This document shows positions 1 to 64,000 of a stretch of 64,000 bases of DNA, in pieces. Each line of letters opens with the position of its first letter. Position 1 is the first letter of the stretch. Below the pieces are notes generated by a model, which worked only from the letters and a program-made list of their open reading frames with translations, did not search any database and was not told where the DNA came from. The translations under genes and the position numbers were made by a program. Source of the DNA: Streptomyces sp. NRRL S-1022 (GTDB lineage: Bacteria > Actinomycetota > Actinomycetes > Streptomycetales > Streptomycetaceae); the NCBI RefSeq assembly GCF_000720135.1, contig NZ_JOIU01000006.1, forward strand, positions 196,526 through 260,525, given 5' to 3'.

Positions 1-3000
1 CCGTGCCGGTCTACCCGCCCACCGGAGCGCGCGGCCGGGACCGGCTGGCCGCCGTGATCGCCGACGCCGGAGCCGAACTCGCCCTGGCCGACCGGGAGTT
101 CCTGGACGGCCCGGCCGACGCCCGGGACGGACTCGGCACGGCCGGCACGGTGCACTGGGCGGCCGGCGACGACGTCGACCCGGCCCGGGCCGAGGACTGG
201 ACCGAGCACCGCCCCGCCCCGGACGACCTCGCGTTCCTGCAGTACACCTCCGGCTCCACCGGCCGCCCCAAAGGGGTCATGGTCAGCCACGGCAACCTCG
301 TGCACAACTCGGCCGTCATCGCGCGCGCCCTCGGCCTGACCGAGGACAGCCGGGCCGTCAGCTGGCTGCCGCCTTACCACGACATGGGGCTGATCGGCGG
401 CATCCTGCAACCGCTGCACACCGGCTTCCCCTGCACCCTGCTGTCCCCGCTGGCCTTCATGTACCGTCCGGCACGCTGGCTGCACGAACTGACCCGGACC
501 CGCGCCACCGTCACCGCCGCGCCCGACTTCGCCTACGGTGAGGCGGTCCGCCGGGTCACCCCCGAGGACCGCCGCGCCCTGGACCTGTCGGCGCTGCGGC
601 ACGCCCTGGTCGGCGCGGAGCCGGTGCGCGGCGCCACGCTCGACCGGTTCGCCGAGACCTTCGCGGGCACCGGATTCGACCGGTCGGCCTTCGTGCCCTG
701 CTACGGCCTCGCCGAGGCCACCCTCTTCGTCTGCGGCGGCACCCGCCCGTCCGCCGAACCGGCCCGGCTGCGGGTGGAGCGGACCGCGCTGGACGAGGGC
801 CGGGCCGTCGTCGCGCCCGGCGGCCCGCACAGCCGTGAACTCGTCGGCTGCGGCCGCGCCGAGGACGAGGACCTCCTGCTGGTCGTCGACCCCGCCTCGG
901 GCCGCCCGCTGCCCGACGACGAGGTGGGCGAGGTGTGGGTCGGCGGACCCACGGTGGCGCTCGGCTACTGGCAGCGGCCCCGGCAGACCCGCGAGACCTT
1001 CGCCGCCCGGGCCGCGGGCCACCCCGGCCGGGTCTTCCTGCGCACCGGGGACCGGGGCTTCCGGCACGACGGGGAACTCTTCCTCACCGGCCGGAACGAC
1101 GACCTGATGATCGTCCGGGGCCGCAACCACTACGCTCCCGACCTCGAACAGACCGCGGAGGCCGCGCACCCCGCGCTCCAGCCCGCGCGCAGTGCCGCGT
1201 TCACCGTGGACGACGACGCCGGGGGCCGGATCGTCCTCGTCCACGAGGTGCGCGGGCGGCTGGACGCCGACGCCGTCTCCCGGATCACCGCCGCGGTCCG
1301 GGAGAGCGTGGCCGACGGGCACGGGGTGCGCGTCGACGACGTCGTCCTGGTGCGGCTCGGCGCGATCCCGCGGACCAGCAGCGGCAAGATCCGCCGGGCG
1401 GAGTGCCGTACCCGCTGGCTGGCCGGCGACCTCGTACCCGTGGCCGCACCTCCGGCCGCCCCGGCCCCGGCCGCTGCCGTCCCGATCGCCGTAGCCCCGG
1501 CCGCCGGCGCCGTCCCGGTCGCCGGCGGGCCGCCGGACGGCCTGCTCCGGCTCGCCGCGGCCGAACTGGGGACGTCACCGGCCGCCCTCGACCCGGATGT
1601 GCCGCTGGTCGCCCAGGGCCTGGACTCGCTGCGCGCCGTGCGCCTGCTGGCGGCACTGCGGGAGGAGCACAAGCTCGCCGTGACCCTCGCCGCCCTGCTC
1701 GGCGGACTCACCCCGCGCGACCTCGCCGGCCTCCCGCAGCAGGAGCCGGTCCGGCCCGCCGCCGACGGTCCCTGGGGGCCGACCGCCGCGCAGGAACGGA
1801 TGTGGCTGCTGGACCAGATGGGAGCCGGCGGCGCCTACCACATCGCGGGCGGACTGGACATCACCGGACCGCTGGACGCCGGCGTGTTCCAGGAGTGCCT
1901 CACCCACCTCCTCGCCACGACACCCGCACTGCGCTCGGTGTTCCCCGCCGGACCCGACGGCCTGCCCACCGTGGAGGTCCGGCCGCCCGGCGACAGCCAC
2001 CGGCCGACCGTGATGGACCTGTCCGGGCCGCCGCGGGAACCCGGCCGCGCGGCACGCGCCCGTGACCTCCTCGCCCGGCTCGCCGCCGAACCCTTCGACC
2101 TCGCCGCCGGGCCGCTCGTGCGGGTGCTGCTGGTCCGGCTGGGGCCCACCCGGTGGATGCTCGGGCTCGCCGCCCACCACATCGTGCTGGACGGCTGGTC
2201 CCTGGGCCTGCTGCTGCGCCGGCTCGCCGACGGCTACCGCCGGCTGACGGCAGGCGGCACCCCGCCGGTTCCGGCGGCCGGCCGGCCCCCCGCGCCCCGC
2301 CCCGCCTTCACCGACGCCGACGCCGCGTTCTGGCGGGCCCGGATCGGCACCGCCCGACCGGTCGCCCTGCCCACCGACCGCCCCGCCCCCGCCCTGCCGA
2401 CCTGGCGCGGGGGAGCGCTGCCGGTCCGCATCGACGCCGGCCTCGCCGGCCGGCTGCGGGCGCTCGCCGCCGAGCGCGGAGCCACCCCGTTCATGGTCCT
2501 GATGGCGGCCTTCGGCGTGCTGCTCGGCCGGTGGAGCGGCCAGGACGACCTGGTGGTGGGCACCGTCGTGTCCGGCCGGGGCGGGGGCGAGGACACCGAA
2601 CACGTGGGCCTGCTGGCCGACACGGTGCCGGTCCGGGTCAGCCTGCGGCCCCCCGGCGAAGGCCCGGCGGACACGGTGGACACGGTGGACTTCACCACCG
2701 TCCTCGACCGGGTCCGTGCCGCCTGCCTGGCCGTCCACGGCCACCCGGCGAACGCGTTCCACGACATCGTCCGCGCCCTGGGCGGACAGCCCGACGGCAG
2801 CCGCGCCCCCGTCGTCCGCACCCTGCTGGTGCTCCAGAACCTGCCCGTCGAACCCTGGGAGGCGGCGGGTATCCGCGCCGAACCGTTCGAACTCCCCTCA
2901 CCAGGCGCCCAGTTCGAGCTCTCGGTGCATCTGGGCGAGAGCCCGGACGGTTCGCTGGCGGGCCACGCGGTGTACGCCGCCGACCTCTTCGACGAGGCCA

Positions 3001-5117
3001 CCGTCGCCGGCCTGCTGGACGGCCTGCCGAACCTGCTGGCCGCGGCGCTCGACCGGCCCACGGCCCCCGTCGCCGGCCTGCCGCTGCTGACGGCCGCCGA
3101 GACCGAGGAGCGGGTCCGCACCGTCTGCAACGGCGGTCCCGCCGCCCTGGACCACGGCGTCGTGCACCACCTCCTGCGCCGGGCCGCCGGTGACTTCCCG
3201 GACGTCCGGGCCGTGGTCTGGGACGAAGGGGTGCTCACCTACCGCGAGCTGATGTCCCGCGTGCACGCGCTGGCCGCCCGGCTCGGCGCGCTCGGCACGG
3301 GCCCGGACCAGCCGGTCGCCGTCTGCCTGCCCCGCTCCCCGGAACTGGTCGTCGCGGTGTGCGCGGTGCTCGTCGCCGGCGGCGCCTACGTGCCGCTCGA
3401 CCCCTCCCACCCGCCGGCCCGGCTCGCCCGGCAGGTCACCGGCACCTCCGCCCGGGTTCTGATCGGCACACAGGAGACGGCGCGACGCGTGCTGTCCGGG
3501 CTCGACGGCACCGCCACCGCACCGGCCGTGCTCGACGCCGTACCCGCCGCCGGGCCCACCGCCGGGCCGGCCACGGCCCCGGACCCGCCGCACCCTGCAC
3601 CGCCGCACCCCGAACCGCTGGTACACCCCGCACACCTGGCCAACATCCTGCACACCTCGGGCTCCACCGGCGAACCCAAGGCCGTCATGACCACGCACGC
3701 CGCCCTCGCCAACCGGCTGGCATGGGTGCACCAGGAGTACGGGCTGCGCCCAGGCGAGGCCGTGCTGCACAAGACACCCGTGAGTTTCGACGTAGCCGGC
3801 TGGGAACTCCTGGCTCCGCTGACCACCGGCGCCACCGTGGTCCTGGCCCGGCCCGAGGGCCACCGCGACCCCGCCTACCTCGCCCGCCTGATCACCCGGC
3901 ACGCCGTCACCACCTGCCACTTCGTGCCGTCCATGCTCGACGCCTTCCTGGCGGAACCCCAGGTGGCGGCCTGCGCGCCCGTGCTGCGCCGGGTGGTGTG
4001 CAGCGGCGAGGAACTGCCGCCCGCCCTCGCCGAGCGCTTCGCCCGCGTCCTGCCCGGAGTGGAGCTGCACAACCTGTACGGACCCGCCGAGGCGGCCATC
4101 GACGTCACCGCCCACCCGGTCCCGCTGCCCCCGGCCGGCCGGACCCGCCTGCCGATCGGGCGGCCGATCGCCGGCACCGAGGTGTACGTCCTGGACTCCG
4201 CCGGACACCTCGCCCCGCCCATGGCGCCGGGCGAGCTGTACATCGGCGGCCTCGCACCGGCCCGCGGCTACCTCGGGCAGCCGGCGCTCACCGCGGAGAA
4301 GTTCGTCCCGCACCCCTTCGTCCCCGGTGCCCGGCTGTACCGCACCGGCGACCGCGGGCGCCTCCTGCCCGACGGCAGCCTGGAGTTCCTGGGCCGGACC
4401 GACCGGCAGTTCAAGATCCGCGGACAGCGGGTGGAGGCCGCGGAGATCGAGACCGTCCTCGGCCGCCACCCGGCCGTCCGCGCCGCCGTGGTGGCGGCCC
4501 GCCCCGGTCCGGACGGCCGGCCCCGTCTGCTGGCCTGGGCGGTGGCCGGCACCGCCGCGTCACCCGGCCCCGACGGCCTGCGCGCCTTCCTGGCCGAACG
4601 GCTGCCGCCCGGACTGCTGCCCGACGCCGTGTACCTGCTCGACCGGCTGCCGGTCGGTCCGCACGGCAAACTGGACCCGGCCGCGCTGCCCGAACCCGCG
4701 GCCCACGAGCCGGCCGGCCGGCCCGGTGCACCCGCCCGGACCGCCCCCCGGGACGCCGTGGAACGCTCGCTGGCCGTCATCTGGAGCGAGGTGCTCGGCA
4801 TCGGGGAACCGTCCGTGACCGACGACTTCTTCGCCCTCGGCGGCCACTCGCTGCTGGCCACCCGGCTCGCCGTACGCGTCCGCGCCGACTTCGGGCTGGA
4901 ACTGCCGGTCGGGGAACTGCTGAGCGGCGGCCCGCTGACCATCGAGCGGCTGGCCGGCCTGATCCAGACCCGGCAGCTGACCCAGACCGACGGCGAGGAG
5001 CTGGGCGAAGTCCTGGACTGGCTGGCCGAGTTGTCCGACGAACAGGTCGCGGAACTGCTGGCCGGCCCGGGGCAAGCCCGGCAACTCCCCGACACCGCAC
5101 CCGACACCGGGACCTGA
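1..5117 (+). CDS. Hybrid FAAL-PCP-C-A(Ser)-PCP nonribosomal peptide synthetase, 5' end outside window
   Basis: This synthetase loads a fatty acid and condenses it with serine. The first full codon is at 3. The start is missing: the readable protein opens with the PVYPPTG block that in fatty acyl-AMP ligases lies well inside the domain. In order, with residues counted from nt 3: the FAAL adenylation motif YTSGSTGRPKG (81-91) and TSSGKIRR (about 460); a carrier protein with GLDSLR (Ser542); a condensation domain with HHIVLDG (725-731); an adenylation domain with HTSGSTGEPK from 1217; and a carrier with LGGHSL (Ser1616). Aligning the A domain by hand to the GrsA positions gives DVWHVSLIDK, which matches known serine codes. 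There is no thioesterase, reductase or epimerase, and the tail after the last carrier is about 85 residues, so the chain must pass to another protein. A FAAL plus C domain implies N-acylation of serine with a free fatty acid. Adenylation specificity is an inference; domain identity is secure. Confidence 0.95.
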   Translation, partial: VPVYPPTGARGRDRLAAVIADAGAELALADREFLDGPADARDGLGTAGTVHWAAGDDVDPARAEDWTEHRPAPDDLAFLQYTSGSTGRPKGVMVSHGNLVHNSAVIARALGLTEDSRAVSWLPPYHDMGLIGGILQPLHTGFPCTLLSPLAFMYRPARWLHELTRTRATVTAAPDFAYGEAVRRVTPEDRRALDLSALRHALVGAEPVRGATLDRFAETFAGTGFDRSAFVPCYGLAEATLFVCGGTRPSAEPARLRVERTALDEGRAVVAPGGPHSRELVGCGRAEDEDLLLVVDPASGRPLPDDEVGEVWVGGPTVALGYWQRPRQTRETFAARAAGHPGRVFLRTGDRGFRHDGELFLTGRNDDLMIVRGRNHYAPDLEQTAEAAHPALQPARSAAFTVDDDAGGRIVLVHEVRGRLDADAVSRITAAVRESVADGHGVRVDDVVLVRLGAIPRTSSGKIRRAECRTRWLAGDLVPVAAPPAAPAPAAAVPIAVAPAAGAVPVAGGPPDGLLRLAAAELGTSPAALDPDVPLVAQGLDSLRAVRLLAALREEHKLAVTLAALLGGLTPRDLAGLPQQEPVRPAADGPWGPTAAQERMWLLDQMGAGGAYHIAGGLDITGPLDAGVFQECLTHLLATTPALRSVFPAGPDGLPTVEVRPPGDSHRPTVMDLSGPPREPGRAARARDLLARLAAEPFDLAAGPLVRVLLVRLGPTRWMLGLAAHHIVLDGWSLGLLLRRLADGYRRLTAGGTPPVPAAGRPPAPRPAFTDADAAFWRARIGTARPVALPTDRPAPALPTWRGGALPVRIDAGLAGRLRALAAERGATPFMVLMAAFGVLLGRWSGQDDLVVGTVVSGRGGGEDTEHVGLLADTVPVRVSLRPPGEGPADTVDTVDFTTVLDRVRAACLAVHGHPANAFHDIVRALGGQPDGSRAPVVRTLLVLQNLPVEPWEAAGIRAEPFELPSPGAQFELSVHLGESPDGSLAGHAVYAADLFDEATVAGLLDGLPNLLAAALDRPTAPVAGLPLLTAAETEERVRTVCNGGPAALDHGVVHHLLRRAAGDFPDVRAVVWDEGVLTYRELMSRVHALAARLGALGTGPDQPVAVCLPRSPELVVAVCAVLVAGGAYVPLDPSHPPARLARQVTGTSARVLIGTQETARRVLSGLDGTATAPAVLDAVPAAGPTAGPATAPDPPHPAPPHPEPLVHPAHLANILHTSGSTGEPKAVMTTHAALANRLAWVHQEYGLRPGEAVLHKTPVSFDVAGWELLAPLTTGATVVLARPEGHRDPAYLARLITRHAVTTCHFVPSMLDAFLAEPQVAACAPVLRRVVCSGEELPPALAERFARVLPGVELHNLYGPAEAAIDVTAHPVPLPPAGRTRLPIGRPIAGTEVYVLDSAGHLAPPMAPGELYIGGLAPARGYLGQPALTAEKFVPHPFVPGARLYRTGDRGRLLPDGSLEFLGRTDRQFKIRGQRVEAAEIETVLGRHPAVRAAVVAARPGPDGRPRLLAWAVAGTAASPGPDGLRAFLAERLPPGLLPDAVYLLDRLPVGPHGKLDPAALPEPAAHEPAGRPGAPARTAPRDAVERSLAVIWSEVLGIGEPSVTDDFFALGGHSLLATRLAVRVRADFGLELPVGELLSGGPLTIERLAGLIQTRQLTQTDGEELGEVLDWLAELSDEQVAELLAGPGQARQLPDTAPDTGT

Positions 5118-5209
5118 CGGCTGTGCGGGAGCTTCCCGACTCTCGCCCCGCCGTCCCGGATGACATGCTGCCAATCAAGATCACCCGACCTCGTCCCAGG
5201 GGGAGTGCC

Positions 5210-5377
5210 ATGTCCGCGTGGGCCCGCCGCACGAGCGGCCCGGGAGGCGCACCCGCCGTGGCACCGCCGACGACCCTTCCGTCCGTGGGCCGCGGCGCCC
5301 ACGGAGGTCCCGTCCCGCTCCGGGCCGGGAGCCGCGCAGCCGCCGCACCGGAACCGACACACAGGGAGCGGACATGA
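5210..5377 (+). CDS. Possible 55-residue small ORF coupled to mbtH-like gene
   Basis: An ATG at 5210 follows a GGGGGAG ribosome binding site by four bases. It opens a 55-codon frame whose stop TGA lies inside the ATGA that starts the next gene, the same coupling used throughout this operon. The product is rich in Ala, Pro, Gly and Arg, has no recognisable domain, and sits in a 256-base gap after the NRPS gene. It may be a translated leader that couples mbtH expression, or chance. I do not recognise it. Confidence 0.25.
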
Positions 5378-5574
5378 CCGACGCCGTGACCGCACGCTAC
5401 GTCGTGGTCGTCAACGACGAGGAGCAGTACTCCATCTGGCCGGCCGGGAGGCTGGTGCCGGCCGGCTGGCGGGCGGTGGGCCGGGCCGCGACCAAGGACG
5501 CCTGCCTGGCCGACATCGAGACCCGGTGGACCGACATGAGGCCGCTGAGCCTGCGGCGGGCCATGGAGTCCTGA
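5374..5574 (+). CDS. MbtH-like protein
   Basis: Small (66 aa) NRPS chaperone of the MbtH family, which binds adenylation domains and is often needed for their folding and activity. The family signature is plain: [10 protein letters not shown] followed by VPAGW, and the C-terminal block [21 protein letters not shown] ribosome binding site precedes the ATG by two bases. It stands between the Ser-activating synthetase and the free-standing Thr adenylation protein, so it may serve both. Confidence 0.95.
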
Positions 5575-5647
5575 GCGCCGCCGGCCGGTCCCGTCCGGGA
5601 GCACGCCGACGTCTTGCAGGAACCGAGCCGACACACGAGGAGGGCGG

Positions 5648-7473
<1,826 letters not shown>

Positions 7474-7477
<4 letters not shown>

Positions 7478-8433
7478 CGGCGCAGACCACGGACTTCTCC
7501 CTCACCCCCGAGGAACTGGCGGCCTTCCACCGCGACGGCTTCGCGGGCCCCTTCACCCTCTACGAACCCGAGGAGATCGCCGACCGGTGGGGCCGGACCC
7601 GGCTGGAACTGCTCGACCGCAGCCACGCCGTCTACCGCGCCGACGCGGCCGTCTCGGGCAGCACCAACATCGCCAACTACGACCGCCACCTCGACCACCC
7701 GTTCCTCGCCCAGCACATCGGCCGCCCCGAGATCGTGGACCGCGTCGCCGGCATCCTCGGCCCCGACGTGCTGTGCTGGCGCACCGAGTTCTTCCCCAAG
7801 AACCCGGGCGACGAGGGCACCGACTGGCACCAGGCGGACACCTTCGCCAACGCCTCCGGCAGCCCGCAGATCCTGTGGCCCGGCGCATCCCGCTTCGGCG
7901 GCACCATCACCGTCTGGTGCGCCTTCAGCGAGGCCACCGTCGACATGGGCTGCCTGCAGTTCATCCCCGGCACCCACGAGTCCATGAACTACGACGAGAC
8001 CAAACGCATGCACTACGCGCCCGAACGCAACGCCTCCGTGGTGAAGGACGGCGTGCGGCGCGGCTTCTTCGGCTACGACTACCGGGAGCTGCAGATCGAC
8101 CCGGACTTCAAGCCCGACGAGTCGAAGGCCGTGTCGATGGAGATGCGCGCCGGGCAGTTCATCGTCTTCTGGTCGACCCTCATGCACGCCTCCCATCCGC
8201 ACTCCGGCAGGAGCAAGCAGATGCGGATGGGCTACGCGTCCCGGTACGTCCCCACCTCGGTGCGGATCTACCCGGACACCGAGGTCATCGAGGAGTACGG
8301 CGGCACGGTGAGCCTGGACCGCTACGGCGCGGTGCTGGTCAGCGGCGAGGACCGCTACGGCCACAACACCCTGGCCGGACACACCACCCGGGGCGTCCCG
8401 TTCCCGCACCGCTCCCGGCCGGCGACCCGGTGA
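7474..8433 (+). CDS. Non-haem Fe(II)/2-oxoglutarate-dependent halogenase (SyrB2-like)
   Basis: A 319-residue member of the SyrB2/CmaB family (SyrB2 is about 310 aa). These enzymes chlorinate unactivated methyl groups of carrier-bound amino acids using Fe(II), 2-oxoglutarate, O2 and chloride. The decisive feature is the metal site. The usual HXD of hydroxylases is replaced by HXA (His119-Gln-Ala121 within TDWHQADTF), which leaves room for a halide ligand. The second His is probably His238 in STLMHAS. Arg251, 13 residues further on, matches the spacing of the 2-oxoglutarate-binding Arg in SyrB2 (His235/Arg248). With a threonyl-loading A-PCP directly upstream, the predicted reaction is Thr-S-PCP to 4-chloro-Thr-S-PCP. 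Both ends overlap neighbours (ATGA), so translation is coupled. Bromination or another substrate cannot be excluded. Confidence 0.95.
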
Positions 8434-9542
8434 TGGACCCGTCGAGGCGCCTGGCGGAGGCCCTCGTCGACGCCGACGCCCTCGTCCGCGCCGTGCCCGG
8501 CCTGCGGGTCGCCTCGACGCCCGGCGCCCCGCTGACCCAGGTGCGGCTGGACTCCGTCACCGGGCAGCTGGGACTGCCCCGGCTGGAGGTGGTCGCGGAC
8601 CCCGACGGCCTGTGGTCCGTGGAACTGGCACTCACCAGACACCTGGCCCGGGCGAGCGCCGGGGACGGCACGGCCGCCGGGCCGGCGGGTCAGTGGCGTA
8701 CCGAGGGGCCGGTCCCGGTCCGGGCCACCGACGGCACCGCGCTGCGCTGCTGGTCGGCCGGGCCCCCGGACGCCCCCGTCGTCGCCCTGGTGACGGCCTG
8801 CGGCATGCCGGCCGGGCTCACCGCGGGATGGATGCGGGCGCTCGCCGGCCCGTTCCGCGTGGTGACCTGGGAGAGCCGGGGCATGTTCGGCGCGCCGGAC
8901 GCGGACGGTCCCGCCCCGCTCGGCGCGCATGACGTGGCCTCCCAGGCCGGCGACCTGCTCGCGGTCCTCGACGCCCTGGACGTCCCCGGTGCCCATGTGA
9001 TGGGACTGTGCGGCGGAGCGGTCCTCGCGCTGGCCGCGGCGGCCACCGCCGGCCCGCGGGTCAGCTCGCTCAGCCTGTGGCACGGCGACTACGACCTCGG
9101 GGACGCGGCACCGCGGACGGAGCACCAGCGTGACATGCAGGCCATGATGGCGATGGCCGCCCGCGGCCCGGAGAAGGCGGCGGGCGTGCACCGGCTGATG
9201 CGCCGCCCCGTGGTGCTGGACTCGCTGCGCCCCGACATCGCCCACCACCTCATCTACCCTTACGCGACTCCGCTGTTGCTGCACCGCTACGGCCTGCTCA
9301 ACGGAGCGATCATGTCCCACGACTCCCGCCCCTACCTGTCGGCCGCCCAGCCCGTGCTCGTGGTGACCAGCCGGGACGACGTCACCGCCCACCCGGCCGG
9401 ATCGCGCTACGTCGCGGCCCACCTGCCCCGGGCGCGGCTGGTCACCCGGCCGTCCGGCGACCACCTCACCGCGTTCGACGCGGGCCCGGAGGTGGTCCGG
9501 CTCGCCGAGCGGTTCCTGAGCGACGTCCTGGAGGACGCATGA
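8433..9542 (+). CDS. Alpha/beta-hydrolase aminoacyl shuttle with Cys nucleophile (SyrC/CmaE-like)
   Basis: A 369-residue alpha/beta-hydrolase fold protein. Its nucleophile elbow reads MGLCGGAV, with Cys193 where hydrolases usually have Ser. The Cys nucleophile is the hallmark of SyrC and CmaE, which take an amino acid from one carrier protein as a thioester and place it on another in trans. Likely acid and histidine partners are in TSRDDVTAH and SGDHLTAF near the C-terminus. The N-terminal 100 residues precede the hydrolase core. The start is ATG 8433 (GTG 8430 is also in frame) and overlaps the halogenase stop. Position right after A-PCP and halogenase argues that it moves the chlorinated threonyl group. 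The recipient could be the FkbM-PCP protein next door or an NRPS module outside the window. Confidence 0.85.
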   Translation: MDPSRRLAEALVDADALVRAVPGLRVASTPGAPLTQVRLDSVTGQLGLPRLEVVADPDGLWSVELALTRHLARASAGDGTAAGPAGQWRTEGPVPVRATDGTALRCWSAGPPDAPVVALVTACGMPAGLTAGWMRALAGPFRVVTWESRGMFGAPDADGPAPLGAHDVASQAGDLLAVLDALDVPGAHVMGLCGGAVLALAAAATAGPRVSSLSLWHGDYDLGDAAPRTEHQRDMQAMMAMAARGPEKAAGVHRLMRRPVVLDSLRPDIAHHLIYPYATPLLLHRYGLLNGAIMSHDSRPYLSAAQPVLVVTSRDDVTAHPAGSRYVAAHLPRARLVTRPSGDHLTAFDAGPEVVRLAERFLSDVLEDA

Positions 9543-10978
9543 GCCAGTTCGAGGACACCGACCCGGCCGGGCGGCTCGCGGCGGTGCTGCGCGAGCACGC
9601 GGCCGTGGCCGACGCCGCCGTGGAGGTACCGGACGGCGGCGGCCCCGCGGTCGTCCGCCTGGTCCCCGACCCGGAGCGGGCCCCGCTGCTGCACCGCTCG
9701 GCGGCCGTGGAGGCGGCCGGCCGCCTCGGCCCGCTCGGCTGGCACGAGCCCGCCGCCGACCTGCGGGTGGCCGGGGTGAACCGCAGCGAGAGCGACTTCC
9801 TCCACCGCGAGATCTTCGTGGACGACGTCTACTTCCGGCACGGCGTCGACCTGCCCGCCGGTGCCGTCGTCGTGGACGTCGGCGCCAACATCGGCATGTT
9901 CACCCTGTGCGCGGCCCGCCGCAGCCCCGGAGCACGGATCATCGCCTGCGAACCGCTCGCCGAACTCGCCGCCGCGGTGGCCGTCAACGCCGAAGTGCAC
10001 GCGGCCGACGTCACGGTCGTCGCCCGGGCCGTCGGCGCCGCCGAGGGGGAGGCGGACTTCACCTTCTACCCGCACAACAGCGTGATGTCCGGCGCGTTCG
10101 CCGACGCCGACGACGACCGGCGCACGCTGCGCGGCTACCTGCTCACCGGCGCCGACAGCGAGGGCGTGGACCCGCAGGACCGGCTCGTGGCCGACCGGCT
10201 CGCCGCCGACCTGCTGGCCGCCGAGCACCGGCGGGTCGCCGTCACCACGCTCGCCCGGATCGCCGCCGACCACGGGCTGACCCGGATCGACCTGCTCAAG
10301 ATCGACGTGGAGAAGGCCGAGGAGGACGTGCTGCGGGGCATCAGCCCCGAGCTGTGGGCCGGCATCCGGCAGATCGTGATGGAGGTGCACGACATCGACG
10401 GACGCCTGGCCTCCGTCACCAAGACCCTGGAGGGCCGGGGTTTCGGCGTCGTCCACGAGCAGGACCCGCGGCTGGCCGACACCGCCTGCGTCAACGTCTA
10501 CGCCCGCCGCCCCGGCGCGCCCGGGGACACCGGCGCCCGCCCGCCCGGGACCGCGCACCGGCCAAATCCCGGGCCGGTGCTGTGGCGCCTGGAGGCCGAA
10601 CTGCGCGACCTGCTGGCCCGCAGGCTGCCCGGCACCCCGGCACCGGGCCGGTTCGAACTCACCACCGACCTCGGGGCGGCCGGCGAGCGCGCGGAGGAGG
10701 TGCCCCGGGCCACCGTCCCGCTCTCGGCCCGTGCCGAGGTCTTCGCCCGGGTCTGGGCGGGCATCTTCGGCGCCGAGGCGGTCCGCCCGGACGCGGACTT
10801 CTTCGACCTCGGAGGCGACTCGCTGACCGCCATGCGCCTGCTGACCCGGCTGGAGGAGCAGCTCGGCGAGGACGCGCTGGAACCGGACCTGATCTTCACC
10901 GCCGGCACCTTCGGCGCGCTGGCCGCCGCCGTCGAGGCCTCCGGTGAGCAGCCCTCCGGTCCGGCCCGGTCCCGGTGA
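9539..10978 (+). CDS. FkbM-family methyltransferase fused to a C-terminal peptidyl carrier protein
   Basis: A 479-residue fusion. Residues about 90-330 form an FkbM-type SAM methyltransferase with the glycine-rich motif VVDVGANIGMF, the acidic block IIACEP and the IDLLKIDVEKAEEDVL segment typical of the family. The C-terminal 80 residues are a carrier protein with FFDLGGDSLTAMRL (Ser428). FkbM enzymes usually O-methylate; the acceptor here is unknown. Because it follows the shuttle gene with an ATGA overlap, its carrier may receive the chlorinated threonine and present it to the fused methyltransferase, much as CmaE loads the separate carrier CmaD in coronamic acid synthesis. That role is inference. 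The first 85 residues match nothing I recognise. Confidence 0.85.
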   Translation: MSQFEDTDPAGRLAAVLREHAAVADAAVEVPDGGGPAVVRLVPDPERAPLLHRSAAVEAAGRLGPLGWHEPAADLRVAGVNRSESDFLHREIFVDDVYFRHGVDLPAGAVVVDVGANIGMFTLCAARRSPGARIIACEPLAELAAAVAVNAEVHAADVTVVARAVGAAEGEADFTFYPHNSVMSGAFADADDDRRTLRGYLLTGADSEGVDPQDRLVADRLAADLLAAEHRRVAVTTLARIAADHGLTRIDLLKIDVEKAEEDVLRGISPELWAGIRQIVMEVHDIDGRLASVTKTLEGRGFGVVHEQDPRLADTACVNVYARRPGAPGDTGARPPGTAHRPNPGPVLWRLEAELRDLLARRLPGTPAPGRFELTTDLGAAGERAEEVPRATVPLSARAEVFARVWAGIFGAEAVRPDADFFDLGGDSLTAMRLLTRLEEQLGEDALEPDLIFTAGTFGALAAAVEASGEQPSGPARSR

Positions 10979-11715
10979 CCTCCACCAGCCGGTGGTTCCA
11001 CCGCCCGCTGGCCCGGCCCGCCGCCCGGGTCCGGCTGGTGGGCCTGCCGTACGCGGGCGGCGGCGCGGCGGTCTTCCGGGACTGGGCCGAGGAGCTGTCC
11101 CCGGACGTGGAGCCGGTGTGGGTCCGGCTGCCCGGCCGGGAGAGCCGGCTGGGCGAACGGCCGCTGTCCGACTGGGACGCGCTGGTCGGCGCGTTCGGCC
11201 GCGCCCTGATGCGGCACGTGCCCTCGCCGTACGTCCTGTTCGGACACAGCATGGGCGGCATGCTCGCGTACGAGGCGGCGACCGCCGGACTCGGCCGCCC
11301 ACCGGAACGCGTCGTCATCTCGGCCTGCCGCGCCCCGGGCGTCGCCCGCGCCCTGCCCGCCATCCACCACCTGCCGGAGCCGGAATTCGCCGCCCGGCTG
11401 CGCGACCTGGGCGGCGCTCCGGCGGAGGTCCTGGCCAGTCCCGGCCTGTTCCGGCTGTTCGCACCCGCCCTGCGCGCCGATGTGCGGCTGGCCGAGACCT
11501 GGCCGGCGCACCCGCCGCGCCCCGTCCCCGTCCCCGTCACCGTGCTGTGGGGCGACGCCGACCCGGTCGCCCCGCCCAGCGCCGTACGGGCGTGGCGGCA
11601 TCTGGCGTCCGGCGGGTTCCGGGGCCACGAGGTGACCGGCGGCCACTTCTTCCTCTCCGACCCGTCCGCCGGCGTGGTGGACCTGCTCAACCGCGAACTC
11701 GGAGCCGCCGGATGA
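10975..11715 (+). CDS. Type II thioesterase
   Basis: A 246-residue alpha/beta-hydrolase of the external (type II) thioesterase family, which clears mis-primed or stalled groups from carrier proteins. It has the N-terminal LVGLPYAGGGAA block, the catalytic elbow GHSMGG (Ser92), WGDADPVAP with the probable Asp, and GGHFFLSD with the probable His. It starts with GTG overlapping the upstream stop (GTGA) and ends overlapping the next ATG. No TE domain is visible in the NRPS proteins here, so a releasing role should also be kept in mind. Confidence 0.92.
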   Translation: MTSTSRWFHRPLARPAARVRLVGLPYAGGGAAVFRDWAEELSPDVEPVWVRLPGRESRLGERPLSDWDALVGAFGRALMRHVPSPYVLFGHSMGGMLAYEAATAGLGRPPERVVISACRAPGVARALPAIHHLPEPEFAARLRDLGGAPAEVLASPGLFRLFAPALRADVRLAETWPAHPPRPVPVPVTVLWGDADPVAPPSAVRAWRHLASGGFRGHEVTGGHFFLSDPSAGVVDLLNRELGAAG

Positions 11716-12884
11716 CACGATCCGTCTACCTGACCGAACGGCACGAGGAGTTCCGCGCCCGGGTGCGGGCGGTGCTGGACGCGCTCGCCGGGCCGGCCGG
11801 CGAGTCCTGGGAGCGGGAGGGGCGACTGCCCCGTACGGCGTGGAAGGTCCTCGGCGACGAGGGCCTGCTGGGCCTGCTGCACCCCCGGCGGGTGGGCGGC
11901 ACGGAGCAGGACCTGTTCACGTCCGTGGTGTTCCTGGAGGAACTCGGCCGCACCGGCTTCGGCGGCTGCCGCGCCGCGGTGTCCGTGCACGCCTACATGG
12001 CCACGCACTACCTGGCGGCGGCCCGCGATCCCGTGCTGGACCGCGACTACCTCGCCCCCGCGGTCCGCGGCGACCGGGTCGCCGCCCTGGCGATCACCGA
12101 ACCCGGCGCGGGCGCGGACCTGTCCGGGCTCGTCACCACGGCGGAACAGGACGGCGGCCACTATGTGGTCCGCGGGGTGAAGTCCATGGTCAGCAACGGC
12201 ACGAGCGCCGATTTCCACGTCGTGGCCGTCCGCACCGCGCCCCCCGCCGGCTCCGGGCCGCGCGGCACGACGGGGCTCTCCCTGCTGGTGGTCGACGCCC
12301 GGCTGCCCGGCATCACCACCGAGCCGGTGGCCACCCTCGGCTGGCGCTCCGCGGGCACGGCCACGGTGACCTACGACGGGGTACGGGTCCCGGTGGGCTG
12401 CCTGCTCGGTCGGCCCGGCAGCGGCTTCTACCAGCTGATGCGGGGCCTGCAACTGGAACGCCTGGTCGCCGCGGCGGCGGCGCTCGGCGGCATGGACCGC
12501 TGCCTGGAGGACACCCGGCGCTTCCTGACCGGACGCCGGGCGTTCGGCGGCCACCTGGCCGACCTCCAGGCCCCCGCCCACCGCATCGCCGACCTCGCGA
12601 CCGAGCTCGCGGCGGCCCGTCAGCTCGTCTACCACGCGGCCTGGCTCTACGAGCAGGGGGAGTTGCCGGCCACCGAGTGCTCGATGGCCAAGCTGCACAC
12701 GACGGAACTGGCGTGCCGGCTGGCCGAGACCAGCCTCCAACTGCACGGCTCGGCGGGCTACCTGGACTCCTCGGCGGTGGCGCGGATCCACCGCGACGCC
12801 CGCGCGGCCACCATCGCCGCCGGGCCGAGCGAGGTCATGCGTGATCTCATCGGACGGGCGGTGCTGCGGGCCCCGGCGTCCTGA
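11712..12884 (+). CDS. Acyl-CoA dehydrogenase-family flavoenzyme
   Basis: A 390-residue FAD-dependent acyl-CoA dehydrogenase fold. Visible motifs include ALAITEPGAGAD in the middle domain, a C-terminal helix block with LHGSAGYLDSS, and GPSEVMRDLIGR. The position that holds the catalytic Glu in medium-chain enzymes (YEGT) is Ala-Ala-Gly-Pro here. Glu249 in GLQLERL instead aligns with the base of isovaleryl-CoA dehydrogenase, so the enzyme should be active with that alternative geometry. It is coupled (ATGA) to the thioesterase. In lipopeptide clusters such enzymes usually introduce an alpha,beta double bond into the starter fatty acid; action on a carrier-bound amino acid is equally possible. 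Confidence 0.9.
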   Translation: MTRSVYLTERHEEFRARVRAVLDALAGPAGESWEREGRLPRTAWKVLGDEGLLGLLHPRRVGGTEQDLFTSVVFLEELGRTGFGGCRAAVSVHAYMATHYLAAARDPVLDRDYLAPAVRGDRVAALAITEPGAGADLSGLVTTAEQDGGHYVVRGVKSMVSNGTSADFHVVAVRTAPPAGSGPRGTTGLSLLVVDARLPGITTEPVATLGWRSAGTATVTYDGVRVPVGCLLGRPGSGFYQLMRGLQLERLVAAAAALGGMDRCLEDTRRFLTGRRAFGGHLADLQAPAHRIADLATELAAARQLVYHAAWLYEQGELPATECSMAKLHTTELACRLAETSLQLHGSAGYLDSSAVARIHRDARAATIAAGPSEVMRDLIGRAVLRAPAS

Positions 12885-12886
12885 GG

Positions 12887-12909
12887 GGCCGGCGTCCGGT
12901 CAGCCGGCC
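12887..12909. terminator. Short hairpin between convergent genes
   Basis: GGCCGGC and its complement GCCGGCC form a 7-bp stem with a 9-base loop. It spans the 15-base gap between the acyl-CoA dehydrogenase stop and the LuxR-family stop. It could end transcription from both sides, but it is short for a GC-rich genome. Confidence 0.35.
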
Positions 12910-15320
12910 AGCCCCCCTTCCATCCCGACGAGCGCGGCCAGCTGGGCCCGGGAACACAGCGTGAGCTTCTTGAACACCCGGGCCAGATAGGTCTCCACCG
13001 TCTTGGGACTGAGCGCCAGCGCCCGGGCGATCTGCTGGTTGGTCCGGCCCTTGCTGACCAGCACGGAGATCTCCCGTTCGCGTTCGCTCAGCCGGCTGAG
13101 CCCGGTCGAGGAGTCCGCGGGGCGGTCGTCCGGCACCGGCTCGGGCGCCCCGGCCGTGCCGGGCTCCGGCTCGGCCTGCGCCGCGTCCCTCCCGGCGGTG
13201 GCGCGTGCGGTGCCGGGCGGCCCGGGCCGGTCGGTCCGGGCGCGGAGCCGGCCGGCCGCTTCGGCCTGGAAACCGCTGCCCATGCGCTCGGCGGCGCGCC
13301 GGGCGTGGTCGGCGTACAGCCCGGCGGCGGCCGTGTCCCCCCGGGCCAGCAGGATCCGTCCCGCCGCGACGGCCAGTTGGGGGACGACGTAGCGCAGCCG
13401 GTGCCGCAGCGCGAGGTCGAGTGCGCGTTCCAGCCGCCCGAGCGCCGCGGTGTCCCGGCCCAGCGCGCTCTCGGCCCGGGCCACCCAGTACAGGGTGTCC
13501 AGCGCGCGCAGCGCCGGCTCGTCGCCCAGCCCGTCCGCCAGGCGGGCCGCGCGCTGCACCAGCTCGGCCCGCCCGCCGGCCGCGGCTGCGTCGGACCCGG
13601 AGGCGAGCGCCCGCAGCGCGAGCAGCAGGGCCCGCAGGGCGGGGTCGGGTTCCGTGACGGCGCCGGCGTCCTCGACCAGGGCCGGGCGCGGGCGTTCGCC
13701 CGCCTCCAGGCAGGTCTCCAGCAGGGCCGCCGTCGTTCGGGCCCGCAACTCGTGGGCGTCCGGCGTCAGGTTGGCGGCCGTCTTCTCCAGCAGGTCGGCG
13801 GCTTCGCCGTGCCGGCCCAGCAGGCGCAGCACCCGGGCGCGCCACAGCTCGGCGTCCGGGTGCGCCACCGAGCCCTTCTCCAGCGTGCCGTCGAACATGG
13901 CCAGGCTCCCGGCCGGATCGCCGCTCAGCGCCAGCGCCGTGGCGAGCCGCAGCCGCTGCCGGGGGTCGCCGGTGTCCGAGCGCGGGTCCAGCGTGGCCCC
14001 GAGCCAGCCGGCCGCGCGGTCGGGGCGTTGCCACAGCACGGAGCGCGCCGCCTCCTGGAGGATGCGGACGCCCTCGCCGTCCCGGGCGGTGAGCCCGCCG
14101 TGGCCCAGGTGCCAGGCGACGCGTGCCGGACAGGCCGCGCGGTCGCGCAGCGCCGTGGCCGCGCGCGCGTGGGCGCCCAGCTGCCAGGCGACGCCCGCCG
14201 TGTCGTGCGCCGTGCGGCGCACCAGCGGATCGCGGAACCGGAAGGTCCCCCTGGTGGCACCGGGCCGCAGGATGTCCCGCCGGACCAGCTCGTCCACCCC
14301 CGCCCGGGTCTCGTCCTCGCCGGCCCGCGCGGCTTCCGCCAGCAGCGCGGTGTCGAAGGGTTCCTGGAGCACGGCCGCCGCGTGCGCCACCGTCCGCCCC
14401 AGCGGGGACAGTCCGCGGAACTCGCGCAGCAGGGACATCGCCGGGTCGGCCGGAGAGTGCGGGCCGCCCGGCACGTCGTCGGCCCACGGGGCGCTCAGGG
14501 CGAGGGCGCGGAGCAGCCCGGGGCGGCCCTGGGAGGCGTGCAGCAGGCTGCGCAGCCGGGCGGGCAGCAGGGGCCGGGGCAGGAGGGCGCCGAGCTGCTC
14601 GTCGGGCAGCGGCGACAGCTCCAGCCGGGCGGACCGGCCGGCCGCCGCGGCCTCCCCCAGCAGGATGCGCAGGCTCTGCTGGTCCTGCCGGGGCCGGTGC
14701 GCGAGCGCCAGCACCACCCGCGGGGCGGGGTGCCGCAGCAGGTGCTGCAGGAGCAGGACCGAGGCCTCGTCGGCCAGGTGCATGTCGTCGAGGATCAGCA
14801 GCAGGCGGTCGCGGGAGCCGAGATGGCCGAGGAGGCTGCGGACCGCGTGCAGGGCGTGGTGGTGCTCGCAGGGGTTGGCGGGCAGCGCGACGGCCGGGGC
14901 GTGCCAGGACAGCGCCGGGAAGATGCCGGCCAGCCAGGACAGGTGGTGCGGGGAGAGCCAGGACACGGTCTGGTCGCCGACCGGTGCCAGCAGCTCGTCG
15001 AGGGCGTCGGCGAAGACGCCGAACGGAAGTCCCTCGGGGACCGATCCGGCCGCCGCGGAAGCCACCGTCCACCCCCGTTCACGCGCGCGTTCGCCGAGGG
15101 CCGCCAGGAGGGCCGACTTGCCCATCCAGGGGTCGCCCCGCACCTCGACGAGCGGCACGCCGGGTTCGTCGTGGTCGAGGACCTGTTCGAGCGCGGCGAG
15201 TTCCCGCGCTCTCGCGTGCAGGGCGTGCGCGCGCCCGTCCGCTGTCGTCGGCCGGCTGTCGGAGGGGCCCCGGGGGCCTGTCGCGTGGTCGGTGTGCCGA
15301 GTGTCCTCACGGTGTGGCAA
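12900..15320 (-). CDS. LAL-type LuxR-family transcriptional regulator
   Basis: An 806-residue large ATP-binding regulator of the LuxR family. It has a Walker-A-like loop GDPWMGKSAL (62-71), a Walker B LLLILDDMH (about 175), a long TPR-like helical middle, and a C-terminal LuxR helix-turn-helix (LSEREREISVLVSKGRTNQQ onward, about 740-795). LAL proteins commonly activate antibiotic gene clusters. This one sits between the two biosynthetic arms, convergent with the NRPS operon and divergent from the operon starting at 16151. The only start that keeps the N-terminal ATPase region is a TTG at 15320, preceded by AGAGG. No TTA (bldA) codon was noticed. The Walker A loop lacks the usual second glycine, so nucleotide hydrolysis is uncertain. 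Confidence 0.92.
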   Translation of the reverse strand: MPHREDTRHTDHATGPRGPSDSRPTTADGRAHALHARARELAALEQVLDHDEPGVPLVEVRGDPWMGKSALLAALGERARERGWTVASAAAGSVPEGLPFGVFADALDELLAPVGDQTVSWLSPHHLSWLAGIFPALSWHAPAVALPANPCEHHHALHAVRSLLGHLGSRDRLLLILDDMHLADEASVLLLQHLLRHPAPRVVLALAHRPRQDQQSLRILLGEAAAAGRSARLELSPLPDEQLGALLPRPLLPARLRSLLHASQGRPGLLRALALSAPWADDVPGGPHSPADPAMSLLREFRGLSPLGRTVAHAAAVLQEPFDTALLAEAARAGEDETRAGVDELVRRDILRPGATRGTFRFRDPLVRRTAHDTAGVAWQLGAHARAATALRDRAACPARVAWHLGHGGLTARDGEGVRILQEAARSVLWQRPDRAAGWLGATLDPRSDTGDPRQRLRLATALALSGDPAGSLAMFDGTLEKGSVAHPDAELWRARVLRLLGRHGEAADLLEKTAANLTPDAHELRARTTAALLETCLEAGERPRPALVEDAGAVTEPDPALRALLLALRALASGSDAAAAGGRAELVQRAARLADGLGDEPALRALDTLYWVARAESALGRDTAALGRLERALDLALRHRLRYVVPQLAVAAGRILLARGDTAAAGLYADHARRAAERMGSGFQAEAAGRLRARTDRPGPPGTARATAGRDAAQAEPEPGTAGAPEPVPDDRPADSSTGLSRLSEREREISVLVSKGRTNQQIARALALSPKTVETYLARVFKKLTLCSRAQLAALVGMEGGLAG

Positions 15321-15624
15321 GTAAGCGCACCTCTTTCGTCTGAGCCCGGGAGGGGGGAGCCCGAGGAAGCCCGAGAAGCGACGGGCCGGATTGCCGGACC
15401 CGTCTGCGGCGGCGGTCGAGTGGCGAGAAATACCGGGCGGCCGGTGACGCGCGTCAGCGCAAGATTTTTTACCGGCGACAGGATCCCAGGGTAACGAGTC
15501 GACTGCCGGATTCGGTAGTGCGGCGAAAGCGCACGTGGAACGGGCCCCGCCAAATCGCGGTGCAGCCCCGCCGTCGAAAAGAATTTAAAACTTCCGGTGG
15601 TACGGGGGATGGCGGAGGTGTGAT

Positions 15625-15661
15625 TGCACCGTGCGGAGGTCATGCATCCGGCCACGGTGCA
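15625..15661. repeat. Inverted repeat, 13 paired bases (possible operator or hairpin)
   Basis: TGCACCGTGCGGA at 15625-15637 pairs with TCCG (15647-15650) plus CACGGTGCA (15653-15661), leaving a two-base bulge and a nine-base centre. It lies midway between the LAL gene and the divergent operon. That is a sensible place for a regulator site, and LAL proteins bind inverted repeats. It could also fold in RNA. Confidence 0.6.
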
Positions 15662-16036
15662 CGGATACCAACCGGACGGTAACCACATGTTCCGGCCACG
15701 TGTGGCGGAAAGAAGCATGAACAAACCCGAGTAGAGTCGGTCATTCAGGACCCTTCCCGGTGGCGGGATTTCCACCTCCGGCATGTCCGGTTCTCGACCT
15801 GGTTCGTTCGGGTGATATGCGGTCAGGATTGAGTCACACCCGGGCGGGGGATGCTGCCCGGCACGCTCGAAACCGGCTGGAATGCGCACGACGGCATCCT
15901 TGTGCGGCCGTTTTCGAACTGATAGAACAGAGTCGTTACCGGCTGTATTTCTGATCCATTTCAAGCAGCTGACGGATGCGCATGACGGCCGGCCCGGCCC
16001 GGAGGCCGAAGGCCTGGCCAGGTAACTTCTCTTTCT

Positions 16037-16065
16037 CCTCCTGTCGGAACTTCTCCTGTCGGAAC
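16037..16065 (+). repeat. Two direct copies of TCCTGTCGGAAC
   Basis: The 12-base sequence TCCTGTCGGAAC occurs twice, 15 bases apart, about 85-110 bases upstream of the start codon at 16151. The spacing is not a full number of helical turns. It may be an activator site or a small slippage duplication. Confidence 0.4.
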
Positions 16066-16150
16066 GGAGAAACCCCCGAAACCGCCGGCGGTGGCCCCCA
16101 TCCGGCCGTCCGCACGGCTGTTTCGTCCGCACCTATGTCAAAGGGGAGCG

Positions 16151-17173
16151 ATGGTTCAGCTGGCGCCTGACGTGCCCAGGGACGCGGGAGACGGCCACGA
16201 CAAGACGCCCGTAGTGTGGGTGGTGGACGCTCCGGGCGGTGGATACGTCGAGAGCCCCGACATCGAGGGACGCGTCGTCGGCCCGCACGGCACCGTGCGC
16301 CTGGTCGTCGTGCCGGAAGACGAGCGGGACCGGCTGCCGGAGGCCGAGTGCGACTACATGATCCTCTGGCACCGTGTCCCGCTCGACGCCTCCTACTTCA
16401 CCCGCAACACCAGATGCCGCGCCGTCATCTGCGCCAGCACGGGGTACGACCACGTCGCCGTCGAGGCGGCCCGCGCCGCCGGCACCAGCGTCTTCCACAT
16501 CCCCCACTACGGCACCGAGGAGGTCGCCGACCACACCCTCGCCCTCTTCCTCGCCCAGGTCCGCAGGCTCCCCGACCTCCGCGAGCACGTGCGCGACGGC
16601 GGCTGGGACTGGCGCTCCATCACCGACGCCCCCCGGGTGCGCGACATGACCTGGGGCATCGTCGGGCTGGGCCGCATCGGCCTGGCCGTCGCCCAGCGCG
16701 CCCGCGCCTTCGGCATCCGGGTCTGCTTCCACGACCCCCACAACCACCCCGGGATCGAGAAGTCCCTGGGCCTGGAGCGCAGGCACTCCCTCGACGAACT
16801 CCTCGCCGACGCCGACGTGGTGAGCGTCCACGTCCCGCTCGACTCCACCACCCACCACCTGCTGGGCGCGCGCGAACTGGACCGGATGAAGCCCGGCTCG
16901 CTGCTGATCAACACGGCACGCGGCGGCGTGGTCGACGTCTCCGCGCTGCGCCCGGCGCTGGCCGCCGGCCGCCCCGGCCGCGTCGCGCTCGACGTCGTGG
17001 AGGGCGAACCGGAACTGCCGCACTGGCTGCGCGACCACCCCCGCGTGCTGCTCACCCCGCACGCCGCCTTCTACTCCGTGGCCTCGTTGGCCGAGCTGCG
17101 CACCCGGGCCGCCGAGGCGGTCCGCGAGCTGATCGTCGCGGCACCCGTCACCTCGGCCGTACGCGTGGTCTGA
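16151..17173 (+). CDS. D-2-hydroxyacid dehydrogenase family protein (CtBP-like)
   Basis: A 340-residue NAD(P)-dependent 2-hydroxyacid dehydrogenase. The nucleotide loop is VGLGRIGLAV (171-180). The catalytic triad of the family is present as Arg257 (INTARGG), Glu286 (VEGEPELP) and His304 (LTPHAAF). The segment FHIPHYGTEEVADHTLAL resembles the C-terminal-binding-protein branch. It reduces a 2-oxoacid or oxidises a 2-hydroxyacid; the substrate cannot be read from sequence. ATG 16151 follows AAAGGGGAG closely. It heads a co-directional run of six genes, so its substrate is probably an intermediate of that pathway. Confidence 0.9.
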   Translation: MVQLAPDVPRDAGDGHDKTPVVWVVDAPGGGYVESPDIEGRVVGPHGTVRLVVVPEDERDRLPEAECDYMILWHRVPLDASYFTRNTRCRAVICASTGYDHVAVEAARAAGTSVFHIPHYGTEEVADHTLALFLAQVRRLPDLREHVRDGGWDWRSITDAPRVRDMTWGIVGLGRIGLAVAQRARAFGIRVCFHDPHNHPGIEKSLGLERRHSLDELLADADVVSVHVPLDSTTHHLLGARELDRMKPGSLLINTARGGVVDVSALRPALAAGRPGRVALDVVEGEPELPHWLRDHPRVLLTPHAAFYSVASLAELRTRAAEAVRELIVAAPVTSAVRVV

Positions 17174-17226
17174 GCGCACCGGTACCGCCCCCCGACCTCA
17201 CCGCCGCTGAACCCCGAAGGATCTCG

Positions 17227-18408
17227 ATGGCTGTGGAAACCCTGTCCCCCGACGCCGCGAGGCAGGCGTGGACGGACTGGAAGTGGCAACAGCGCAACGC
17301 GGTACGCACCTCCCGCCAGCTGAAGAGCCACTTCCCCAACTGCGACCAGCGGCTGCTGGACATCATCGACCGGCACAACCGGACCAAGCGGTTCCAGGCG
17401 ACGCCCTACTTCCTCAGCCTCGTCGAGACGGACCCGCACACGGGCAACCCGCTGGCCGACGACCCGCTGTGGAAGCAGGTCGTCCCCATCGACACCGACG
17501 AGACGGGCGACGGGGAGGACCCCTACACGTACGACGGGAAGACCGAGAACTGGGAACTGCCCAGCGAGATGGTCACCCCGATCGCCCAGCACAAGTACGA
17601 CAACCGGGTCATCGTCCGCTACGCCAATGTGTGCCACGCCTACTGCCAGTTCTGTTACGAGGCGCTGCGCACCCTGGACCGCGACTCCACCAAGGTCTCC
17701 TTCGACCGCGGCCACTGGCAGGCCACGCTCGACTTCCTGCGCGCCAACCCGCAGGTGGAGGAGATGATCCTGAGCGGCGGCGAGCCGCTCATGCACAGCA
17801 ACGACCAGATCGACCAGGTGCTGACGGAGGCCCGCGCCGTCCGCCCCGACCTGATCGTGCGCCTGCACACCCGCTCGCTCACCTTCAACCCGTACCGCAT
17901 CGACTCCGGTCTCGTCTCCGTACTGGCCCGGCACGACGTGACCGCGGTCGGCCTGCACATCACGCATCCCCGCGAACTCAGCCCGGACTTCGACGACGCG
18001 GTACGCCGGCTGCACGGCGCGGTCCCCATCCTCTTCGCCAACGTCCCGCTGCTCGGCGGCGTCAACGACGACACCGGGACGATGCGGGAGCTGTGCATGG
18101 GCCTGTACCGGCGTGGCGTCCACGCCGGCTACCTGTACCACTTCATGCCGCACAGCCCCGAGGCGAGCGCCTTCCGCGTCCCCGTCAGCCGCGGGGTGGA
18201 GATCGTCCGCGCGCTCAAACGGCACATATCCAACCCCGCCGTGCCCGAATACGTGCTGCCGCACGCCACCGGCAAGTACACCGTCCCGCTGATCGACTCG
18301 CCGGACGCCTACCCGCGGCACGCCGTCGACGCCAACGGCGTCCGCGTCCTGCGCGCCGTCAACTGGCAGCAGGAAACCATCGAGTACCCCGACCCGGAGA
18401 TCGTGTGA
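17227..18408 (+). CDS. Radical-SAM lysine 2,3-aminomutase (KamA)-family protein
   Basis: A 393-residue radical-SAM enzyme of the KamA family, which uses a 4Fe-4S cluster, SAM and PLP to move an alpha-amino group to the beta carbon. The cluster motif is CHAYCQFC (Cys136, Cys140, Cys143), followed by MILSGGEPL. Near the C-terminus, ATGKYTVPL places Lys350 where KamA holds its PLP lysine. The acidic residues that recognise the lysine side chain in KamA could not be confirmed, so the amino acid substrate is open (Lys, Arg, Glu or another). It needs SAM, and a SAM synthetase gene lies three genes downstream. Confidence 0.9.
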   Translation: MAVETLSPDAARQAWTDWKWQQRNAVRTSRQLKSHFPNCDQRLLDIIDRHNRTKRFQATPYFLSLVETDPHTGNPLADDPLWKQVVPIDTDETGDGEDPYTYDGKTENWELPSEMVTPIAQHKYDNRVIVRYANVCHAYCQFCYEALRTLDRDSTKVSFDRGHWQATLDFLRANPQVEEMILSGGEPLMHSNDQIDQVLTEARAVRPDLIVRLHTRSLTFNPYRIDSGLVSVLARHDVTAVGLHITHPRELSPDFDDAVRRLHGAVPILFANVPLLGGVNDDTGTMRELCMGLYRRGVHAGYLYHFMPHSPEASAFRVPVSRGVEIVRALKRHISNPAVPEYVLPHATGKYTVPLIDSPDAYPRHAVDANGVRVLRAVNWQQETIEYPDPEIV

Positions 18409-18475
18409 GGAGCCGGACCCGGCTTCCCCGCACATCGCACCATCACACGGAACGACAGCGACGGAGGACAGGCGA

Positions 18476-19588
18476 GTGAGCAGGGATCTGAGCCTGGAGC
18501 GGATGCCGGCTCGGCACGGGGTGCTGCGCGACGCGCACGAGACCCCGGCCGAATCGGTGGAACGCAGGCTGAACGAGTGCCTCCGCGGCCCCGGGACGAC
18601 GGTGGAGCGACTCCCCGTCCACGACGACCTGACGGCCGCACTCACCCGGAGGCTGGAGGAGGGACTGTCCCACGGGGACGACGACGCGCTGCTCGACGTC
18701 CACCGCAGCGCCTACACCGTGTACGAGACCCTGCTGGGGCACCCGCTCAGCCCGGCCGCACGGCACGAACGCAGCACCTGGTTCAACGCGTTCCGCTCCC
18801 TGTACGAGGACCGCGTCCTCGCCGCGGACATCGAGGAGATCGCCGACCGGCTGCCCTCCGCGGGCGACGCCCGGCACCCCGGGTTCGTCCGCGAGTGGTT
18901 CCTCGCGGCGGCGAAGGAACGCAGCGACCTCGACCGGGCGGTGGAGACCTACCTGGCGGAGAAGGCCACGACCGGCCAACTGGCCGCCTTCATCCAGGCG
19001 GACGGCTACCTCAACTACCGCTTCTACGACGCCCTCGTGCTCGCCCAGCCGCACTTCATGGAGGGCGTCAAGCACGAGATCAGCAAGCACATGTGGGACG
19101 AGTGCGGGGAAGGCAGGCCCGACGCCGCGCACACCCTGCAGTTCACCCGCAGCCTGCGCCGGCTCGGCCTCGAACTGCCCACCGTCCCGCCCTGGGAGGA
19201 CTGGCGGCCGTACGCCGGACACAACCTCTACTTCCTGCTGGCCTGCAACCGGCGCCACTACTTCAAGGCCCTGGGCAGCCTGGCCATGCCCGAACTGTTC
19301 GACGTCGACCGCGACGCTGCGGTCGTCAAGGGCCTGGAACGCAACGGGTTCACCGCCCAGCACGACTTCGAGTTCTTCTTCAACCACATGGAGGGCGACG
19401 CCGAACACGGCCCCGAGTGGCTGGACGGAGTCGTGCTGCCCATCGTCGAGGCCGAGCCGGACGCCAGCATGGAACTGATCACCGGCGGACTGCTGCGGAT
19501 GCTGGCCATGCGGCGGTACAACGAATACCTCGCCGAGCGCCTGGGGCTGGCCGACGTACCGGACCTCCCCCAGGAGGGGAGGCGGTGA
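18476..19588 (+). CDS. Haem-oxygenase-like diiron oxidase (HDO) family protein
   Basis: A 370-residue all-helical protein of the iron-containing redox / HDO family, the group of UndA, BesC and the SznF N-oxygenase domain. Likely metal ligands are in KHEISKHMWDECGEG (Glu201, His205, Asp208) and in the late helix FFFNHMEGDAEHG (His304, Asp308, His311). Family members use O2 for C-C cleavage, desaturation or N-oxygenation of amino acids and fatty acids. Which of these applies is unknown. The start is GTG 18476 after GGAGGACAGGC. It overlaps the next gene by GTGA, so oxidase and aminotransferase are made together. Confidence 0.82.
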   Translation: MSRDLSLERMPARHGVLRDAHETPAESVERRLNECLRGPGTTVERLPVHDDLTAALTRRLEEGLSHGDDDALLDVHRSAYTVYETLLGHPLSPAARHERSTWFNAFRSLYEDRVLAADIEEIADRLPSAGDARHPGFVREWFLAAAKERSDLDRAVETYLAEKATTGQLAAFIQADGYLNYRFYDALVLAQPHFMEGVKHEISKHMWDECGEGRPDAAHTLQFTRSLRRLGLELPTVPPWEDWRPYAGHNLYFLLACNRRHYFKALGSLAMPELFDVDRDAAVVKGLERNGFTAQHDFEFFFNHMEGDAEHGPEWLDGVVLPIVEAEPDASMELITGGLLRMLAMRRYNEYLAERLGLADVPDLPQEGRR

Positions 19589-20646
19589 CCGGCGGGGAGG
19601 AGAACCCCTTCCCCTCCCTGGAGATGACCGAACGCGCCACGGGCCTGCGGGCGCGTGAACGGCTCAGCACCAACGAGAACGAGTTCGGACCGGCCCCCGA
19701 GGTGGTCCGCGCCATCGGCGCCACCGCCCGGGAGTGCCACCGCTACCCCGACTGCGACCACCACGAGCTGCGCCGGCGACTCGGGCACACCCTCGGCGTC
19801 CCCGAGGACCACGTGCACATCGGCTCCGGCATCGACGGACTGCTCGGCGTCATCGGCCGCGCCTTCCTCGGGCCGGGGCGCACCGCCGTGACCAGCGACG
19901 CCACCTATCCGACCTTCGCCTACTTCGCACGCGCCGGCGGGGCCACGGTCCACCTCGTGCCGTACCGGGACGCGCGCGTGGACACCGAGGCCCTGGTACG
20001 GCGGGCCACCGACACCGGCGCGGACGTCGTCTATCTCGCCGACCCCGACAACCCGACCGGCGGTTCGCTGGGCGCACCGGCCCTGCTGCGGCTGGCGGAC
20101 CGGCTGCCGGCCCGGACCCTGCTGGTCGTCGACGGCGCCTACACCGAATACCAGCCGCCCGCCGACCGGCCCGCGGCCGGCGAGCTGACCGGCCGGCGCA
20201 TGCTCTGGCTGCGCACCTTCTCCAAGGCCCACGCCCTGGCCGGCCTGCGGATCGGCTACGCGGTGGGCGACCGCGCCCTCCTGGCCGCACTGCGCCGGGG
20301 TGGCGAGCACTACGTCGTCGGCCGGGTGGCCGAGGCGGCCGCCCTCGCCGCGCTCGACGCCGTCGGGCATCTCACCGACACCGTCCGGCGCACCGCCGAG
20401 GGCCGGGCCCACTACGGCAGGCGGCTCACCGAGCTCGGCTACACGGTGCTGGAGGGCACGACGAACTTCGTGACCTTCCGCTGCGCCGACACCGAGACCG
20501 CCGCCGCCGTAGCCAAGCGACTCGCGCAGGCCGGGGTGTTCGTACGGCATCTGGCCGCACCCGGACTGACCGACTGCCTGCGGATGAGCATCGGTCCCAC
20601 GGCCCAGCGCGAGGCGGTCCTCGCCGAGCTGACCCGGGCGGCGTGA
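19585..20646 (+). CDS. HisC-like PLP-dependent aminotransferase
   Basis: A 353-residue fold-type-I aminotransferase of the histidinol-phosphate aminotransferase subfamily. It starts with the family block RLSTNENEFGPAP, has IGSGIDGLLGV, ADPDNPTGG and VVDGAYTEY for PLP binding, and the Schiff-base lysine in TFSKAHALAGLRIGYA (Lys214). No histidine biosynthesis genes are nearby, so it most likely converts an amino acid to or from a 2-oxoacid for this pathway. It would pair logically with the 2-hydroxyacid dehydrogenase. The start is GTG 19585 with a near-perfect AGGAGGGGA upstream. Confidence 0.9.
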   Translation: MTGGEENPFPSLEMTERATGLRARERLSTNENEFGPAPEVVRAIGATARECHRYPDCDHHELRRRLGHTLGVPEDHVHIGSGIDGLLGVIGRAFLGPGRTAVTSDATYPTFAYFARAGGATVHLVPYRDARVDTEALVRRATDTGADVVYLADPDNPTGGSLGAPALLRLADRLPARTLLVVDGAYTEYQPPADRPAAGELTGRRMLWLRTFSKAHALAGLRIGYAVGDRALLAALRRGGEHYVVGRVAEAAALAALDAVGHLTDTVRRTAEGRAHYGRRLTELGYTVLEGTTNFVTFRCADTETAAAVAKRLAQAGVFVRHLAAPGLTDCLRMSIGPTAQREAVLAELTRAA

Positions 20647-20719
20647 GGCGGCCCCCGCCGCAGCACACGCCCCCGCCCTCCCGCCCCGAGCCCCTCCTGC
20701 TTCGAGACAAGGAGTCCAC

Positions 20720-21889
20720 ATGGCCGCACCCCTGAGCTTCCGGTCCGGATCGCAGATCGCCGAGTCGGTGTGCGCCGGGCACCCCGACAAGGTCGCGGAC
20801 CGGATCTCGGACGCCGTGCTCGACGCCTTCCTGACGATCGACCCCCACGCCCGGGTCAACTGCGAGACCCTGGTCACCAGGGACAACGTGATCGCCACCG
20901 GTCAGATCACCGCGAACGCCGAGGTGGACATCGACGCGACGGTCCGCTCCGTGCTGCGCGAGATCGGCTACCACGACGTGGAGCGGCACGGCCTGAGCGC
21001 CGACACCTCGACCGTGCGGGTGCTGCTCGACCGCCAGTCCCGCGAGATCGCCGACGGGGTGGACCGCGGCGGTGCCGGCGACTCCGGCATCGTCTACGGG
21101 TACGCCTGCGACGAGACACCGGAACGGCTCCCGCTCAGCTGCGTCCTCGCCCACGACATCGCCCGCCGGGTCGGCGCCACCGGTGAGCAGGGCGTACCGG
21201 CGCTCGGACCGGACGGCAAGGTCCAGGTGGAGCTGTCCCGCCGGGACGGTGCCGAGCGGGCGATCGTCGTCGTCTCCGCGCAGCACCCGGCCGACCTCTC
21301 CCTGGACGAGCTGGCCGACCTGGTGGCGGGCAAGATCGTGACACCGGCGCTGGAGGACCGCGGCGTCGTGCCCGCCGACATCCACGTCAACCCGGCGGGC
21401 ACCTTCGTCGTGGGCGGCACCTCGGCCGACGCCGGGCTCACCGGACGCAAGCTCATGGTCGACGCCTACGGGGGCCTGGTCCGGCACGGCGGCGGCTGCT
21501 GCTCCGGCAAGGACGCCACCAAGGTCGACCGGTCCGGCGCGTACGCCGCCCGCTACCTCGCCGCCAACGTCGTGGCCGCCGGACTGGCCGGCCGCTGCCG
21601 GATCGGCCTGGCCTACGCCATCGGCCGCCCGCTGCCGGTCTGGCTCGACGTCGAGTGCTTCGGCACGGCCACGGTCGCCCACGAGCACATCGCCGCCGTG
21701 CTGACGGCCCTGGTGGACCTGCGGGTGGAAGCGGTGATCGAGCGCCTGTCGCTGCGCACCGCCGCCTACCAGCCGACCGCCGCCTACGGCCACTTCGGCC
21801 GCCCCGAGTTCTCCTGGGAGCGGCTCGACCTGGCGGACGCGCTCCGCTCCCGGCTCGGCGACGGGAAGACCGGCGCACCCACCGCCTGA
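20720..21889 (+). CDS. metK-like: Diverged S-adenosylmethionine synthetase (MetK paralogue)
   Basis: A 389-residue methionine adenosyltransferase. GHPDKVADRISDAVLDAF, GAGDSGIVYGYA, GLTGRKLMVDAYGG and HGGGCCSGKDATKVDRSGAY follow the family in order, and the C-terminal AAYGHFGR is present. Several normally fixed positions differ from E. coli MetK: GAGDQG is GAGDSG, HGGGAFSGKD is HGGGCCSGKD, and the glycine-rich GGEITT reads TGQITA. It therefore looks like a cluster-specific copy rather than the housekeeping gene. It would supply SAM to the radical-SAM enzyme, the FkbM methyltransferase, or as a direct C4 substrate for the PLP enzyme that follows. ATG 20720 follows ACAAGGAGT. Confidence 0.95.
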   Translation: MAAPLSFRSGSQIAESVCAGHPDKVADRISDAVLDAFLTIDPHARVNCETLVTRDNVIATGQITANAEVDIDATVRSVLREIGYHDVERHGLSADTSTVRVLLDRQSREIADGVDRGGAGDSGIVYGYACDETPERLPLSCVLAHDIARRVGATGEQGVPALGPDGKVQVELSRRDGAERAIVVVSAQHPADLSLDELADLVAGKIVTPALEDRGVVPADIHVNPAGTFVVGGTSADAGLTGRKLMVDAYGGLVRHGGGCCSGKDATKVDRSGAYAARYLAANVVAAGLAGRCRIGLAYAIGRPLPVWLDVECFGTATVAHEHIAAVLTALVDLRVEAVIERLSLRTAAYQPTAAYGHFGRPEFSWERLDLADALRSRLGDGKTGAPTA

Positions 21890-21903
21890 GACCACCGCCC
21901 CGA

Positions 21904-21938
21904 CCCCGGACTCCCGACCCCGGACTCCCGACTCCCGA
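21904..21938 (+). repeat. Short tandem repeat in metK/PLP-enzyme gap
   Basis: The 14-base unit CCCCGGACTCCCGA occurs twice in tandem, followed by a half unit CTCCCGA. It occupies the 92-base gap before the capreomycidine-synthase-like gene. It probably arose by slippage. Confidence 0.6.
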
Positions 21939-21981
21939 CGCCTCGTGCCCGACGCCTGACGAGAAGAGAGCGCCCGAAGAC

Positions 21982-23163
21982 ATGGCCCCCTTGCGGACCC
22001 GGCAGGAAGACCCCCCGATCCTCGAAGAGTGGTACCGCAGGCACCTGCCCGCCTGCCGCTTCGACATCAGCTCCAGCGGTGTCCACCCCTACTCCTTCGC
22101 GGAGGTCCGCGAGGTGTGCGCGCTGCGCGTCGAGGACCTGGACGGCATCGTCATGGACGACAGCGTCTCGGAGGGCGGCGCCGGCATCCGCCAGGCGATC
22201 GCCGACCGGTACTGCGCCGGCGACGCCGACCGGGTCCTGGTCACCCACGGGTCCAGCGAGGCGATCGCCCTGACCCTCGACGCCCTGCTGCGGCCCGGTG
22301 ACCGTGTGGTGGTGCAGGAGAGCATCTACCACTCACTGGGTTACTTCCCGCGGGAGACGGGATGCCGGACGGTGCCCCTGCCGGCCGACAGCGTCCGGGA
22401 CGGGGAGATCGACCCGGACACACTGGCCCGGCTGGTCACCCCGGACACGACGGCCGTCATCGTCAACTTCCCGCACAACCCGAGCGGCCGGACCCTGAGC
22501 CCCCGGGGACTGGACGCCCTGCTGGCCCGGGTGGAGGCCGTCGGCGCCGTCCTGGTCTGGGACGGCGCGACGGCGGAGATCGCCCACCGCTGGGAGCCGC
22601 TGCCCGACCCGGCGACCCGCTACGAACGGACCGTCACCTACGGCACCTTCTCCAAGACCTTCGGCCTGCCCGGCCTGCGCGTCGGCTGGGCCGTCACCTC
22701 GCCCGAACTGCTGCGGGCCACCTTCCCGCTGCGCGACCGCACCACCTTGTTCCTGTCCCCGTTGGTCGAACTCATCGCCGAGCACGCCATGCGGCACGCC
22801 GACCGGCTCATCGGCCGGCGCGCCGCGGAGGCCCGCCGCAACCTCGCCCACCTCACCGACTGGGCGGCCCGGCACGGAGAACTCGTCGACTGGACCCCGC
22901 CGGAAGGCGGGGTGTGCTGCCTGCTGGGTATCCGTGAACTGGCCCACGCGCAGGACCGCACCGCGGTCGAGGAGTTCTGCCGGGACCTGCTCGCCGCACA
23001 CAAGACGCTGCTGGTGCCCGGCTCCGCCTTCGACGCCCCCCGGTCGGTACGGCTGGGCTTCGGCGGGCCCGAGGCCGACTTCCGCGCCGGCCTCGAACAC
23101 CTCTCGCAGTTCCTGGCGCAGCGCGCGCCGGGCTCCGGCCGCGCCGGCGCTCAGGGCGGGTAG
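21982..23163 (+). CDS. Capreomycidine-synthase-like PLP enzyme (class I/II aminotransferase fold)
   Basis: A 393-residue fold-type-I PLP enzyme. Its N-terminal block FDISSSGVHPYSFAEVREV, the segment DDSVSEGGAGIRQAIADRY, THGSSEAI and VNFPHNPSG recall VioD, the viomycin enzyme that cyclises 3-hydroxyarginine to capreomycidine. The Schiff-base lysine is Lys225 in GTFSKTFGLPGLRVGW. VioD relatives carry out beta- or gamma-elimination followed by ring closure rather than simple transamination. Coming directly after a SAM synthetase, an enzyme that consumes SAM (as ACC synthase or SbzP does) is worth testing. The 3' end overlaps the PL11 remnant on the other strand. The VioD resemblance is from memory of the family, not a search. 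Confidence 0.82.
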   Translation: MAPLRTRQEDPPILEEWYRRHLPACRFDISSSGVHPYSFAEVREVCALRVEDLDGIVMDDSVSEGGAGIRQAIADRYCAGDADRVLVTHGSSEAIALTLDALLRPGDRVVVQESIYHSLGYFPRETGCRTVPLPADSVRDGEIDPDTLARLVTPDTTAVIVNFPHNPSGRTLSPRGLDALLARVEAVGAVLVWDGATAEIAHRWEPLPDPATRYERTVTYGTFSKTFGLPGLRVGWAVTSPELLRATFPLRDRTTLFLSPLVELIAEHAMRHADRLIGRRAAEARRNLAHLTDWAARHGELVDWTPPEGGVCCLLGIRELAHAQDRTAVEEFCRDLLAAHKTLLVPGSAFDAPRSVRLGFGGPEADFRAGLEHLSQFLAQRAPGSGRAGAQGG

Positions 23164-23497
23164 ACGCTGGGGCGGGGCGGGGTGGGCATGCCGTCGCCGA
23201 TGAGGAAGCCGGGGTGCGGCGGCTGGTTGTAGCCGGTGTTCTGCCAGGCCAGCGCGGTGCGGTATTGCATGTCCTGGAGCAGCGTGGTGATCCTGGTGCC
23301 GGTCTGGTACGGCGTGCTGTAGATGCGCAGGGCGCGGTTGTCGGTCGTCGGCCACACGACCTCCTCCCGCCAGTCACCGAGGATGTCCCCGGAGAGCGAG
23401 GGCGTCGCCTTGGCGGAGGAGGGCTTGCGGCCGATGTTCCGGCCCACGGTGTCGTACAGCCCGCTCACACCGGCCGACCAGGACTGCCGACGGCTCG
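23151..23497 (-). pseudogene. Remnant of a PL11 rhamnogalacturonan lyase (C-terminal part only)
   Basis: About 110 codons ending at TGA 23151 encode the C-terminal end of a family 11 rhamnogalacturonan lyase: SLSGDILGDWREEVVWPT, ALRIYSTPYQT, YRTALAWQNTGYNQPPHPGF and IGDGM. The open frame continues upstream to 24074, but beyond about 23497 it is unrelated sequence antisense to the AA10 gene. Signal peptide and propeller body are missing. It overlaps the end of the PLP-enzyme gene by 13 bases. It marks a deletion junction between the biosynthetic cluster and the polysaccharide-degradation genes. Confidence 0.85.
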
Positions 23498-23553
23498 TCA
23501 AGGATCCTGTCGGAATCGGTGTTCGGGAATGGGGGGGGTACGGGGACCGCGTT

Positions 23554-23592
23554 CCGCACCGCCTCCCCGGAAGGGCCGGGGAGGCGGTGCGG
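23554..23592 (-). terminator. 17-bp hairpin terminator after the cellulase operon
   Basis: CCGCACCGCCTCCCCGG (23554-23570) and its exact complement (23576-23592) form a perfect 17-bp stem with a five-base loop. It starts 11 bases beyond the AA10 stop codon. This is a strong intrinsic terminator by actinobacterial standards (no U-tract) and would separate the operon from the PL11 remnant. Confidence 0.85.
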
Positions 23593-23602
23593 CCGGTATG
23601 GG

Positions 23603-24697
23603 TCAGCGGGTGGTCTGCGCCGTGGCGCAGCCGATCGGACCGGCGGGGACGTTGTTGCCGGCCGAGGTGGCGGTGAAGCCGAAGGTGACGCTGCCGTCGG
23701 CGGGCACGACCCGGTTGTGGTCCGCGTTGCGGACCGTGACCGTGCCGTCGGCGGCGGTCGACCGCGTGCCGTTCCACAGACTGCTGATCCTGGTGCCCGC
23801 CCCGGGCAGCCAGGACACGGCCCAGCCGTCGAGCGGCGCCGTGCCGTGGTTCATGACCTCGACGGAGGCCTGGAAGCCGCCGTTCCAGGAGTTCACCACG
23901 GAATAGGCGGCCATGCAGGAACCGGTGTGCGGATCCGTCGGCGTCGGCGTCGGCGTCGGCGTGGGCGTCGGCGTGCTGCCGGAGCCGCGGATGCCCGTGA
24001 CCTCGCCGTGGCCGCCGTCGAAGACGATGTCGGAGCAGGAGAAGAAGTTCTCCTGGCTGTCCGAGCGGACCCACTGGATGAAGATCAGGGCGTTGCCGGT
24101 CCGTCCGGAGGGCAGCTTCAGGTCCCAGTGGTAGTGGCCGCCGTCGGTGCCCGGCGACCCCTGCTGCGGCGGATCGGTGACCGTCTGGATCAGGTCCAGG
24201 TCGGCCCAGCGCAGGGCGGAGGACGGTGACCAGCCCTGCTTGGTGACGTAGACCCGGAAGTCACCAGGATGCGCCGCCCAGTTGCTGTACTGGGCCTGGA
24301 TGGTCGCCCCGCTGGTCAGATGGGTCCGCGGCCAGTCCGCGCGGGCCGCGTTGTAGGCGCGGAAGTCGTACGGTGACCGGTCGCCCGCACTGCACAGGGT
24401 GCCGTCCGGGACGTAACCGGAGCCCCGGCCGCCGGCGTGGGAGTCGAGCACGGCGAACCAGTTGTACAGCGCCGTCGCACCGCTCTCGGCCAGCGCGTCC
24501 CGGCACGCCGGGTTGGTCGGGTCCAGCCCGCCGGTCGTCGTGTGCGCGTCCAGGTAGCACAGGTAGGTTCGCGATCCGGGCAGCATCGCCACCCCGTGCG
24601 CCTGCGCGCTGCTCTGCCCCAGCAGGGTCAGGGCGAGCGCCGCGAGCAGGGTCGACAGGGCTGCTGCCGCCGACATCAGTCTGTTGCGTCGAGCCAC
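23603..24697 (-). CDS. Secreted lytic polysaccharide monooxygenase, AA10 with C-terminal CBM2
   Basis: A 364-residue secreted copper enzyme that oxidatively cleaves cellulose or chitin. The signal peptide ends at SSAQA, leaving His34 (HGVAML) as the N-terminal copper-binding histidine. The AA10 domain runs to about residue 245 and includes GGHYHWDLKLP and IFIQWVRSDSQENFFSCSDI. A Pro-Thr linker (repeated PT) leads to a CBM2 with the usual paired Cys (SCMAAYSVVNSWNGGF to IGCATA). Linkage to cellulases and a CBM2 favour cellulose as substrate. It is the last gene before the terminator at 23554-23592. Confidence 0.95.
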   Translation of the reverse strand: MARRNRLMSAAAALSTLLAALALTLLGQSSAQAHGVAMLPGSRTYLCYLDAHTTTGGLDPTNPACRDALAESGATALYNWFAVLDSHAGGRGSGYVPDGTLCSAGDRSPYDFRAYNAARADWPRTHLTSGATIQAQYSNWAAHPGDFRVYVTKQGWSPSSALRWADLDLIQTVTDPPQQGSPGTDGGHYHWDLKLPSGRTGNALIFIQWVRSDSQENFFSCSDIVFDGGHGEVTGIRGSGSTPTPTPTPTPTPTDPHTGSCMAAYSVVNSWNGGFQASVEVMNHGTAPLDGWAVSWLPGAGTRISSLWNGTRSTAADGTVTVRNADHNRVVPADGSVTFGFTATSAGNNVPAGPIGCATAQTTR

Positions 24698-24794
24698 GTT
24701 CTGCTCCTCTCGGTTCGCATCAGGCGGTGGTGCACCCCCGGCGGGCGCCGCACCGAGGCGGGCGGGGTCCGCCGGGGAGTCGGTGTACGTCGTG

Positions 24795-26261
24795 TCAGTG
24801 ACCGGTGCCGCCGCCCGGGGTCACGGCCGGGTCGGCGTTGCGCACGAGCATCGCGAACTGCTCCGGGAACCACTGCCCGGCCAGCGGGGCGCCGGGCAGC
24901 GCGCCGGTCTTGTCGCCGCCCGCGCCCGGCGGGGCGTACCCGGGGTCGCACATGGGGTCCGCGGCCTTGCCCTCGTCGTTGGGGAGGTCGCTGCTCGCAC
25001 CGTCCGACTCACCCGGCGGCTTCACCCACAGCAACGCGTCGAGGTGGGAGTCGGGGTAGCCGGAGGGCGCGGCCTGCGGCGGCCGCCCGAGCCCGGCACC
25101 GCCGACGTTGCACCACAGGCCCCGGTAGGTCCGGCGGTCGACGCGGGATTCGGCGACGTAGGTGTCGAGGGTGGTGCTGGTGCTCTCCGCCGTGGGACGC
25201 CCGGGGCCGCCCCACCCGTTGCGGGAGGTGTCGACGACCATGCCGGTCGACGCGGGCCAGCCGGCGGCGACGAGCGCGCGGTGGACGTTGCGGGTGAAGT
25301 CCGATTCGTCGAGGTTGGGGTTCCACCCGTAGAACTTCGAGGACTTGACCGGGTTGCCGCCCACGGGCTTGTCCGGGTCGGTCAGGAAGGGTTCTTCCAG
25401 AGGCATGTAGTTGGAGACGTTGGTGACCAGCCCGTCGACGCTGGACAGTCCGGCGGCGGTGCCCCGGGCGACGTCCGTGTACAGCTGCACGCTCTGCGCC
25501 AGGTTGCTGTCCCAGCCGAGCCACCCGGAGTTCGCGAAGTCCAGGTACGTGTAGACGTTGGGCAGCGCGTGCAGCTTGTCCAGGGCGTACCGGATGCCCT
25601 TGACGTAGATCCCGCTGCTCCCGGCCTCGGCGCACTCCGGGTCGGAGGTGTTCGTCGCCAGGTTGGGCAGGCTGTCCGGCTCGATCACCGCCGTGATGCG
25701 GATGTCGCGGTACTTCCGCTTCTTGAACACCTTCGCGATGGCGTCGATGTACTCGCTCTCGTAGCGGTCGAGACCGGCCTGCGTGAGCGGGAGTTCGCCG
25801 CCGGAGGCCTGGGCCGCGCAGTCCCGGCCGGGCAGGTCGTACACCACGAAGGTCGCGGTGATCGGCTGTCCGCGCCGCTTCTGGGCGAGCGCCAGGTCGA
25901 GGTGGTCGGCGAGGCTCCGGCGGCCGGCCTCTCCGCCCCCGCCGCCGATGGCGGCGATCCGGTCCAGCCACACGGCGGTGGGATAGCGGCCCACCTTCCG
26001 CATCTTCGCCCTGAGCCCGGGGTCGGGGGTCCGGGCGGCCGAGGTGCGGACGTGGTCGGTGTAGTCGGGGTTGACGTAGAACGAGGCCCCGGCGAACGGG
26101 TTGTCGACGTGGTTCTCGGCGGCGGCGGCCGGGTGTGCGGTGAACTGCCCGGCCAGGCCCAGTGCCAGGGCGGCGAGCGCCGCGCCCAGCGAGGCTGCCC
26201 GGCGCCGTCGCCGGCCGTACCCCGGCCGGGGTACGGGCGCTCGGCGGATGGGGTGTGGCAT
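24795..26261 (-). CDS. Secreted glycoside hydrolase family 6 cellulase (probable cellobiohydrolase)
   Basis: A 488-residue GH6 enzyme that releases cellobiose from cellulose chain ends. It has an Arg-rich signal peptide ending near HPAAAAENHV, the family signature TAVIEPDSLPN with the catalytic Asp196, DLPGRDCAAQASGGE near the loop-forming cysteine, and VVDTSRNGWGG. Extra loop segments typical of exo-acting members appear around 350-450. Unlike its three neighbours it has no cellulose-binding module: the catalytic domain starts right after the signal peptide and runs to the end. It lies 46 bases downstream of the GH3 gene. Confidence 0.93.
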   Translation of the reverse strand: MPHPIRRAPVPRPGYGRRRRRAASLGAALAALALGLAGQFTAHPAAAAENHVDNPFAGASFYVNPDYTDHVRTSAARTPDPGLRAKMRKVGRYPTAVWLDRIAAIGGGGGEAGRRSLADHLDLALAQKRRGQPITATFVVYDLPGRDCAAQASGGELPLTQAGLDRYESEYIDAIAKVFKKRKYRDIRITAVIEPDSLPNLATNTSDPECAEAGSSGIYVKGIRYALDKLHALPNVYTYLDFANSGWLGWDSNLAQSVQLYTDVARGTAAGLSSVDGLVTNVSNYMPLEEPFLTDPDKPVGGNPVKSSKFYGWNPNLDESDFTRNVHRALVAAGWPASTGMVVDTSRNGWGGPGRPTAESTSTTLDTYVAESRVDRRTYRGLWCNVGGAGLGRPPQAAPSGYPDSHLDALLWVKPPGESDGASSDLPNDEGKAADPMCDPGYAPPGAGGDKTGALPGAPLAGQWFPEQFAMLVRNADPAVTPGGGTGH

Positions 26262-26307
26262 GTGCCCTCCTCGTGCGTACGGGGGTCGGCGGTCGGGGCC
26301 GGCGCGC

Positions 26308-28485
26308 TCAGCTGCCGGCGCAGTGCGGTGCGGGTGTGCCGGCGCTGCCGTCGGCGGTGAAGCCGAACGAGGCGGTGGCGCCCGGCGCCAGGGAGCCGTT
26401 GAAGGCGGCGTTGCGGACCGTGACCCGGCCGTCGGCCGTGCCGAGCGAGCCGTTCCAGAGGCTGTTGATGCGGGAGCCGCCCAGCTCCCAGTCCACGGAC
26501 CAGCCCGTCAGCGCGACGGAACCGGTGTTCTCGACGGTGACCTCCGCCTGGTGACCGCCCGGCCAGGAGGAGGTGGTGCGCATCCGCGCGGTGCACGTCC
26601 CGGGCGCCGGTGCGGGACCGGTGCCGGAGTACGTCAGCCCGTACCCGTACGGGAAGAGCGGGTCCTTGCCGTCACCGTCGTTGACGGGTTCCTGGGCGGA
26701 CGTCCTCGGCCAGCTCACCGGCAGTCTGCCGGTGGGGGCGTGGTCGCCGAACAGGACGTCGGACACGCCGCCGCCCTCGGTCCCGGGCAGCCACGCGGCC
26801 AGCAGCGCCTTCCAGTCGGGCAGTCGGGCGGAGACGTCCAGCGGACGGCCGGAGACCAGGACCACGACGACCGGCACGCCGCTCGCCTTCAGCCGGGCGA
26901 GGGTGCTCAAGTCCTCCTGGTCCAGCCCGAGGCCGCCCGGCCGGTCGCCGCGGCCCTCGGCGTACGGGGTCTCGCCGACAACGGCGACGGCGGCCCGGTA
27001 GCTGGAGTCGACGCCGTTGCCGTAGCGGTCGTAGGTGACCCGGGAGGGGTCGGTGACGGCGGCCCGGATGCCCTGGAGGATCGTGGTGCCGTCGGTGACG
27101 GGGCCGCTGCGGCCCTGCCAGCCGACGGTCCAGCCGCCGCTCTGGTTGCCGATGTCGTCGGCGGACTTGCCGGCCACGAACAGCTTGGCCGACTTCGGCA
27201 GGGGCAGCACGCCGCCGTCGTTCTTCAGCAGCACCTGCGAGGCGCGTACCGCCTGCCTGGCCAGCTCCCGGTGCGCGGCCGAGCCGACCGTGGCGGTGTA
27301 CGAGCGGTCGGTCAACGGATGCTCGAACAGACCCAGTTGGAACTTCTTGGTGAGGATGCGCCGGTTGGCGTCGTCGATCCGGGACACGGCGATGCGGCCG
27401 GCGGTGACCTCGCCGCGCAGCAGCGTGAGGAACTTCTTGTAGTCGTGCGGGACCATCACCATGTCGACGCCCGCGTCGACCGCCGTACGGATCTCGGCGC
27501 CGGTGAAACCGCTCCGACCGTCGAGCTGGTCGACCGCCGCCCAGTCGGACACCACGAACCCGGTGAAGCCGAGTTCGCCCTTGAGCACGTCGGTCACGAG
27601 GTACCGGTCGGCGTGCGACCGCACACCGTTCCAGCTGCTGTACGACAGCATCACCGCGCCCACACCGCGCCGCACCGCCTCTTTGAACGGCGGCAGGTGG
27701 ACGGCGCGCAACTCGGCCTCGGACACCTTGGTGTCGCCCTGGTCGACGCCGCCGGCGGTGCCGCCGTCGCCGAGGTAGTGCTTGGCGGTGGCGAGCACGG
27801 ACGCGGGCCCGGCGCCCAGTGCGTCGCCCTGGAGCCCGGTGATGAACGTCGTCAGGGCGGAGGGCAGTTCGGGCGTCTCGCCGTACGACTCGTAGGTACG
27901 GCCCCACCGGTCGTCGCGGGCCACGCACAGGCACGGCGCGAAGTCCCAGTCGATGCCGGTGCCCGACACCTCCTCGGCCACCGCCCGCCCGATCCGCTGG
28001 ACGAGCGCGGGGTCCCGGGTGGCGCCCAGAGCGATGTCGTGCGGGAACAGGGTGGCTCCGCGCACCGCGTTGTGCCCGTGCACGGCGTCGATGCCGTAGA
28101 TCACCGGGATGCCGAGCGGGGTGGCCAGCGCGGTGCGCTGCAGGGAGTCGTAGGTGTCGGCCCAGGTCTGCGCGTTGTTGGGGCTGACGGTCGAGTCGCC
28201 GCCGGAGAGTACGGATCCGATGCGGTAGGCGGCGAGGTCGGACTGCGGGACGAGGGCGTCCTTCTCGATCTGGGTCATCTGGCCGAGCTTGTCGTCCAGG
28301 CTCATGCGGGACAGCAGGTCGGTGACCCGGTCCGGCACGGGTAAGGACGCGTCCTGGTAGGGCAGGAGCGCGGCCGGTGCGACGGCGGGCTCCGGTGCGG
28401 CTGCGGCCGGCGCGGTGAGGGCCAGGGCCGCGGCGCACACGGCCAGGGCCGTCACCGGGCTGCGGCGGGCGAGCAGGAGGCTCAT
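26308..28485 (-). CDS. Secreted GH3 beta-glucosidase with C-terminal CBM2
   Basis: A 725-residue exported GH3 enzyme that hydrolyses cello-oligosaccharides. After a signal peptide (VCAAALALTAPAAAA) come IDAVHGHNAV, DFAPCLCVARDDRWGRTYES and KHYLGDGGT. The nucleophile is Asp314 in GFVVSDWAAVDQ. The second GH3 domain includes RASQVLLKNDGGVLPLP. Residues about 628-725 are a CBM2 (CTARMRTTSSWPGGHQAEVT to PAPHCAGS). A CBM2 on a GH3 protein is uncommon and suggests action at the insoluble surface. It is the second gene of the operon. Confidence 0.93.
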   Translation of the reverse strand: MSLLLARRSPVTALAVCAAALALTAPAAAAPEPAVAPAALLPYQDASLPVPDRVTDLLSRMSLDDKLGQMTQIEKDALVPQSDLAAYRIGSVLSGGDSTVSPNNAQTWADTYDSLQRTALATPLGIPVIYGIDAVHGHNAVRGATLFPHDIALGATRDPALVQRIGRAVAEEVSGTGIDWDFAPCLCVARDDRWGRTYESYGETPELPSALTTFITGLQGDALGAGPASVLATAKHYLGDGGTAGGVDQGDTKVSEAELRAVHLPPFKEAVRRGVGAVMLSYSSWNGVRSHADRYLVTDVLKGELGFTGFVVSDWAAVDQLDGRSGFTGAEIRTAVDAGVDMVMVPHDYKKFLTLLRGEVTAGRIAVSRIDDANRRILTKKFQLGLFEHPLTDRSYTATVGSAAHRELARQAVRASQVLLKNDGGVLPLPKSAKLFVAGKSADDIGNQSGGWTVGWQGRSGPVTDGTTILQGIRAAVTDPSRVTYDRYGNGVDSSYRAAVAVVGETPYAEGRGDRPGGLGLDQEDLSTLARLKASGVPVVVVLVSGRPLDVSARLPDWKALLAAWLPGTEGGGVSDVLFGDHAPTGRLPVSWPRTSAQEPVNDGDGKDPLFPYGYGLTYSGTGPAPAPGTCTARMRTTSSWPGGHQAEVTVENTGSVALTGWSVDWELGGSRINSLWNGSLGTADGRVTVRNAAFNGSLAPGATASFGFTADGSAGTPAPHCAGS

Positions 28486-28538
28486 GGGGGCGGGCCTTTC
28501 CTGGAGCGGTCCGGGAGCGGGGCGGCGCTGGGGTGGAG

Positions 28539-28581
28539 CCGGGACCCGCCCGATCGGCGGGGCGGGACGAGCGGGTCCCGG
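28539..28581 (-). other. Intra-operon hairpin between GH12 and GH3 genes
   Basis: CCGGGACCCGC and its complement GCGGGTCCCGG give an 11-bp stem. The 21-base loop between them can fold again (CGCCCGA/TCGGCGG). It falls in the 106-base gap just after the GH12 stop. It could attenuate transcription into the downstream genes or protect the GH12 message. Confidence 0.5.
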
Positions 28582-28591
28582 AGCGGGTGGG

Positions 28592-29707
28592 TCACGCGGT
28601 GGCGCAGGCGCCGCCGTTCAGGCTGAAACCGGACGGCTTGGCGAAGGTGCCGCCATAGCTGCCCTGGAACCCGAAGGACACCTGGCCGCCGGGCGCGATC
28701 TGTGCGTTGTAGGCGAGGTTGCTCGCGGTGACCGCCCCCGAGGACGGCGTCACGCCGGCGCCCCAGGCACCGCTGATCTGCTGCCCCGCGGGCAGCGTGA
28801 ACGCCAGCTTCCAGCCGCTGACGGGGGAGGAGCCGGTGTTGGTGACGGTGACGTCGGCGCTGAAACCGCCCTGCCAGACGTTCGTCGCGTACGCCACCTT
28901 GCAGGCCGCCGTGCCGCCGGAGCCGCCGCCGGTCTCGACCGTGGAGGAGAACGAGGTCACGGCCAGACCGGCGCCGTTCTGCCAGGGCTCGAACCCGGCC
29001 TGCACGCTGGTCAGGTACCAGCTGTCCTGCGCCAGACCCCGCGAGACGGCCTGCCGGACGAAGTCCATGACGTCGAAGCTCCAGCTGCTGATCGCCGACG
29101 GCGCGACGAAGGACAGGACGTCGTTGGAGCCGTTGTTGCCGGACCACACCTGCCACGGGCGGCCGGCGACGGTGGCGGTGCCGACCTGCGAGCCCACGGG
29201 CTGGACGGGGCCGACCTTGTTGAACCAGATCATGATCTCGGTCCGGTTGACGCCGTCGGTGCGGGGCGTGGGGTCGAGCCAGATGTCGTACGCGGCGTCG
29301 TACACCGCGTTGCTCACATAGGTGTACGAGATGCCGGTCGGCGCGCCGGAGATGGTGCTGAGCCGGGCCGGGAGCTTCGTCCCGGGCGAGCAGTTGGTGT
29401 AGTGGCAGCCGTTGAAGACGGACGGGTAGGACTTCGGGGCGCCGTTCGTCGGTACGGAGCCGTCGGCCTGGGTGACGCGGAATCCCGAGTCGGTGGCGGT
29501 GACGCACTGCGTGTCGCTGGTGCCCCAGCGGTTGTTCTGGACGACGTAGCGGCCCTGGATCGTCGTCGACCCGTACTGTTCGCAGATCGTGGTGTCGGCC
29601 TGGGCCGGCGGAGCGACGCTCAGCAGCGCCGCCACGGCGGCGAGTGCGGTGAGCAGCGCGCCCAACAGGCCGCGCCTTCCACGGACATGGTGCTTGGACG
29701 GTCGCAT
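28592..29707 (-). CDS. Secreted GH12 endoglucanase with C-terminal CBM2
   Basis: A 371-residue secreted endo-1,4-beta-glucanase. The signal peptide ends at APPAQA. The GH12 catalytic domain (about 37-260) shows the nucleophile region RTEIMIWFN, with its Glu, and the acid/base region QAGFEPWQNG. A Gly-Ser linker then joins a CBM2 (CKVAYATNVWQGGFSADV to GGACATA). ATG 29707 was chosen because it gives a complete Arg-rich signal peptide. The frame stays open upstream, but there it runs through the CebR-type boxes. It is the promoter-proximal gene of the cellulase operon. Confidence 0.94.
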   Translation of the reverse strand: MRPSKHHVRGRRGLLGALLTALAAVAALLSVAPPAQADTTICEQYGSTTIQGRYVVQNNRWGTSDTQCVTATDSGFRVTQADGSVPTNGAPKSYPSVFNGCHYTNCSPGTKLPARLSTISGAPTGISYTYVSNAVYDAAYDIWLDPTPRTDGVNRTEIMIWFNKVGPVQPVGSQVGTATVAGRPWQVWSGNNGSNDVLSFVAPSAISSWSFDVMDFVRQAVSRGLAQDSWYLTSVQAGFEPWQNGAGLAVTSFSSTVETGGGSGGTAACKVAYATNVWQGGFSADVTVTNTGSSPVSGWKLAFTLPAGQQISGAWGAGVTPSSGAVTASNLAYNAQIAPGGQVSFGFQGSYGGTFAKPSGFSLNGGACATA

Positions 29708-29739
29708 GCGGGTCCTCTCACATGACGGTGGGGGCAGTA

Positions 29740-29753
29740 CAGGAGCGCTCCCA
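29740..29753. promoter_or_regulatory. CebR-type operator, one mismatch
   Basis: CAGGAGCGCTCCCA matches the Streptomyces cellulose operator TGGGAGCGCTCCCA at all but the first two bases. It lies 33 bases upstream of the GH12 start codon. Confidence 0.75.
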
Positions 29754-29765
29754 TCGGTGTGTGGA

Positions 29766-29779
29766 TGGGAGCGCTCCCA
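29766..29779. promoter_or_regulatory. Perfect CebR-type operator
   Basis: TGGGAGCGCTCCCA is the exact 14-bp palindrome bound by the LacI-family repressor CebR, which is released by cellobiose, in several Streptomyces species. It lies 26 bases from the first copy, centre to centre. Repression of the whole GH12-GH3-GH6-AA10 unit in the absence of cello-oligosaccharides is the expected outcome. No cebR gene is in the window. Confidence 0.88.
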
Positions 29780-29903
29780 TACCCTCCGTTGGGCAGGGAC
29801 TGTAGGGACTGCCCATGTTCCTGACAAGACCGACGGCGAGGTGAGTATCGAAGAGCGTTCGAAGCCGCAGGTCGGAGGGGGAGGCGTGAACGAGACCGGG
29901 TTT

Positions 29904-29919
29904 TTTGGAGCGCTCCCGA
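29904..29919. promoter_or_regulatory. Third, weaker CebR-like palindrome
   Basis: The core GGAGCGCTCC (29907-29916) recurs about 140 bases upstream of the perfect site, with TT on the left and CGAA on the right. It could allow looping by a dimer of dimers. The flanks are poorer than in the other two sites. Confidence 0.5.
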
Positions 29920-29960
29920 AACATTCGGCCGCGGCCGTCACGCCCGTGCCGCGGGGGCTG

Positions 29961-32747
29961 TCACAGTCCCAGGGCGCCGAGCAGGGCCGACGGGTCCGGT
30001 TCGGAGGCGGTGTCCAGATTCTGCTCGGTCCAGATGACCTTGCCCCGGGGGGCGTAGCGGGTGCCCCACATGTCCGCGAACTGCGAGACCAGGAACAGCC
30101 CCCGGCCTCCCTCGTCGGTGGTGGCGGCGCGCCGCAGCCGGGGCGAGGTGTTGCTGCCGTCCGACACCTCGCAGACCAGGGTGCGGCCCAGCAGCAGCCT
30201 GACCCGCACGGGCGGCGCGCCGTAGCGGATCGCGTTGGTGAGCAGTTCGCTCAGGATCAGTTCCGTGGCGAAGGCCACCCCCTCCAGACCCCAGTCGGCG
30301 AGTCGCCGGCTCACCTCCCTGCGCACCCGGGACACGGCCTCGGCGTCGAACGGGACGTCCCAGGTCGCGACGGACGAGGGGGCGAGCAGCCGGGTCCGGG
30401 CGACCAGCAGCGCCACGTCGTCGCTGGGGTGCCCGGGCAGCATCGTGTCCACCAGGGCGCGGCAGGTCTCCTCCGGTGTCAGATCCGCGTGGCCGACGGC
30501 CGAGGAGAGCAGCTCCAGGCCCTCGTCGATGTCCCGTCCGCGGTTCTCGACCAGGCCGTCGGTGAACAGCACCAGCCGGCTGCCCTCGGGCAGGTCCAGC
30601 TCCCCGGCCTCGAAGGGGTGGCCGCCGACCCCCAGGGGCGGTGACAGGGGAAGGTCGGGGAAGCTCACCCTGCCCTGCGGGTCCACCACGGCCGGCGCGA
30701 GGTGCCCGGCGCGGGAGAGGGTGCAGTGCCCGCCGACCGGGTCGTAGATGGCGTACAGGCAGGTGGCCCCGGTGAGCGGCACCCGGTCGTCGTCGCCGGG
30801 TCCGCCCTGGGTGTCCAGCCGGGTCACCATCTCGTCGAGGTGTCCGAGCAGTTCGTCCGGGGCCAGGTCGAGCGAGGAGAAGTTCAGCACGGCCGTGCGC
30901 AGCCGGCCCATGGTCACCGCGGCCTGCAGCCCGTGCCCCACGATGTCCCCGACGACCAGCGCGACCCGGAAGCCGGGCAGCGGGATGACGTCGAACCAGT
31001 CGCCGCCGACGCCGGACCGCGCCGGCAGGTAGCGCGAGGCGATTTCCAGCGCCCCCTGCTCCGGCAGGCCCAGCGGCAGCAGGTTCCGTTGCAGCGTCAT
31101 GGCCAGGGCGTGCTCGCGGGAGTAGCGGCGCGCGTTGTCGATCGCCACGGCGGCCCGGGCCACCAGCTCCTCGACCACGGCGACGTCCTCCTGCTCGAAC
31201 CGGGGAGAGTCCGCGCCACGCCAGAAGTTGACCATCCCGAGGACCACCCCGCGTGCCCGCAGCGGCACCGTGATCAGCGAGCGGATGCCGTAGTCCAGTG
31301 CCTGCAGCGCCCCCTCGGGGTCCTGGGCCCGCCAGTCCTCGGCGCTGTGCAGCTCGGGCACCAGGACGGCCCTGCCCTGGCGCAGGGCCGAGGTCATCGG
31401 CGTGTCGGCCATCACGAACCGGATCACGTCGCCCACCGGCTGGAGCGGGTGCCCGGTCCGCGAGGCGCGCAGCGCGGTACGGCGCATCTGGCGCACGGCG
31501 CTCGTGGGTTCCTGGCCGTGCAGCACCGAGTCGAGGAGTTCCACGGTGACGAAGTCGGCCATCCGGGGGACCGCCACCTCGGTCAGCTCCTCCGCCGTAC
31601 GCCGTACGTCCAGGGTGGTGCCGATCCGCATGCCCGCCTCGTACAGGAAGGACAGCCGGCCCCGCGCCACCTCCGCCTGCCCGGACAGGGCCCGCAGGTC
31701 CGTGGTGTCCCGCAAGGTGGCGACCAGCCCCTGGGCGCCGCCGTACGGGGCGGTGGGCCGGATGTTCACCGCGAGCAGCCGGTCCCCGGCCGGGATGACC
31801 TCGTCGGTCGTGGGCTCCTGCGACTCCAGCAGCCGCACGAGCCGCGGCGCCAGCCCCAGCTCCGACACCTGCCGCCGGTCGGCGTCCTGAGGCAGGTCCA
31901 GCAGCCGGTGCGCCTCGTCGTTGGCGAGCAGCACGCACCCCTCGCCGTCGAGGATCAGCACGCCCTCGCGCACCGCGTGCAGCACGGCGTCGTGGTGTTC
32001 GTACATCCGGGTCATCTCGGCGGGGCCGAGTCCGTGGGTCTGCCGCAGCAGGCGCCGGCTGACCAGGGCCGCGCCGCCGGTCGCCAGCACGAGTGCCCCC
32101 GCCGCCGCGCCGAACAGCATCGGCAGCTGCCGGTTCAGCAGGTGGCTCACGTTGGCGTACTGGATCCCGGCGGTGACCATGCCGATCACGCGCCTGCTGG
32201 CATCCGTCACGGGTACGACCGCGCGCACGGCGTCGGTGGGCTCCCCGTGGAACGTCTCGGTGAACGTCTCGCCGGCGGCGGCCCGGCCGACGCCCTCGGC
32301 CTTCGTGCCGATCAGCGAGGGGACGGTGTCGGCGAGCCGGATCCCGTGTTTGTCCAGGACGCTGATGAAGTCGACCCGGGAGCCCTTCTGCGCCTGGTCG
32401 GCCGCCGCCTGGAGCCGGGCCGTCGGGTGCGGCGACTGCAGCGCGAGCGCCGTTCCGGGCGCGTGCGCGAACGCCTCCGCCGCGGCGAGGGAACGATCCT
32501 CCGCGCTGCGCTCGGCGTCGTAGCGCCCCTGCACGACGAGGGCGGCGGCCGCCACCGCTACCAGCAGCAGCATGATCAGTGCCTGCAGCAGGAAGACCTG
32601 GGCGGCGAGCGTGCGGACGCTCAGGGACGACGACAGGCGGCGTCCGCGTGACGGCCAGGGCCTGCGACTACGGGACCGGTCGGACGGCCCACGTGTGCCG
32701 GGCGGTGGCGCCGGGCTCGCCCATGGCCAGCGGGAACGTCCGCTCAT
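29961..32747 (-). CDS. Membrane-bound sensor phosphatase: sensor-PAS-GAF-SpoIIE(PP2C)-HATPase
   Basis: A 928-residue signalling protein. TM1 (about 49-73) and TM2 (about 209-231) flank an extracellular Cache-like sensor region (VDFISVLDKHGIRLADT, IGTKAEG) of the type seen in DcuS/CitA kinases. Then come PAS (about 250-350), GAF (about 365-540), a PP2C/SpoIIE phosphatase (SGVGGDWFDVIPL, VVGDIVGHG, LVLFTDGLVE) and a C-terminal RsbW-like ATPase (ELILSELLTNAIRYG, DEGGRGLFLVSQFADMWGT). Such proteins dephosphorylate anti-anti-sigma factors and may also inhibit a sigma factor. It is divergent from a second phosphatase gene. ATG 32747 is almost touching its GGGAG, so the true start may lie a little downstream. 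Confidence 0.92.
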   Translation of the reverse strand: MSGRSRWPWASPAPPPGTRGPSDRSRSRRPWPSRGRRLSSSLSVRTLAAQVFLLQALIMLLLVAVAAAALVVQGRYDAERSAEDRSLAAAEAFAHAPGTALALQSPHPTARLQAAADQAQKGSRVDFISVLDKHGIRLADTVPSLIGTKAEGVGRAAAGETFTETFHGEPTDAVRAVVPVTDASRRVIGMVTAGIQYANVSHLLNRQLPMLFGAAAGALVLATGGAALVSRRLLRQTHGLGPAEMTRMYEHHDAVLHAVREGVLILDGEGCVLLANDEAHRLLDLPQDADRRQVSELGLAPRLVRLLESQEPTTDEVIPAGDRLLAVNIRPTAPYGGAQGLVATLRDTTDLRALSGQAEVARGRLSFLYEAGMRIGTTLDVRRTAEELTEVAVPRMADFVTVELLDSVLHGQEPTSAVRQMRRTALRASRTGHPLQPVGDVIRFVMADTPMTSALRQGRAVLVPELHSAEDWRAQDPEGALQALDYGIRSLITVPLRARGVVLGMVNFWRGADSPRFEQEDVAVVEELVARAAVAIDNARRYSREHALAMTLQRNLLPLGLPEQGALEIASRYLPARSGVGGDWFDVIPLPGFRVALVVGDIVGHGLQAAVTMGRLRTAVLNFSSLDLAPDELLGHLDEMVTRLDTQGGPGDDDRVPLTGATCLYAIYDPVGGHCTLSRAGHLAPAVVDPQGRVSFPDLPLSPPLGVGGHPFEAGELDLPEGSRLVLFTDGLVENRGRDIDEGLELLSSAVGHADLTPEETCRALVDTMLPGHPSDDVALLVARTRLLAPSSVATWDVPFDAEAVSRVRREVSRRLADWGLEGVAFATELILSELLTNAIRYGAPPVRVRLLLGRTLVCEVSDGSNTSPRLRRAATTDEGGRGLFLVSQFADMWGTRYAPRGKVIWTEQNLDTASEPDPSALLGALGL

Positions 32748-32960
32748 CTCCCTTTTCTAGCACTGGAACTCCGTGACCGGCGACCGGTGTGTCCGCCGCC
32801 GGCCGCGGCGCGGGCACGGCGACCGGGCCGGCCCCTGCGCCACCGGCCACGGGGCCCGCGCCGCGGCCGGGAACACTCCGTTGAGTGGAGCAATCCGGGC
32901 GCGCCGCGGCCCGGCGGACCAGGCTGGGAGTCTTGTCGAGTTCCTGTGACAGGAGTCCGT

Positions 32961-34157
32961 GTGCGCAGCCCACGTATGCCGAGACCTGGACATACCGGCC
33001 GGGAGTCGGAGGACGGTGCCGGCGTGCGGACCCGGTTGTCGGCGCCCCCGGCGTGGATGCGGTGGCTTCCGGCGCTGTACGTCGCGGTCCTCCTGGTGCT
33101 GGAGCCCGCGACGCCCGTTCAGTGGCCGGTGAGCTTCGTGCTGATCGCCCTGCCGCTCGTGGCCGCCTTCGCCCACGGCCCGGTCGTCGTCGGCGGTGCC
33201 ACCGTGTTCGCCGTCGTCCTGGAAGCGGTGCTGGCCGGCACCCCGTGCTGCGCGGGCCGCGAGGTCGGCTACCTGTGGGACCGCCACTACGTGGCCGCCT
33301 ACATCTGCACCGGCCTGGTCGGCGTCCTCGGCATGATCCTGGCCGCGCACCGCGTCCGCCGCGAGCGCACGCTGGCCGACGTACGCTTCGTCGCCGACAT
33401 CGCCCAGCGGGTCCTGCTCCGGCCCGTGCCGCACCACATCGGCAGCCTCCGCCTGGAGAGCCTCTACCGGTCCGCCGCCGCGGAGGCACGCATCGGCGGC
33501 GACCTGTACGAGGCCGTCCCCACCCGGTACGGCGTCCGGCTGCTCATCGGCGACGTCCGGGGCAAGGGGCTGCTCGCGGTGGAGACGGCCGCGGCCCTGC
33601 TCGGCGCGTTCCGCGAGGCCGCCCACGACGAACCCGCACTGCCCGACCTGGCCGACCGGGTGGAGACCAGCATGAACCGCAGGGCGATGCTGCTGGGCGG
33701 GGGCGAGGTCGGCGAACGGTTCGTCACCGCCGTCTTCGCCGAGATCGCCGCGCAGGAGCCGGTGATCCGCTTCGTCAACTGCGGTCACCCGCCGCCGGTG
33801 CGGATCCGGTGCGGGCAGGTGCGGGAACTGGACAGCGGCCGTTCGGCTCCGCCGCTCAACCTCGGCATGCTGGTCGGGGAGCCGTACCACGTGGACACCT
33901 ACTCGTTCCGGCCCGGCGACCTGCTCCTGCTGTACACGGACGGCATCACGGAGACCCGCGACGCCGCCGGCACCTTCTACCCGCTGCTCCAGCGCCTGCG
34001 TTCCTGGGGCAGCCTGCCGCCCCGGGAGCTCCTGGAGCGGCTCCACCACGACCTGCTGGACCACAGCGGCGACCGGCTGCAGGACGACATCGCGGCGCTC
34101 GCCGTGTGCCTGCCCGCCGCGCAGCCGTCCCTGCCGCCGCTGTCACCGGCCGGCTGA
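32961..34157 (+). CDS. Membrane-anchored PP2C/SpoIIE-type phosphatase
   Basis: A 398-residue protein with three or four membrane segments in the first 140 residues (WLPALYVAVLLVLEP, VSFVLIALPLVAAFA, VVVGGATVFAVVLEAVL, YICTGLVGVLGMILAA). A cytoplasmic PP2C domain follows, with ARIGGDLYEAVPT, IGDVRGKGL and LLLYTDGITETRD. There is no added sensor domain. The start is GTG 32961, six bases after AGGAG. The cellular target is probably a phosphorylated STAS protein. The divergent arrangement with the larger phosphatase suggests shared regulation from the 213-base gap. Confidence 0.9.
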   Translation: MRSPRMPRPGHTGRESEDGAGVRTRLSAPPAWMRWLPALYVAVLLVLEPATPVQWPVSFVLIALPLVAAFAHGPVVVGGATVFAVVLEAVLAGTPCCAGREVGYLWDRHYVAAYICTGLVGVLGMILAAHRVRRERTLADVRFVADIAQRVLLRPVPHHIGSLRLESLYRSAAAEARIGGDLYEAVPTRYGVRLLIGDVRGKGLLAVETAAALLGAFREAAHDEPALPDLADRVETSMNRRAMLLGGGEVGERFVTAVFAEIAAQEPVIRFVNCGHPPPVRIRCGQVRELDSGRSAPPLNLGMLVGEPYHVDTYSFRPGDLLLLYTDGITETRDAAGTFYPLLQRLRSWGSLPPRELLERLHHDLLDHSGDRLQDDIAALAVCLPAAQPSLPPLSPAG

Positions 34158-34196
34158 GCGCGGCGCGGCGGGGCTCCGCAAGCGCCTCCGGCCGGC

Positions 34197-34997
34197 TCAG
34201 AAGGCCGTGTGGGCGAACCAGCGGTCGAGGACCGCGGTCTCCCCCGAGACGTCGAAAGCCGCCTCCTGGTACGACCGCCGTCCGTAGAGCAGCAGCAGGA
34301 GATCCGCCGCGGCACCAACCACCGCCACGGTGGGCGGCTGCGGCGCGGGGCCGCCGCCGGTGAGCGGCAGCAGCCGGAACCCGTCCGGGTCCAGCCGCAC
34401 CCGCCACTCCTCGCCGGTGCCGGCGCACCGGAACGCGACGGTCTCGCCGTCGCCGCGCAGCTTCGTCACCCCGGGAGCGAACAGTCCCGCGTAGGGGAGG
34501 TTGACCAGGAACTCGTCCACCGCGTCAGCCGCGAGGTTCGGGTCGACGTCCGACTCCCGGCCCACGGCCTGCTCCGCGTCCACCCGGTGCACCAGCGTCT
34601 CGCAGAGCATCCGGCGGGCCCAGAACCGCGCATGCTGGTCCTCGCCCCACGCCCACATCGCCGCGCCGGGATCCGTGTCCCGTAGCACGGCCGCCACCCT
34701 GGGCACTCCCGCCGCCACCCAGTCGGCGAGGTCCCGCTCGTGCTCGGGCAGCCCCAGCTCCACCTCACGGCTGCGCGGCGGCTCCTGCACCCGCCGGGTG
34801 AGCAGGGCGCTGAACCAGCGCTGCACCGCTCCCACGTGCCGGGTCAGCTCGGCCAGCGTCCAGTCGGGGCAGGAGGGCACGGCGCCCGCGGGATCGGCGC
34901 CGCGCACCGCCTCGGCGAACCGGTGGGTCTCCCGCTCGATCGCCTCGCGATAGGTGTCGTACGGCAGGGGATGCCCCGCCCCGCTCGTCGTTGCCAT
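34197..34997 (-). CDS. Maleylpyruvate-isomerase/DinB-like (MDMPI, TIGR03083-type) protein
   Basis: A 266-residue protein. The N-terminal helical bundle (EAIERETHRFAEAV, CPDWTLAELTRHVG, RMLCETLVHRVDAEQA) is the metal-binding MDMPI_N fold, and the C-terminal domain is the usual companion. The three His/Glu positions expected to bind metal (His in RHVG, Glu and His in ETLVHR) are present. Members include mycothiol-dependent enzymes, but most Streptomyces copies have no known substrate. ATG 34997 is chosen because the family starts close to the first helix. Confidence 0.82.
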   Translation of the reverse strand: MATTSGAGHPLPYDTYREAIERETHRFAEAVRGADPAGAVPSCPDWTLAELTRHVGAVQRWFSALLTRRVQEPPRSREVELGLPEHERDLADWVAAGVPRVAAVLRDTDPGAAMWAWGEDQHARFWARRMLCETLVHRVDAEQAVGRESDVDPNLAADAVDEFLVNLPYAGLFAPGVTKLRGDGETVAFRCAGTGEEWRVRLDPDGFRLLPLTGGGPAPQPPTVAVVGAAADLLLLLYGRRSYQEAAFDVSGETAVLDRWFAHTAF

Positions 34998-35101
34998 CTG
35001 CTGCCGCCGTTCTGTCCTGGGCACGGGTGCCGCTTCGCTGGTCGCGCTCAGTGTGGCTGCTGGAGTCCACTCGAAGGCAAGCCGGGGCGGCCCGCGGCCG
35101 G

Positions 35102-35863
35102 TCAGCGCACCCGCGCCACTGCCGCGTAGATGCCGCTGCCCTCCGGCTCGGTGTCCGGATCCGGCGTGCCCCACTCCGTGGCGGTCACCAGGCCGGGCGG
35201 GACGAGATCCATGCCGTCGAAGAAGCGCGCCACCTCCGCGCGGGACCGGAAACCGAGTTCGATACCGCCCTTGGCGTACTCGGCGGTGACCTGCGCGGCG
35301 AGTTCCGGATAGAGGTCGGACGCGGCGTGGGACAGCACCAGGTGGCTGCCCGCGGGCAGGGTGGCGACCAGGTTGCGGACGATCCCGTGGGCGTCCTGCT
35401 CGTCGGTGATGAAGTGCATCAGCGCGATCAGCGACAACGCGATGGGGCGGTCGAAATCCAGCACCTGCCGGGCGTGCCGCACGATGGACTCCGGCTCCCG
35501 CACGTCGGCCTGGATGTAGTCCGTGACGCCCTCGGTGCCGCTGATCAGCAGCGCCTCGGCATGGCGCAGGACGATCGGGTCGTTGTCGGTGTAGACCACC
35601 TTCGCCGACGGCGCGATGTCCTGGACGATCTGGTGCAGGTTGGGCGGGGTGGGGATGCCCGTGCCGATGTCCAGGAACTGGTCGATGCCCTGCGCGGCGA
35701 GCCAGGCGGCGGCCCGGTGCATGAACTGACGGTTCTGCCGCGCCGCGTCCTTCGCCTCGGCCGGCAGCCGTTCGCCCACGGCCTCGTCGACCGGATAGTT
35801 GTCCTTGCCGCCCAGCAGCCAGTCGTAGACCCGCGCGGGATGCGCCTTGCTGGTGTCGATCAT
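35102..35863 (-). CDS. SAM-dependent methyltransferase, DUF574 / Methyltransf_19 family
   Basis: A 253-residue protein of an actinobacterial family usually present in many copies. The N-terminal family tag PARVYDWLLGGKDNYPVD is followed by the SAM loop FLDIGTGIPT and the acidic position VVYTDNDPIV. Function is unknown for nearly all members. The start is ATG 35863, six bases after GGAG. It is separated by about 100 bases from the MDMPI gene and is probably independent. Confidence 0.88.
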   Translation of the reverse strand: MIDTSKAHPARVYDWLLGGKDNYPVDEAVGERLPAEAKDAARQNRQFMHRAAAWLAAQGIDQFLDIGTGIPTPPNLHQIVQDIAPSAKVVYTDNDPIVLRHAEALLISGTEGVTDYIQADVREPESIVRHARQVLDFDRPIALSLIALMHFITDEQDAHGIVRNLVATLPAGSHLVLSHAASDLYPELAAQVTAEYAKGGIELGFRSRAEVARFFDGMDLVPPGLVTATEWGTPDPDTEPEGSGIYAAVARVR

Positions 35864-36024
35864 GGCAACTCCGTGGGACCCGAGGGCTGTTCAGCCGTGT
35901 GTTCGATCATCCTACTCACGTCCCCGCCGACGCCCGGCCGGCCGGGGCCGGGTGTGCGGGCGACCGGGGTCCGGCACGGCGATCCGGTACGGCGATGCGC
36001 GGGCCTTCGCTGCGGACCGGTGGA

Positions 36025-37194
36025 TCACGGGGGAGGGACGGCGAGTTGGTCCACCACGGCCTGGAGACGGCCCCCGTGCTGCTCCGCGATCCGCCGTTGC
36101 CGTACGGAGCCGGTGCCCCGGTGCTGGACCTCGCTCAGCCAGTCCCCGACCCACCGGTCGTCTCCGTAGCGGCTGAGGTGCGGCTCGACCCGTTTCCAGA
36201 GTTCCTCCACCAGCCGGCCGACGGCGGTGGGGGCGCAGTCGCGGGTGTGGGTGGCGGGCAGGGCGCCGTCCGTGCCGTGCCGGGCGGCGTGCCAGCACGC
36301 CGCCCGCAGCACCAGGTCTGGGACTTGGGGCGCGGGTTCACCGGCGCGGACCGCGTCCACGGCGCAGCCGACGAGGGCGCGGACCAGGAGTGCGTAGGCC
36401 GTGGTGGCCGCGGGTTCGGCCAGCACGTCGGCGACGCGGACCTCCAGGGTGGGAAGGTGCGGCGAGGGCCGGACGTGCCAGTAGACCATCGCCGGGTCCA
36501 TCGCCGCTCCGCTGGCCACGAGGTGGCCGACGACCTCCTCGTAGTGGGCCGCGCCCCGCAGGTAGGGCGGAGGTCCCGCCACCGGCCAGCGGCCCCAGAC
36601 CATGGAACGCCAGCTCGCGTATCCGGTGTCCGTGCCGTCGCAGTAGGGGGAGTTGCCGGTGAGCGCCAGCAGCAGGGGCATCCAGCCCCGCAGGTGGTTG
36701 ACCGACCGTACGGCCTCCTCCCGGTCCTCGACCCCGACGTGCACGTGGCAGGCGTTCACCCCCTGGTCGTGGACGAGAGGCCCGAAGCGGGCCAGGAAGG
36801 CGCGGTAGCGCGCTTTGTCGACGACGGGCGGCGGGCCGGGTCTGCCGAGCACCGCGCTGCCCGTGGGCACGAGGAGGCAGTCGTACTCGGCGGCGGCCGT
36901 GGCCGCGCCGCCGCGCAACCGGACGATCTCCGCCTCCAGTTCCCCGGCGGTGCGGCACACCGCGCTGACGGTCTCCACCTGCGCCTGCGAGACCTCCGCC
37001 GTGGCGTGCGGGGCGCCGAGCCGGCCGCGGGCGGCACCCACCACGGCGGGGGCTCTGTGCGCGACCGCCCTGCTGTGCCGGTCGGCCAGGACGAACTCCT
37101 CCTCCACGCCTACCGTCGGCGGTGCGGCCGCCTGCGCGGGAGACCGGGGTGTACCGGTGACGACGGGGCTCACGGCATCAAGCGGCTCTGGCAC
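36025..37194 (-). CDS. Carboxylate-amine ligase of the GCS2 (YbdK/EgtA-like) family
   Basis: A 389-residue ATP-dependent ligase related to glutamate-cysteine ligase. The N-terminal TVGVEEEFVLAD is the family signature, with metal-binding Glu residues. NACHVHVGVEDREEAV, ALTGNSPYCDGTDTGY and PTLEVRVADV follow. Substrates are unknown for most members. The start is GTG 37194 behind GGAAGG. An ATG at 37284 would add 30 residues without family similarity. Confidence 0.85.
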   Translation of the reverse strand: MPEPLDAVSPVVTGTPRSPAQAAAPPTVGVEEEFVLADRHSRAVAHRAPAVVGAARGRLGAPHATAEVSQAQVETVSAVCRTAGELEAEIVRLRGGAATAAAEYDCLLVPTGSAVLGRPGPPPVVDKARYRAFLARFGPLVHDQGVNACHVHVGVEDREEAVRSVNHLRGWMPLLLALTGNSPYCDGTDTGYASWRSMVWGRWPVAGPPPYLRGAAHYEEVVGHLVASGAAMDPAMVYWHVRPSPHLPTLEVRVADVLAEPAATTAYALLVRALVGCAVDAVRAGEPAPQVPDLVLRAACWHAARHGTDGALPATHTRDCAPTAVGRLVEELWKRVEPHLSRYGDDRWVGDWLSEVQHRGTGSVRQRRIAEQHGGRLQAVVDQLAVPPP

Positions 37195-37583
37195 GACCAG
37201 CCCTTCCGGAAGACACAGGACGCACTGCTGTCGAGCTAGCGGACCTGGGCCACCCCCTGGCGTGCAGCGGGTGGGAGCACACATGCTCACCCCGGCGCCG
37301 AGCGCACGGCAAGCGACTGTCCGGACACCGTCGGGGCGGGCACACCGCGGGTACGGCGTACCTCGCCAGGGGCGGTGCCGTTCCGGGAGGGCGCAGGTCG
37401 GACAGCGGTTCGCGCACGGCGCGCCCGCGTGGACCGCCGGGCCGCACCGGCCCACCGCGACGCACGCGTCCAGAGGGTTCTCCAGCACTGGCCGAACTGT
37501 GACGCAATCCCGTCGGCGCCGGGGGCCGTGAGGGACAGTATGACCCGGGAAGACTTACACAACGCCGGCAGCAGGGAGGCCTG
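37195..37583. other. Divergent intergenic region, 389 bases
   Basis: This is the gap between the GCS2-type ligase (leftward) and the GNAT gene (rightward). It contains the alternative ligase start at 37284. Otherwise I see no repeat, hairpin or convincing promoter. Confidence 0.4.
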
Positions 37584-38387
37584 ATGACGGACGGCCGTAC
37601 GGAGTCGGTCGAATCGATGGAGCAACTCGCCGTGGTCTGGCGCAGCATGGTGCTCGACCGGGATCCCGGTGCCGATGTGCGGGATCTCCCGGGCATCGCC
37701 GTCCGCTGGGCCGACTGCCGGTTCGCCTTCTGGAACTGCGTCACGCTGACCGACGTCGGCGCGGACCCGGCTCTGCTCGCGCAACGGCTCGGCGAGGCGG
37801 CCGGCATCATGCGCTCGAAGAAGCGCCCGGGGTTCCTGTGGCTCTTCGAGGGACTGCTGGACGACGAGGCACGCGCGGAGGTGCGGACGGCCGCCGGGAG
37901 AGCGGGCCTCGAGTACGCCTTCCCCGGCACCGGTATGGCCGGAGACCTCCTGCCCGTCCCCGAGCCGGACCACCCGGACCTGACCTTCGCCCGCGTGACG
38001 ACGGACGAACAGCTGCGGGCGTACGCGGACCTGAACTCACGTGCCTACGGCTTCCCGCTGGAGGACGGCCGCGACGGGCTCCTCGGATCCGAACTGTGGA
38101 AGCACCGGGTGCACGCCTACCTGGGTCTGCGGGACGGAGTCCCGGTGACGTGCGCCGCGACCGTGGAGGCGGACGGCCGTCTGTTCGTCGTCCTCGTCGC
38201 CACCGCGCCGGAATGGCAGCGCCGGGGCTACGGGGAGGCGGTGACCCGCAAGGCCCTGCACGAGGGAGCCCGGGCCACCGGCCTGACCCGCGCCACCCTG
38301 CACGCCACGGCGGCCGGCGCGCCCGTGTACCCCCGCATCGGCTTCGAGCCCAACACGCCGGTGCACTTCTACGGCCTGAAGGTGTGA
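37584..38387 (+). CDS. GNAT-family N-acetyltransferase
   Basis: A 267-residue protein whose C-terminal half is a GNAT acetyltransferase. The acetyl-CoA loop is VATAPEWQRRGYGEAVTRKA (RRGYGE), followed by LHATAAGAPVYPRIGFEPNT. The N-terminal 130 residues form a second, degenerate GNAT-like domain seen in many actinobacterial members. The start is ATG 37584 after AGGGAGG. The substrate is unknown. Confidence 0.87.
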   Translation: MTDGRTESVESMEQLAVVWRSMVLDRDPGADVRDLPGIAVRWADCRFAFWNCVTLTDVGADPALLAQRLGEAAGIMRSKKRPGFLWLFEGLLDDEARAEVRTAAGRAGLEYAFPGTGMAGDLLPVPEPDHPDLTFARVTTDEQLRAYADLNSRAYGFPLEDGRDGLLGSELWKHRVHAYLGLRDGVPVTCAATVEADGRLFVVLVATAPEWQRRGYGEAVTRKALHEGARATGLTRATLHATAAGAPVYPRIGFEPNTPVHFYGLKV

Positions 38388-38414
38388 CAGGCCGGCCGCG
38401 CACCGGACGGTGAG

Positions 38415-38730
38415 TCAGTCCAGCGTGTCGAGGGCGGCGAGGACGTCGTCCGGCTCGGCGCGGGCGGTGTGGTCGCTGTCGGCGAAGGCCCAGCGGATGG
38501 TGCCCGAGCGGTCGATGACGTACGTGGCCGGCACGGGCAGCGTGCGCGGGTGGCCGTCGTTGACGCGCTGGAGGTCGAAGCCGAGCCTGTCGTGGACGGC
38601 GGCGAGGACGTCGGGGAGGTCGAAGGCGAGGCCGTACTGCTTGGCCGTGCCGGAGCCGATGTCGCTGAGTACGTCGAAGTCCAGACCGTGCTTCTCGGCG
38701 GGGGTGAGCGACTCGTCGGGGGATCTGCGG
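38415..38730 (-). pseudogene. C-terminal remnant of a peroxiredoxin (AhpC/TSA family)
   Basis: About 100 codons encode the end of a peroxiredoxin: SPDESLTPAEKHGLDFDVLS, AKQYGLAFDLPDV and TYVIDRSGTIRWAFADSDHT, ending LDTLD. There is no start codon and no peroxidatic Cys region. At the G-run at 38718-38722 the frame must shift by one to keep PQIP joined to DESL. The gene is truncated and not functional as read. Confidence 0.8.
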
Positions 38731-39001
38731 GACGTGTGCGGACCGGCCTGGTTCCCTCAACCGACCTACGGCGTCGGCGAGTCTCCGGTCGGCGGTACGT
38801 CCTGATGTCCCGGCCCCCCCCGGCGAGACCTGGCGCGCCTCCGGGACGCCGTGCCGCGCGGCCACCCCTGCCTGCTGCCCACCGAGATCATGCGGCAGCA
38901 CTTCCTGGCCGACCCCGTCGGGTGGCGGCTCACCGGATTCTTCGGCTCCGAACCCGCCACGATCGGCGACCACGCCTACGACGGACCGGCGGCGGGGCGC
39001 C
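38731..39001 (+). other. Unassigned sequence with a 60-codon gene-like fragment
   Basis: Codons from about 38851 to 39039 read MPRGHPCLLPTEIMRQHFLA and on through GFFGSEPATIGDHAYDGPAA, which has normal actinobacterial codon use. They run into the 3' end of the TetR gene on the other strand. A run of eight C bases at about 38813 precedes it. I do not recognise the protein. It looks like another broken gene at the same scar as the peroxiredoxin remnant. Confidence 0.35.
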
Positions 39002-39580
39002 TCACCCGCGCTGTGCGCCCGTGCGCAGACCGTCCATGACCAGGTTCAGGAGCCGGGCGGCGCGGGGACGCCAGTCGTCGTGCGGGTCGAGCTGCCACAG
39101 GCCCGCTATGGCCAGCAGGAAGTCGTCGGCGGTGACCCCGGGCCGTATGGTGCCGGCCTCGTCGTTGGCGCGCAGCAGCAGTTCCGCCGCCCGGGCCACC
39201 GGTGTGGGGGAGGGCTTCGCGGGGCCGCCGGGCGCGCCGGTGACCTGCCGGATCGCGTCGGCCAGCCCCGCCTTGGTCATGGCGAACTCGGAGAGCCGGT
39301 CCATCCAGGCGCGCAGGGCCTCGTCGGGCGCCCGGGTGGCGAGCAGGTGGTCCGCGCTGTCGGCGACCTGCTGCATCTCGTGGCGGTAGATCTCCAGGAC
39401 GAGCGACTCGCGGTTGGGGAAGTTGCGGTAGAAGGTGCCCTGCCCGACCCCGGCCTTCTTGGCGATCGCGCTGAGCGGGGCGTCCGCGCAGCGCGACAGC
39501 TCGGTGACGGCCACCTCCAGGATGCGTTCGCGATTGCGCTGTGCGTCGGAGCGCCGGGGTGGGTCCGTCTGCTGCGGCAC
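39002..39580 (-). CDS. TetR-family transcriptional regulator
   Basis: A 192-residue TetR repressor. The DNA-binding domain covers about residues 10-60 (RERILEVAVTELSRC, PLSAIAKKAGVGQGTFYRNF). The rest is a ligand-binding domain of about 130 residues that carries no diagnostic motif. The start is GTG 39580 behind a strong GGAGGAGG. It is divergent from the molybdenum hydroxylase operon, with two identical palindromes between them, so it probably represses both itself and that operon. Confidence 0.92.
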   Translation of the reverse strand: MPQQTDPPRRSDAQRNRERILEVAVTELSRCADAPLSAIAKKAGVGQGTFYRNFPNRESLVLEIYRHEMQQVADSADHLLATRAPDEALRAWMDRLSEFAMTKAGLADAIRQVTGAPGGPAKPSPTPVARAAELLLRANDEAGTIRPGVTADDFLLAIAGLWQLDPHDDWRPRAARLLNLVMDGLRTGAQRG

Positions 39581-39623
39581 TCGTCCTCCTCCAGGGCGTG
39601 GCCAAAACCTCACCCTTGCTAAG

Positions 39624-39667
39624 CGGACAGCTGTCCGTTAAGTTTCCAGGTAGCGGACAGCTGTCCG
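39624..39667. promoter_or_regulatory. Twin TetR operators, CGGACAGCTGTCCG twice
   Basis: Two identical perfect 14-bp palindromes occupy 39624-39637 and 39654-39667. Their centres are 30 bases apart, close to three turns of B-DNA, so two dimers would sit on one face. Both are preceded by AG. They lie 44-87 bases upstream of the TetR start and about 170 bases upstream of the hydroxylase operon. Confidence 0.88.
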
Positions 39668-39838
39668 GTCACGTCCACGATAGCGGCGGACGCGCCCCTT
39701 CGGCAGTCGCCAGCTGCACTGCTCGGCCCCGGCATCCCGCACCTCGCTTCGCACCCGCGCCTCCCGGCCCGCACGACACACCGTCCGTGCCGCCCGCCGG
39801 CCCCCCCGTCTGTCCTGGAAATGCGAAAGAAGCAGCTC

Positions 39839-40417
39839 ATGGCCTCATCGACGTCCAGTGTCATCACATTGCAGATCAACGGCGAGAAACACACACTGCC
39901 CGTCGATCACCGCACCACCCTGCTCGACGCGCTGCGCGAGCGTCTCGATCTGACCGGCACCAAAAAGGGCTGTGACCAGGGACAGTGCGGGGCCTGTACG
40001 GTCCTGCTCGACGGGCGCCGGTCCGTCGCCTGCCTCCAGCTGGCCGTGGCCGCCGAGGGCCGGGAGATCACGACCATCGAGGGCGTGGCCGACGGCGAGC
40101 GGCTGCACCCCGTGCAGCAGGCCTTCCTCGAACTGGACGGCTTCCAGTGCGGCTACTGCACCCCCGGCCAGATCTGCTCGGCGATCGGTGTCATAGAGGA
40201 GCACGCGGCGGGCTGGCCGAGCGCCGTCACCGGGGACGTCCGCCCCGAAGCGGGGCCGCCGGCCCTGACCGCCGAGGAGATCCGGGAGCGGATGAGCGGC
40301 AACCTGTGCCGTTGCGGCGCGTACGTCTCGATCGTGGAGGCGGTGGCCCGCGCGGCGGAAGCCCGGCGGGACACGGAACACGTCGACGTCGCGGGTGCCG
40401 AGGAGGCCGTGGCATGA
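39839..40417 (+). CDS. Molybdenum hydroxylase 2Fe-2S subunit (PaoA/YagT-like)
   Basis: A 192-residue iron-sulphur subunit of a xanthine-oxidase-family enzyme. It has the plant-ferredoxin motif KKGCDQGQCGACTVLLDG and the second cluster in FQCGYCTPGQ and GNLCRCGAY. It passes electrons from the Mo site to the FAD subunit. ATG 39839 follows GAAAGAAG; an in-frame ATG at 39821 has no ribosome binding site. Its stop overlaps the next start (ATGA). Confidence 0.93.
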   Translation: MASSTSSVITLQINGEKHTLPVDHRTTLLDALRERLDLTGTKKGCDQGQCGACTVLLDGRRSVACLQLAVAAEGREITTIEGVADGERLHPVQQAFLELDGFQCGYCTPGQICSAIGVIEEHAAGWPSAVTGDVRPEAGPPALTAEEIRERMSGNLCRCGAYVSIVEAVARAAEARRDTEHVDVAGAEEAVA

Positions 40418-41406
40418 GGGAGTTCGACTATCAGCGGGCGCACGACGTCGCCGGCGCCGTGGCCCTGCTCGGCGCCGATCCGGACACCCGCTTCCTCGGC
40501 GGCGGCACCAACCTCGTCGACCTCATGAAGTCCGGTGTCGAGCGCCCCGCACGGCTCGTCGACATCCGTGAACTCCCGCTGGACGAGATCGAGCCGACGC
40601 CCGAGGGCGGCCTGCGCATCGGCGCCACCGTCACCAACGGCGATCTGGCCGCGCACCCCGAGGTCCGGCGCCGCTACCCGGCGCTCGCCCAGGCGGTACT
40701 GGCCGGCGCGTCGGGACAGCTGCGCAACATGGCCACGGTCGGCGGGAACCTGCTGCAGCGCACCCGTTGCGGCTATTTCACCGACGTCACCCAGCCCTGC
40801 AACAAGCGGGTGCCCGGCAGCGGTTGCCCGGCCATCCAGGGCGAACACCACAACCACGCGATCCTGGGCGCGTCCGGCCACTGCGCGGCCGTCCACCCCT
40901 CGGACATGGCCGTGGCCCTCACCGCGTTCGACGCCGTCGTCCACTACGAAACGGCGGACGGTCCCGGCGAGTTGCCGCTCGCCGGCTTCTACCTGCCCGT
41001 CGGGGACACCCCGCACCGGGAGACCGCCCTGCCGCCGGGCGCGCTCATCACCGGCGTCACCCTGCCGCCCGCCCCGGTCGCCGCCCGTTCCCGCTACCGC
41101 AAGGTGCGCGAGCGCGCCTCCTACGCCTTCGCCATCGGCTCCCTCGCCGCCGCGCTCGACATCCGCGACGGCGTCGTCCGGGACGCGCGCCTGGCCTTCG
41201 GGGCCGTCGCCTCCCGGCCGTGGCGGGCCTCGGCGGCCGAGCGGGTCCTGATCGGCGCGGCCGCCGGCACCGAGACCTACGCCGCCGCGGCGGACGCCGA
41301 ACTGGCGGCGGCACGGCCGCTCCCGCACAACGGCTACAAGGTGGACCTCCTGCGCAACCTCGTGGTGGCCGTCCTGTCCCAACTCGCCGAGGAGGCCGCA
41401 CGATGA
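40414..41406 (+). CDS. Molybdenum hydroxylase FAD-binding subunit (PaoB/YagS-like)
   Basis: A 330-residue flavin subunit. LGGGTNLVDLMKSGV and the ASGQLRNMATVGGNLLQRTR block bind FAD. The segment RCGYFTDVTQPCNKRVPGSG through GCPAI to GHCAAVHPSD holds the four cysteines that in E. coli PaoB carry an extra 4Fe-4S cluster. This points to the aldehyde-oxidoreductase branch rather than classic xanthine dehydrogenase. Translationally coupled on both sides. Confidence 0.92.
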   Translation: MREFDYQRAHDVAGAVALLGADPDTRFLGGGTNLVDLMKSGVERPARLVDIRELPLDEIEPTPEGGLRIGATVTNGDLAAHPEVRRRYPALAQAVLAGASGQLRNMATVGGNLLQRTRCGYFTDVTQPCNKRVPGSGCPAIQGEHHNHAILGASGHCAAVHPSDMAVALTAFDAVVHYETADGPGELPLAGFYLPVGDTPHRETALPPGALITGVTLPPAPVAARSRYRKVRERASYAFAIGSLAAALDIRDGVVRDARLAFGAVASRPWRASAAERVLIGAAAGTETYAAAADAELAAARPLPHNGYKVDLLRNLVVAVLSQLAEEAAR

Positions 41407-43541
41407 CCGCCGTCACCACCGGAACCGCCGCCCACGCGCCCGCCGTCGGCACCGGCCACACCCGCATCGAGGGCCGGGACAAGGTCACCGGCGCGGCCCG
41501 CTACGCGGCGGAGGTGCCCTTCGCCGGCCTCGCCCACGGCTGGCTGGTGCTCTCCACGGTCGCCCGCGGCCGCGTCCTCGCCCTCGACACCGAGCCCGTA
41601 CTCGCCATGCCGGGCGTCCTCGCCGTCCTGGACCACCGCAACGCGCCCCGCCTCAACACCGACTACACCGGCCTGATGGGCAGCCGGCCCGACCCGACCT
41701 GCGCCGTCTTCCAGCACGACAGGGTGCCGCACCTGGGCTGGCCGGTGGCGCTGGTCGTCGCGGAGACCTCCGAGCAGGCCAGGGAGGCCGCCGAGGCACT
41801 CGTCGTGCACTACGAACAGGAGCCGCACGACATCCGGCTCAGGGCGGAGCATCCCGACGCCTACCCGGTCGACGGCCATATGCCGGCGGTGACCGGGAAG
41901 GGCGACCTCGACGCCCGGCTGGCCGCCTCGGCCGTCGTCGTGGACGCCGAGTACACCACCCCCGAAGAGCACCACAACCCGATGGAACCCCATGCGGCGA
42001 CCGCCCGCTGGGAGGGCGGACGGCTGGAGGTGATCGACTCCAACCAGGGCGTCACCTGGGTCGTCGGTGAACTCTCCAGCCTCTTCTCGCTCGACCCGGC
42101 CTCCGTCCGCGTACGCTCCGAACACGTCGGCGGCGGCTTCGGCAGCAAGGGCGTGCGCGCCCACCAGGTGGCCGCCGTCATGGCCGCGACCCAGCTGCAG
42201 CGGCCCGTACGGGTCGTCCTGACCCGGCGCCAGATGTTCTCGCTGGCGGGCTACCGCAGCCCCACCGCCCAGCGGGTCCGGCTCGGCGCCGACGCCGACG
42301 GACGCCTGCGCGCACTGGAGCACAGCTCCGTCAGCCTCACCTCCACGGTGCACGAGTTCGTCGAACCGAGCGCCGGGGTGGCGCGGGTGATGTACGACGC
42401 CGACGCCCACCACACCGCCAACCGCGTCGTCCGGCTCGACGTGCCGTCCCCCACGTGGATGCGCGCCCCGGGCGAGGCACCCGGTTCGTTCGCGCTGGAG
42501 TCGGCGCTCGACGAACTCGCCGAGAAGTGCGGCATCGACCCGATCGAGCTGCGCCTGCGCAACGAACCCGAGCGGGGCCCGGTGTCGGGCCTGCCGTTCG
42601 CCGGCCGCAACCTGGCGGCCTGCTTCCGGGAGGGCGCCCGCAGGTTCGGCTGGACGGACCGGGACCGGCGCCCCGGACAGCGCCGGGACGGCCGCTGGCT
42701 GCTCGGCACCGGCACCGCGGCGGCCTCCTTCCCGTCGGGTGCCGCGCCCTCGACGGCGACCGCGACCGCGCATCCGGACGGCACCTTCACCGTGCGGATC
42801 TCCGCGGCCGACATCGGCACCGGGGCCCGTACCGCGCTCTCCCTCGTGGCGGCGGACGCGCTCCGCGTGCCCCCGGAGCGGGTCCGGGTCCGCATCGGCG
42901 ACAGCGACTTCGGCCCGGCGATGATCGCCGGCGGCTCCATGGGCACCCGCTCCTGGTCCTGGGCCGTCCAGGCGGCGGCCGGCGAGCTGCGGGAGCGGCT
43001 GGCCCTGGGCGCCGACATCCCGTCGGAGGGCATCACCGTCCGGTCGGACACCACCCAGGCCATCGGGTCCCTCACCCCGGCCGAACGCCACTCCTTCGGG
43101 GCGCAGTTCGCCGAGGTCGCCGTGGACGTCACCACCGGCGAGGTGCGGGTGCGGCGGATGCTGGGCATCTTCGCGGCCGGCCGCATCGTCAACCCGCTCA
43201 CCGCACGCAACCAGTTCCTGGGCGGCATGATCTGGGGCATCTCCATGGCCCTGCACGAGGAGGCCGTCCGCGACCACGCCTCCGGCGGCCCCGTCGGCGC
43301 CGACCTCGCGGGCTACCACGTGGCCACCCACGCCGACGTGCCGCGCATCGAGGCCGACTGGATCGACGACACGGATCCCGACGACCCGGTGGGGATCAAG
43401 GGCATCGGCGAGATCGGCATCGTCGGCGCGGCGGCGGCCGTCGCCAACGCGGTCTGGCACGCGACCGGCGTACGCCACCGCAGCCTGCCCATCCGGCCGG
43501 ACCGTGTCCTGTCGGCCGCCGCGGGGGCGCCGGATGCTTGA
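41403..43541 (+). CDS. Molybdenum hydroxylase catalytic subunit (PaoC/YagR-like)
   Basis: A 712-residue molybdopterin-binding subunit. GHTRIEGRDKVTGAARYAAE opens the domain, EHVGGGFGSKG and APGEAPGSFALESALDELA contact the cofactor, and Glu670 in GIKGIGEIGIVGAAAAV is the expected catalytic base. PaoC-type enzymes oxidise aromatic aldehydes to acids; the actual substrate here is unknown. The 3' end overlaps the XdhC-type gene by eight bases. Confidence 0.93.
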   Translation: MTAVTTGTAAHAPAVGTGHTRIEGRDKVTGAARYAAEVPFAGLAHGWLVLSTVARGRVLALDTEPVLAMPGVLAVLDHRNAPRLNTDYTGLMGSRPDPTCAVFQHDRVPHLGWPVALVVAETSEQAREAAEALVVHYEQEPHDIRLRAEHPDAYPVDGHMPAVTGKGDLDARLAASAVVVDAEYTTPEEHHNPMEPHAATARWEGGRLEVIDSNQGVTWVVGELSSLFSLDPASVRVRSEHVGGGFGSKGVRAHQVAAVMAATQLQRPVRVVLTRRQMFSLAGYRSPTAQRVRLGADADGRLRALEHSSVSLTSTVHEFVEPSAGVARVMYDADAHHTANRVVRLDVPSPTWMRAPGEAPGSFALESALDELAEKCGIDPIELRLRNEPERGPVSGLPFAGRNLAACFREGARRFGWTDRDRRPGQRRDGRWLLGTGTAAASFPSGAAPSTATATAHPDGTFTVRISAADIGTGARTALSLVAADALRVPPERVRVRIGDSDFGPAMIAGGSMGTRSWSWAVQAAAGELRERLALGADIPSEGITVRSDTTQAIGSLTPAERHSFGAQFAEVAVDVTTGEVRVRRMLGIFAAGRIVNPLTARNQFLGGMIWGISMALHEEAVRDHASGGPVGADLAGYHVATHADVPRIEADWIDDTDPDDPVGIKGIGEIGIVGAAAAVANAVWHATGVRHRSLPIRPDRVLSAAAGAPDA

Positions 43542-44676
43542 CCTGGCCGGCGAACTGCACCGATGGATCGAGGAGGGCCGGGAGTTCGCCGTCGCCACCG
43601 TGGTGAGCGTGGGCGGCAGCGCACCGCGCGGCCCCGGTGCGGCCCTCGCCGTCGACAGCGCGGGCACCGCCATCGGCTCGGTCTCCGGCGGCTGCGTCGA
43701 GGGCGCGGTCTACGACCTGTGCCAGGAGGCGCTGCGCACCGGAGAGACCCTGCTGGAACGATTCGGCTACAGCGACGAGGACGCCTTCGCCGTGGGACTG
43801 ACCTGCGGCGGGACGCTCGATGTGCTGATCACGCCCGTGGGCGCGCGGGCGCCCGCCCGGACGGCCCTCGGACCGGCGCTGTCGGCCGCTGCCGGGGGCG
43901 AGCCGGGGGCCCTCGTCCGGGTCGCCCGCGGCCCCGCCGAGCTTCTCGGAGGGGCTCTGCTGGTCCGGTCGGACGGCACGTCCGAGGGCGGCCTCGGCGG
44001 CCATCCGGAACTGGACCGGGTGGCGGCGGCCGAGGCCCGGGCCCTGCTGGAGGCGGGCCGCACCGGCACGGTGGACCTCTCGGCGGACGGCTCGCACTGC
44101 CCCGGCGGTCTGACGCTGCTGGTCGAGTCGAACGTGCCGCCCCCGCGCATGATCGTCTTCGGCGCCGTCGACTTCGCGTCGGCGCTGGCCCGGGCCGGCA
44201 AGTTCCTCGGCTACCACGTGACCGTCTGCGACGCCCGCCCCGTCTTCGCCACCCGGAAGCGCTTCCCGCACGTCGACGAGGTCGTCGTCGACTGGCCGCA
44301 CCGCTACCTGCGGCGCACCGCGACCGACGCGCGTACGGTCCTGTGCGTGCTCACCCACGACGCCAAGTTCGACGTACCGCTGCTGAAGGAGGCCCTGCGG
44401 ATGCCGGCCGCGTTCGTCGGTGCGATGGGTTCGCGCCGCACCCATGAGGACCGCAACCGCCGGCTGCGGTCGGAAGGCGTCACCGAACGCGAGCTGTCCC
44501 GGCTCCGCTCGCCCATCGGCCTCGACCTGGGCGCCCGCACACCGGAGGAGACGGCCCTGTCGATCGTCGCGGAGATCGTCGCCGCCCGGCGGGGCGGCAC
44601 GGGCGTCCCCCTGACCGGTGGGCGGACACCGATCCACCACGAGAACCGGGAGCCCGGCAGGCCGGCGGTCGCCTGA
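43534..44676 (+). CDS. XdhC/CoxI-family molybdenum cofactor insertion protein
   Basis: A 380-residue maturation factor. The N-terminal part has VVSVGGSAPRGPGAALAV, SVSGGCVEGAV and LTCGGTLDVLI. The C-terminal Rossmann domain has MIVFGAVDFASALARAGKFL and VTVCDARPVFATRKRFP. Family members bind the molybdenum cofactor, allow its sulphuration and deliver it to the catalytic subunit. Its place as fourth gene of the hydroxylase operon fits. Confidence 0.92.
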   Translation: MLDLAGELHRWIEEGREFAVATVVSVGGSAPRGPGAALAVDSAGTAIGSVSGGCVEGAVYDLCQEALRTGETLLERFGYSDEDAFAVGLTCGGTLDVLITPVGARAPARTALGPALSAAAGGEPGALVRVARGPAELLGGALLVRSDGTSEGGLGGHPELDRVAAAEARALLEAGRTGTVDLSADGSHCPGGLTLLVESNVPPPRMIVFGAVDFASALARAGKFLGYHVTVCDARPVFATRKRFPHVDEVVVDWPHRYLRRTATDARTVLCVLTHDAKFDVPLLKEALRMPAAFVGAMGSRRTHEDRNRRLRSEGVTERELSRLRSPIGLDLGARTPEETALSIVAEIVAARRGGTGVPLTGGRTPIHHENREPGRPAVA

Positions 44677-44698
44677 GGGAGGGGCCCCGGCCCGTTGC

Positions 44699-46765
44699 TC
44701 AGCCGCTGTGCACACCGACCTCCCGCAGCGAGTAGCCCCACCCGGTGCCGCGCGCCGTGCCCGCGACGCGGACGTAGCGCGCCGGGGTGCCGGTGAACCG
44801 TGCGATGTCGAGGCCGCCGTCGCCCGTGGTGGTCGACCAGACCGTCCGCCAGTCCGCGCCGTCCGTGGACAGCTGGACGCTGTACGCCTTCCCGTACGCC
44901 CGCTCCCAGTCGAGCGTGACCCGCCCGACCCGGTGGGTGGAGCCCAGGTCGATCCGCAGCCACTGGTCGTCGCTCCACTCGCTGGCCCACCGGGTGTCCC
45001 GGTCGCCGTCGACGGCGCGGCCCGGCGCGTAGCTGGTGAACGGGTTCCACCACTCCGTCGAACTGGCCGTCGCGGGCGCGCCCCGGGCGAGGTCGACGCC
45101 CGCCTGGTGCCGCTCGGTCGCGCCCCAGGTGTCCAGGTAGGACTGGGCTCCCCGGAAGAGGTCGTTCACCACGTCCTGGCCGCCGACGAGCCGGATGTCC
45201 TCGATCCAGTCCGGGACCAGGCCGTAGTGCGCGGCCCCGTCGGTGTTCAGGTCCCACGTGCGCTCGCCCGTGGTCTGGCGGTCGAGGAGGGAGCCGCCGT
45301 CGACGCTGCGGAAGGGGTACACGACCTTGTCCGGGGCGTCCGCGCCCCGGGGGCCCGGCCAGCCGCCGACCCCGTTCATGTCCGTGCCGTAGCCGTATCC
45401 GACGCCGTACTTGTCCCGCAGCGCCTTGGTGCGGTTCGCCTCGGCCACGAATCCCTCGGAGCCGTGCATGTACTGGGCGACGAAGCCGCCGAGGCCGTAG
45501 ACCCGCTCGGTCCAGTTCAGGTCCATCCAGCTGTGCGAGGAGATCACACCGGGGTAGGAGGCCGCCTCGAAGATGTCGAGCGCGCGGCCCACGGCCTTGA
45601 CGCTCATGTGGTCGATCTCCAGCATCATCTTGCGCTTCATCATGCCGCGCACGGCGTACTCGCCGAGGTCGGTGAGCCCGCGGACGTTGCACTGCGCGTC
45701 CGAGGCGTACGAGGGGACGCTCACGCCCGCCGGGAGTTTCGCCTCCGCCCCCGGCGCCGCGGCCGAGCCGATCGGGTTGTCGTGCTGCGGGCCCGCGCAC
45801 TTCTCCGTCTTCCAGAAGGTCCCGGTCGACAGGAACTGCCCGACGTTGATGGCGGTTCCGAGCGTGCCCGAGTCGAAGCGGACGCCGCACAGCGCGTTGT
45901 CGAACTTGTGGCACAGGAACATGCTGCGCACGCCCAGCGCGTACAGCTCGTCCAGGCCGGCGTCGATGTCCTTCCTGTCGCACTGCGGGACGTCCAGGAT
46001 CTGCTTGCACCCGAAGGGCTCGGAGGTCTCCACGCCCAGGACGACCGCCAGCTTGCCCTGCTCGATGACGTCACGCGCCTGCGCGCTGTCGGTGACGATC
46101 CGGAACCAGCCCTTGCCCGGGCCGCCGTACATCCTGTCGACGTAGGCCTGGAGGTCGTAGGTCAGCTTCGCCTGCAGCCGGATGGACGTCATCTCGTCGC
46201 AGCCGCGGTCCTTGAAGAAGTAGACCGAGCAGATCACACCGTTGGTGACGAGGTCGTTGACGAGCACCCGCTGGCCGCCGCGCCAGGCCCGCTCCACCCA
46301 GGCGTAGTAGTTCTGCTGGTGGGTCAGGGAGTCGTGGGCGGGCCAGTCCTTGAAGGTGGGCCAGCCGACCGGGTCGTGTCTGCCGTCACCGCCCTTGGTG
46401 ATGAAGTCGAAGACGGCCAGCGAGCCGTCGGGGTAGTGCTCGGGGCAGTCCTTGAGCGCGTCGGCGATGCCGGCCTCGGAGAAGACCTTGCCGCAGATGA
46501 GACGCCCGCCGAAGCCCTCGTTGGCGAACAGGTGGTCGTGGGCGTCGACGAACCCGCGCACCCGGCCCTGGGCGTCGGTGCCGGTGAACGGCTCGCCGGT
46601 GACGCCGATCTGCGAGTCCGGCGCCGGCCGTGCGCCCGGGACCCACCAGTCGTTGCCGGCCGCCGAACTCGGAGTGGGACCGAGTACGACGGCCAGGACG
46701 AGGAGGAGCAGTGACACTGCGGTGACGTGCTTGCGTCGGCGGTACGGGCGGCTGGTCATGGCCAC
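44699..46765 (-). CDS. Secreted amidohydrolase / M19 dipeptidase-like protein with C-terminal discoidin domain
   Basis: A 688-residue exported protein with a signal peptide (VSLLLLVLAVVLGPTPSSAA). The catalytic part resembles the metallo-dependent amidohydrolase fold of membrane dipeptidases. It has the metal pair VDAHDH (His76, His78), LEIDHMSVKAVG, GVISSHSWMDL, and YGTDMNG as the late Asp. Residues about 560-688 are an F5/8-type C (discoidin) domain: ASSTEWWNPF, RAVDGDRDTRWASEW, WLRIDLGSTHRV. That domain likely binds sugars or the cell surface. The substrate is unknown. GTG 46765 and ATG 46759 are both possible starts; GTG has the better-spaced GAGGG. Confidence 0.82.
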   Translation of the reverse strand: MAMTSRPYRRRKHVTAVSLLLLVLAVVLGPTPSSAAGNDWWVPGARPAPDSQIGVTGEPFTGTDAQGRVRGFVDAHDHLFANEGFGGRLICGKVFSEAGIADALKDCPEHYPDGSLAVFDFITKGGDGRHDPVGWPTFKDWPAHDSLTHQQNYYAWVERAWRGGQRVLVNDLVTNGVICSVYFFKDRGCDEMTSIRLQAKLTYDLQAYVDRMYGGPGKGWFRIVTDSAQARDVIEQGKLAVVLGVETSEPFGCKQILDVPQCDRKDIDAGLDELYALGVRSMFLCHKFDNALCGVRFDSGTLGTAINVGQFLSTGTFWKTEKCAGPQHDNPIGSAAAPGAEAKLPAGVSVPSYASDAQCNVRGLTDLGEYAVRGMMKRKMMLEIDHMSVKAVGRALDIFEAASYPGVISSHSWMDLNWTERVYGLGGFVAQYMHGSEGFVAEANRTKALRDKYGVGYGYGTDMNGVGGWPGPRGADAPDKVVYPFRSVDGGSLLDRQTTGERTWDLNTDGAAHYGLVPDWIEDIRLVGGQDVVNDLFRGAQSYLDTWGATERHQAGVDLARGAPATASSTEWWNPFTSYAPGRAVDGDRDTRWASEWSDDQWLRIDLGSTHRVGRVTLDWERAYGKAYSVQLSTDGADWRTVWSTTTGDGGLDIARFTGTPARYVRVAGTARGTGWGYSLREVGVHSG

Positions 46766-47043
46766 GGCCCACGTCCCTCGGTCGGCGGGATGCGCGGCCG
46801 GCCGGCGGGATGGTCGGGGCCCGGGGACACGCGCGATACCGTTTTGTCATGTCTATGTAAACCGTGCGCCACGAGGATCGCCAGTGCCGCCTGCCGAGTC
46901 AAGACTTCGGCGCCGCGGATACCCGCCGACGGGGTCCCCGGGCCGCTCGATGCCCACTCGGGCGTCGTAATAAGCTGGGTGGACGTGAGAACCGTACGTC
47001 GACGTCCGCGCCGGACAGCGGCTCGAAGGTGAGGGAGCGACCG

Positions 47044-47565
47044 ATGACATCGGAAACCGAGCGGGCCGTACTGGCGGGCGGTTGTTTCTGGGGCATGCAG
47101 GACCTGATCCGCAGGCAGCCGGGCGTGGTGTCCACCCGCGTCGGCTACAGCGGCGGTGACACGCCGAACGCCACCTACCGCAACCACGGCGACCACGCCG
47201 AGGCCATCGAGATCGTCTTCGACCCGACGGCCACGAGCTACCGCGACATCCTGGAGTTCTTCTTCCAGATCCACGACCCGACCACCCGGGACCGCCAGGG
47301 CAACGACATCGGGCGCAGCTACCGGTCGGCCATCTTCTACGCCGGCGAGGAGCAGCACCGCGTCGCCCTCGACACCATCGCGGACGTCGAGGCGAGCGGC
47401 CTGTGGCCGGGCAAGGTGGTCACCGAGGTCGAGCCCGTGGGCGACTTCTGGGAGGCCGAGCCCGAGCACCAGGACTACCTGGAACGCTACCCGGACGGCT
47501 ACACCTGTCACTTCCCGCGACCGGGCTGGAAGCTGCCGCGCCGGGCCTCGTCCCCGGCGAGCTGA
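47044..47565 (+). CDS. msrA: Peptide methionine sulfoxide reductase MsrA
   Basis: A 173-residue MsrA, which repairs S-methionine sulfoxide in proteins. The active-site motif is GGCFWG (Cys14), with [20 protein letters not shown] and the [19 protein letters not shown] block. There is no fused MsrB. ATG 47044 follows GGGAGCGACCG. It stands alone, divergent from the secreted hydrolase. Confidence 0.96.
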
Positions 47566-47580
47566 CACCCTGCCCGCTGT

Positions 47581-48654
47581 TCACGCCCTGCGCCGCCGCC
47601 GGATCGGCTCGCCCACGCGGTGCAGGTGCGTGAGCGCCTCGCGGTAGGACCGCACCAGTCCCGTCTCGTGGTACGGCACCCCGATCTCGGCGCAGTACCG
47701 CCGCACGATCGGCCGGGCCCGGCGCAGGTGGACCGTGGGCATGACCGGGAACAGGTGGTGCTCTATCTGGTAGTTGAGCCCGCCCAGCATCAGGTCGGTG
47801 AGCAGACCACCGCGCACGTTGCGGGAGGTCAGGACCTGGCGGCGCAGGAAGTCGAGCTCCTGGTCACCGGTGAGCGTCGGCATGCCCTTGTGGTTGGGGG
47901 CGAAGGTACAGCCCAGGTAGAGGCCGAACAGGCACTGGTTCACGGCGAGGAACGCCACCGCCTTGCCCGGCGGGAGCACCAGGAACAGGGCGGAGAGCAC
48001 AGCGGCCATGTGCGCCAGGAGCAGCGCCCCCTCCAGCATCCGGCTCTTCATGAACGGTGAGCGCAGCGCCCGCACGCTCGCGACGTGCAGGTTGAAGCCC
48101 TCCAGGGTCAGCAACGGGAAGAACAGCACCGCCTGGTGACCACCGAGGAGACGGGCCAGACCCCGGCTGGCGCGGGCCTGCTCGGCGGACCACACCAAGA
48201 TGTCCGGGGCGACGTCCGGGTCGAGTTCCTCATGGTTGGGATGGGCGTGGTGGCGGGTGTGCTTGTTCATCCACCAGCCGTAGCTCATGCCGACGCCCAG
48301 ATTGCCGAACAGCCGCCCCGCGAACTCGCCGTGCCGGCGCCGCCGGAACACCTGCCGGTGCGCCAGGTCGTGCGCCACCAGGGCGACCTGCCCGAACACC
48401 AGGGCCAGGAAGGCGGCCACGGCCAGCTGCCACCAGGAGTCGCCGAGGGCGAAGAAGGCCGCCCAGCCACCGGCGAACGCCCCGACGACCAGACCCAGCC
48501 GCACCGCGTAGTAGCCGGGGCGCCGCTCCAGCAGGCCGGCCTCGGTGATCCGTCGGGACAGGCGCGCGAAGTCGCTGCCGGTACCGGCGCGCGGCCTGCC
48601 CGCGTCGACGGCGGCACGGAGGCCGGCGGGGGAGGCATCGGAAGAGATCGTCAT
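47581..48654 (-). CDS. Membrane fatty acid desaturase
   Basis: A 357-residue integral membrane desaturase of the DesA3/acyl-CoA type. Three histidine boxes bind diiron: HDLAH, HTRHHAHPNH and QIEHHLFP. Hydrophobic spans lie near 55-100 and 195-240. It probably introduces a double bond into membrane acyl chains. It converges on msrA with a 15-base gap. The start is ATG 48654. Confidence 0.92.
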   Translation of the reverse strand: MTISSDASPAGLRAAVDAGRPRAGTGSDFARLSRRITEAGLLERRPGYYAVRLGLVVGAFAGGWAAFFALGDSWWQLAVAAFLALVFGQVALVAHDLAHRQVFRRRRHGEFAGRLFGNLGVGMSYGWWMNKHTRHHAHPNHEELDPDVAPDILVWSAEQARASRGLARLLGGHQAVLFFPLLTLEGFNLHVASVRALRSPFMKSRMLEGALLLAHMAAVLSALFLVLPPGKAVAFLAVNQCLFGLYLGCTFAPNHKGMPTLTGDQELDFLRRQVLTSRNVRGGLLTDLMLGGLNYQIEHHLFPVMPTVHLRRARPIVRRYCAEIGVPYHETGLVRSYREALTHLHRVGEPIRRRRRA

Positions 48655-48755
48655 GCCGAGAATTCTGGAGACGCCGTACGACGCGAAGAAGCCTGCCCGC
48701 CACCGTATGCCCAGGAGGGCCGCCCCACCGGCCGCAGGGGGTTTTCCCCCGGGAG

Positions 48756-49343
48756 TCAGCCCTGGACCGCGGCCCCCCGCGCGAGCAGCAGCAGGGCGTC
48801 GACCAGGTCCTCCGCCGGGCTGCCGGTGGCCAGACGGCGCAGTTGCAGGCCCATCACCACGGCCACCGTGGTGGCTGCCAGGCGCTCCGCGTCCGGGACG
48901 CCCAGGCCACTGAGGATCCGGGTGGCGAGCCGGTCGTAGGCCCGGAAGGCCTCCGCCGCCGCCTCCCGCAGCCGCTCGTCGCGCCCGGCGTGCAGGTACA
49001 GCTCGAACGGGGCGAGCTGGGCACTGTCCAGCGCCGTGCCGCACGCCACCTGGCCGGCCAGGGACGCGGCCTCCTCCACGCCGATGCCCTCGGTCCGGCA
49101 CTGGTCGGCCAGCTCCGTGAAGTGCCGGGCCTCCTCGCGCACGAAGTGCAGCAGGCTCTCGCGCAGCAGCTCGTGCTGGGTCTCGAAGTGGTACGTCACC
49201 GAGCCGAGCGACACTCCCGCCTCCCGGGCGATGCGCCGGTTGGTGACCGCGGCGACCCCGTCCTCGCCGATGATCCGCAGGACGGCGGTGACGATGCGCT
49301 GGCGGGTGGAGGCGGCGGGGGCGGCGTTCGGCATGCCACGCAT
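48756..49343 (-). CDS. TetR-family transcriptional regulator
   Basis: A 195-residue TetR repressor with the helix-turn-helix in RQRIVTAVLRIIGEDGVAAV and NRRIAREAGVSLGSVTYHFE. The C-terminal domain is generic. It is divergent from an SDR gene and an 18-bp palindrome lies between them. ATG 49343 or ATG 49334 could be the start. Confidence 0.92.
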   Translation of the reverse strand: MRGMPNAAPAASTRQRIVTAVLRIIGEDGVAAVTNRRIAREAGVSLGSVTYHFETQHELLRESLLHFVREEARHFTELADQCRTEGIGVEEAASLAGQVACGTALDSAQLAPFELYLHAGRDERLREAAAEAFRAYDRLATRILSGLGVPDAERLAATTVAVVMGLQLRRLATGSPAEDLVDALLLLARGAAVQG

Positions 49344-49420
49344 TGTTCCATCAGCGGTCCTGCGGCCCGGACCGCACGTGTGCCGTCGACGTGGTGGACA
49401 GAAGCCCCCGCCATCCCTAC

Positions 49421-49438
49421 TGTTCGTTCGAACGAACA
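49421..49438. promoter_or_regulatory. 18-bp palindrome, probable TetR operator
   Basis: TGTTCGTTCGAACGAACA is a perfect palindrome 17 bases upstream of the SDR start codon and 78 bases from the TetR start. Its form and place suit an operator for the adjacent TetR protein. Confidence 0.85.
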
Positions 49439-49454
49439 ACATGGGAGGGTAGTC

Positions 49455-50246
49455 GTGCACATTGCCGGGGCAACTGTTCTGCTCACCGGGGTCACAGGCG
49501 GCATCGGGGGTGCGATCGCCGCGGAGATGTCCGCGCGCGGCGCGCACCTCGTCCTCACCGGCCGGCGGCGCGAGGCGCTGGAACCCCTCGCCGACCGCTA
49601 CGGTGCCCGGACGATCCTGGCCGACCTCGCCGACGACGAGGACGTCAGGCGGCTCGCCGACGAAGGCGCCGGCACGGACATCCTCGTCGCCAACGCGGCG
49701 CTGCCCTCCAGCGGCGACCTGCTCGACTACACACCCGCGCAGATCGACCGGGCGCTCGCGGTGAACCTGCGCGCCCCCGCGATGCTCGCCCGGCTCCTCG
49801 CTCCCGGCATGGTGGCTCGCGGACACGGCCACATCTGCTTCGTCGGCTCCCTGTCCGGCCTGGCCGCCACCAAGTCCTCGTCCCTGTACACCGCGACGAA
49901 GTTCGGCCTGCGCGGTCTCTCCCTGGCCTTCCGCCAGGATCTGCACGGCACCGGCGTCGGCGTCTCCATCGTCCAGCCCGGCTTCGTCCGCGACCTCGGG
50001 ATGTTCGCCGACACCGGTTCACCCACGCCCGCCGGCGTCCGTACGGTCGCACCGCGGCAGGTCGTCCAGGGTGTCACGCGGGCGATCGAACGCAACGCCG
50101 CCGAGATCAACGTCGCCCCGCTCGAACTGCGGTTCCTGACCAGGATCGCGTCACAGTTCCCGGCGTTCGCCGAACGGGTGCAGCGGCGCGCGGGTGCCGA
50201 GAAGACCCTGAAGGCGATCGTGGCGGCACAGCGCACGAGCCGCTGA
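49455..50246 (+). CDS. Short-chain dehydrogenase/reductase
   Basis: A 263-residue SDR. It has the cofactor loop TGVTGGIGGAIA, a NADP-type GRRREAL after strand 2, the NAA motif (VANAALPS), and the catalytic Ser and YxxxK (SLYTATKFG). The substrate is unknown. The start is GTG 49455 behind GGGAGGG. Probably controlled by the divergent TetR. Confidence 0.92.
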   Translation: MHIAGATVLLTGVTGGIGGAIAAEMSARGAHLVLTGRRREALEPLADRYGARTILADLADDEDVRRLADEGAGTDILVANAALPSSGDLLDYTPAQIDRALAVNLRAPAMLARLLAPGMVARGHGHICFVGSLSGLAATKSSSLYTATKFGLRGLSLAFRQDLHGTGVGVSIVQPGFVRDLGMFADTGSPTPAGVRTVAPRQVVQGVTRAIERNAAEINVAPLELRFLTRIASQFPAFAERVQRRAGAEKTLKAIVAAQRTSR

Positions 50247-50427
50247 CGCGACCGGCCTGCCGGGCGCCCCGCCAGGACGCCGGGACCGGCGTGAGGGCCG
50301 GCGGCTGCTCATCCGGGGGCCGACGCGACCGGTCCCGCCGGCCGTCGCCATGGCGGGGGCGCGCAGTCGGGGCCGGGAGAGAGCGGAGCCGATTGCACCG
50401 GGCCCGCGGGCGGACGGGCTCGTTCCC
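50247..50427. other. Non-coding gap before the minisatellite
   Basis: This 181-base GC-rich stretch follows the SDR gene. I see no credible gene or hairpin in it. Together with the array it makes a 700-base gene-free interval. Confidence 0.4.
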
Positions 50428-50959
50428 ACGCGGGCACCGCCGTCGGCCCCGTCCTCGCGCGGGCACCGTAGTCGGCCCGGCCCGGCGTGGGTGCCCCGGT
50501 CGGCCCCGTCCTCGCGCGGGCACCGCAGCCGGTCCGTCCCGGCGTGGGCGCTCAGGTCGGCCCTGTCCTCGCACAGGCGCCTCAGCCGGCCCGTCCTGAC
50601 GTGGGCGTCTCGGCCGGCCCGTCCCGCGGCGTGGGTGCCCCGGTTGGCCCCGTCCTCGCGCGGGCGTCTAAGTCGGTCCGTCCCCGGCGTGGGCGACGTG
50701 GTCGGCCCTCGCGTGGGCGCCTCGGCCGGCCCGTCCCGCGGCGTGGGTGCCCCGGTTGGCCCCGTCCTCGCGCGGGCGTCTCAGTCGGCCGCCTCCTCGC
50801 GCGGGCATCTAAGTCGGTCCGTCCCCGGCGTGGGGGGCGTGGTCGGCCCTCGCGCGGGCGTCTCGGCCGGCCCGTCCTGGCCTGGGCGCTCAGGTCGGCC
50901 CTGTCCTCGCATAGGCGCCTCAGCCGGCCCATACCGGCGCGGGCGTCTCAGTCGGCCCC
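50428..50959. repeat. GC-rich minisatellite, about 18 units of 24-31 bases
   Basis: The array consists of imperfect tandem units of the form GCGTGGGYGYCYCGGTCGGC plus CCCGTCCTC, mostly 28-30 bases long. Units alternate between two types, one ending in CCCGTCCTC and one in CCGTCCCG. A block of four to five units starting GCGTGGGTGCCCCGGTTGGC (near 50632 and 50741) is itself duplicated. Unit length is not a multiple of three, so no frame is kept through it. The stop codon of the HTH gene at 50948 lies in the last unit. Confidence 0.88.
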
Positions 50960-51691
50960 TTCCTCCTGTGTCGCGCCGCTCGGGCCCAGCCGTACGCAGC
51001 ACTCGCCGGGCTCGGGGGCCAGCACGGCGTGGACGCCGTTGACCTCCAGGCCCTTCAGGCAGCCGCTCAGGAAAGCGTGGTTCATGCCGCACACGAGGCC
51101 GGGGGCCTTGCCGGCCAGCGGGTGGAAGGGGCAGTTGCGCAGCCGCAGCCGGGTGGGGGTCTCCCGGACGGGCTCGTAGCCGTACTGCTCCAGCAGGCGC
51201 TCGCACGCGGTCAGCCCGCGCTCGGGACCCAGCCGGCCCGGGCGGGTCTCCTCCCGCGCGGCCTCGCCCAGTCGCCGGCCGCGCTGCCCGGCGGTCCGCA
51301 CCGCCGCCTGTGCCGCGTTCTCGTCTTGGCCTTCGGTGAGGACGGCGTCCAGCAGCAGGTCCGCCAGCAGTTCGTGGCGGCGGTCGGGGATGCTCACGGT
51401 GATCTGGGCGTCGGTGGGCTCGTAGACCTTGGGCTGCCTGCCGACCTTGCGTATCCCGCCCGGCGTTTCGTAGCGCGCGCGGAGCAGCCCGGCGTCGACG
51501 AGTTTGTCGAGGTGGAAGGCCGCCAGCTTGCGGGATATGCCGACGCTGGCGGCGGCCTCGTCACGGGTGACGGCGCGGCGGGCGCGGCGGATGAAGGTGA
51601 ACATGCGCCGCCGCGAGTCCTCGCTCAGGACGCTGACGGAGTCGATGGCGCTGTCGGCCGTGCCGGCCTGCTCACTCGGATCGGAAGCCAC
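50948..51691 (-). CDS. HTH transcriptional regulator with C-terminal cysteine cluster (SufR-like)
   Basis: A 247-residue regulator. An ArsR/DeoR-type winged helix occupies about 20-85 (SEDSRRRMFTFIRRARRAVT, ISRKLAAFHLDKLVDAGLL, GRQPKVYEPT). The C-terminal part holds Cys residues in RNCPFHPLAG, GLVCGMNHAF, SGCLKGL and GECCVRL, a pattern like Fe-S-binding SufR-family repressors. Iron-sulphur or metal sensing is therefore likely but not shown. The start is GTG 51691. It is divergent from the DUF2231 operon and its stop lies in the minisatellite. Confidence 0.82.
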   Translation of the reverse strand: MASDPSEQAGTADSAIDSVSVLSEDSRRRMFTFIRRARRAVTRDEAAASVGISRKLAAFHLDKLVDAGLLRARYETPGGIRKVGRQPKVYEPTDAQITVSIPDRRHELLADLLLDAVLTEGQDENAAQAAVRTAGQRGRRLGEAAREETRPGRLGPERGLTACERLLEQYGYEPVRETPTRLRLRNCPFHPLAGKAPGLVCGMNHAFLSGCLKGLEVNGVHAVLAPEPGECCVRLGPSGATQEEGAD

Positions 51692-51776
51692 ACGACCACG
51701 GTAACGCCCATCGGCATGGGCACAAGCGTTCTTCTCACCTCTTCCATCGAGCGTCTTGACGCCCCCTCCCAATAAG

Positions 51777-51792
51777 ACCAAGAATCGTTGGT
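51777..51792. promoter_or_regulatory. ACCAA-N6-TTGGT inverted repeat
   Basis: ACCAA and TTGGT flank six bases, 18 bases upstream of the DUF2231 start codon. It lies in a locally AT-rich segment (AATAAGACCAAGAATCG). This is a plausible operator for the divergent HTH regulator. Confidence 0.5.
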
Positions 51793-51810
51793 GAAACTAT
51801 CGGGAGGTCG

Positions 51811-52368
51811 ATGACGATGGCCCATGAGTCACAGCTGCAGGCGAAGCGCCCGGTCAGTACCGCGCTCGCCGGCCCGTACGGCCACCCGTTCCACCCGATC
51901 CTGGTGACCGTGCCGATCGGCGCCTGGGTGGCCGGCCTGGTGTTCGACATCGCTTCCCACGCCGTGCACCGTCCCGGCTTCCTGACCCAGTCCTCGGAGT
52001 GGCTGATCGCGGTCGGGGTGATCGGTGCCCTGCTGGCGGCCATGGTCGGTTTCCTCGACCTGTTCGCGATCCCCGCCGGCACCCGGGCCTTCCGCACCGC
52101 CCTGGTGCACATGACGCTGAACCTGCTGGTGACCGCCGCCTACGTCGTCAACTTCCTCTGGCGCCACGGCGACTACACCACCGGCAGGAGTGTCGGAACC
52201 GGCCCGCTCGTCCTGTCCGCGGTCAGCGTGGCGGCCCTGGCCGTCTCGGGATTCCTGGGCGGCAAGCTCGCCTACCGCTACGGCGTGCGCGTCGCCGACG
52301 AGCACACCCAGGCCGACGGATACACGCCGCCCGTCTCCGGTCGCGGCAGCACGTGCACCCCCGCCTGA
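51811..52368 (+). CDS. DUF2231 family membrane protein
   Basis: A 185-residue membrane protein with four predicted helices (about 28-50, 65-88, 98-117, 132-153). It has the DUF2231 hallmarks GHPFHPILVTVPIGAW near the N-terminus and a second conserved His in ALVHMTLNL. Some relatives are thought to bind haem through such His residues; function is otherwise unknown. The start is ATG 51811, three bases after GGGAGG. Confidence 0.85.
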   Translation: MTMAHESQLQAKRPVSTALAGPYGHPFHPILVTVPIGAWVAGLVFDIASHAVHRPGFLTQSSEWLIAVGVIGALLAAMVGFLDLFAIPAGTRAFRTALVHMTLNLLVTAAYVVNFLWRHGDYTTGRSVGTGPLVLSAVSVAALAVSGFLGGKLAYRYGVRVADEHTQADGYTPPVSGRGSTCTPA

Positions 52369-52447
52369 CCCGCCCCCGCCCCGTCCCCGCTCATGGCGGC
52401 CGGCCCGCCCCGGCCGCCCGCCACACCCAACCGCACCTGGAGTCCCC

Positions 52448-52900
52448 ATGGACATCGCCGCACTGATCACCTGGGTGGTCACCGCCCTCGGCGGCTTCTA
52501 CATGCTCGGCACCTGGATCCGGCGCGGCGGGATCCGGCAACAGCAAGCCGGCACCAGCCGCCTGCCCGCACAGGTCGTCTTCGGTCACTTCGCCCTGGCC
52601 GCGATCGGACTGGTGGTGTGGATCGTCTACGTGGTGGCCGACAGGACCGCCCTGGCCTGGACCTCGTTCGGCCTGCTGCTCCCGGTCGCCGTGCTGGGGT
52701 TCGTGATGCTGGCCCGCTGGATCCCCGTCCACCGAGACCACGCCGCCGGGACGACCGCCGCGGCCACGGCGCAGGGCGGTGCGGGGACCGTTCCCGCCGA
52801 ACGGCACTTCCCGGTGCCTGTCGTAGTGGCCCACGGCCTGTTCGCCGTCGCCACCCTCGTCCTGGTCCTGCTGAGCGCCCTCGGTGTGGGGGGCAGCTGA
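52448..52900 (+). CDS. Hypothetical membrane protein
   Basis: A 150-residue protein with four hydrophobic spans (about 5-24, 43-65, 70-90, 123-145). I do not recognise a family. ATG 52448 follows GGAGTCCCC. It lies between the DUF2231 gene (79-base gap) and folE (one-base gap), so the three genes form an operon. Confidence 0.75.
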   Translation: MDIAALITWVVTALGGFYMLGTWIRRGGIRQQQAGTSRLPAQVVFGHFALAAIGLVVWIVYVVADRTALAWTSFGLLLPVAVLGFVMLARWIPVHRDHAAGTTAAATAQGGAGTVPAERHFPVPVVVAHGLFAVATLVLVLLSALGVGGS

Positions 52901-52901
52901 C

Positions 52902-53558
52902 ATGACCGAGAGCCCCCGCCGCACCACCGCCCTGACGGACCTGCTCGACGACGGGGGACCGGTACCCGCACGGCCCGCCCTGCGGGTCGTCCACGAAGCC
53001 GGAGGCATCGACCTGGCCGCCGCGGAGAAGGCGGCCGGCCAGTTCCTGACCGCCCTCGGCATCTCCACCGCCTCCGAGAGCCTGCGCGGCACACCGGGCC
53101 GCATGGCCCGCGCCTACGCCGAACTCTTCACCCCGCGCCCCTTCGACCTGACCACCTTCCCCAACGACGAGGGCTACGACGAACTCGTCCTCGCTCGCCG
53201 CATACCGGTCCGGACCGTCTGCGAGCACCACCTGCTGCCGATCGTCGGCACCGCCCACGTCGGTTACCTGCCCGGCGCCCGGATCCTGGGCCTGTCCAAG
53301 CTGGCCCGCGTCGTCGAGCACTTCGCCTGCCGCCCGCAGGTCCAGGAACGCCTCACCAAACAGGTCGCCGACTGGCTGCAGACCAACCTGGAGCCGAAGG
53401 GCGTCGGCGTGGTCGTCGAGGCCGAACACGCCTGCATGACCCTGCGGGGCGTCCAGGCCACCGGATCCAGCACCATGACCTCCACCCTGCTCGGCCTCCT
53501 GCGGTCCGACCCCCGCTCCCGCAGCGAATTCCTCGCCCTCGCCGGGGCAGCCGGCTGA
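52902..53558 (+). CDS. folE: GTP cyclohydrolase I (FolE type)
   Basis: A 218-residue GTP cyclohydrolase I, which opens GTP to 7,8-dihydroneopterin triphosphate, the first step to folate and pteridines. SLRGTPGRMARAY, the zinc site CEHHLLP (Cys107, His110) and the later AEHACMTLRGV are all present, so it should be active. It is not with other folate genes but in an operon with two membrane proteins and a possible redox regulator. It is probably a second, conditionally used copy. Confidence 0.93.
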   Translation: MTESPRRTTALTDLLDDGGPVPARPALRVVHEAGGIDLAAAEKAAGQFLTALGISTASESLRGTPGRMARAYAELFTPRPFDLTTFPNDEGYDELVLARRIPVRTVCEHHLLPIVGTAHVGYLPGARILGLSKLARVVEHFACRPQVQERLTKQVADWLQTNLEPKGVGVVVEAEHACMTLRGVQATGSSTMTSTLLGLLRSDPRSRSEFLALAGAAG

Positions 53559-53801
53559 CACGGCAGGGCCGCCGCCAGGCCGCCCGGCCCCGGGGGAGCG
53601 GGGTGGCCGACGCCGGGAGCGTGAGGGCCGACTACGGGAGTGCGGACGGCGGTCGGGACCGCACCTGGCCGGCCGGTGCCGGACTGGCCCGCTCCCCGGC
53701 GTGCGGCCGAGGTCGTTCCGGCCGGCGCTGCCGCGCTGCTTCCGGCCGTACGCGCACGGCCCCGCCCGCCGGGCGCCGAGGACGGCCGGAAGCCGCGGGA
53801 C
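53559..53801. other. Gap between convergent folE and STAS genes
   Basis: A GC-rich 243-base interval with several short complementary runs (GGCCGCC/GGCGGCC types) but no single dominant hairpin. I see no gene in it. Confidence 0.35.
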
Positions 53802-54164
53802 TCACCCGCTGAACGAGTCGACTGCCTCCTGGACGCTGGAGTGCAGGGTGAGGACCTGGTCGAGCCCCGCCACGCGGAAGAGCTGGGTCATGGCCTCGCT
53901 GAGCGCCGCGACCGAGAAGGACGTGCCGGCGGCCTGGGCCAGACGATAGGCCGTGATGATCGCGGTCATCCCCGACGAGTCGCAGTAGTCCAGTGCCGAG
54001 AGATCGGCGACGACGGCGGCGCCGGAGTCGCGCAGCACGTCCTCGACGGCCCGGCGGAAACCGGGACTCGTGTAGTGGTCGAGCTCTCCGGTCAGACGCA
54101 GGACGACGAGCCCGTCCGGCGAGGAGTGCGTGCTGATGGCGAGAGTGCCCTCTGTGTCGTGCAC
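53802..54164 (-). CDS. STAS-domain anti-anti-sigma factor
   Basis: A 120-residue STAS protein of the RsbV/SpoIIAA type. The phosphorylatable serine lies in [11 protein letters not shown] (Ser63). When unphosphorylated, such proteins bind an anti-sigma kinase and free its sigma factor. The start is GTG 54164, six bases after AGGAG. The C-terminus ([11 protein letters not shown]) is standard. Divergent from the hybrid kinase/phosphatase that may act on it. Confidence 0.92.
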
Positions 54165-54548
54165 CAGGTCTCCTGTGCGGCGAGTCGGCCGCGACGGGCC
54201 GGTGGAATCCGTTCGGCAGGCGCCCCCGCGGTGATCCACGTCATCGTGGCGGCGCATCCGTCGCCCTACGCTACTCCCACGGGCTCGCCCGCCTGGCTGC
54301 ATTACCCTGTGAGGCCGCGCCTGCACGCAGGACGCGGAACCCGCCGCACGGATCTTCCGTCCGTGATGTCTGGGAGAATGCCGGCGGGGGAGAGGGGCCG
54401 TCGTCCGTATGAAGACGGACGCGGCCTTCGGCGTCGGACGGCGATCGAGGGGCAGACGGACACGGCGAGCGGTTCGGGGGCCATCGCGAACATGTTCGAG
54501 ACGGGTGACGGTCACACGGGTGGGCCGGCGTGAGGGGAAGGGTGTCGC
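54165..54548. other. Divergent regulatory region, 384 bases
   Basis: This gap lies between the STAS gene and the hybrid kinase. It has two small hairpins, CACGGA/TCCGTG near 54351 and GTCCGT/ACGGAC near 54404. A GGGTAA element on the minus strand (complement of 54302-54307) resembles a SigB-class -10, but no well-spaced -35 was found. No gene is evident. Confidence 0.35.
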
Positions 54549-57500
54549 GTGGGGCGTTCCGACGAGGCTGAACGCGAGCCGAGGACGGCCGCCGACGTGT
54601 TCGCCGCGGACCGGGAGGTCGGCGAAGACCTCGCCGACGTCGACTGGGCGGCCACGCCCCTCGGTCCGCCGCGGGAATGGCCGCAGAGCCTGCAGACGGC
54701 CGTCAGCATCCTGCTGTCCTCCCGGTTCCCGATGTGGATGGCCTGGGGCGGGCAGCTGACCTTCTTCTGCAACGCCGCCTACCGGCGTGACACGCTCGGC
54801 CGCAAGTACCCGTGGGCCCTGGGACGTCCCGCGAACGAGGTGTGGGCGGAGATCTGGGACGACATCGGCCCGCGGATCGACACCGTGCTCCGTACCGGCG
54901 AGGCCACCTGGGACGAGGGACTGCTGCTGTTCCTGGAGCGGTCCGGGTACAGCGAGGAGACGTACCACACGTTCTCCTACAGCCCGCTGCGGGACGACGG
55001 CGGCGACGTGGTGGGCATGCTGTGCGTGGTCAGCGAGGACACCGACAGGGTGATCGGCGAGCGGCGCATGGCCACGCTGCGGGACCTGGGTTCCGACCCG
55101 AGTGTGATCCGCACCGAACAGGAGGTCCTCGCCTTCGCCGACCGGCAGCTGGCCCGCAACCGACAGGACCTGCCCTTCACCCTGACCTACCTCTTCGACG
55201 GCGACACCGCCCGGCTGGCCGGTGCCATCGGTATCCCGGCGGGGCACCCGGCCGCACCCGCCTCCCTGCCGGCCGGCGGCCACGGCGGTGTGTGGCCGAC
55301 CGCGGACCTGGCCCGGGGCGAGACGGCCCTCGTCCCGCTCACCGGCGACGTCTTCGCCGGCCTGCCCGCCGGTGACTGGCCCGAACCGCCCGTCCAGGCG
55401 CTCGCGGTCCCCTTGCTCCAGCAGGGCAGCGCGCCGTACGGCTTCCTCGTCGCCGGCCTCAACCGGTACCGCGTCCTGGACCCGGGCTACCGGGGCTTCG
55501 TCGAGCTGACCGCGGGCCACATCGCCTCCGGTATCGGCAGCGCCCGCAGCTACGAGGCGCAGCAGCGGCGCGCGGAGGAACTGGCCGAACTGGACCGGGC
55601 CAAGACCGCCTTCTTCTCCAACATCAGCCACGAGTTCCGCACGCCACTGACCCTGATCATGGGCCCCGTCGAGGAACTGCGCACCCGGCTCGGCGACGCG
55701 GACGGACCGGCACGGCGGGAACTCGACGCCATCCACCGCAACGGCCTGCGCCTGGGCAAGCTGGTCAACACACTGCTGGACTTCTCCCGCATCGAGGCCG
55801 GGCGGATGCAGGCCCGCTACGAGCCGGTCGACCTCGCCGTGGTGACCGGTGAGCTGGCCAGCGTCTTCCGCTCGGCCGTCGAGAAGACCGGGCTCGCCTT
55901 CGACGTGGACTGCCGGACTCCGGACGAGCCCGTGTACGTCGATCGCGGCATGTGGGAGAAGGTGGTCCTCAACCTCCTCAGCAACGCGCTGAAGTTCACG
56001 TTCGACGGGACCATCCGGGTCGGCGTGCGGGGTGCGGACGGCCACGCCGTGGTCACCGTCGCCGACAGCGGCGTCGGCGTGCCGGAGGCGGAGATGCCCC
56101 GGCTGTTCGAACGCTTCCACCGCATCGAGAACGCCCGCTCCCGCTCGAACGAGGGCAGTGGCATCGGTCTGGCCCTCGTACAGGAACTCGTGCGTCTGCA
56201 CGGGGGCGAGATCACGGCCGACAGCGTCGAGGGCGAAGGCACCACCTTCACCATCCGGATCCCGTACGGAACCGCCCACCTGCCGCCCGACTCCGTGGTG
56301 GCCGAAGCGGGCAGCACGGTGGCCTCCGCCACCGCCGACCCCTACGTCCAGGAAGCCCTGCGCTGGCTGCCGGACGACGACGGCGGCGCGGCGGCCCGGG
56401 GGGAGGTGGTGCCGGCCGACGACGCCACCTCGCCCAGCCCCGCGCGCACGGTCAGCGCCCGGGTGCTGGTCGCCGACGACAACGCGGACATGCGCGAGTA
56501 CCTCGCGCGCATCCTCGCCGCGGCCGGATACGACGTCACCACCGTCACCGACGGCGTGGAAGCCCTCCGCTCCGTCCGCGGCGGCACGCCCGATCTCGTG
56601 GTCAGCGACGTGATGATGCCACGGCTCGACGGGCTGGAACTGGTGGCGCGACTGCGCGGCGACACACGGACCGCCGCGGTGCCCGTTCTGCTGCTGTCGG
56701 CCCGGGCCGGTCAGGAAGCGTCGATCGAGGGACTGCGGGCGGGGGCCGACGACTATCTGGTGAAGCCGTTCGCCGCGGCCGAGTTCCTCGCCCGGGTGCG
56801 CGCCAACATCGAACTGGCCCGGCTGCGCAGCCACCACCTGCGGTGGCGGACCGCGCTCATCGACTCCCTCCAGGAGGCGTTCTTCGTCTGCGACGAGTCC
56901 GGAGCCGTCGTTGAGATCAACGCGGCGTTCACCGACATCCTCGGCTACGGCCCCGAGGACCTCCCCTACGCCCCGGTCCACCCCTGGTGGCCGGACGCCG
57001 CCGTGGATCCCGAGGCACACCGGCAGCTCGGCGACGCCTTCGCGACCCTGCTCGAACACGACCAGGGCAGCCACACGGTGCCCGTCACCCACCGGGACGG
57101 ACACCGCCTGTGGGTGGCGGCCTCCTGGAACAGGACCGAGGACCCCGACACCGGGCGCCGGGTCACCGTCGGCACCTTCCGTGACGTCACCGCAGAGCAC
57201 TACGCCGTCCAGCGCGAGACGGCGCTGGCCGCGCTGAGCACGTCGCTGTCCCGGGCGGCCAGCCTGACCGAGGCGCTGTCCGGTGCCCTCGGCGAACTCA
57301 AGTCCCTCTGGCGCGCGCGACACGTGGTGGCCGCCGTCTTCGGGCGCGGTGACGTACCGGCCGTCGCGGCCACGGAAGCCGGTCCGGACTGGGAGAGCCT
57401 GCCCGCGGAGCGCCAGGAGGCACTCGCCGCACTGCGCCTGCGGCCACCGCTGACCCCGGTGGCCGCGGACACGGGCGCGGGCATCCTGCTGGAGCACCCC

Positions 57501-58709
57501 GACGGCCCGCTGGCCCTGTGGGTCGATCTGGGGGAGCACCGGCCCTTCACCTCCGAGGACCAGTTGCTGCTGTCGTTGCTGGCCGGGCACCTCGCGCAGG
57601 GCCTGGTCCGGGCCCACCAGATCGACCAGCAGCGGGAGACCGCGATCGCCCTGCAACGCGCGATCCTGGGCCCCGACCGGCTTCCCGACGGCTTCGCCGT
57701 GCGGTACGAGCCCGCCACCCGCCCGCTGGAAGTGGGGGGCGACTGGTACGACACCGTCGCCCTGCCGGACGGGCGGATCGGCATCGTCGTCGGCGACTGC
57801 GTCGGACGCGGCCTGGGGGCGGCGAGCGTCATGGGGCAGCTGCGCAGCGCCTGTCGCGCACTGCTGCTGCAGGACCCCAGTCCGGCCCGGACGCTGATGG
57901 CCCTCGACCAGTTCGCCGCCAGCGTGTCCGGGGCGCTGTGCACCACCGTCTTCTGCGGCGTCCTCGACTCGGGAACCGGGGAGCTGACCTACTCCAGCGC
58001 CGGACACCCGCCCGGCATCGTCGCGCACCCCGACGGCACCACCCGGCTGCTGGACGAGGGACGGTCCCTGCCGCTGGCCGTGCGGCCGGGCAGGCAACGT
58101 CCCGAGGCCGCGTGCACCCTGCCCGCGCGCGGCACCCTGCTGCTCTACACCGACGGACTCGTGGAACGCCGCCGCCGTCCGCTCAGCGCCGGGATCCACC
58201 AGGCGGGCGAAGCCGTCCAGCAGGGCCGCGACGTCCCGGTCGACGACCTCGCGAGCCAGGTGATGGCCCGGCTCGCGCCGGCGAGCGGCTACGACGACGA
58301 CGTGGCGTTGCTGCTGTACCGCCACCCGGCGCCGCTGGAGATGTCCTTCCCGGCCGAGTCGTCCCAGCTCGCGCCGGTCCGCAAGGCGCTGCGCAGCTGG
58401 CTCGACCAGTGCGAACTGCCGCCGAACGCGGTGCAGAACGTGCTCGTGGCCGCCGGCGAGGCGTGCGCCAACGCCATCGAGCACGGACACCGGCACCTCC
58501 CGGGGGAGGCCGTGCTGCTGCGGGCCGAGGCCTTGGTCGACAACCTGCGCCTGACGGTCACCGACAGCGGCCGGTGGAAGACCCCCCGGCCCGAGCTCAA
58601 CACCCACCGCGGCCGGGGCGTGGCCCTCATGCGAGCCATGATGCAGCAGGTCACCATCACCCCGGGCCCCTCCGGCACCACCGTCGACATGCAGATGAGG
58701 ATCGCCTGA
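54549..58709 (+). CDS. Hybrid sensor: PAS-GAF-histidine kinase-receiver-PAS-GAF-SpoIIE phosphatase-HATPase
   Basis: A 1386-residue cytoplasmic protein joining two-component and partner-switching modules. In order: PAS-like (about 25-170); GAF (about 190-345); HisKA with [11 protein letters not shown] (His361) and its ATPase ([24 protein letters not shown]); a receiver domain (LVADDN, phosphoacceptor Asp687 in [20 protein letters not shown]); PAS (about 760-885); GAF (about 895-1030); PP2C/SpoIIE ([35 protein letters not shown]); and an RsbW-like ATPase ([24 protein letters not shown]). All catalytic residues looked for are present. It probably dephosphorylates the neighbouring STAS proteins in response to an unknown signal. 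It starts at GTG 54549 and its stop overlaps the next ATG. Confidence 0.92.
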
Positions 58710-59008
58710 TGACCACCCCCCTCACCCTCGTCCCCGAGCGGGGGCCGGACGGCAGTGCGCGGCTCGCGGTGCGCGGGGAGATCGACATGAGCAATGCCGG
58801 TTCCCTGGACGAGGCGCTCGCCGCCGAGTCCGGCCCCGTCGTCGTGGACCTGACCGAGGTGGAGTACCTCGACAGCGCCGGACTCAGCGTCCTCTTCGCC
58901 CACGCCGACCGGCTGGAGCTCATCGCCACGCCTCTACTGGAGCCCGTTCTCACCGTCTCGGGTCTCGTCGGCCTGGCCACCGTCCACGGCCTCGGCCGTG
59001 AGCCGTGA
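58709..59008 (+). CDS. STAS-domain anti-anti-sigma factor
   Basis: A compact 99-residue STAS protein with the phosphorylation site [11 protein letters not shown] (Ser56). The ATG overlaps the stop of the hybrid kinase/phosphatase (TGATG), so the two are translated together. This makes it the most likely direct substrate of that protein. Confidence 0.9.
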
Positions 59009-59079
59009 CACAACGAGTCCCGGGCCCCGTCCGTCCCGCGGACAATTGCCGCAGTGACCGAGCCTTCCGGCCAGGAGTG

Positions 59080-59487
59080 ATGACCCAGGTGACCGAAGCC
59101 TTCGACATGACCGTTCAGCACACCGGCGACAGCAGTGCCGTCCTCGCCGTCGCCGGTGACGTGGACCTGCACACGGCGCCCATCCTGCGCGACCGCGCCC
59201 TGGCCGTCGTGGAGGAGGGAGCCGCCCATGTCGTCCTGGACATGGCACAGGTCGGGTTCGTCGACTCCACCGGTCTGAGCGCCCTGATCACCCTCATGCA
59301 GGCGGCTCACGGGGCGGGCGGCTCCCTCCGCCTCGCCGAGGTGCCCGACCGCCTCTCCCGCATGATCAGCATCACCGGTATCTCCCAGCTGATGCCCGTC
59401 CACGCCACGGTCGCCGACGCGCTCGCCGGCCAGGCCACGGACGGGCAGCCCGACCGCACCGGCGGACGTACGGGCGTGCCGGACTGA
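59080..59487 (+). CDS. STAS-domain anti-anti-sigma factor
   Basis: A 135-residue STAS protein with GFVDSTGLSALITL (Ser63) and a hydrophilic C-terminal tail (GQATDGQPDRTGGRTG). ATG 59080 follows AGGAG by only two bases. A later ATG at 59107 would remove nine residues and is also possible. It is 71 bases downstream of the previous STAS gene. Confidence 0.88.
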   Translation: MTQVTEAFDMTVQHTGDSSAVLAVAGDVDLHTAPILRDRALAVVEEGAAHVVLDMAQVGFVDSTGLSALITLMQAAHGAGGSLRLAEVPDRLSRMISITGISQLMPVHATVADALAGQATDGQPDRTGGRTGVPD

Positions 59488-59612
59488 CCGCTGCACGCAC
59501 CTGCGACAGCCGGGGGCGGACGGCGGCCGGAACGCTCACGGCCCGGCACCGGAAGCCTCCCGTACACTGGCCGACGCCGCATTGTCGTCGCACCGTCAGG
59601 GAGGGTGGTTCC

Positions 59613-60507
59613 ATGCGTGGACCCGCGTCCCCCGACGGCGCGACCGCGGCGTACCGGCATGTCGCCGTGGAGTACTCCAGCGACGACGAGTGGGCCGGCC
59701 ACCTCGTGGACTTCGTCCGGGCGGGGCTCATGGCGGGCGAGCAGGTGCAGTACCTCGCGGACGCGACCGACCCCGGCCTCGTGACCCGTACGCTCACCCA
59801 CCGGGGCGTGGACGCCGCTGCCGCCGTACGGCGCGGGCAGCTGGTGGTGGTCACCGCCGACGAGACGTACCTGGCCGGTTCCCGGTTCGACCCGGACGCG
59901 ATGATCGGTGTGTGGTGCCAGGCCGTGGACGGTGCCGCGGCACAGGGCTTCCGGGGCCTGCGCGCGATCGGCGCTTCCGGGGCCTGCGCGCGATCGGCGA
60001 GATGTCCTGGGGAGCCCGGGACATGGCGGGTGCCGAACGCCTGCTGGAGTACGAGCTGCGCATCCACCACGAGGTCTTCGAACGGCTGCCGTTGACGGCC
60101 TGGTGCTTCTACGACCGGCGCCTGCTGTCTCCCGACGACCTGGCGGTGCTCTCGGAGGCCCACCTGACGCGGTCCGGTGCCGCCGTCCGTGCCGCCGGAC
60201 CGAGTCTGTCGGTCGCCCCGCTGGCCGGGCCGACCGGGTTCCGGCTGTCCGGTTCGGCCGGCTACGAGAGCCGCCGCGTCGCCGCCTCCGCGGCGGCCGC
60301 GCTCGCCGCCTGCCCGGCAGACCCCATGACGCTCGACCTGTCGGCCCTCGACCACCTGGACGCCGCCACGCTGGCCGGCATAGTGGGCGCGGTGCACCGG
60401 CGGCCCTCCCGCGCCCCCGTGCGGCTCCTGGGAGCCCCGCCCGCACTCCGCCGCATGCTCGAACTCTTCCCCGAGCTGGGTGTGGTCTGGAGGTGCCGGG
60501 CCGGTGA
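59613..60507 (+). pseudogene. MEDS-STAS protein gene, frameshifted by a 26-bp tandem duplication
   Basis: Read with one copy of the repeat, the gene encodes an MEDS (MEthanogen/methylotroph, DcmR Sensory) domain followed by a STAS domain. The first frame runs through VEYSSDDEWAGHLVDFVRAG to QGFRGLRAIG. The second continues EMSWGARDMAGAERLLEYEL and later TLDLSALDHLDAATLAGIV. An exact 26-base repeat (59948-59973 and 59974-59999) sits at the junction and shifts the frame, so the present gene ends early at 60095. The second frame also fails to stop at its expected place. One more G near 60490 would give VWEVPGR and a TGA at 60505 overlapping the next start. The coordinates assume that. Confidence 0.8.
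59948..59999 (+). repeat. Perfect 26-bp tandem duplication inside the MEDS gene
   Basis: The unit starts CTTCCGGGGCCTGCGCGCGA and ends TCGGCG. The two copies are identical and abut exactly. Removal of one copy restores the reading frame and the family motif. Confidence 0.97.
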
Positions 60508-61460
60508 CGACCTACGCCCGACAGCCGTTCGAACCGGTCCGGGACGACGTGGCCTTCCACCACCCGGCCCTCCTGTGCGCCACGGAAGACGAATACCTGA
60601 CCGGCGTCGGCGACTTCGTCCGCACGCAAGCGGCCCGCGGCCGGCCGCTGCTGGTCGTCGTCCCCGGCGAACGCCTGACCCGGCTCCAGGACGTCTTCGG
60701 CAGCGAGTACGAGGACATCACCTGGGTCGACATGCGACAGGCCGGACGCAACCCGGGGCGCATCCTCTCGCTGCTCCTGGACTTCGCCGACCGGCACGCG
60801 GACCGGCACCCCGCCATCGTCGGCCAGCCGCTCTGGGCGGGACGCACCTCCGCGGAGACACACGAGGCCACCCGCCACGAAGCACTGGTCAACCTCGCCT
60901 TCGCCGGCCGGAACGCCACCTTCCTGTGCCCGTACGACACGGCACTGCCCGAGCGGGTCCTGGCCCAGGTTCACCGGACCCATCCCGTCGTCGGTGACGC
61001 CGGTGGCTACCGGTCCAGCCCGGTCTACGCCGACCCGGAGCAGGTGTGCCGCGAGTGCGACGCGCCGCTGCCCGAACCGGTGGCCCCGGTCGTCCTGGAC
61101 TTCGACGAGCGGGACCTCGCGGCCGTCCGCGACGCCGCCACGCAATGGGCCGAAGCGGCGGGCCTGTCGCCGCGCCGCCGTACGGACTGGCTGCTGGCCG
61201 TCAACGAGGCCACCGGGAACTCGGTCCGGCACGGAGGAGGGCGCGGCACCCTGCGGCTGTGGCGTACGGCCGACACCCTGGTCGCCGAGGTACGCGACCG
61301 AGGGCGGCTCGTCGATCCGCTCGTCGGCCGGCGCCGTCCCGACCCGATGTCCCCGGCCGGCGGCAGGGGAGTGTGGATGATGCACCAGCTCTGCGACCTC
61401 GTGGAGATCCGGACACCGCCGTCCGGCCTGGTAGTACGCCTGCACCTGACGGTGGGATGA
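60504..61460 (+). CDS. MEDS domain-anti-sigma kinase (HATPase_c_2) fusion protein
   Basis: A 318-residue protein. The MEDS sensory domain (about 15-185) includes DEYLTGVGDFVRTQAARGRP and PLWAGRTSAETHEATRHEAL. The C-terminal RsbW-like ATPase has LLAVNEATGNSVRHGGGRGT and GRGVWMMHQLCDLVEIR. It is expected to bind a sigma factor or phosphorylate STAS proteins. The start is GTG 60504. It is the intact companion of the broken MEDS-STAS gene upstream, which has the matching partner domain. Confidence 0.9.
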   Translation: MTTYARQPFEPVRDDVAFHHPALLCATEDEYLTGVGDFVRTQAARGRPLLVVVPGERLTRLQDVFGSEYEDITWVDMRQAGRNPGRILSLLLDFADRHADRHPAIVGQPLWAGRTSAETHEATRHEALVNLAFAGRNATFLCPYDTALPERVLAQVHRTHPVVGDAGGYRSSPVYADPEQVCRECDAPLPEPVAPVVLDFDERDLAAVRDAATQWAEAAGLSPRRRTDWLLAVNEATGNSVRHGGGRGTLRLWRTADTLVAEVRDRGRLVDPLVGRRRPDPMSPAGGRGVWMMHQLCDLVEIRTPPSGLVVRLHLTVG

Positions 61461-61577
61461 GTGGCGGACCCGCCGGCGGGCACACCTTGAACACCTGCGC
61501 GAGGCACCGGTCCGTGCCGGGTGAGACGATGGCGTGCCGGCACAGGCGGCAGGCGAGGGTTCGGTGAGGGGGGCGAG

Positions 61578-63812
61578 ATGACGGCTGGGCATGAGCGGCG
61601 GTCGGCCAGCGCAGTCCGCCGGTCGAAGGCGGTGCGCGACACGGACGAGGACCTGTCGCTGCTGTTCGGCCCGTCCACCGCGCTGTTCGCGTCGATGGCA
61701 GGGCCCGCGCACGTGCTGGAAGCGGCGAACCCGGCCTTCTTCGCGGCCATCGGCGGTGCACAACGGGAACGCACCGGTGTTCCCTTGGCGGAACTCATGC
61801 CCGAACTGACCGGCCAGGGATTCGTCGCACTCCTCGACCACGTGTACCGGTCGGGAGTGCGGCACGTCGGCCGTGACGCCCGGGTCCTGCTCGGGGTCGG
61901 CGAGGACGCGCGCGAGGCGTACTTCGACTTCACCTACGAGCCCCGCCGCGACGCCGGCGGCAACGTCATCGGCGTACGCATGATCGGCGTGGAGACCACG
62001 CAGGTCAAGCACGCCCGGCGACTGGCCGCCGAGCAGCGCGCCCTGCTGGAACAGATCGCCCGCGAGGCGCCGCTGCCCGACGTGCTGGACGGCATGTGCA
62101 GGGCGATCGAGGAACTGACCCCCGAGGTCATCGTCTCGGTCCTGCTGGCCGACGAGGACGGCCGGCACCTGCGCCACGGTGCGGCTCCCACCCTGCCCGA
62201 CTTCTACAACCAGGCCATCGACGGCATCGCCACCGGCGAAGGCGTGGGTTCCTGCGGCACCGCGGCCCACCGGCGCCGGACCGTGATCGTCAGCGACATC
62301 GCCACCGACCCCCTGTGGGACGACTTCCGGGACCTCGCGACCCGGGCCGGACTCGCCGCCTGCTGGTCGACGCCGATCCTCGCCCGCGACGGACGGCTGC
62401 TGGGCACCTTCGCGATGTACCACCGCGCGCCGCGGGCCCCCCAGGACACCGACCTGGCGCTCGCCCGCGTCTTCACCGACACGGCGGCCCTCGCCATCGA
62501 GCGGCACCACGCGGAACAGGCCCGGCTGGCCGCCCACGCGCGCGAGAAGGCGGCCCGCGACGACATCGCCTTCCTGCTCGCCGCCAGCACCGCCCTGGCC
62601 GGGCGACTGGACGAGACGCAGACGCTCCAGCGGCTCGCCGCCCTGTCCACCCCGACGCTGGCGCCCCTGGCAGCGGTGGACGTGCTGGAGGCCGGAAGCG
62701 TGCACCGGGTGGCCACCGCCGCCCCGACCGAGCAGGCCCGCGACCTCCTCGCCCGCCACGCCCCGGGCCGCGACGCCGAGGACGACGCCGTCGTGCGTGT
62801 GCTGGCCTCCGGCATGACCGAGGTGGCCCGTCGCACCCCGACCGGTCCCGGGCCCTGGCAGGAGCTCGGTGTCACCGGTTACGTCTGCGTCCCCCTCCTG
62901 GACCGCGGTCGGCCCTTCGGCGTACTGACCCTGCTGTCCACCGACGGGGACTGCTTCGACGGCCACCGGGTCGCCCTGGCGGAGGAAGTGGCCCGCCGTG
63001 CCGCCTCGGCCGCCCGCAACGCACGCCAGTACGAGCAGCGGGCGGCCCTCGCCCGCGACCTGCAGACCGGTCTGCTGCTGCCCGACCTGCCGGCCGTCCC
63101 CGGCGCCCAGCTCGCCGCCTTCTACCACCCGGCCGGTGAGGGACTGGAGATAGGCGGCGACTTCTACGACGTCTTCGCCCGGCACGACGGCAGCTGGGCC
63201 TTCATCCTCGGCGACGTCTGCGGGCGCGGGGCCAAGGCGGCCACCACCACCGCCCTGGTCCGCCACACCGCCCGTGCCGTCGCCGCCCTCCTGGACGACC
63301 CGGTCGACGTCGTCAAGGCCGTCGACAAGGCCCTGAACGACCGGTACGCCCACCAGAACAACGGCTTCGTGACCCTCGTCTACGGCCACCTCGCACCAGC
63401 GGCCGACGGTCTCGCCGTCCACCTCGTCAGAGCCGGCCACACGCTGCCCCTGCTGCTGGACGCCGAGCACGTGGTCGACACGGTCGAGGCGTCCGGCGGA
63501 CTGCTCGGCATCGGCATCCCGCCCCGGCTCGCCGCCCGCCGCTTCACGCTGCGCCCCGGCGAGAGCCTGCTCCTGTACACCGACGGCCTCACCGAGTGCC
63601 GCACCGAAGGGACCGAGCAGTACGGCGACGTGCGACTGGCCAAGGCCCTGGCCTCGGCCCCGCGCCGGCCGACCGCCGCGGACATCATCAGCACGGTGGC
63701 CGAGGACGTCCGCGGCTTCGTGGACGGCGCGAACGTGGAGGACGACCAGGCCGCTCTGGTCATCACGGCCGACGAGCCGGCGCCGGGCACGGACCGCCGG
63801 GGGCGGGGGTGA
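61578..63812 (+). CDS. PAS-GAF-GAF-SpoIIE phosphatase
   Basis: A 744-residue cytoplasmic PP2C phosphatase. PAS covers about 30-165 (FGPSTALFASMAGPAHVLEA, FDFTYEPRRDAGG) and GAF about 170-330 (GVGSCGTAAHRRRTVIVSDI is typical). A second GAF (about 345-495) and PP2C follow ([45 protein letters not shown]). It lacks the C-terminal ATPase found in the other large phosphatases here. ATG 61578 follows GGGGGGCGAG. It lies just upstream of the sigma factor gene and probably controls it through the STAS proteins. Confidence 0.92.
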   Translation: MTAGHERRSASAVRRSKAVRDTDEDLSLLFGPSTALFASMAGPAHVLEAANPAFFAAIGGAQRERTGVPLAELMPELTGQGFVALLDHVYRSGVRHVGRDARVLLGVGEDAREAYFDFTYEPRRDAGGNVIGVRMIGVETTQVKHARRLAAEQRALLEQIAREAPLPDVLDGMCRAIEELTPEVIVSVLLADEDGRHLRHGAAPTLPDFYNQAIDGIATGEGVGSCGTAAHRRRTVIVSDIATDPLWDDFRDLATRAGLAACWSTPILARDGRLLGTFAMYHRAPRAPQDTDLALARVFTDTAALAIERHHAEQARLAAHAREKAARDDIAFLLAASTALAGRLDETQTLQRLAALSTPTLAPLAAVDVLEAGSVHRVATAAPTEQARDLLARHAPGRDAEDDAVVRVLASGMTEVARRTPTGPGPWQELGVTGYVCVPLLDRGRPFGVLTLLSTDGDCFDGHRVALAEEVARRAASAARNARQYEQRAALARDLQTGLLLPDLPAVPGAQLAAFYHPAGEGLEIGGDFYDVFARHDGSWAFILGDVCGRGAKAATTTALVRHTARAVAALLDDPVDVVKAVDKALNDRYAHQNNGFVTLVYGHLAPAADGLAVHLVRAGHTLPLLLDAEHVVDTVEASGGLLGIGIPPRLAARRFTLRPGESLLLYTDGLTECRTEGTEQYGDVRLAKALASAPRRPTAADIISTVAEDVRGFVDGANVEDDQAALVITADEPAPGTDRRGRG

Positions 63813-63834
63813 CACCGGCTTCACGAGATGTGGT

Positions 63835-63859
63835 GCATGCTGGTGGATGATCGGGGTAG
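63835..63859 (+). promoter_or_regulatory. SigB-class promoter-like element
   Basis: GCAT at 63835-63838, a 15-base spacer and GGGTAG at 63854-63859 approximate the Streptomyces SigB consensus GNNT-N14/16-GGGTAY. It lies about 60 bases upstream of the sigma factor start codon, so it could mean autoregulation. The final base and the loose -35 weaken the call. Confidence 0.35.
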
Positions 63860-63917
63860 ACGCGGCTTGCCGGACGAGAGACCGGCGCCGGCAGAGTTGA
63901 CGTACTGGGAGGGGCGC

Positions 63918-64000
63918 ATGATGGTGACGACGACCGTGCAGACCGCTGGACGTGCGGTGGACGTTCCGGAGATCGCGGATCCGTCCCGGGTGGCGCCGAA
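63918..64000 (+). CDS. RNA polymerase sigma factor, SigB/SigF family, N-terminus only
   Basis: The 27 codons in the window encode MMVTTTVQTAGRAVDVPEIA followed by DPSRVAP. The PEIADPSRVAPK segment is the usual lead-in to Streptomyces SigB/SigF/SigG-type sigma factors. GGGAGGGG precedes the ATG at 63918 (ATG 63921 is also possible). The rest lies beyond the window. The gene context of STAS, kinase and phosphatase genes supports the call. Confidence 0.7.
   Translation, partial: MMVTTTVQTAGRAVDVPEIADPSRVAP

What the first reader, a model, noticed from the sequence alone, without database searches (positions are those of the whole stretch)
16151..23163. Six-gene operon for an unrecognised amino acid pathway
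D-2-hydroxyacid dehydrogenase, KamA-type aminomutase, haem-oxygenase-like diiron oxidase, HisC-like aminotransferase, SAM synthetase and capreomycidine-synthase-like PLP enzyme occur together and co-directional. Three are coupled or closely spaced. None is part of a complete primary pathway here. The set combines amino-group migration, O2-dependent oxidation, transamination/reduction and PLP-based cyclisation. I cannot match it to a known pathway, so it is the best candidate for new chemistry.
Basis: partly seen in the sequence, partly recalled or inferred. Interest (0 to 1): 0.85.

Follow-up and report, generated by a model that had tools for sequence, protein, structure and literature searches.

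The report
Five-gene cassette for unusual amino acid
Five of these six genes form a rare, portable gene set shared by several bacteria that probably builds one unusual amino acid of unknown structure, while the sixth very likely makes a known building block of the same peptide cluster.

Summary
The six co-directional genes are real and intact, but probably not one pathway. The first five (CtBP-like 2-hydroxyacid dehydrogenase, KamA-like radical SAM enzyme, haem-oxygenase-like diiron enzyme, HisC-like aminotransferase, variant MetK) keep their order in nine loci and diverge in step. Their surroundings differ: an NRPS cluster here; an alanine racemase and ligases elsewhere; a run of 13 genes in Actinacidiphila. 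The sixth gene is a capreomycidine synthase above its curated cut-off. It follows the cassette in only three of nine loci. In the two whose cluster could be read, a VioC-type arginine hydroxylase lies in the same cluster, here about 15 kb before the window. The whole is the right end of a roughly 45-kb lipopeptide-type cluster with a SyrB2-type halogenase. The KamA-like protein lacks the lysine-binding aspartates and misses all named aminomutase cut-offs; the MetK is a marked variant; the diiron enzyme is closest to HrmI, an N-oxygenase. The papers searched did not describe the five-gene set. The product is unknown. I favour amino-group migration, oxidation and resetting of the alpha-amine; that chemistry is inferred, not shown.

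The parts
16151..17173 (+). CtBP-like D-2-hydroxyacid dehydrogenase (cassette gene 1)
   Evidence: Pfam 2-Hacid_dh and 2-Hacid_dh_C; best solved relatives are CtBP1/2, 228 bits, ahead of glycerate dehydrogenase, 190; R257, E286, H304 and F307 kept in 8 of 8 aligned
17227..18408 (+). KamA-like radical SAM/PLP enzyme of an unnamed clade (cassette gene 2)
   Evidence: 181 bits to the lysine 2,3-aminomutase model, cut-off 525; KamA-family model 170, cut-off 199; Pfam Radical_SAM 29.0, cut-off 29.5; CxxxCxxC and K350 in 19 of 19
18476..19588 (+). haem-oxygenase-like diiron enzyme, HrmI-like (cassette gene 3)
   Evidence: Haem_oxygenas_2; HrmI top by sequence and by fold; five of six metal ligands in 20 of 20, D308 in 19 with Glu in one
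19585..20646 (+). HisC-like fold-type I aminotransferase (cassette gene 4)
   Evidence: Aminotran_1_2; HisC model 239 bits, below its cut-off of 277; K214 in 8 of 8
20720..21889 (+). variant methionine adenosyltransferase (cassette gene 5)
   Evidence: TIGR01034 401.7 bits > 309.4; 51% identical over residues 111-380 to the other MetK on C12; DQG to DSG and AF to CC or CF in the cassette copies aligned
21982..23163 (+). capreomycidine synthase (VioD/OrfR type); assigned to the NRPS cluster, not to the cassette
   Evidence: TIGR03947 510.7 > 390.9; 592 bits to 4m2j; follows the cassette only in the window, L014 and L015/G1040
12900..15320 (-). LuxR-family ATPase regulator, divergent from the cassette
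   Evidence: AAA_16 and GerE; syntenic in G1040
3..5117 (+). NRPS: FAAL-type ligase (by Pfam DIP2-like AMP domain and position), T, C, A (read as Ser), T; starts 249 bp before the window
5374..5574 (+). MbtH-like protein
5648..7477 (+). SyrB1-like A-T protein (read as Thr)
7474..8433 (+). SyrB2-like non-haem iron halogenase
   Evidence: TIGR01762 466.8 > 226.3; 496 bits to SyrB2, 2fct
8433..9542 (+). alpha/beta hydrolase, SyrC-like by position (inference)
9539..10978 (+). FkbM methyltransferase fused to a carrier domain
10975..11715 (+). thioesterase, type II by position
11712..12884 (+). acyl-CoA dehydrogenase family enzyme

Best explanation
The region is the right end of a roughly 45-kb NRPS cluster of lipopeptide type. 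Genes 1-5 are a portable cassette that makes one non-proteinogenic amino acid, used here as a peptide building block. Gene 6, with the VioC-type hydroxylase upstream of the window, makes capreomycidine. Shown: gene content, conserved order, co-divergence, separability of gene 6, conserved catalytic residues. Inferred (my probability for this chemistry about 0.25): the KamA-like enzyme moves the amino group of a non-basic L-amino acid from C2 to C3; the diiron enzyme oxidises the product; the dehydrogenase and aminotransferase interconvert 2-hydroxy, 2-oxo and 2-amino acid so that an alpha-amine is set again, giving an alpha,beta-functionalised amino acid (for example a 2,3-diamino or beta-N-oxidised one). 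The variant MetK supplies the SAM that the radical enzyme needs. An NRPS, a GCS2 ligase, ATP-grasp ligases or an exporter then takes the amino acid, depending on the host.
For: Identity matrices correlate at 0.90-0.97; at most 1 of 2000 permutations reaches the observed value. Of the 120 best KamA relatives, 44 share a longest-contig length with the 120 best HDO relatives (mean 0.55, at most 3, with shifted lengths) and 40 with the HADH list. Capreomycidine pair and cluster synteny. KamA has P308 and P345 where the two lysine-binding aspartates align. HDO's nearest fold is HrmI, followed by 3bjd, SznF, FlcD, CtCADD and RohS. All six adenylation domains of the cluster carry Asp at the first code position, as alpha-amino acid substrates usually need (my reading; rule recalled). 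Consumers differ: GCS2 in L017-L019, ATP-grasp in L020, EamA exporter in G850.
Against: No product, substrate or expression data. KamA and HDO can be parted: in the stretches held, L021 has the HDO and none of the other four, cyanobacterial L023-L025 have HDO beside NACHT and no KamA, and Burkholderia L012 has KamA and no HDO. HDO enzymes do many reactions, so the nearest relative does not fix the reaction. The order of steps is not constrained. Which adenylation domain takes the product is unknown. K350 as PLP lysine is an inference: the pairwise alignment sets it two residues before the aminomutase lysine (role recalled).
Confidence: 0.55

Rival explanations
1. The cassette is methionine/SAM-centred. 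SAM is the carbon source or is consumed stoichiometrically, methylthioadenosine is released, and the CtBP-like dehydrogenase and aminotransferase act on the methionine-salvage keto acid.
For: A MetK paralogue with shared active-site-region changes is in each of the nine core loci although the core holds no methyltransferase. Methionine-salvage genes lie beside the cassette in L018 (MtnA, MtnB and acireductone synthase above cut-offs) and in L019/G674 (by similarity to the L018 ones). The dehydrogenase is nearest CtBP, whose best known substrate is 4-methylthio-2-oxobutyrate, contacted by Trp318 (passages of PMC6303947); the cassette has Phe there in 8 of 8.
Against: Salvage genes are adjacent in only 2 of 9 loci, and all 10 genomes searched hold a match to the L018 MtnAB protein somewhere. 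Phe is not Trp, and the same paper calls the physiological CtBP substrate unknown. I know of no enzyme of the core that releases methylthioadenosine.
Confidence: 0.3
2. Dehydrogenase and aminotransferase make the precursor L-amino acid, KamA moves the amine to C3 and the diiron enzyme N-oxygenates it to a beta-hydroxylamino, oxime or nitro acid, the final product.
For: HDO nearest to HrmI by sequence and fold, with the N-oxygenases SznF and RohS also among the matches; an AurF-family protein joins the run in G850.
Against: The six adenylation domains of the cluster all look alpha-amino specific (my reading). FlcD and CtCADD, which are no simple N-oxygenases, rank among the matches too.
Confidence: 0.2
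3. All six genes form one pathway to a new cyclic guanidino amino acid, the capreomycidine synthase acting on the cassette product.
For: Same strand, 92-bp gap, kept in three loci.
Against: Six of nine core loci lack the sixth gene in the stretches read; a VioC-type partner is in the same cluster.
Confidence: 0.07

Closest known systems
Lysine 2,3-aminomutase and the KamA family
   Same: Radical SAM cysteine motif, a conserved lysine near the PLP-lysine position, length; 145.6 bits to 2a5h
   Different: Pro at both lysine-binding Asp positions and E145 at the Arg134 position of the alignment; below the cut-offs of the named aminomutases and of the general KamA model
HrmI/BelK lysine N-oxygenases (hormaomycin, belactosin)
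   Same: Fold and metal-ligand pattern
   Different: 23-24% identity in the fold matches; the five cassette genes include no Fe/2OG cyclising partner
Capreomycidine pathway VioC/VioD (viomycin), OrfP/OrfR (streptothricin; names of the latter recalled)
   Same: VioD-type synthase above cut-off and VioC-type hydroxylase in one cluster
   Different: Split to two places of an NRPS cluster; the hydroxylase is below the VioC cut-off (364.6 against 418.6) and above the GntD one (363.1 against 345)
Syringomycin SyrB1/SyrB2/SyrC 4-chlorothreonine branch
   Same: Thr-type A-T protein, SyrB2-like halogenase, alpha/beta hydrolase in a row
   Different: Actinobacterial cluster; the rest of the assembly line differs
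AetD, BesC, PolF, UndA (other HDOs of amino and fatty acids)
   Same: Superfamily and ligand set (review PMC13108848, section 4 and passages read)
   Different: BesC ranks 38 with E 4.7e-3 and UndA 49 with E 0.14 in the fold search; a KamA partner was not mentioned in what I read

Membership tests
Lysine 2,3-aminomutase | CxxxCxxC cluster motif | tested here: met
   19 of 19 aligned
Lysine 2,3-aminomutase | PLP lysine (Lys337, recalled) | tested here: inconclusive
   K350 in 19 of 19, but two residues off in the pairwise alignment
Lysine 2,3-aminomutase | Asp293 and Asp330 for the lysine side chain (numbers recalled) | tested here: not met
   P308 and P345 at these places, 19 of 19
Lysine, glutamate, arginine 2,3-aminomutases, EpmB, KamA subfamily | NCBIfam curated cut-offs | tested here: not met
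   181/525, 168/650, 165/600, 145/369, 170/199 bits
HDO superfamily | 3 His/3 carboxylate ligand set and fold | tested here: met
HDO N-oxygenases | N-oxygenation of an amine | not testable with these tools
   nearest relatives only
Methionine adenosyltransferase | TIGR01034 cut-off | tested here: met
   401.7 > 309.4
Methionine adenosyltransferase | GAGDQG motif (called near-universal from recall) | tested here: not met
   GAGDSG or GSGDSG in the cassette copies aligned; the other copy of the genome keeps DQG
Histidinol-phosphate aminotransferase | TIGR01141 cut-off | tested here: not met
   239.4 < 276.55
CtBP subfamily of 2-hydroxyacid dehydrogenases | catalytic Arg/Glu/His and aromatic residue at Trp318 | tested here: inconclusive
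   triad met; Phe for Trp; CtBP best solved match
Capreomycidine synthase | TIGR03947 cut-off | tested here: met
   510.7 > 390.9
Capreomycidine pathway | arginine beta-hydroxylase partner in the cluster | tested here: inconclusive
   VioC model 364.6 < 418.6, GntD 363.1 > 345; best structures are VioC/CmnC, 321-322 bits
Single transcription unit | one mRNA | not testable with these tools
   spacing and absence of internal terminator-like sites only

The most novel reading that the evidence does not exclude
The KamA-like clade is a radical SAM/PLP enzyme with a new outcome: it uses SAM or a methionine-derived amino acid as substrate and consumes SAM stoichiometrically with release of methylthioadenosine. 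That would explain the variant MetK present in every core locus, the adjacent methionine-salvage genes of two loci and the CtBP-like dehydrogenase. The diiron enzyme then oxidises the rearranged product to an amino acid class not yet described.
Probability: 0.15. Interest if true: 0.88.

Novelty: new variant of a known kind. Interest (0 to 1): 0.6.

Why it matters
It defines a conserved five-gene unit, with an unassigned radical SAM/PLP clade, a diiron partner and a dedicated MetK, that several actinobacterial lineages plug into different assembly systems; contig-length matches suggest parts of it reach further. Solving one copy would name a new amino acid building block and point to it in the others. 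It also corrects the six-gene reading, separating known capreomycidine chemistry from the unknown part.

Tried and rejected
Rejected: a single six-gene pathway (the sixth gene is absent from the stretches read at six of nine core loci). Rejected: a lysine, glutamate or arginine 2,3-aminomutase by name. Rejected: the genes at window -45 to -33 kb (ADI-like, copper amine oxidase-like, ACAD-A-T) as part of the cluster; they find no counterpart in the 95-kb S. cinerochromogenes stretch compared. Rejected: biffamycin as the product (passages).

Led nowhere: papers on capreomycidine with chlorothreonine or lipopeptides, S. cinerochromogenes clusters, aminomutase with HDO or MetK and HrmI-type N-oxygenases; none described the set in what I saw. 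Genome draws beyond the window's own genome added only G674, G1040 and G850. The KamA model, mean pLDDT 72.9, was not used. Adenylation codes were read by eye against codes recalled from memory.
Full report
Observation. The gaps are 53, 67, -4, 73 and 92 bp. No terminator-like site was found between them. A divergent LuxR-family regulator lies upstream at 12900-15320.

Setting. The window is contig 6, 196526-260525, of an 8.9-Mb genome. Upstream and on the same strand lie NRPS genes with a FAAL-type loading part, an MbtH protein, a SyrB1-like A-T protein, a SyrB2-like halogenase (496 bits to SyrB2), an alpha/beta hydrolase, an FkbM methyltransferase with a carrier domain, a thioesterase and an ACAD. 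NRPS genes continue to about 21.7 kb before the window. There, on the minus strand about 15 kb before the window, sits a VioC-type arginine hydroxylase (L009:3862-4908; VioC model 364.6 bits, below its cut-off of 418.6; GntD model 363.1, above 345; up to 322 bits to VioC structures). S. cinerochromogenes (G1040; contig length equal to that of L015) keeps this arrangement from the stand-alone carrier gene to the sixth gene, with the hydroxylase included. It lacks the genes at -45 to -33 kb and the MFS gene at -10.4 kb. The cluster is therefore about 45 kb and the six genes are its right end. The S. tricolor contig L014 (8 kb) shows only a LuxR piece, the five genes and a sixth gene cut by the contig end, so its NRPS part was not seen.

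Five plus one. The HDO scan of genome contigs returned 8 loci; 7 of these 8 hold HADH, KamA, HDO, HisC and MetK in that order. The eighth, L021 of Nocardia crassostreae, holds the HDO and none of the other four in the 21 kb read. A family-wide draw added G850, whose contig length equals that of Actinacidiphila reveromycinica in the protein lists, with the same five in order. With the window this makes nine core loci. The capreomycidine synthase follows MetK only in the window, L014 and L015; weak matches in L016, L017 and L019 are the HisC-like gene. In L016-L020 an alanine racemase stands between KamA and HDO (173.9 bits against a cut-off of 168 for the L018 copy; the others 60-76% identical to it). 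A GCS2 ligase follows MetK in L017-L019 and two ATP-grasp genes in L020. Neither the racemase nor the ligase has a counterpart in the window or the 40 kb before it. In G850 the five lie in a run of 13 co-directional genes with a methyltransferase (442 bp apart from the rest), TauD, AurF-family, Ldh_2, IlvE, EamA, a second KamA-family protein and L-2-hydroxyglutarate oxidase. The ten pairwise correlations of the five identity matrices are 0.90-0.97, with at most 1 of 2000 permutations reaching the observed value. Order is kept and divergence runs in parallel, so the five appear to move as one unit.

Reach. In the protein database the 120 best KamA relatives include 44 whose longest-contig length equals that of one of the 120 best HDO relatives, where shifted lengths give 0.55 on average and 3 at most; 40 match the HADH list (119 lengths) and 27 match both. 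Among 71 KamA relatives under 60% identity, 19 match HDO and 13 match HADH. The lists were cut at 120, so these are lower bounds, and equal length is indirect evidence of one contig. In genome draws the set is rare: 1 of 199, 1 of 396, 2 of 392 (KamA query), 3 of 394, 2 of 305 and 2 of 284 genomes, the window's own genome included each time. The draws overlap.

Enzymes. KamA keeps the cluster cysteines and K350 in 19 of 19, but has P308 and P345 where lysine 2,3-aminomutase binds the lysine side chain and E145 at Arg134, with an invariant R148 three residues on (aminomutase residue roles recalled). K350 lies two residues off the PLP lysine in the pairwise alignment, so its role is inferred. 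The protein misses the curated cut-offs of the named aminomutases, of the general KamA model and, by half a bit, of Pfam Radical_SAM. HDO keeps five ligands in 20 of 20 and D308 in 19 (Glu in one). Its nearest structures are HrmI (E 1e-10, TM 0.70-0.72 by query length), then 3bjd, SznF, FlcD, CtCADD and RohS; BesC is at rank 38 and UndA at rank 49. The dehydrogenase is closest to CtBP, an enzyme best with 4-methylthio-2-oxobutyrate in vitro, and has Phe for the sulphur-contacting Trp in 8 of 8. MetK is a family member, 51% identical over residues 111-380 to the other copy of the genome, with motif changes shared by the cassette copies.

Mechanism. The facts to explain are: an amine-moving enzyme freed from lysine; an oxidase near N-oxygenases; a 2-hydroxy/2-oxo/2-amino interconverting pair; a dedicated SAM source with no methyltransferase in the core; and consumers that take amino acids. 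I favour migration, oxidation and resetting of the alpha-amine, because all six adenylation domains of the cluster carry the Asp that binds the alpha-amine (my reading). The methionine-centred rival is close behind. For it: CtBP likeness, the dedicated MetK, and salvage genes beside L018 and L019. Against it: only 2 of 9 loci show this, and each of the ten genomes searched has a match to the salvage protein somewhere. No call decides between them.

Known or new. Capreomycidine and chlorothreonine chemistry are known. The five-gene set was not found described in the searches made (open-licence PMC papers only), so other literature could hold it.

Noticed in passing
L023:11302-14900, L024:11197-14924, L025:11331-14951: On cyanobacterial plasmids (two Nostoc strains, Leptolyngbya boryana) a relative of the HDO (44-51% identical) follows a NACHT-type gene on the same strand (annotated so in two, by similarity in L025), with no KamA in the stretches held. 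NACHT is 35% and HDO 58% identical between the genera; PADLOC matches are weak. It could be an NLR-like defence pair with a diiron effector.
   Followed up: partly
L012:11950-16548: In Burkholderia cenocepacia a KamA of this clade (48%) is followed by an ATP-grasp-like protein, a putative amino acid dioxygenase and an MFS-like transporter (all three named by eye), a compact possible dipeptide cluster; no HDO in the 25 kb held.
   Followed up: partly
   Followed up: partly
window 5648-9542: SyrB1/SyrB2/SyrC-like trio predicts a 4-chlorothreonine-type residue in the product.
   Followed up: no
L011:15875-20000 and L010:1-6838: A separate group upstream, with aldehyde dehydrogenase, PhyH, copper amine oxidase-like and arginine deiminase-like genes (named by eye), a thioesterase, ACAD-A-T and ACAD, has no counterpart in the S. 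cinerochromogenes stretch compared.
   Followed up: no
window 23603-32573: Minus-strand genes downstream begin a different region; four of them have counterparts in S. cinerochromogenes, there set apart by five other genes after the sixth gene.
   Followed up: no
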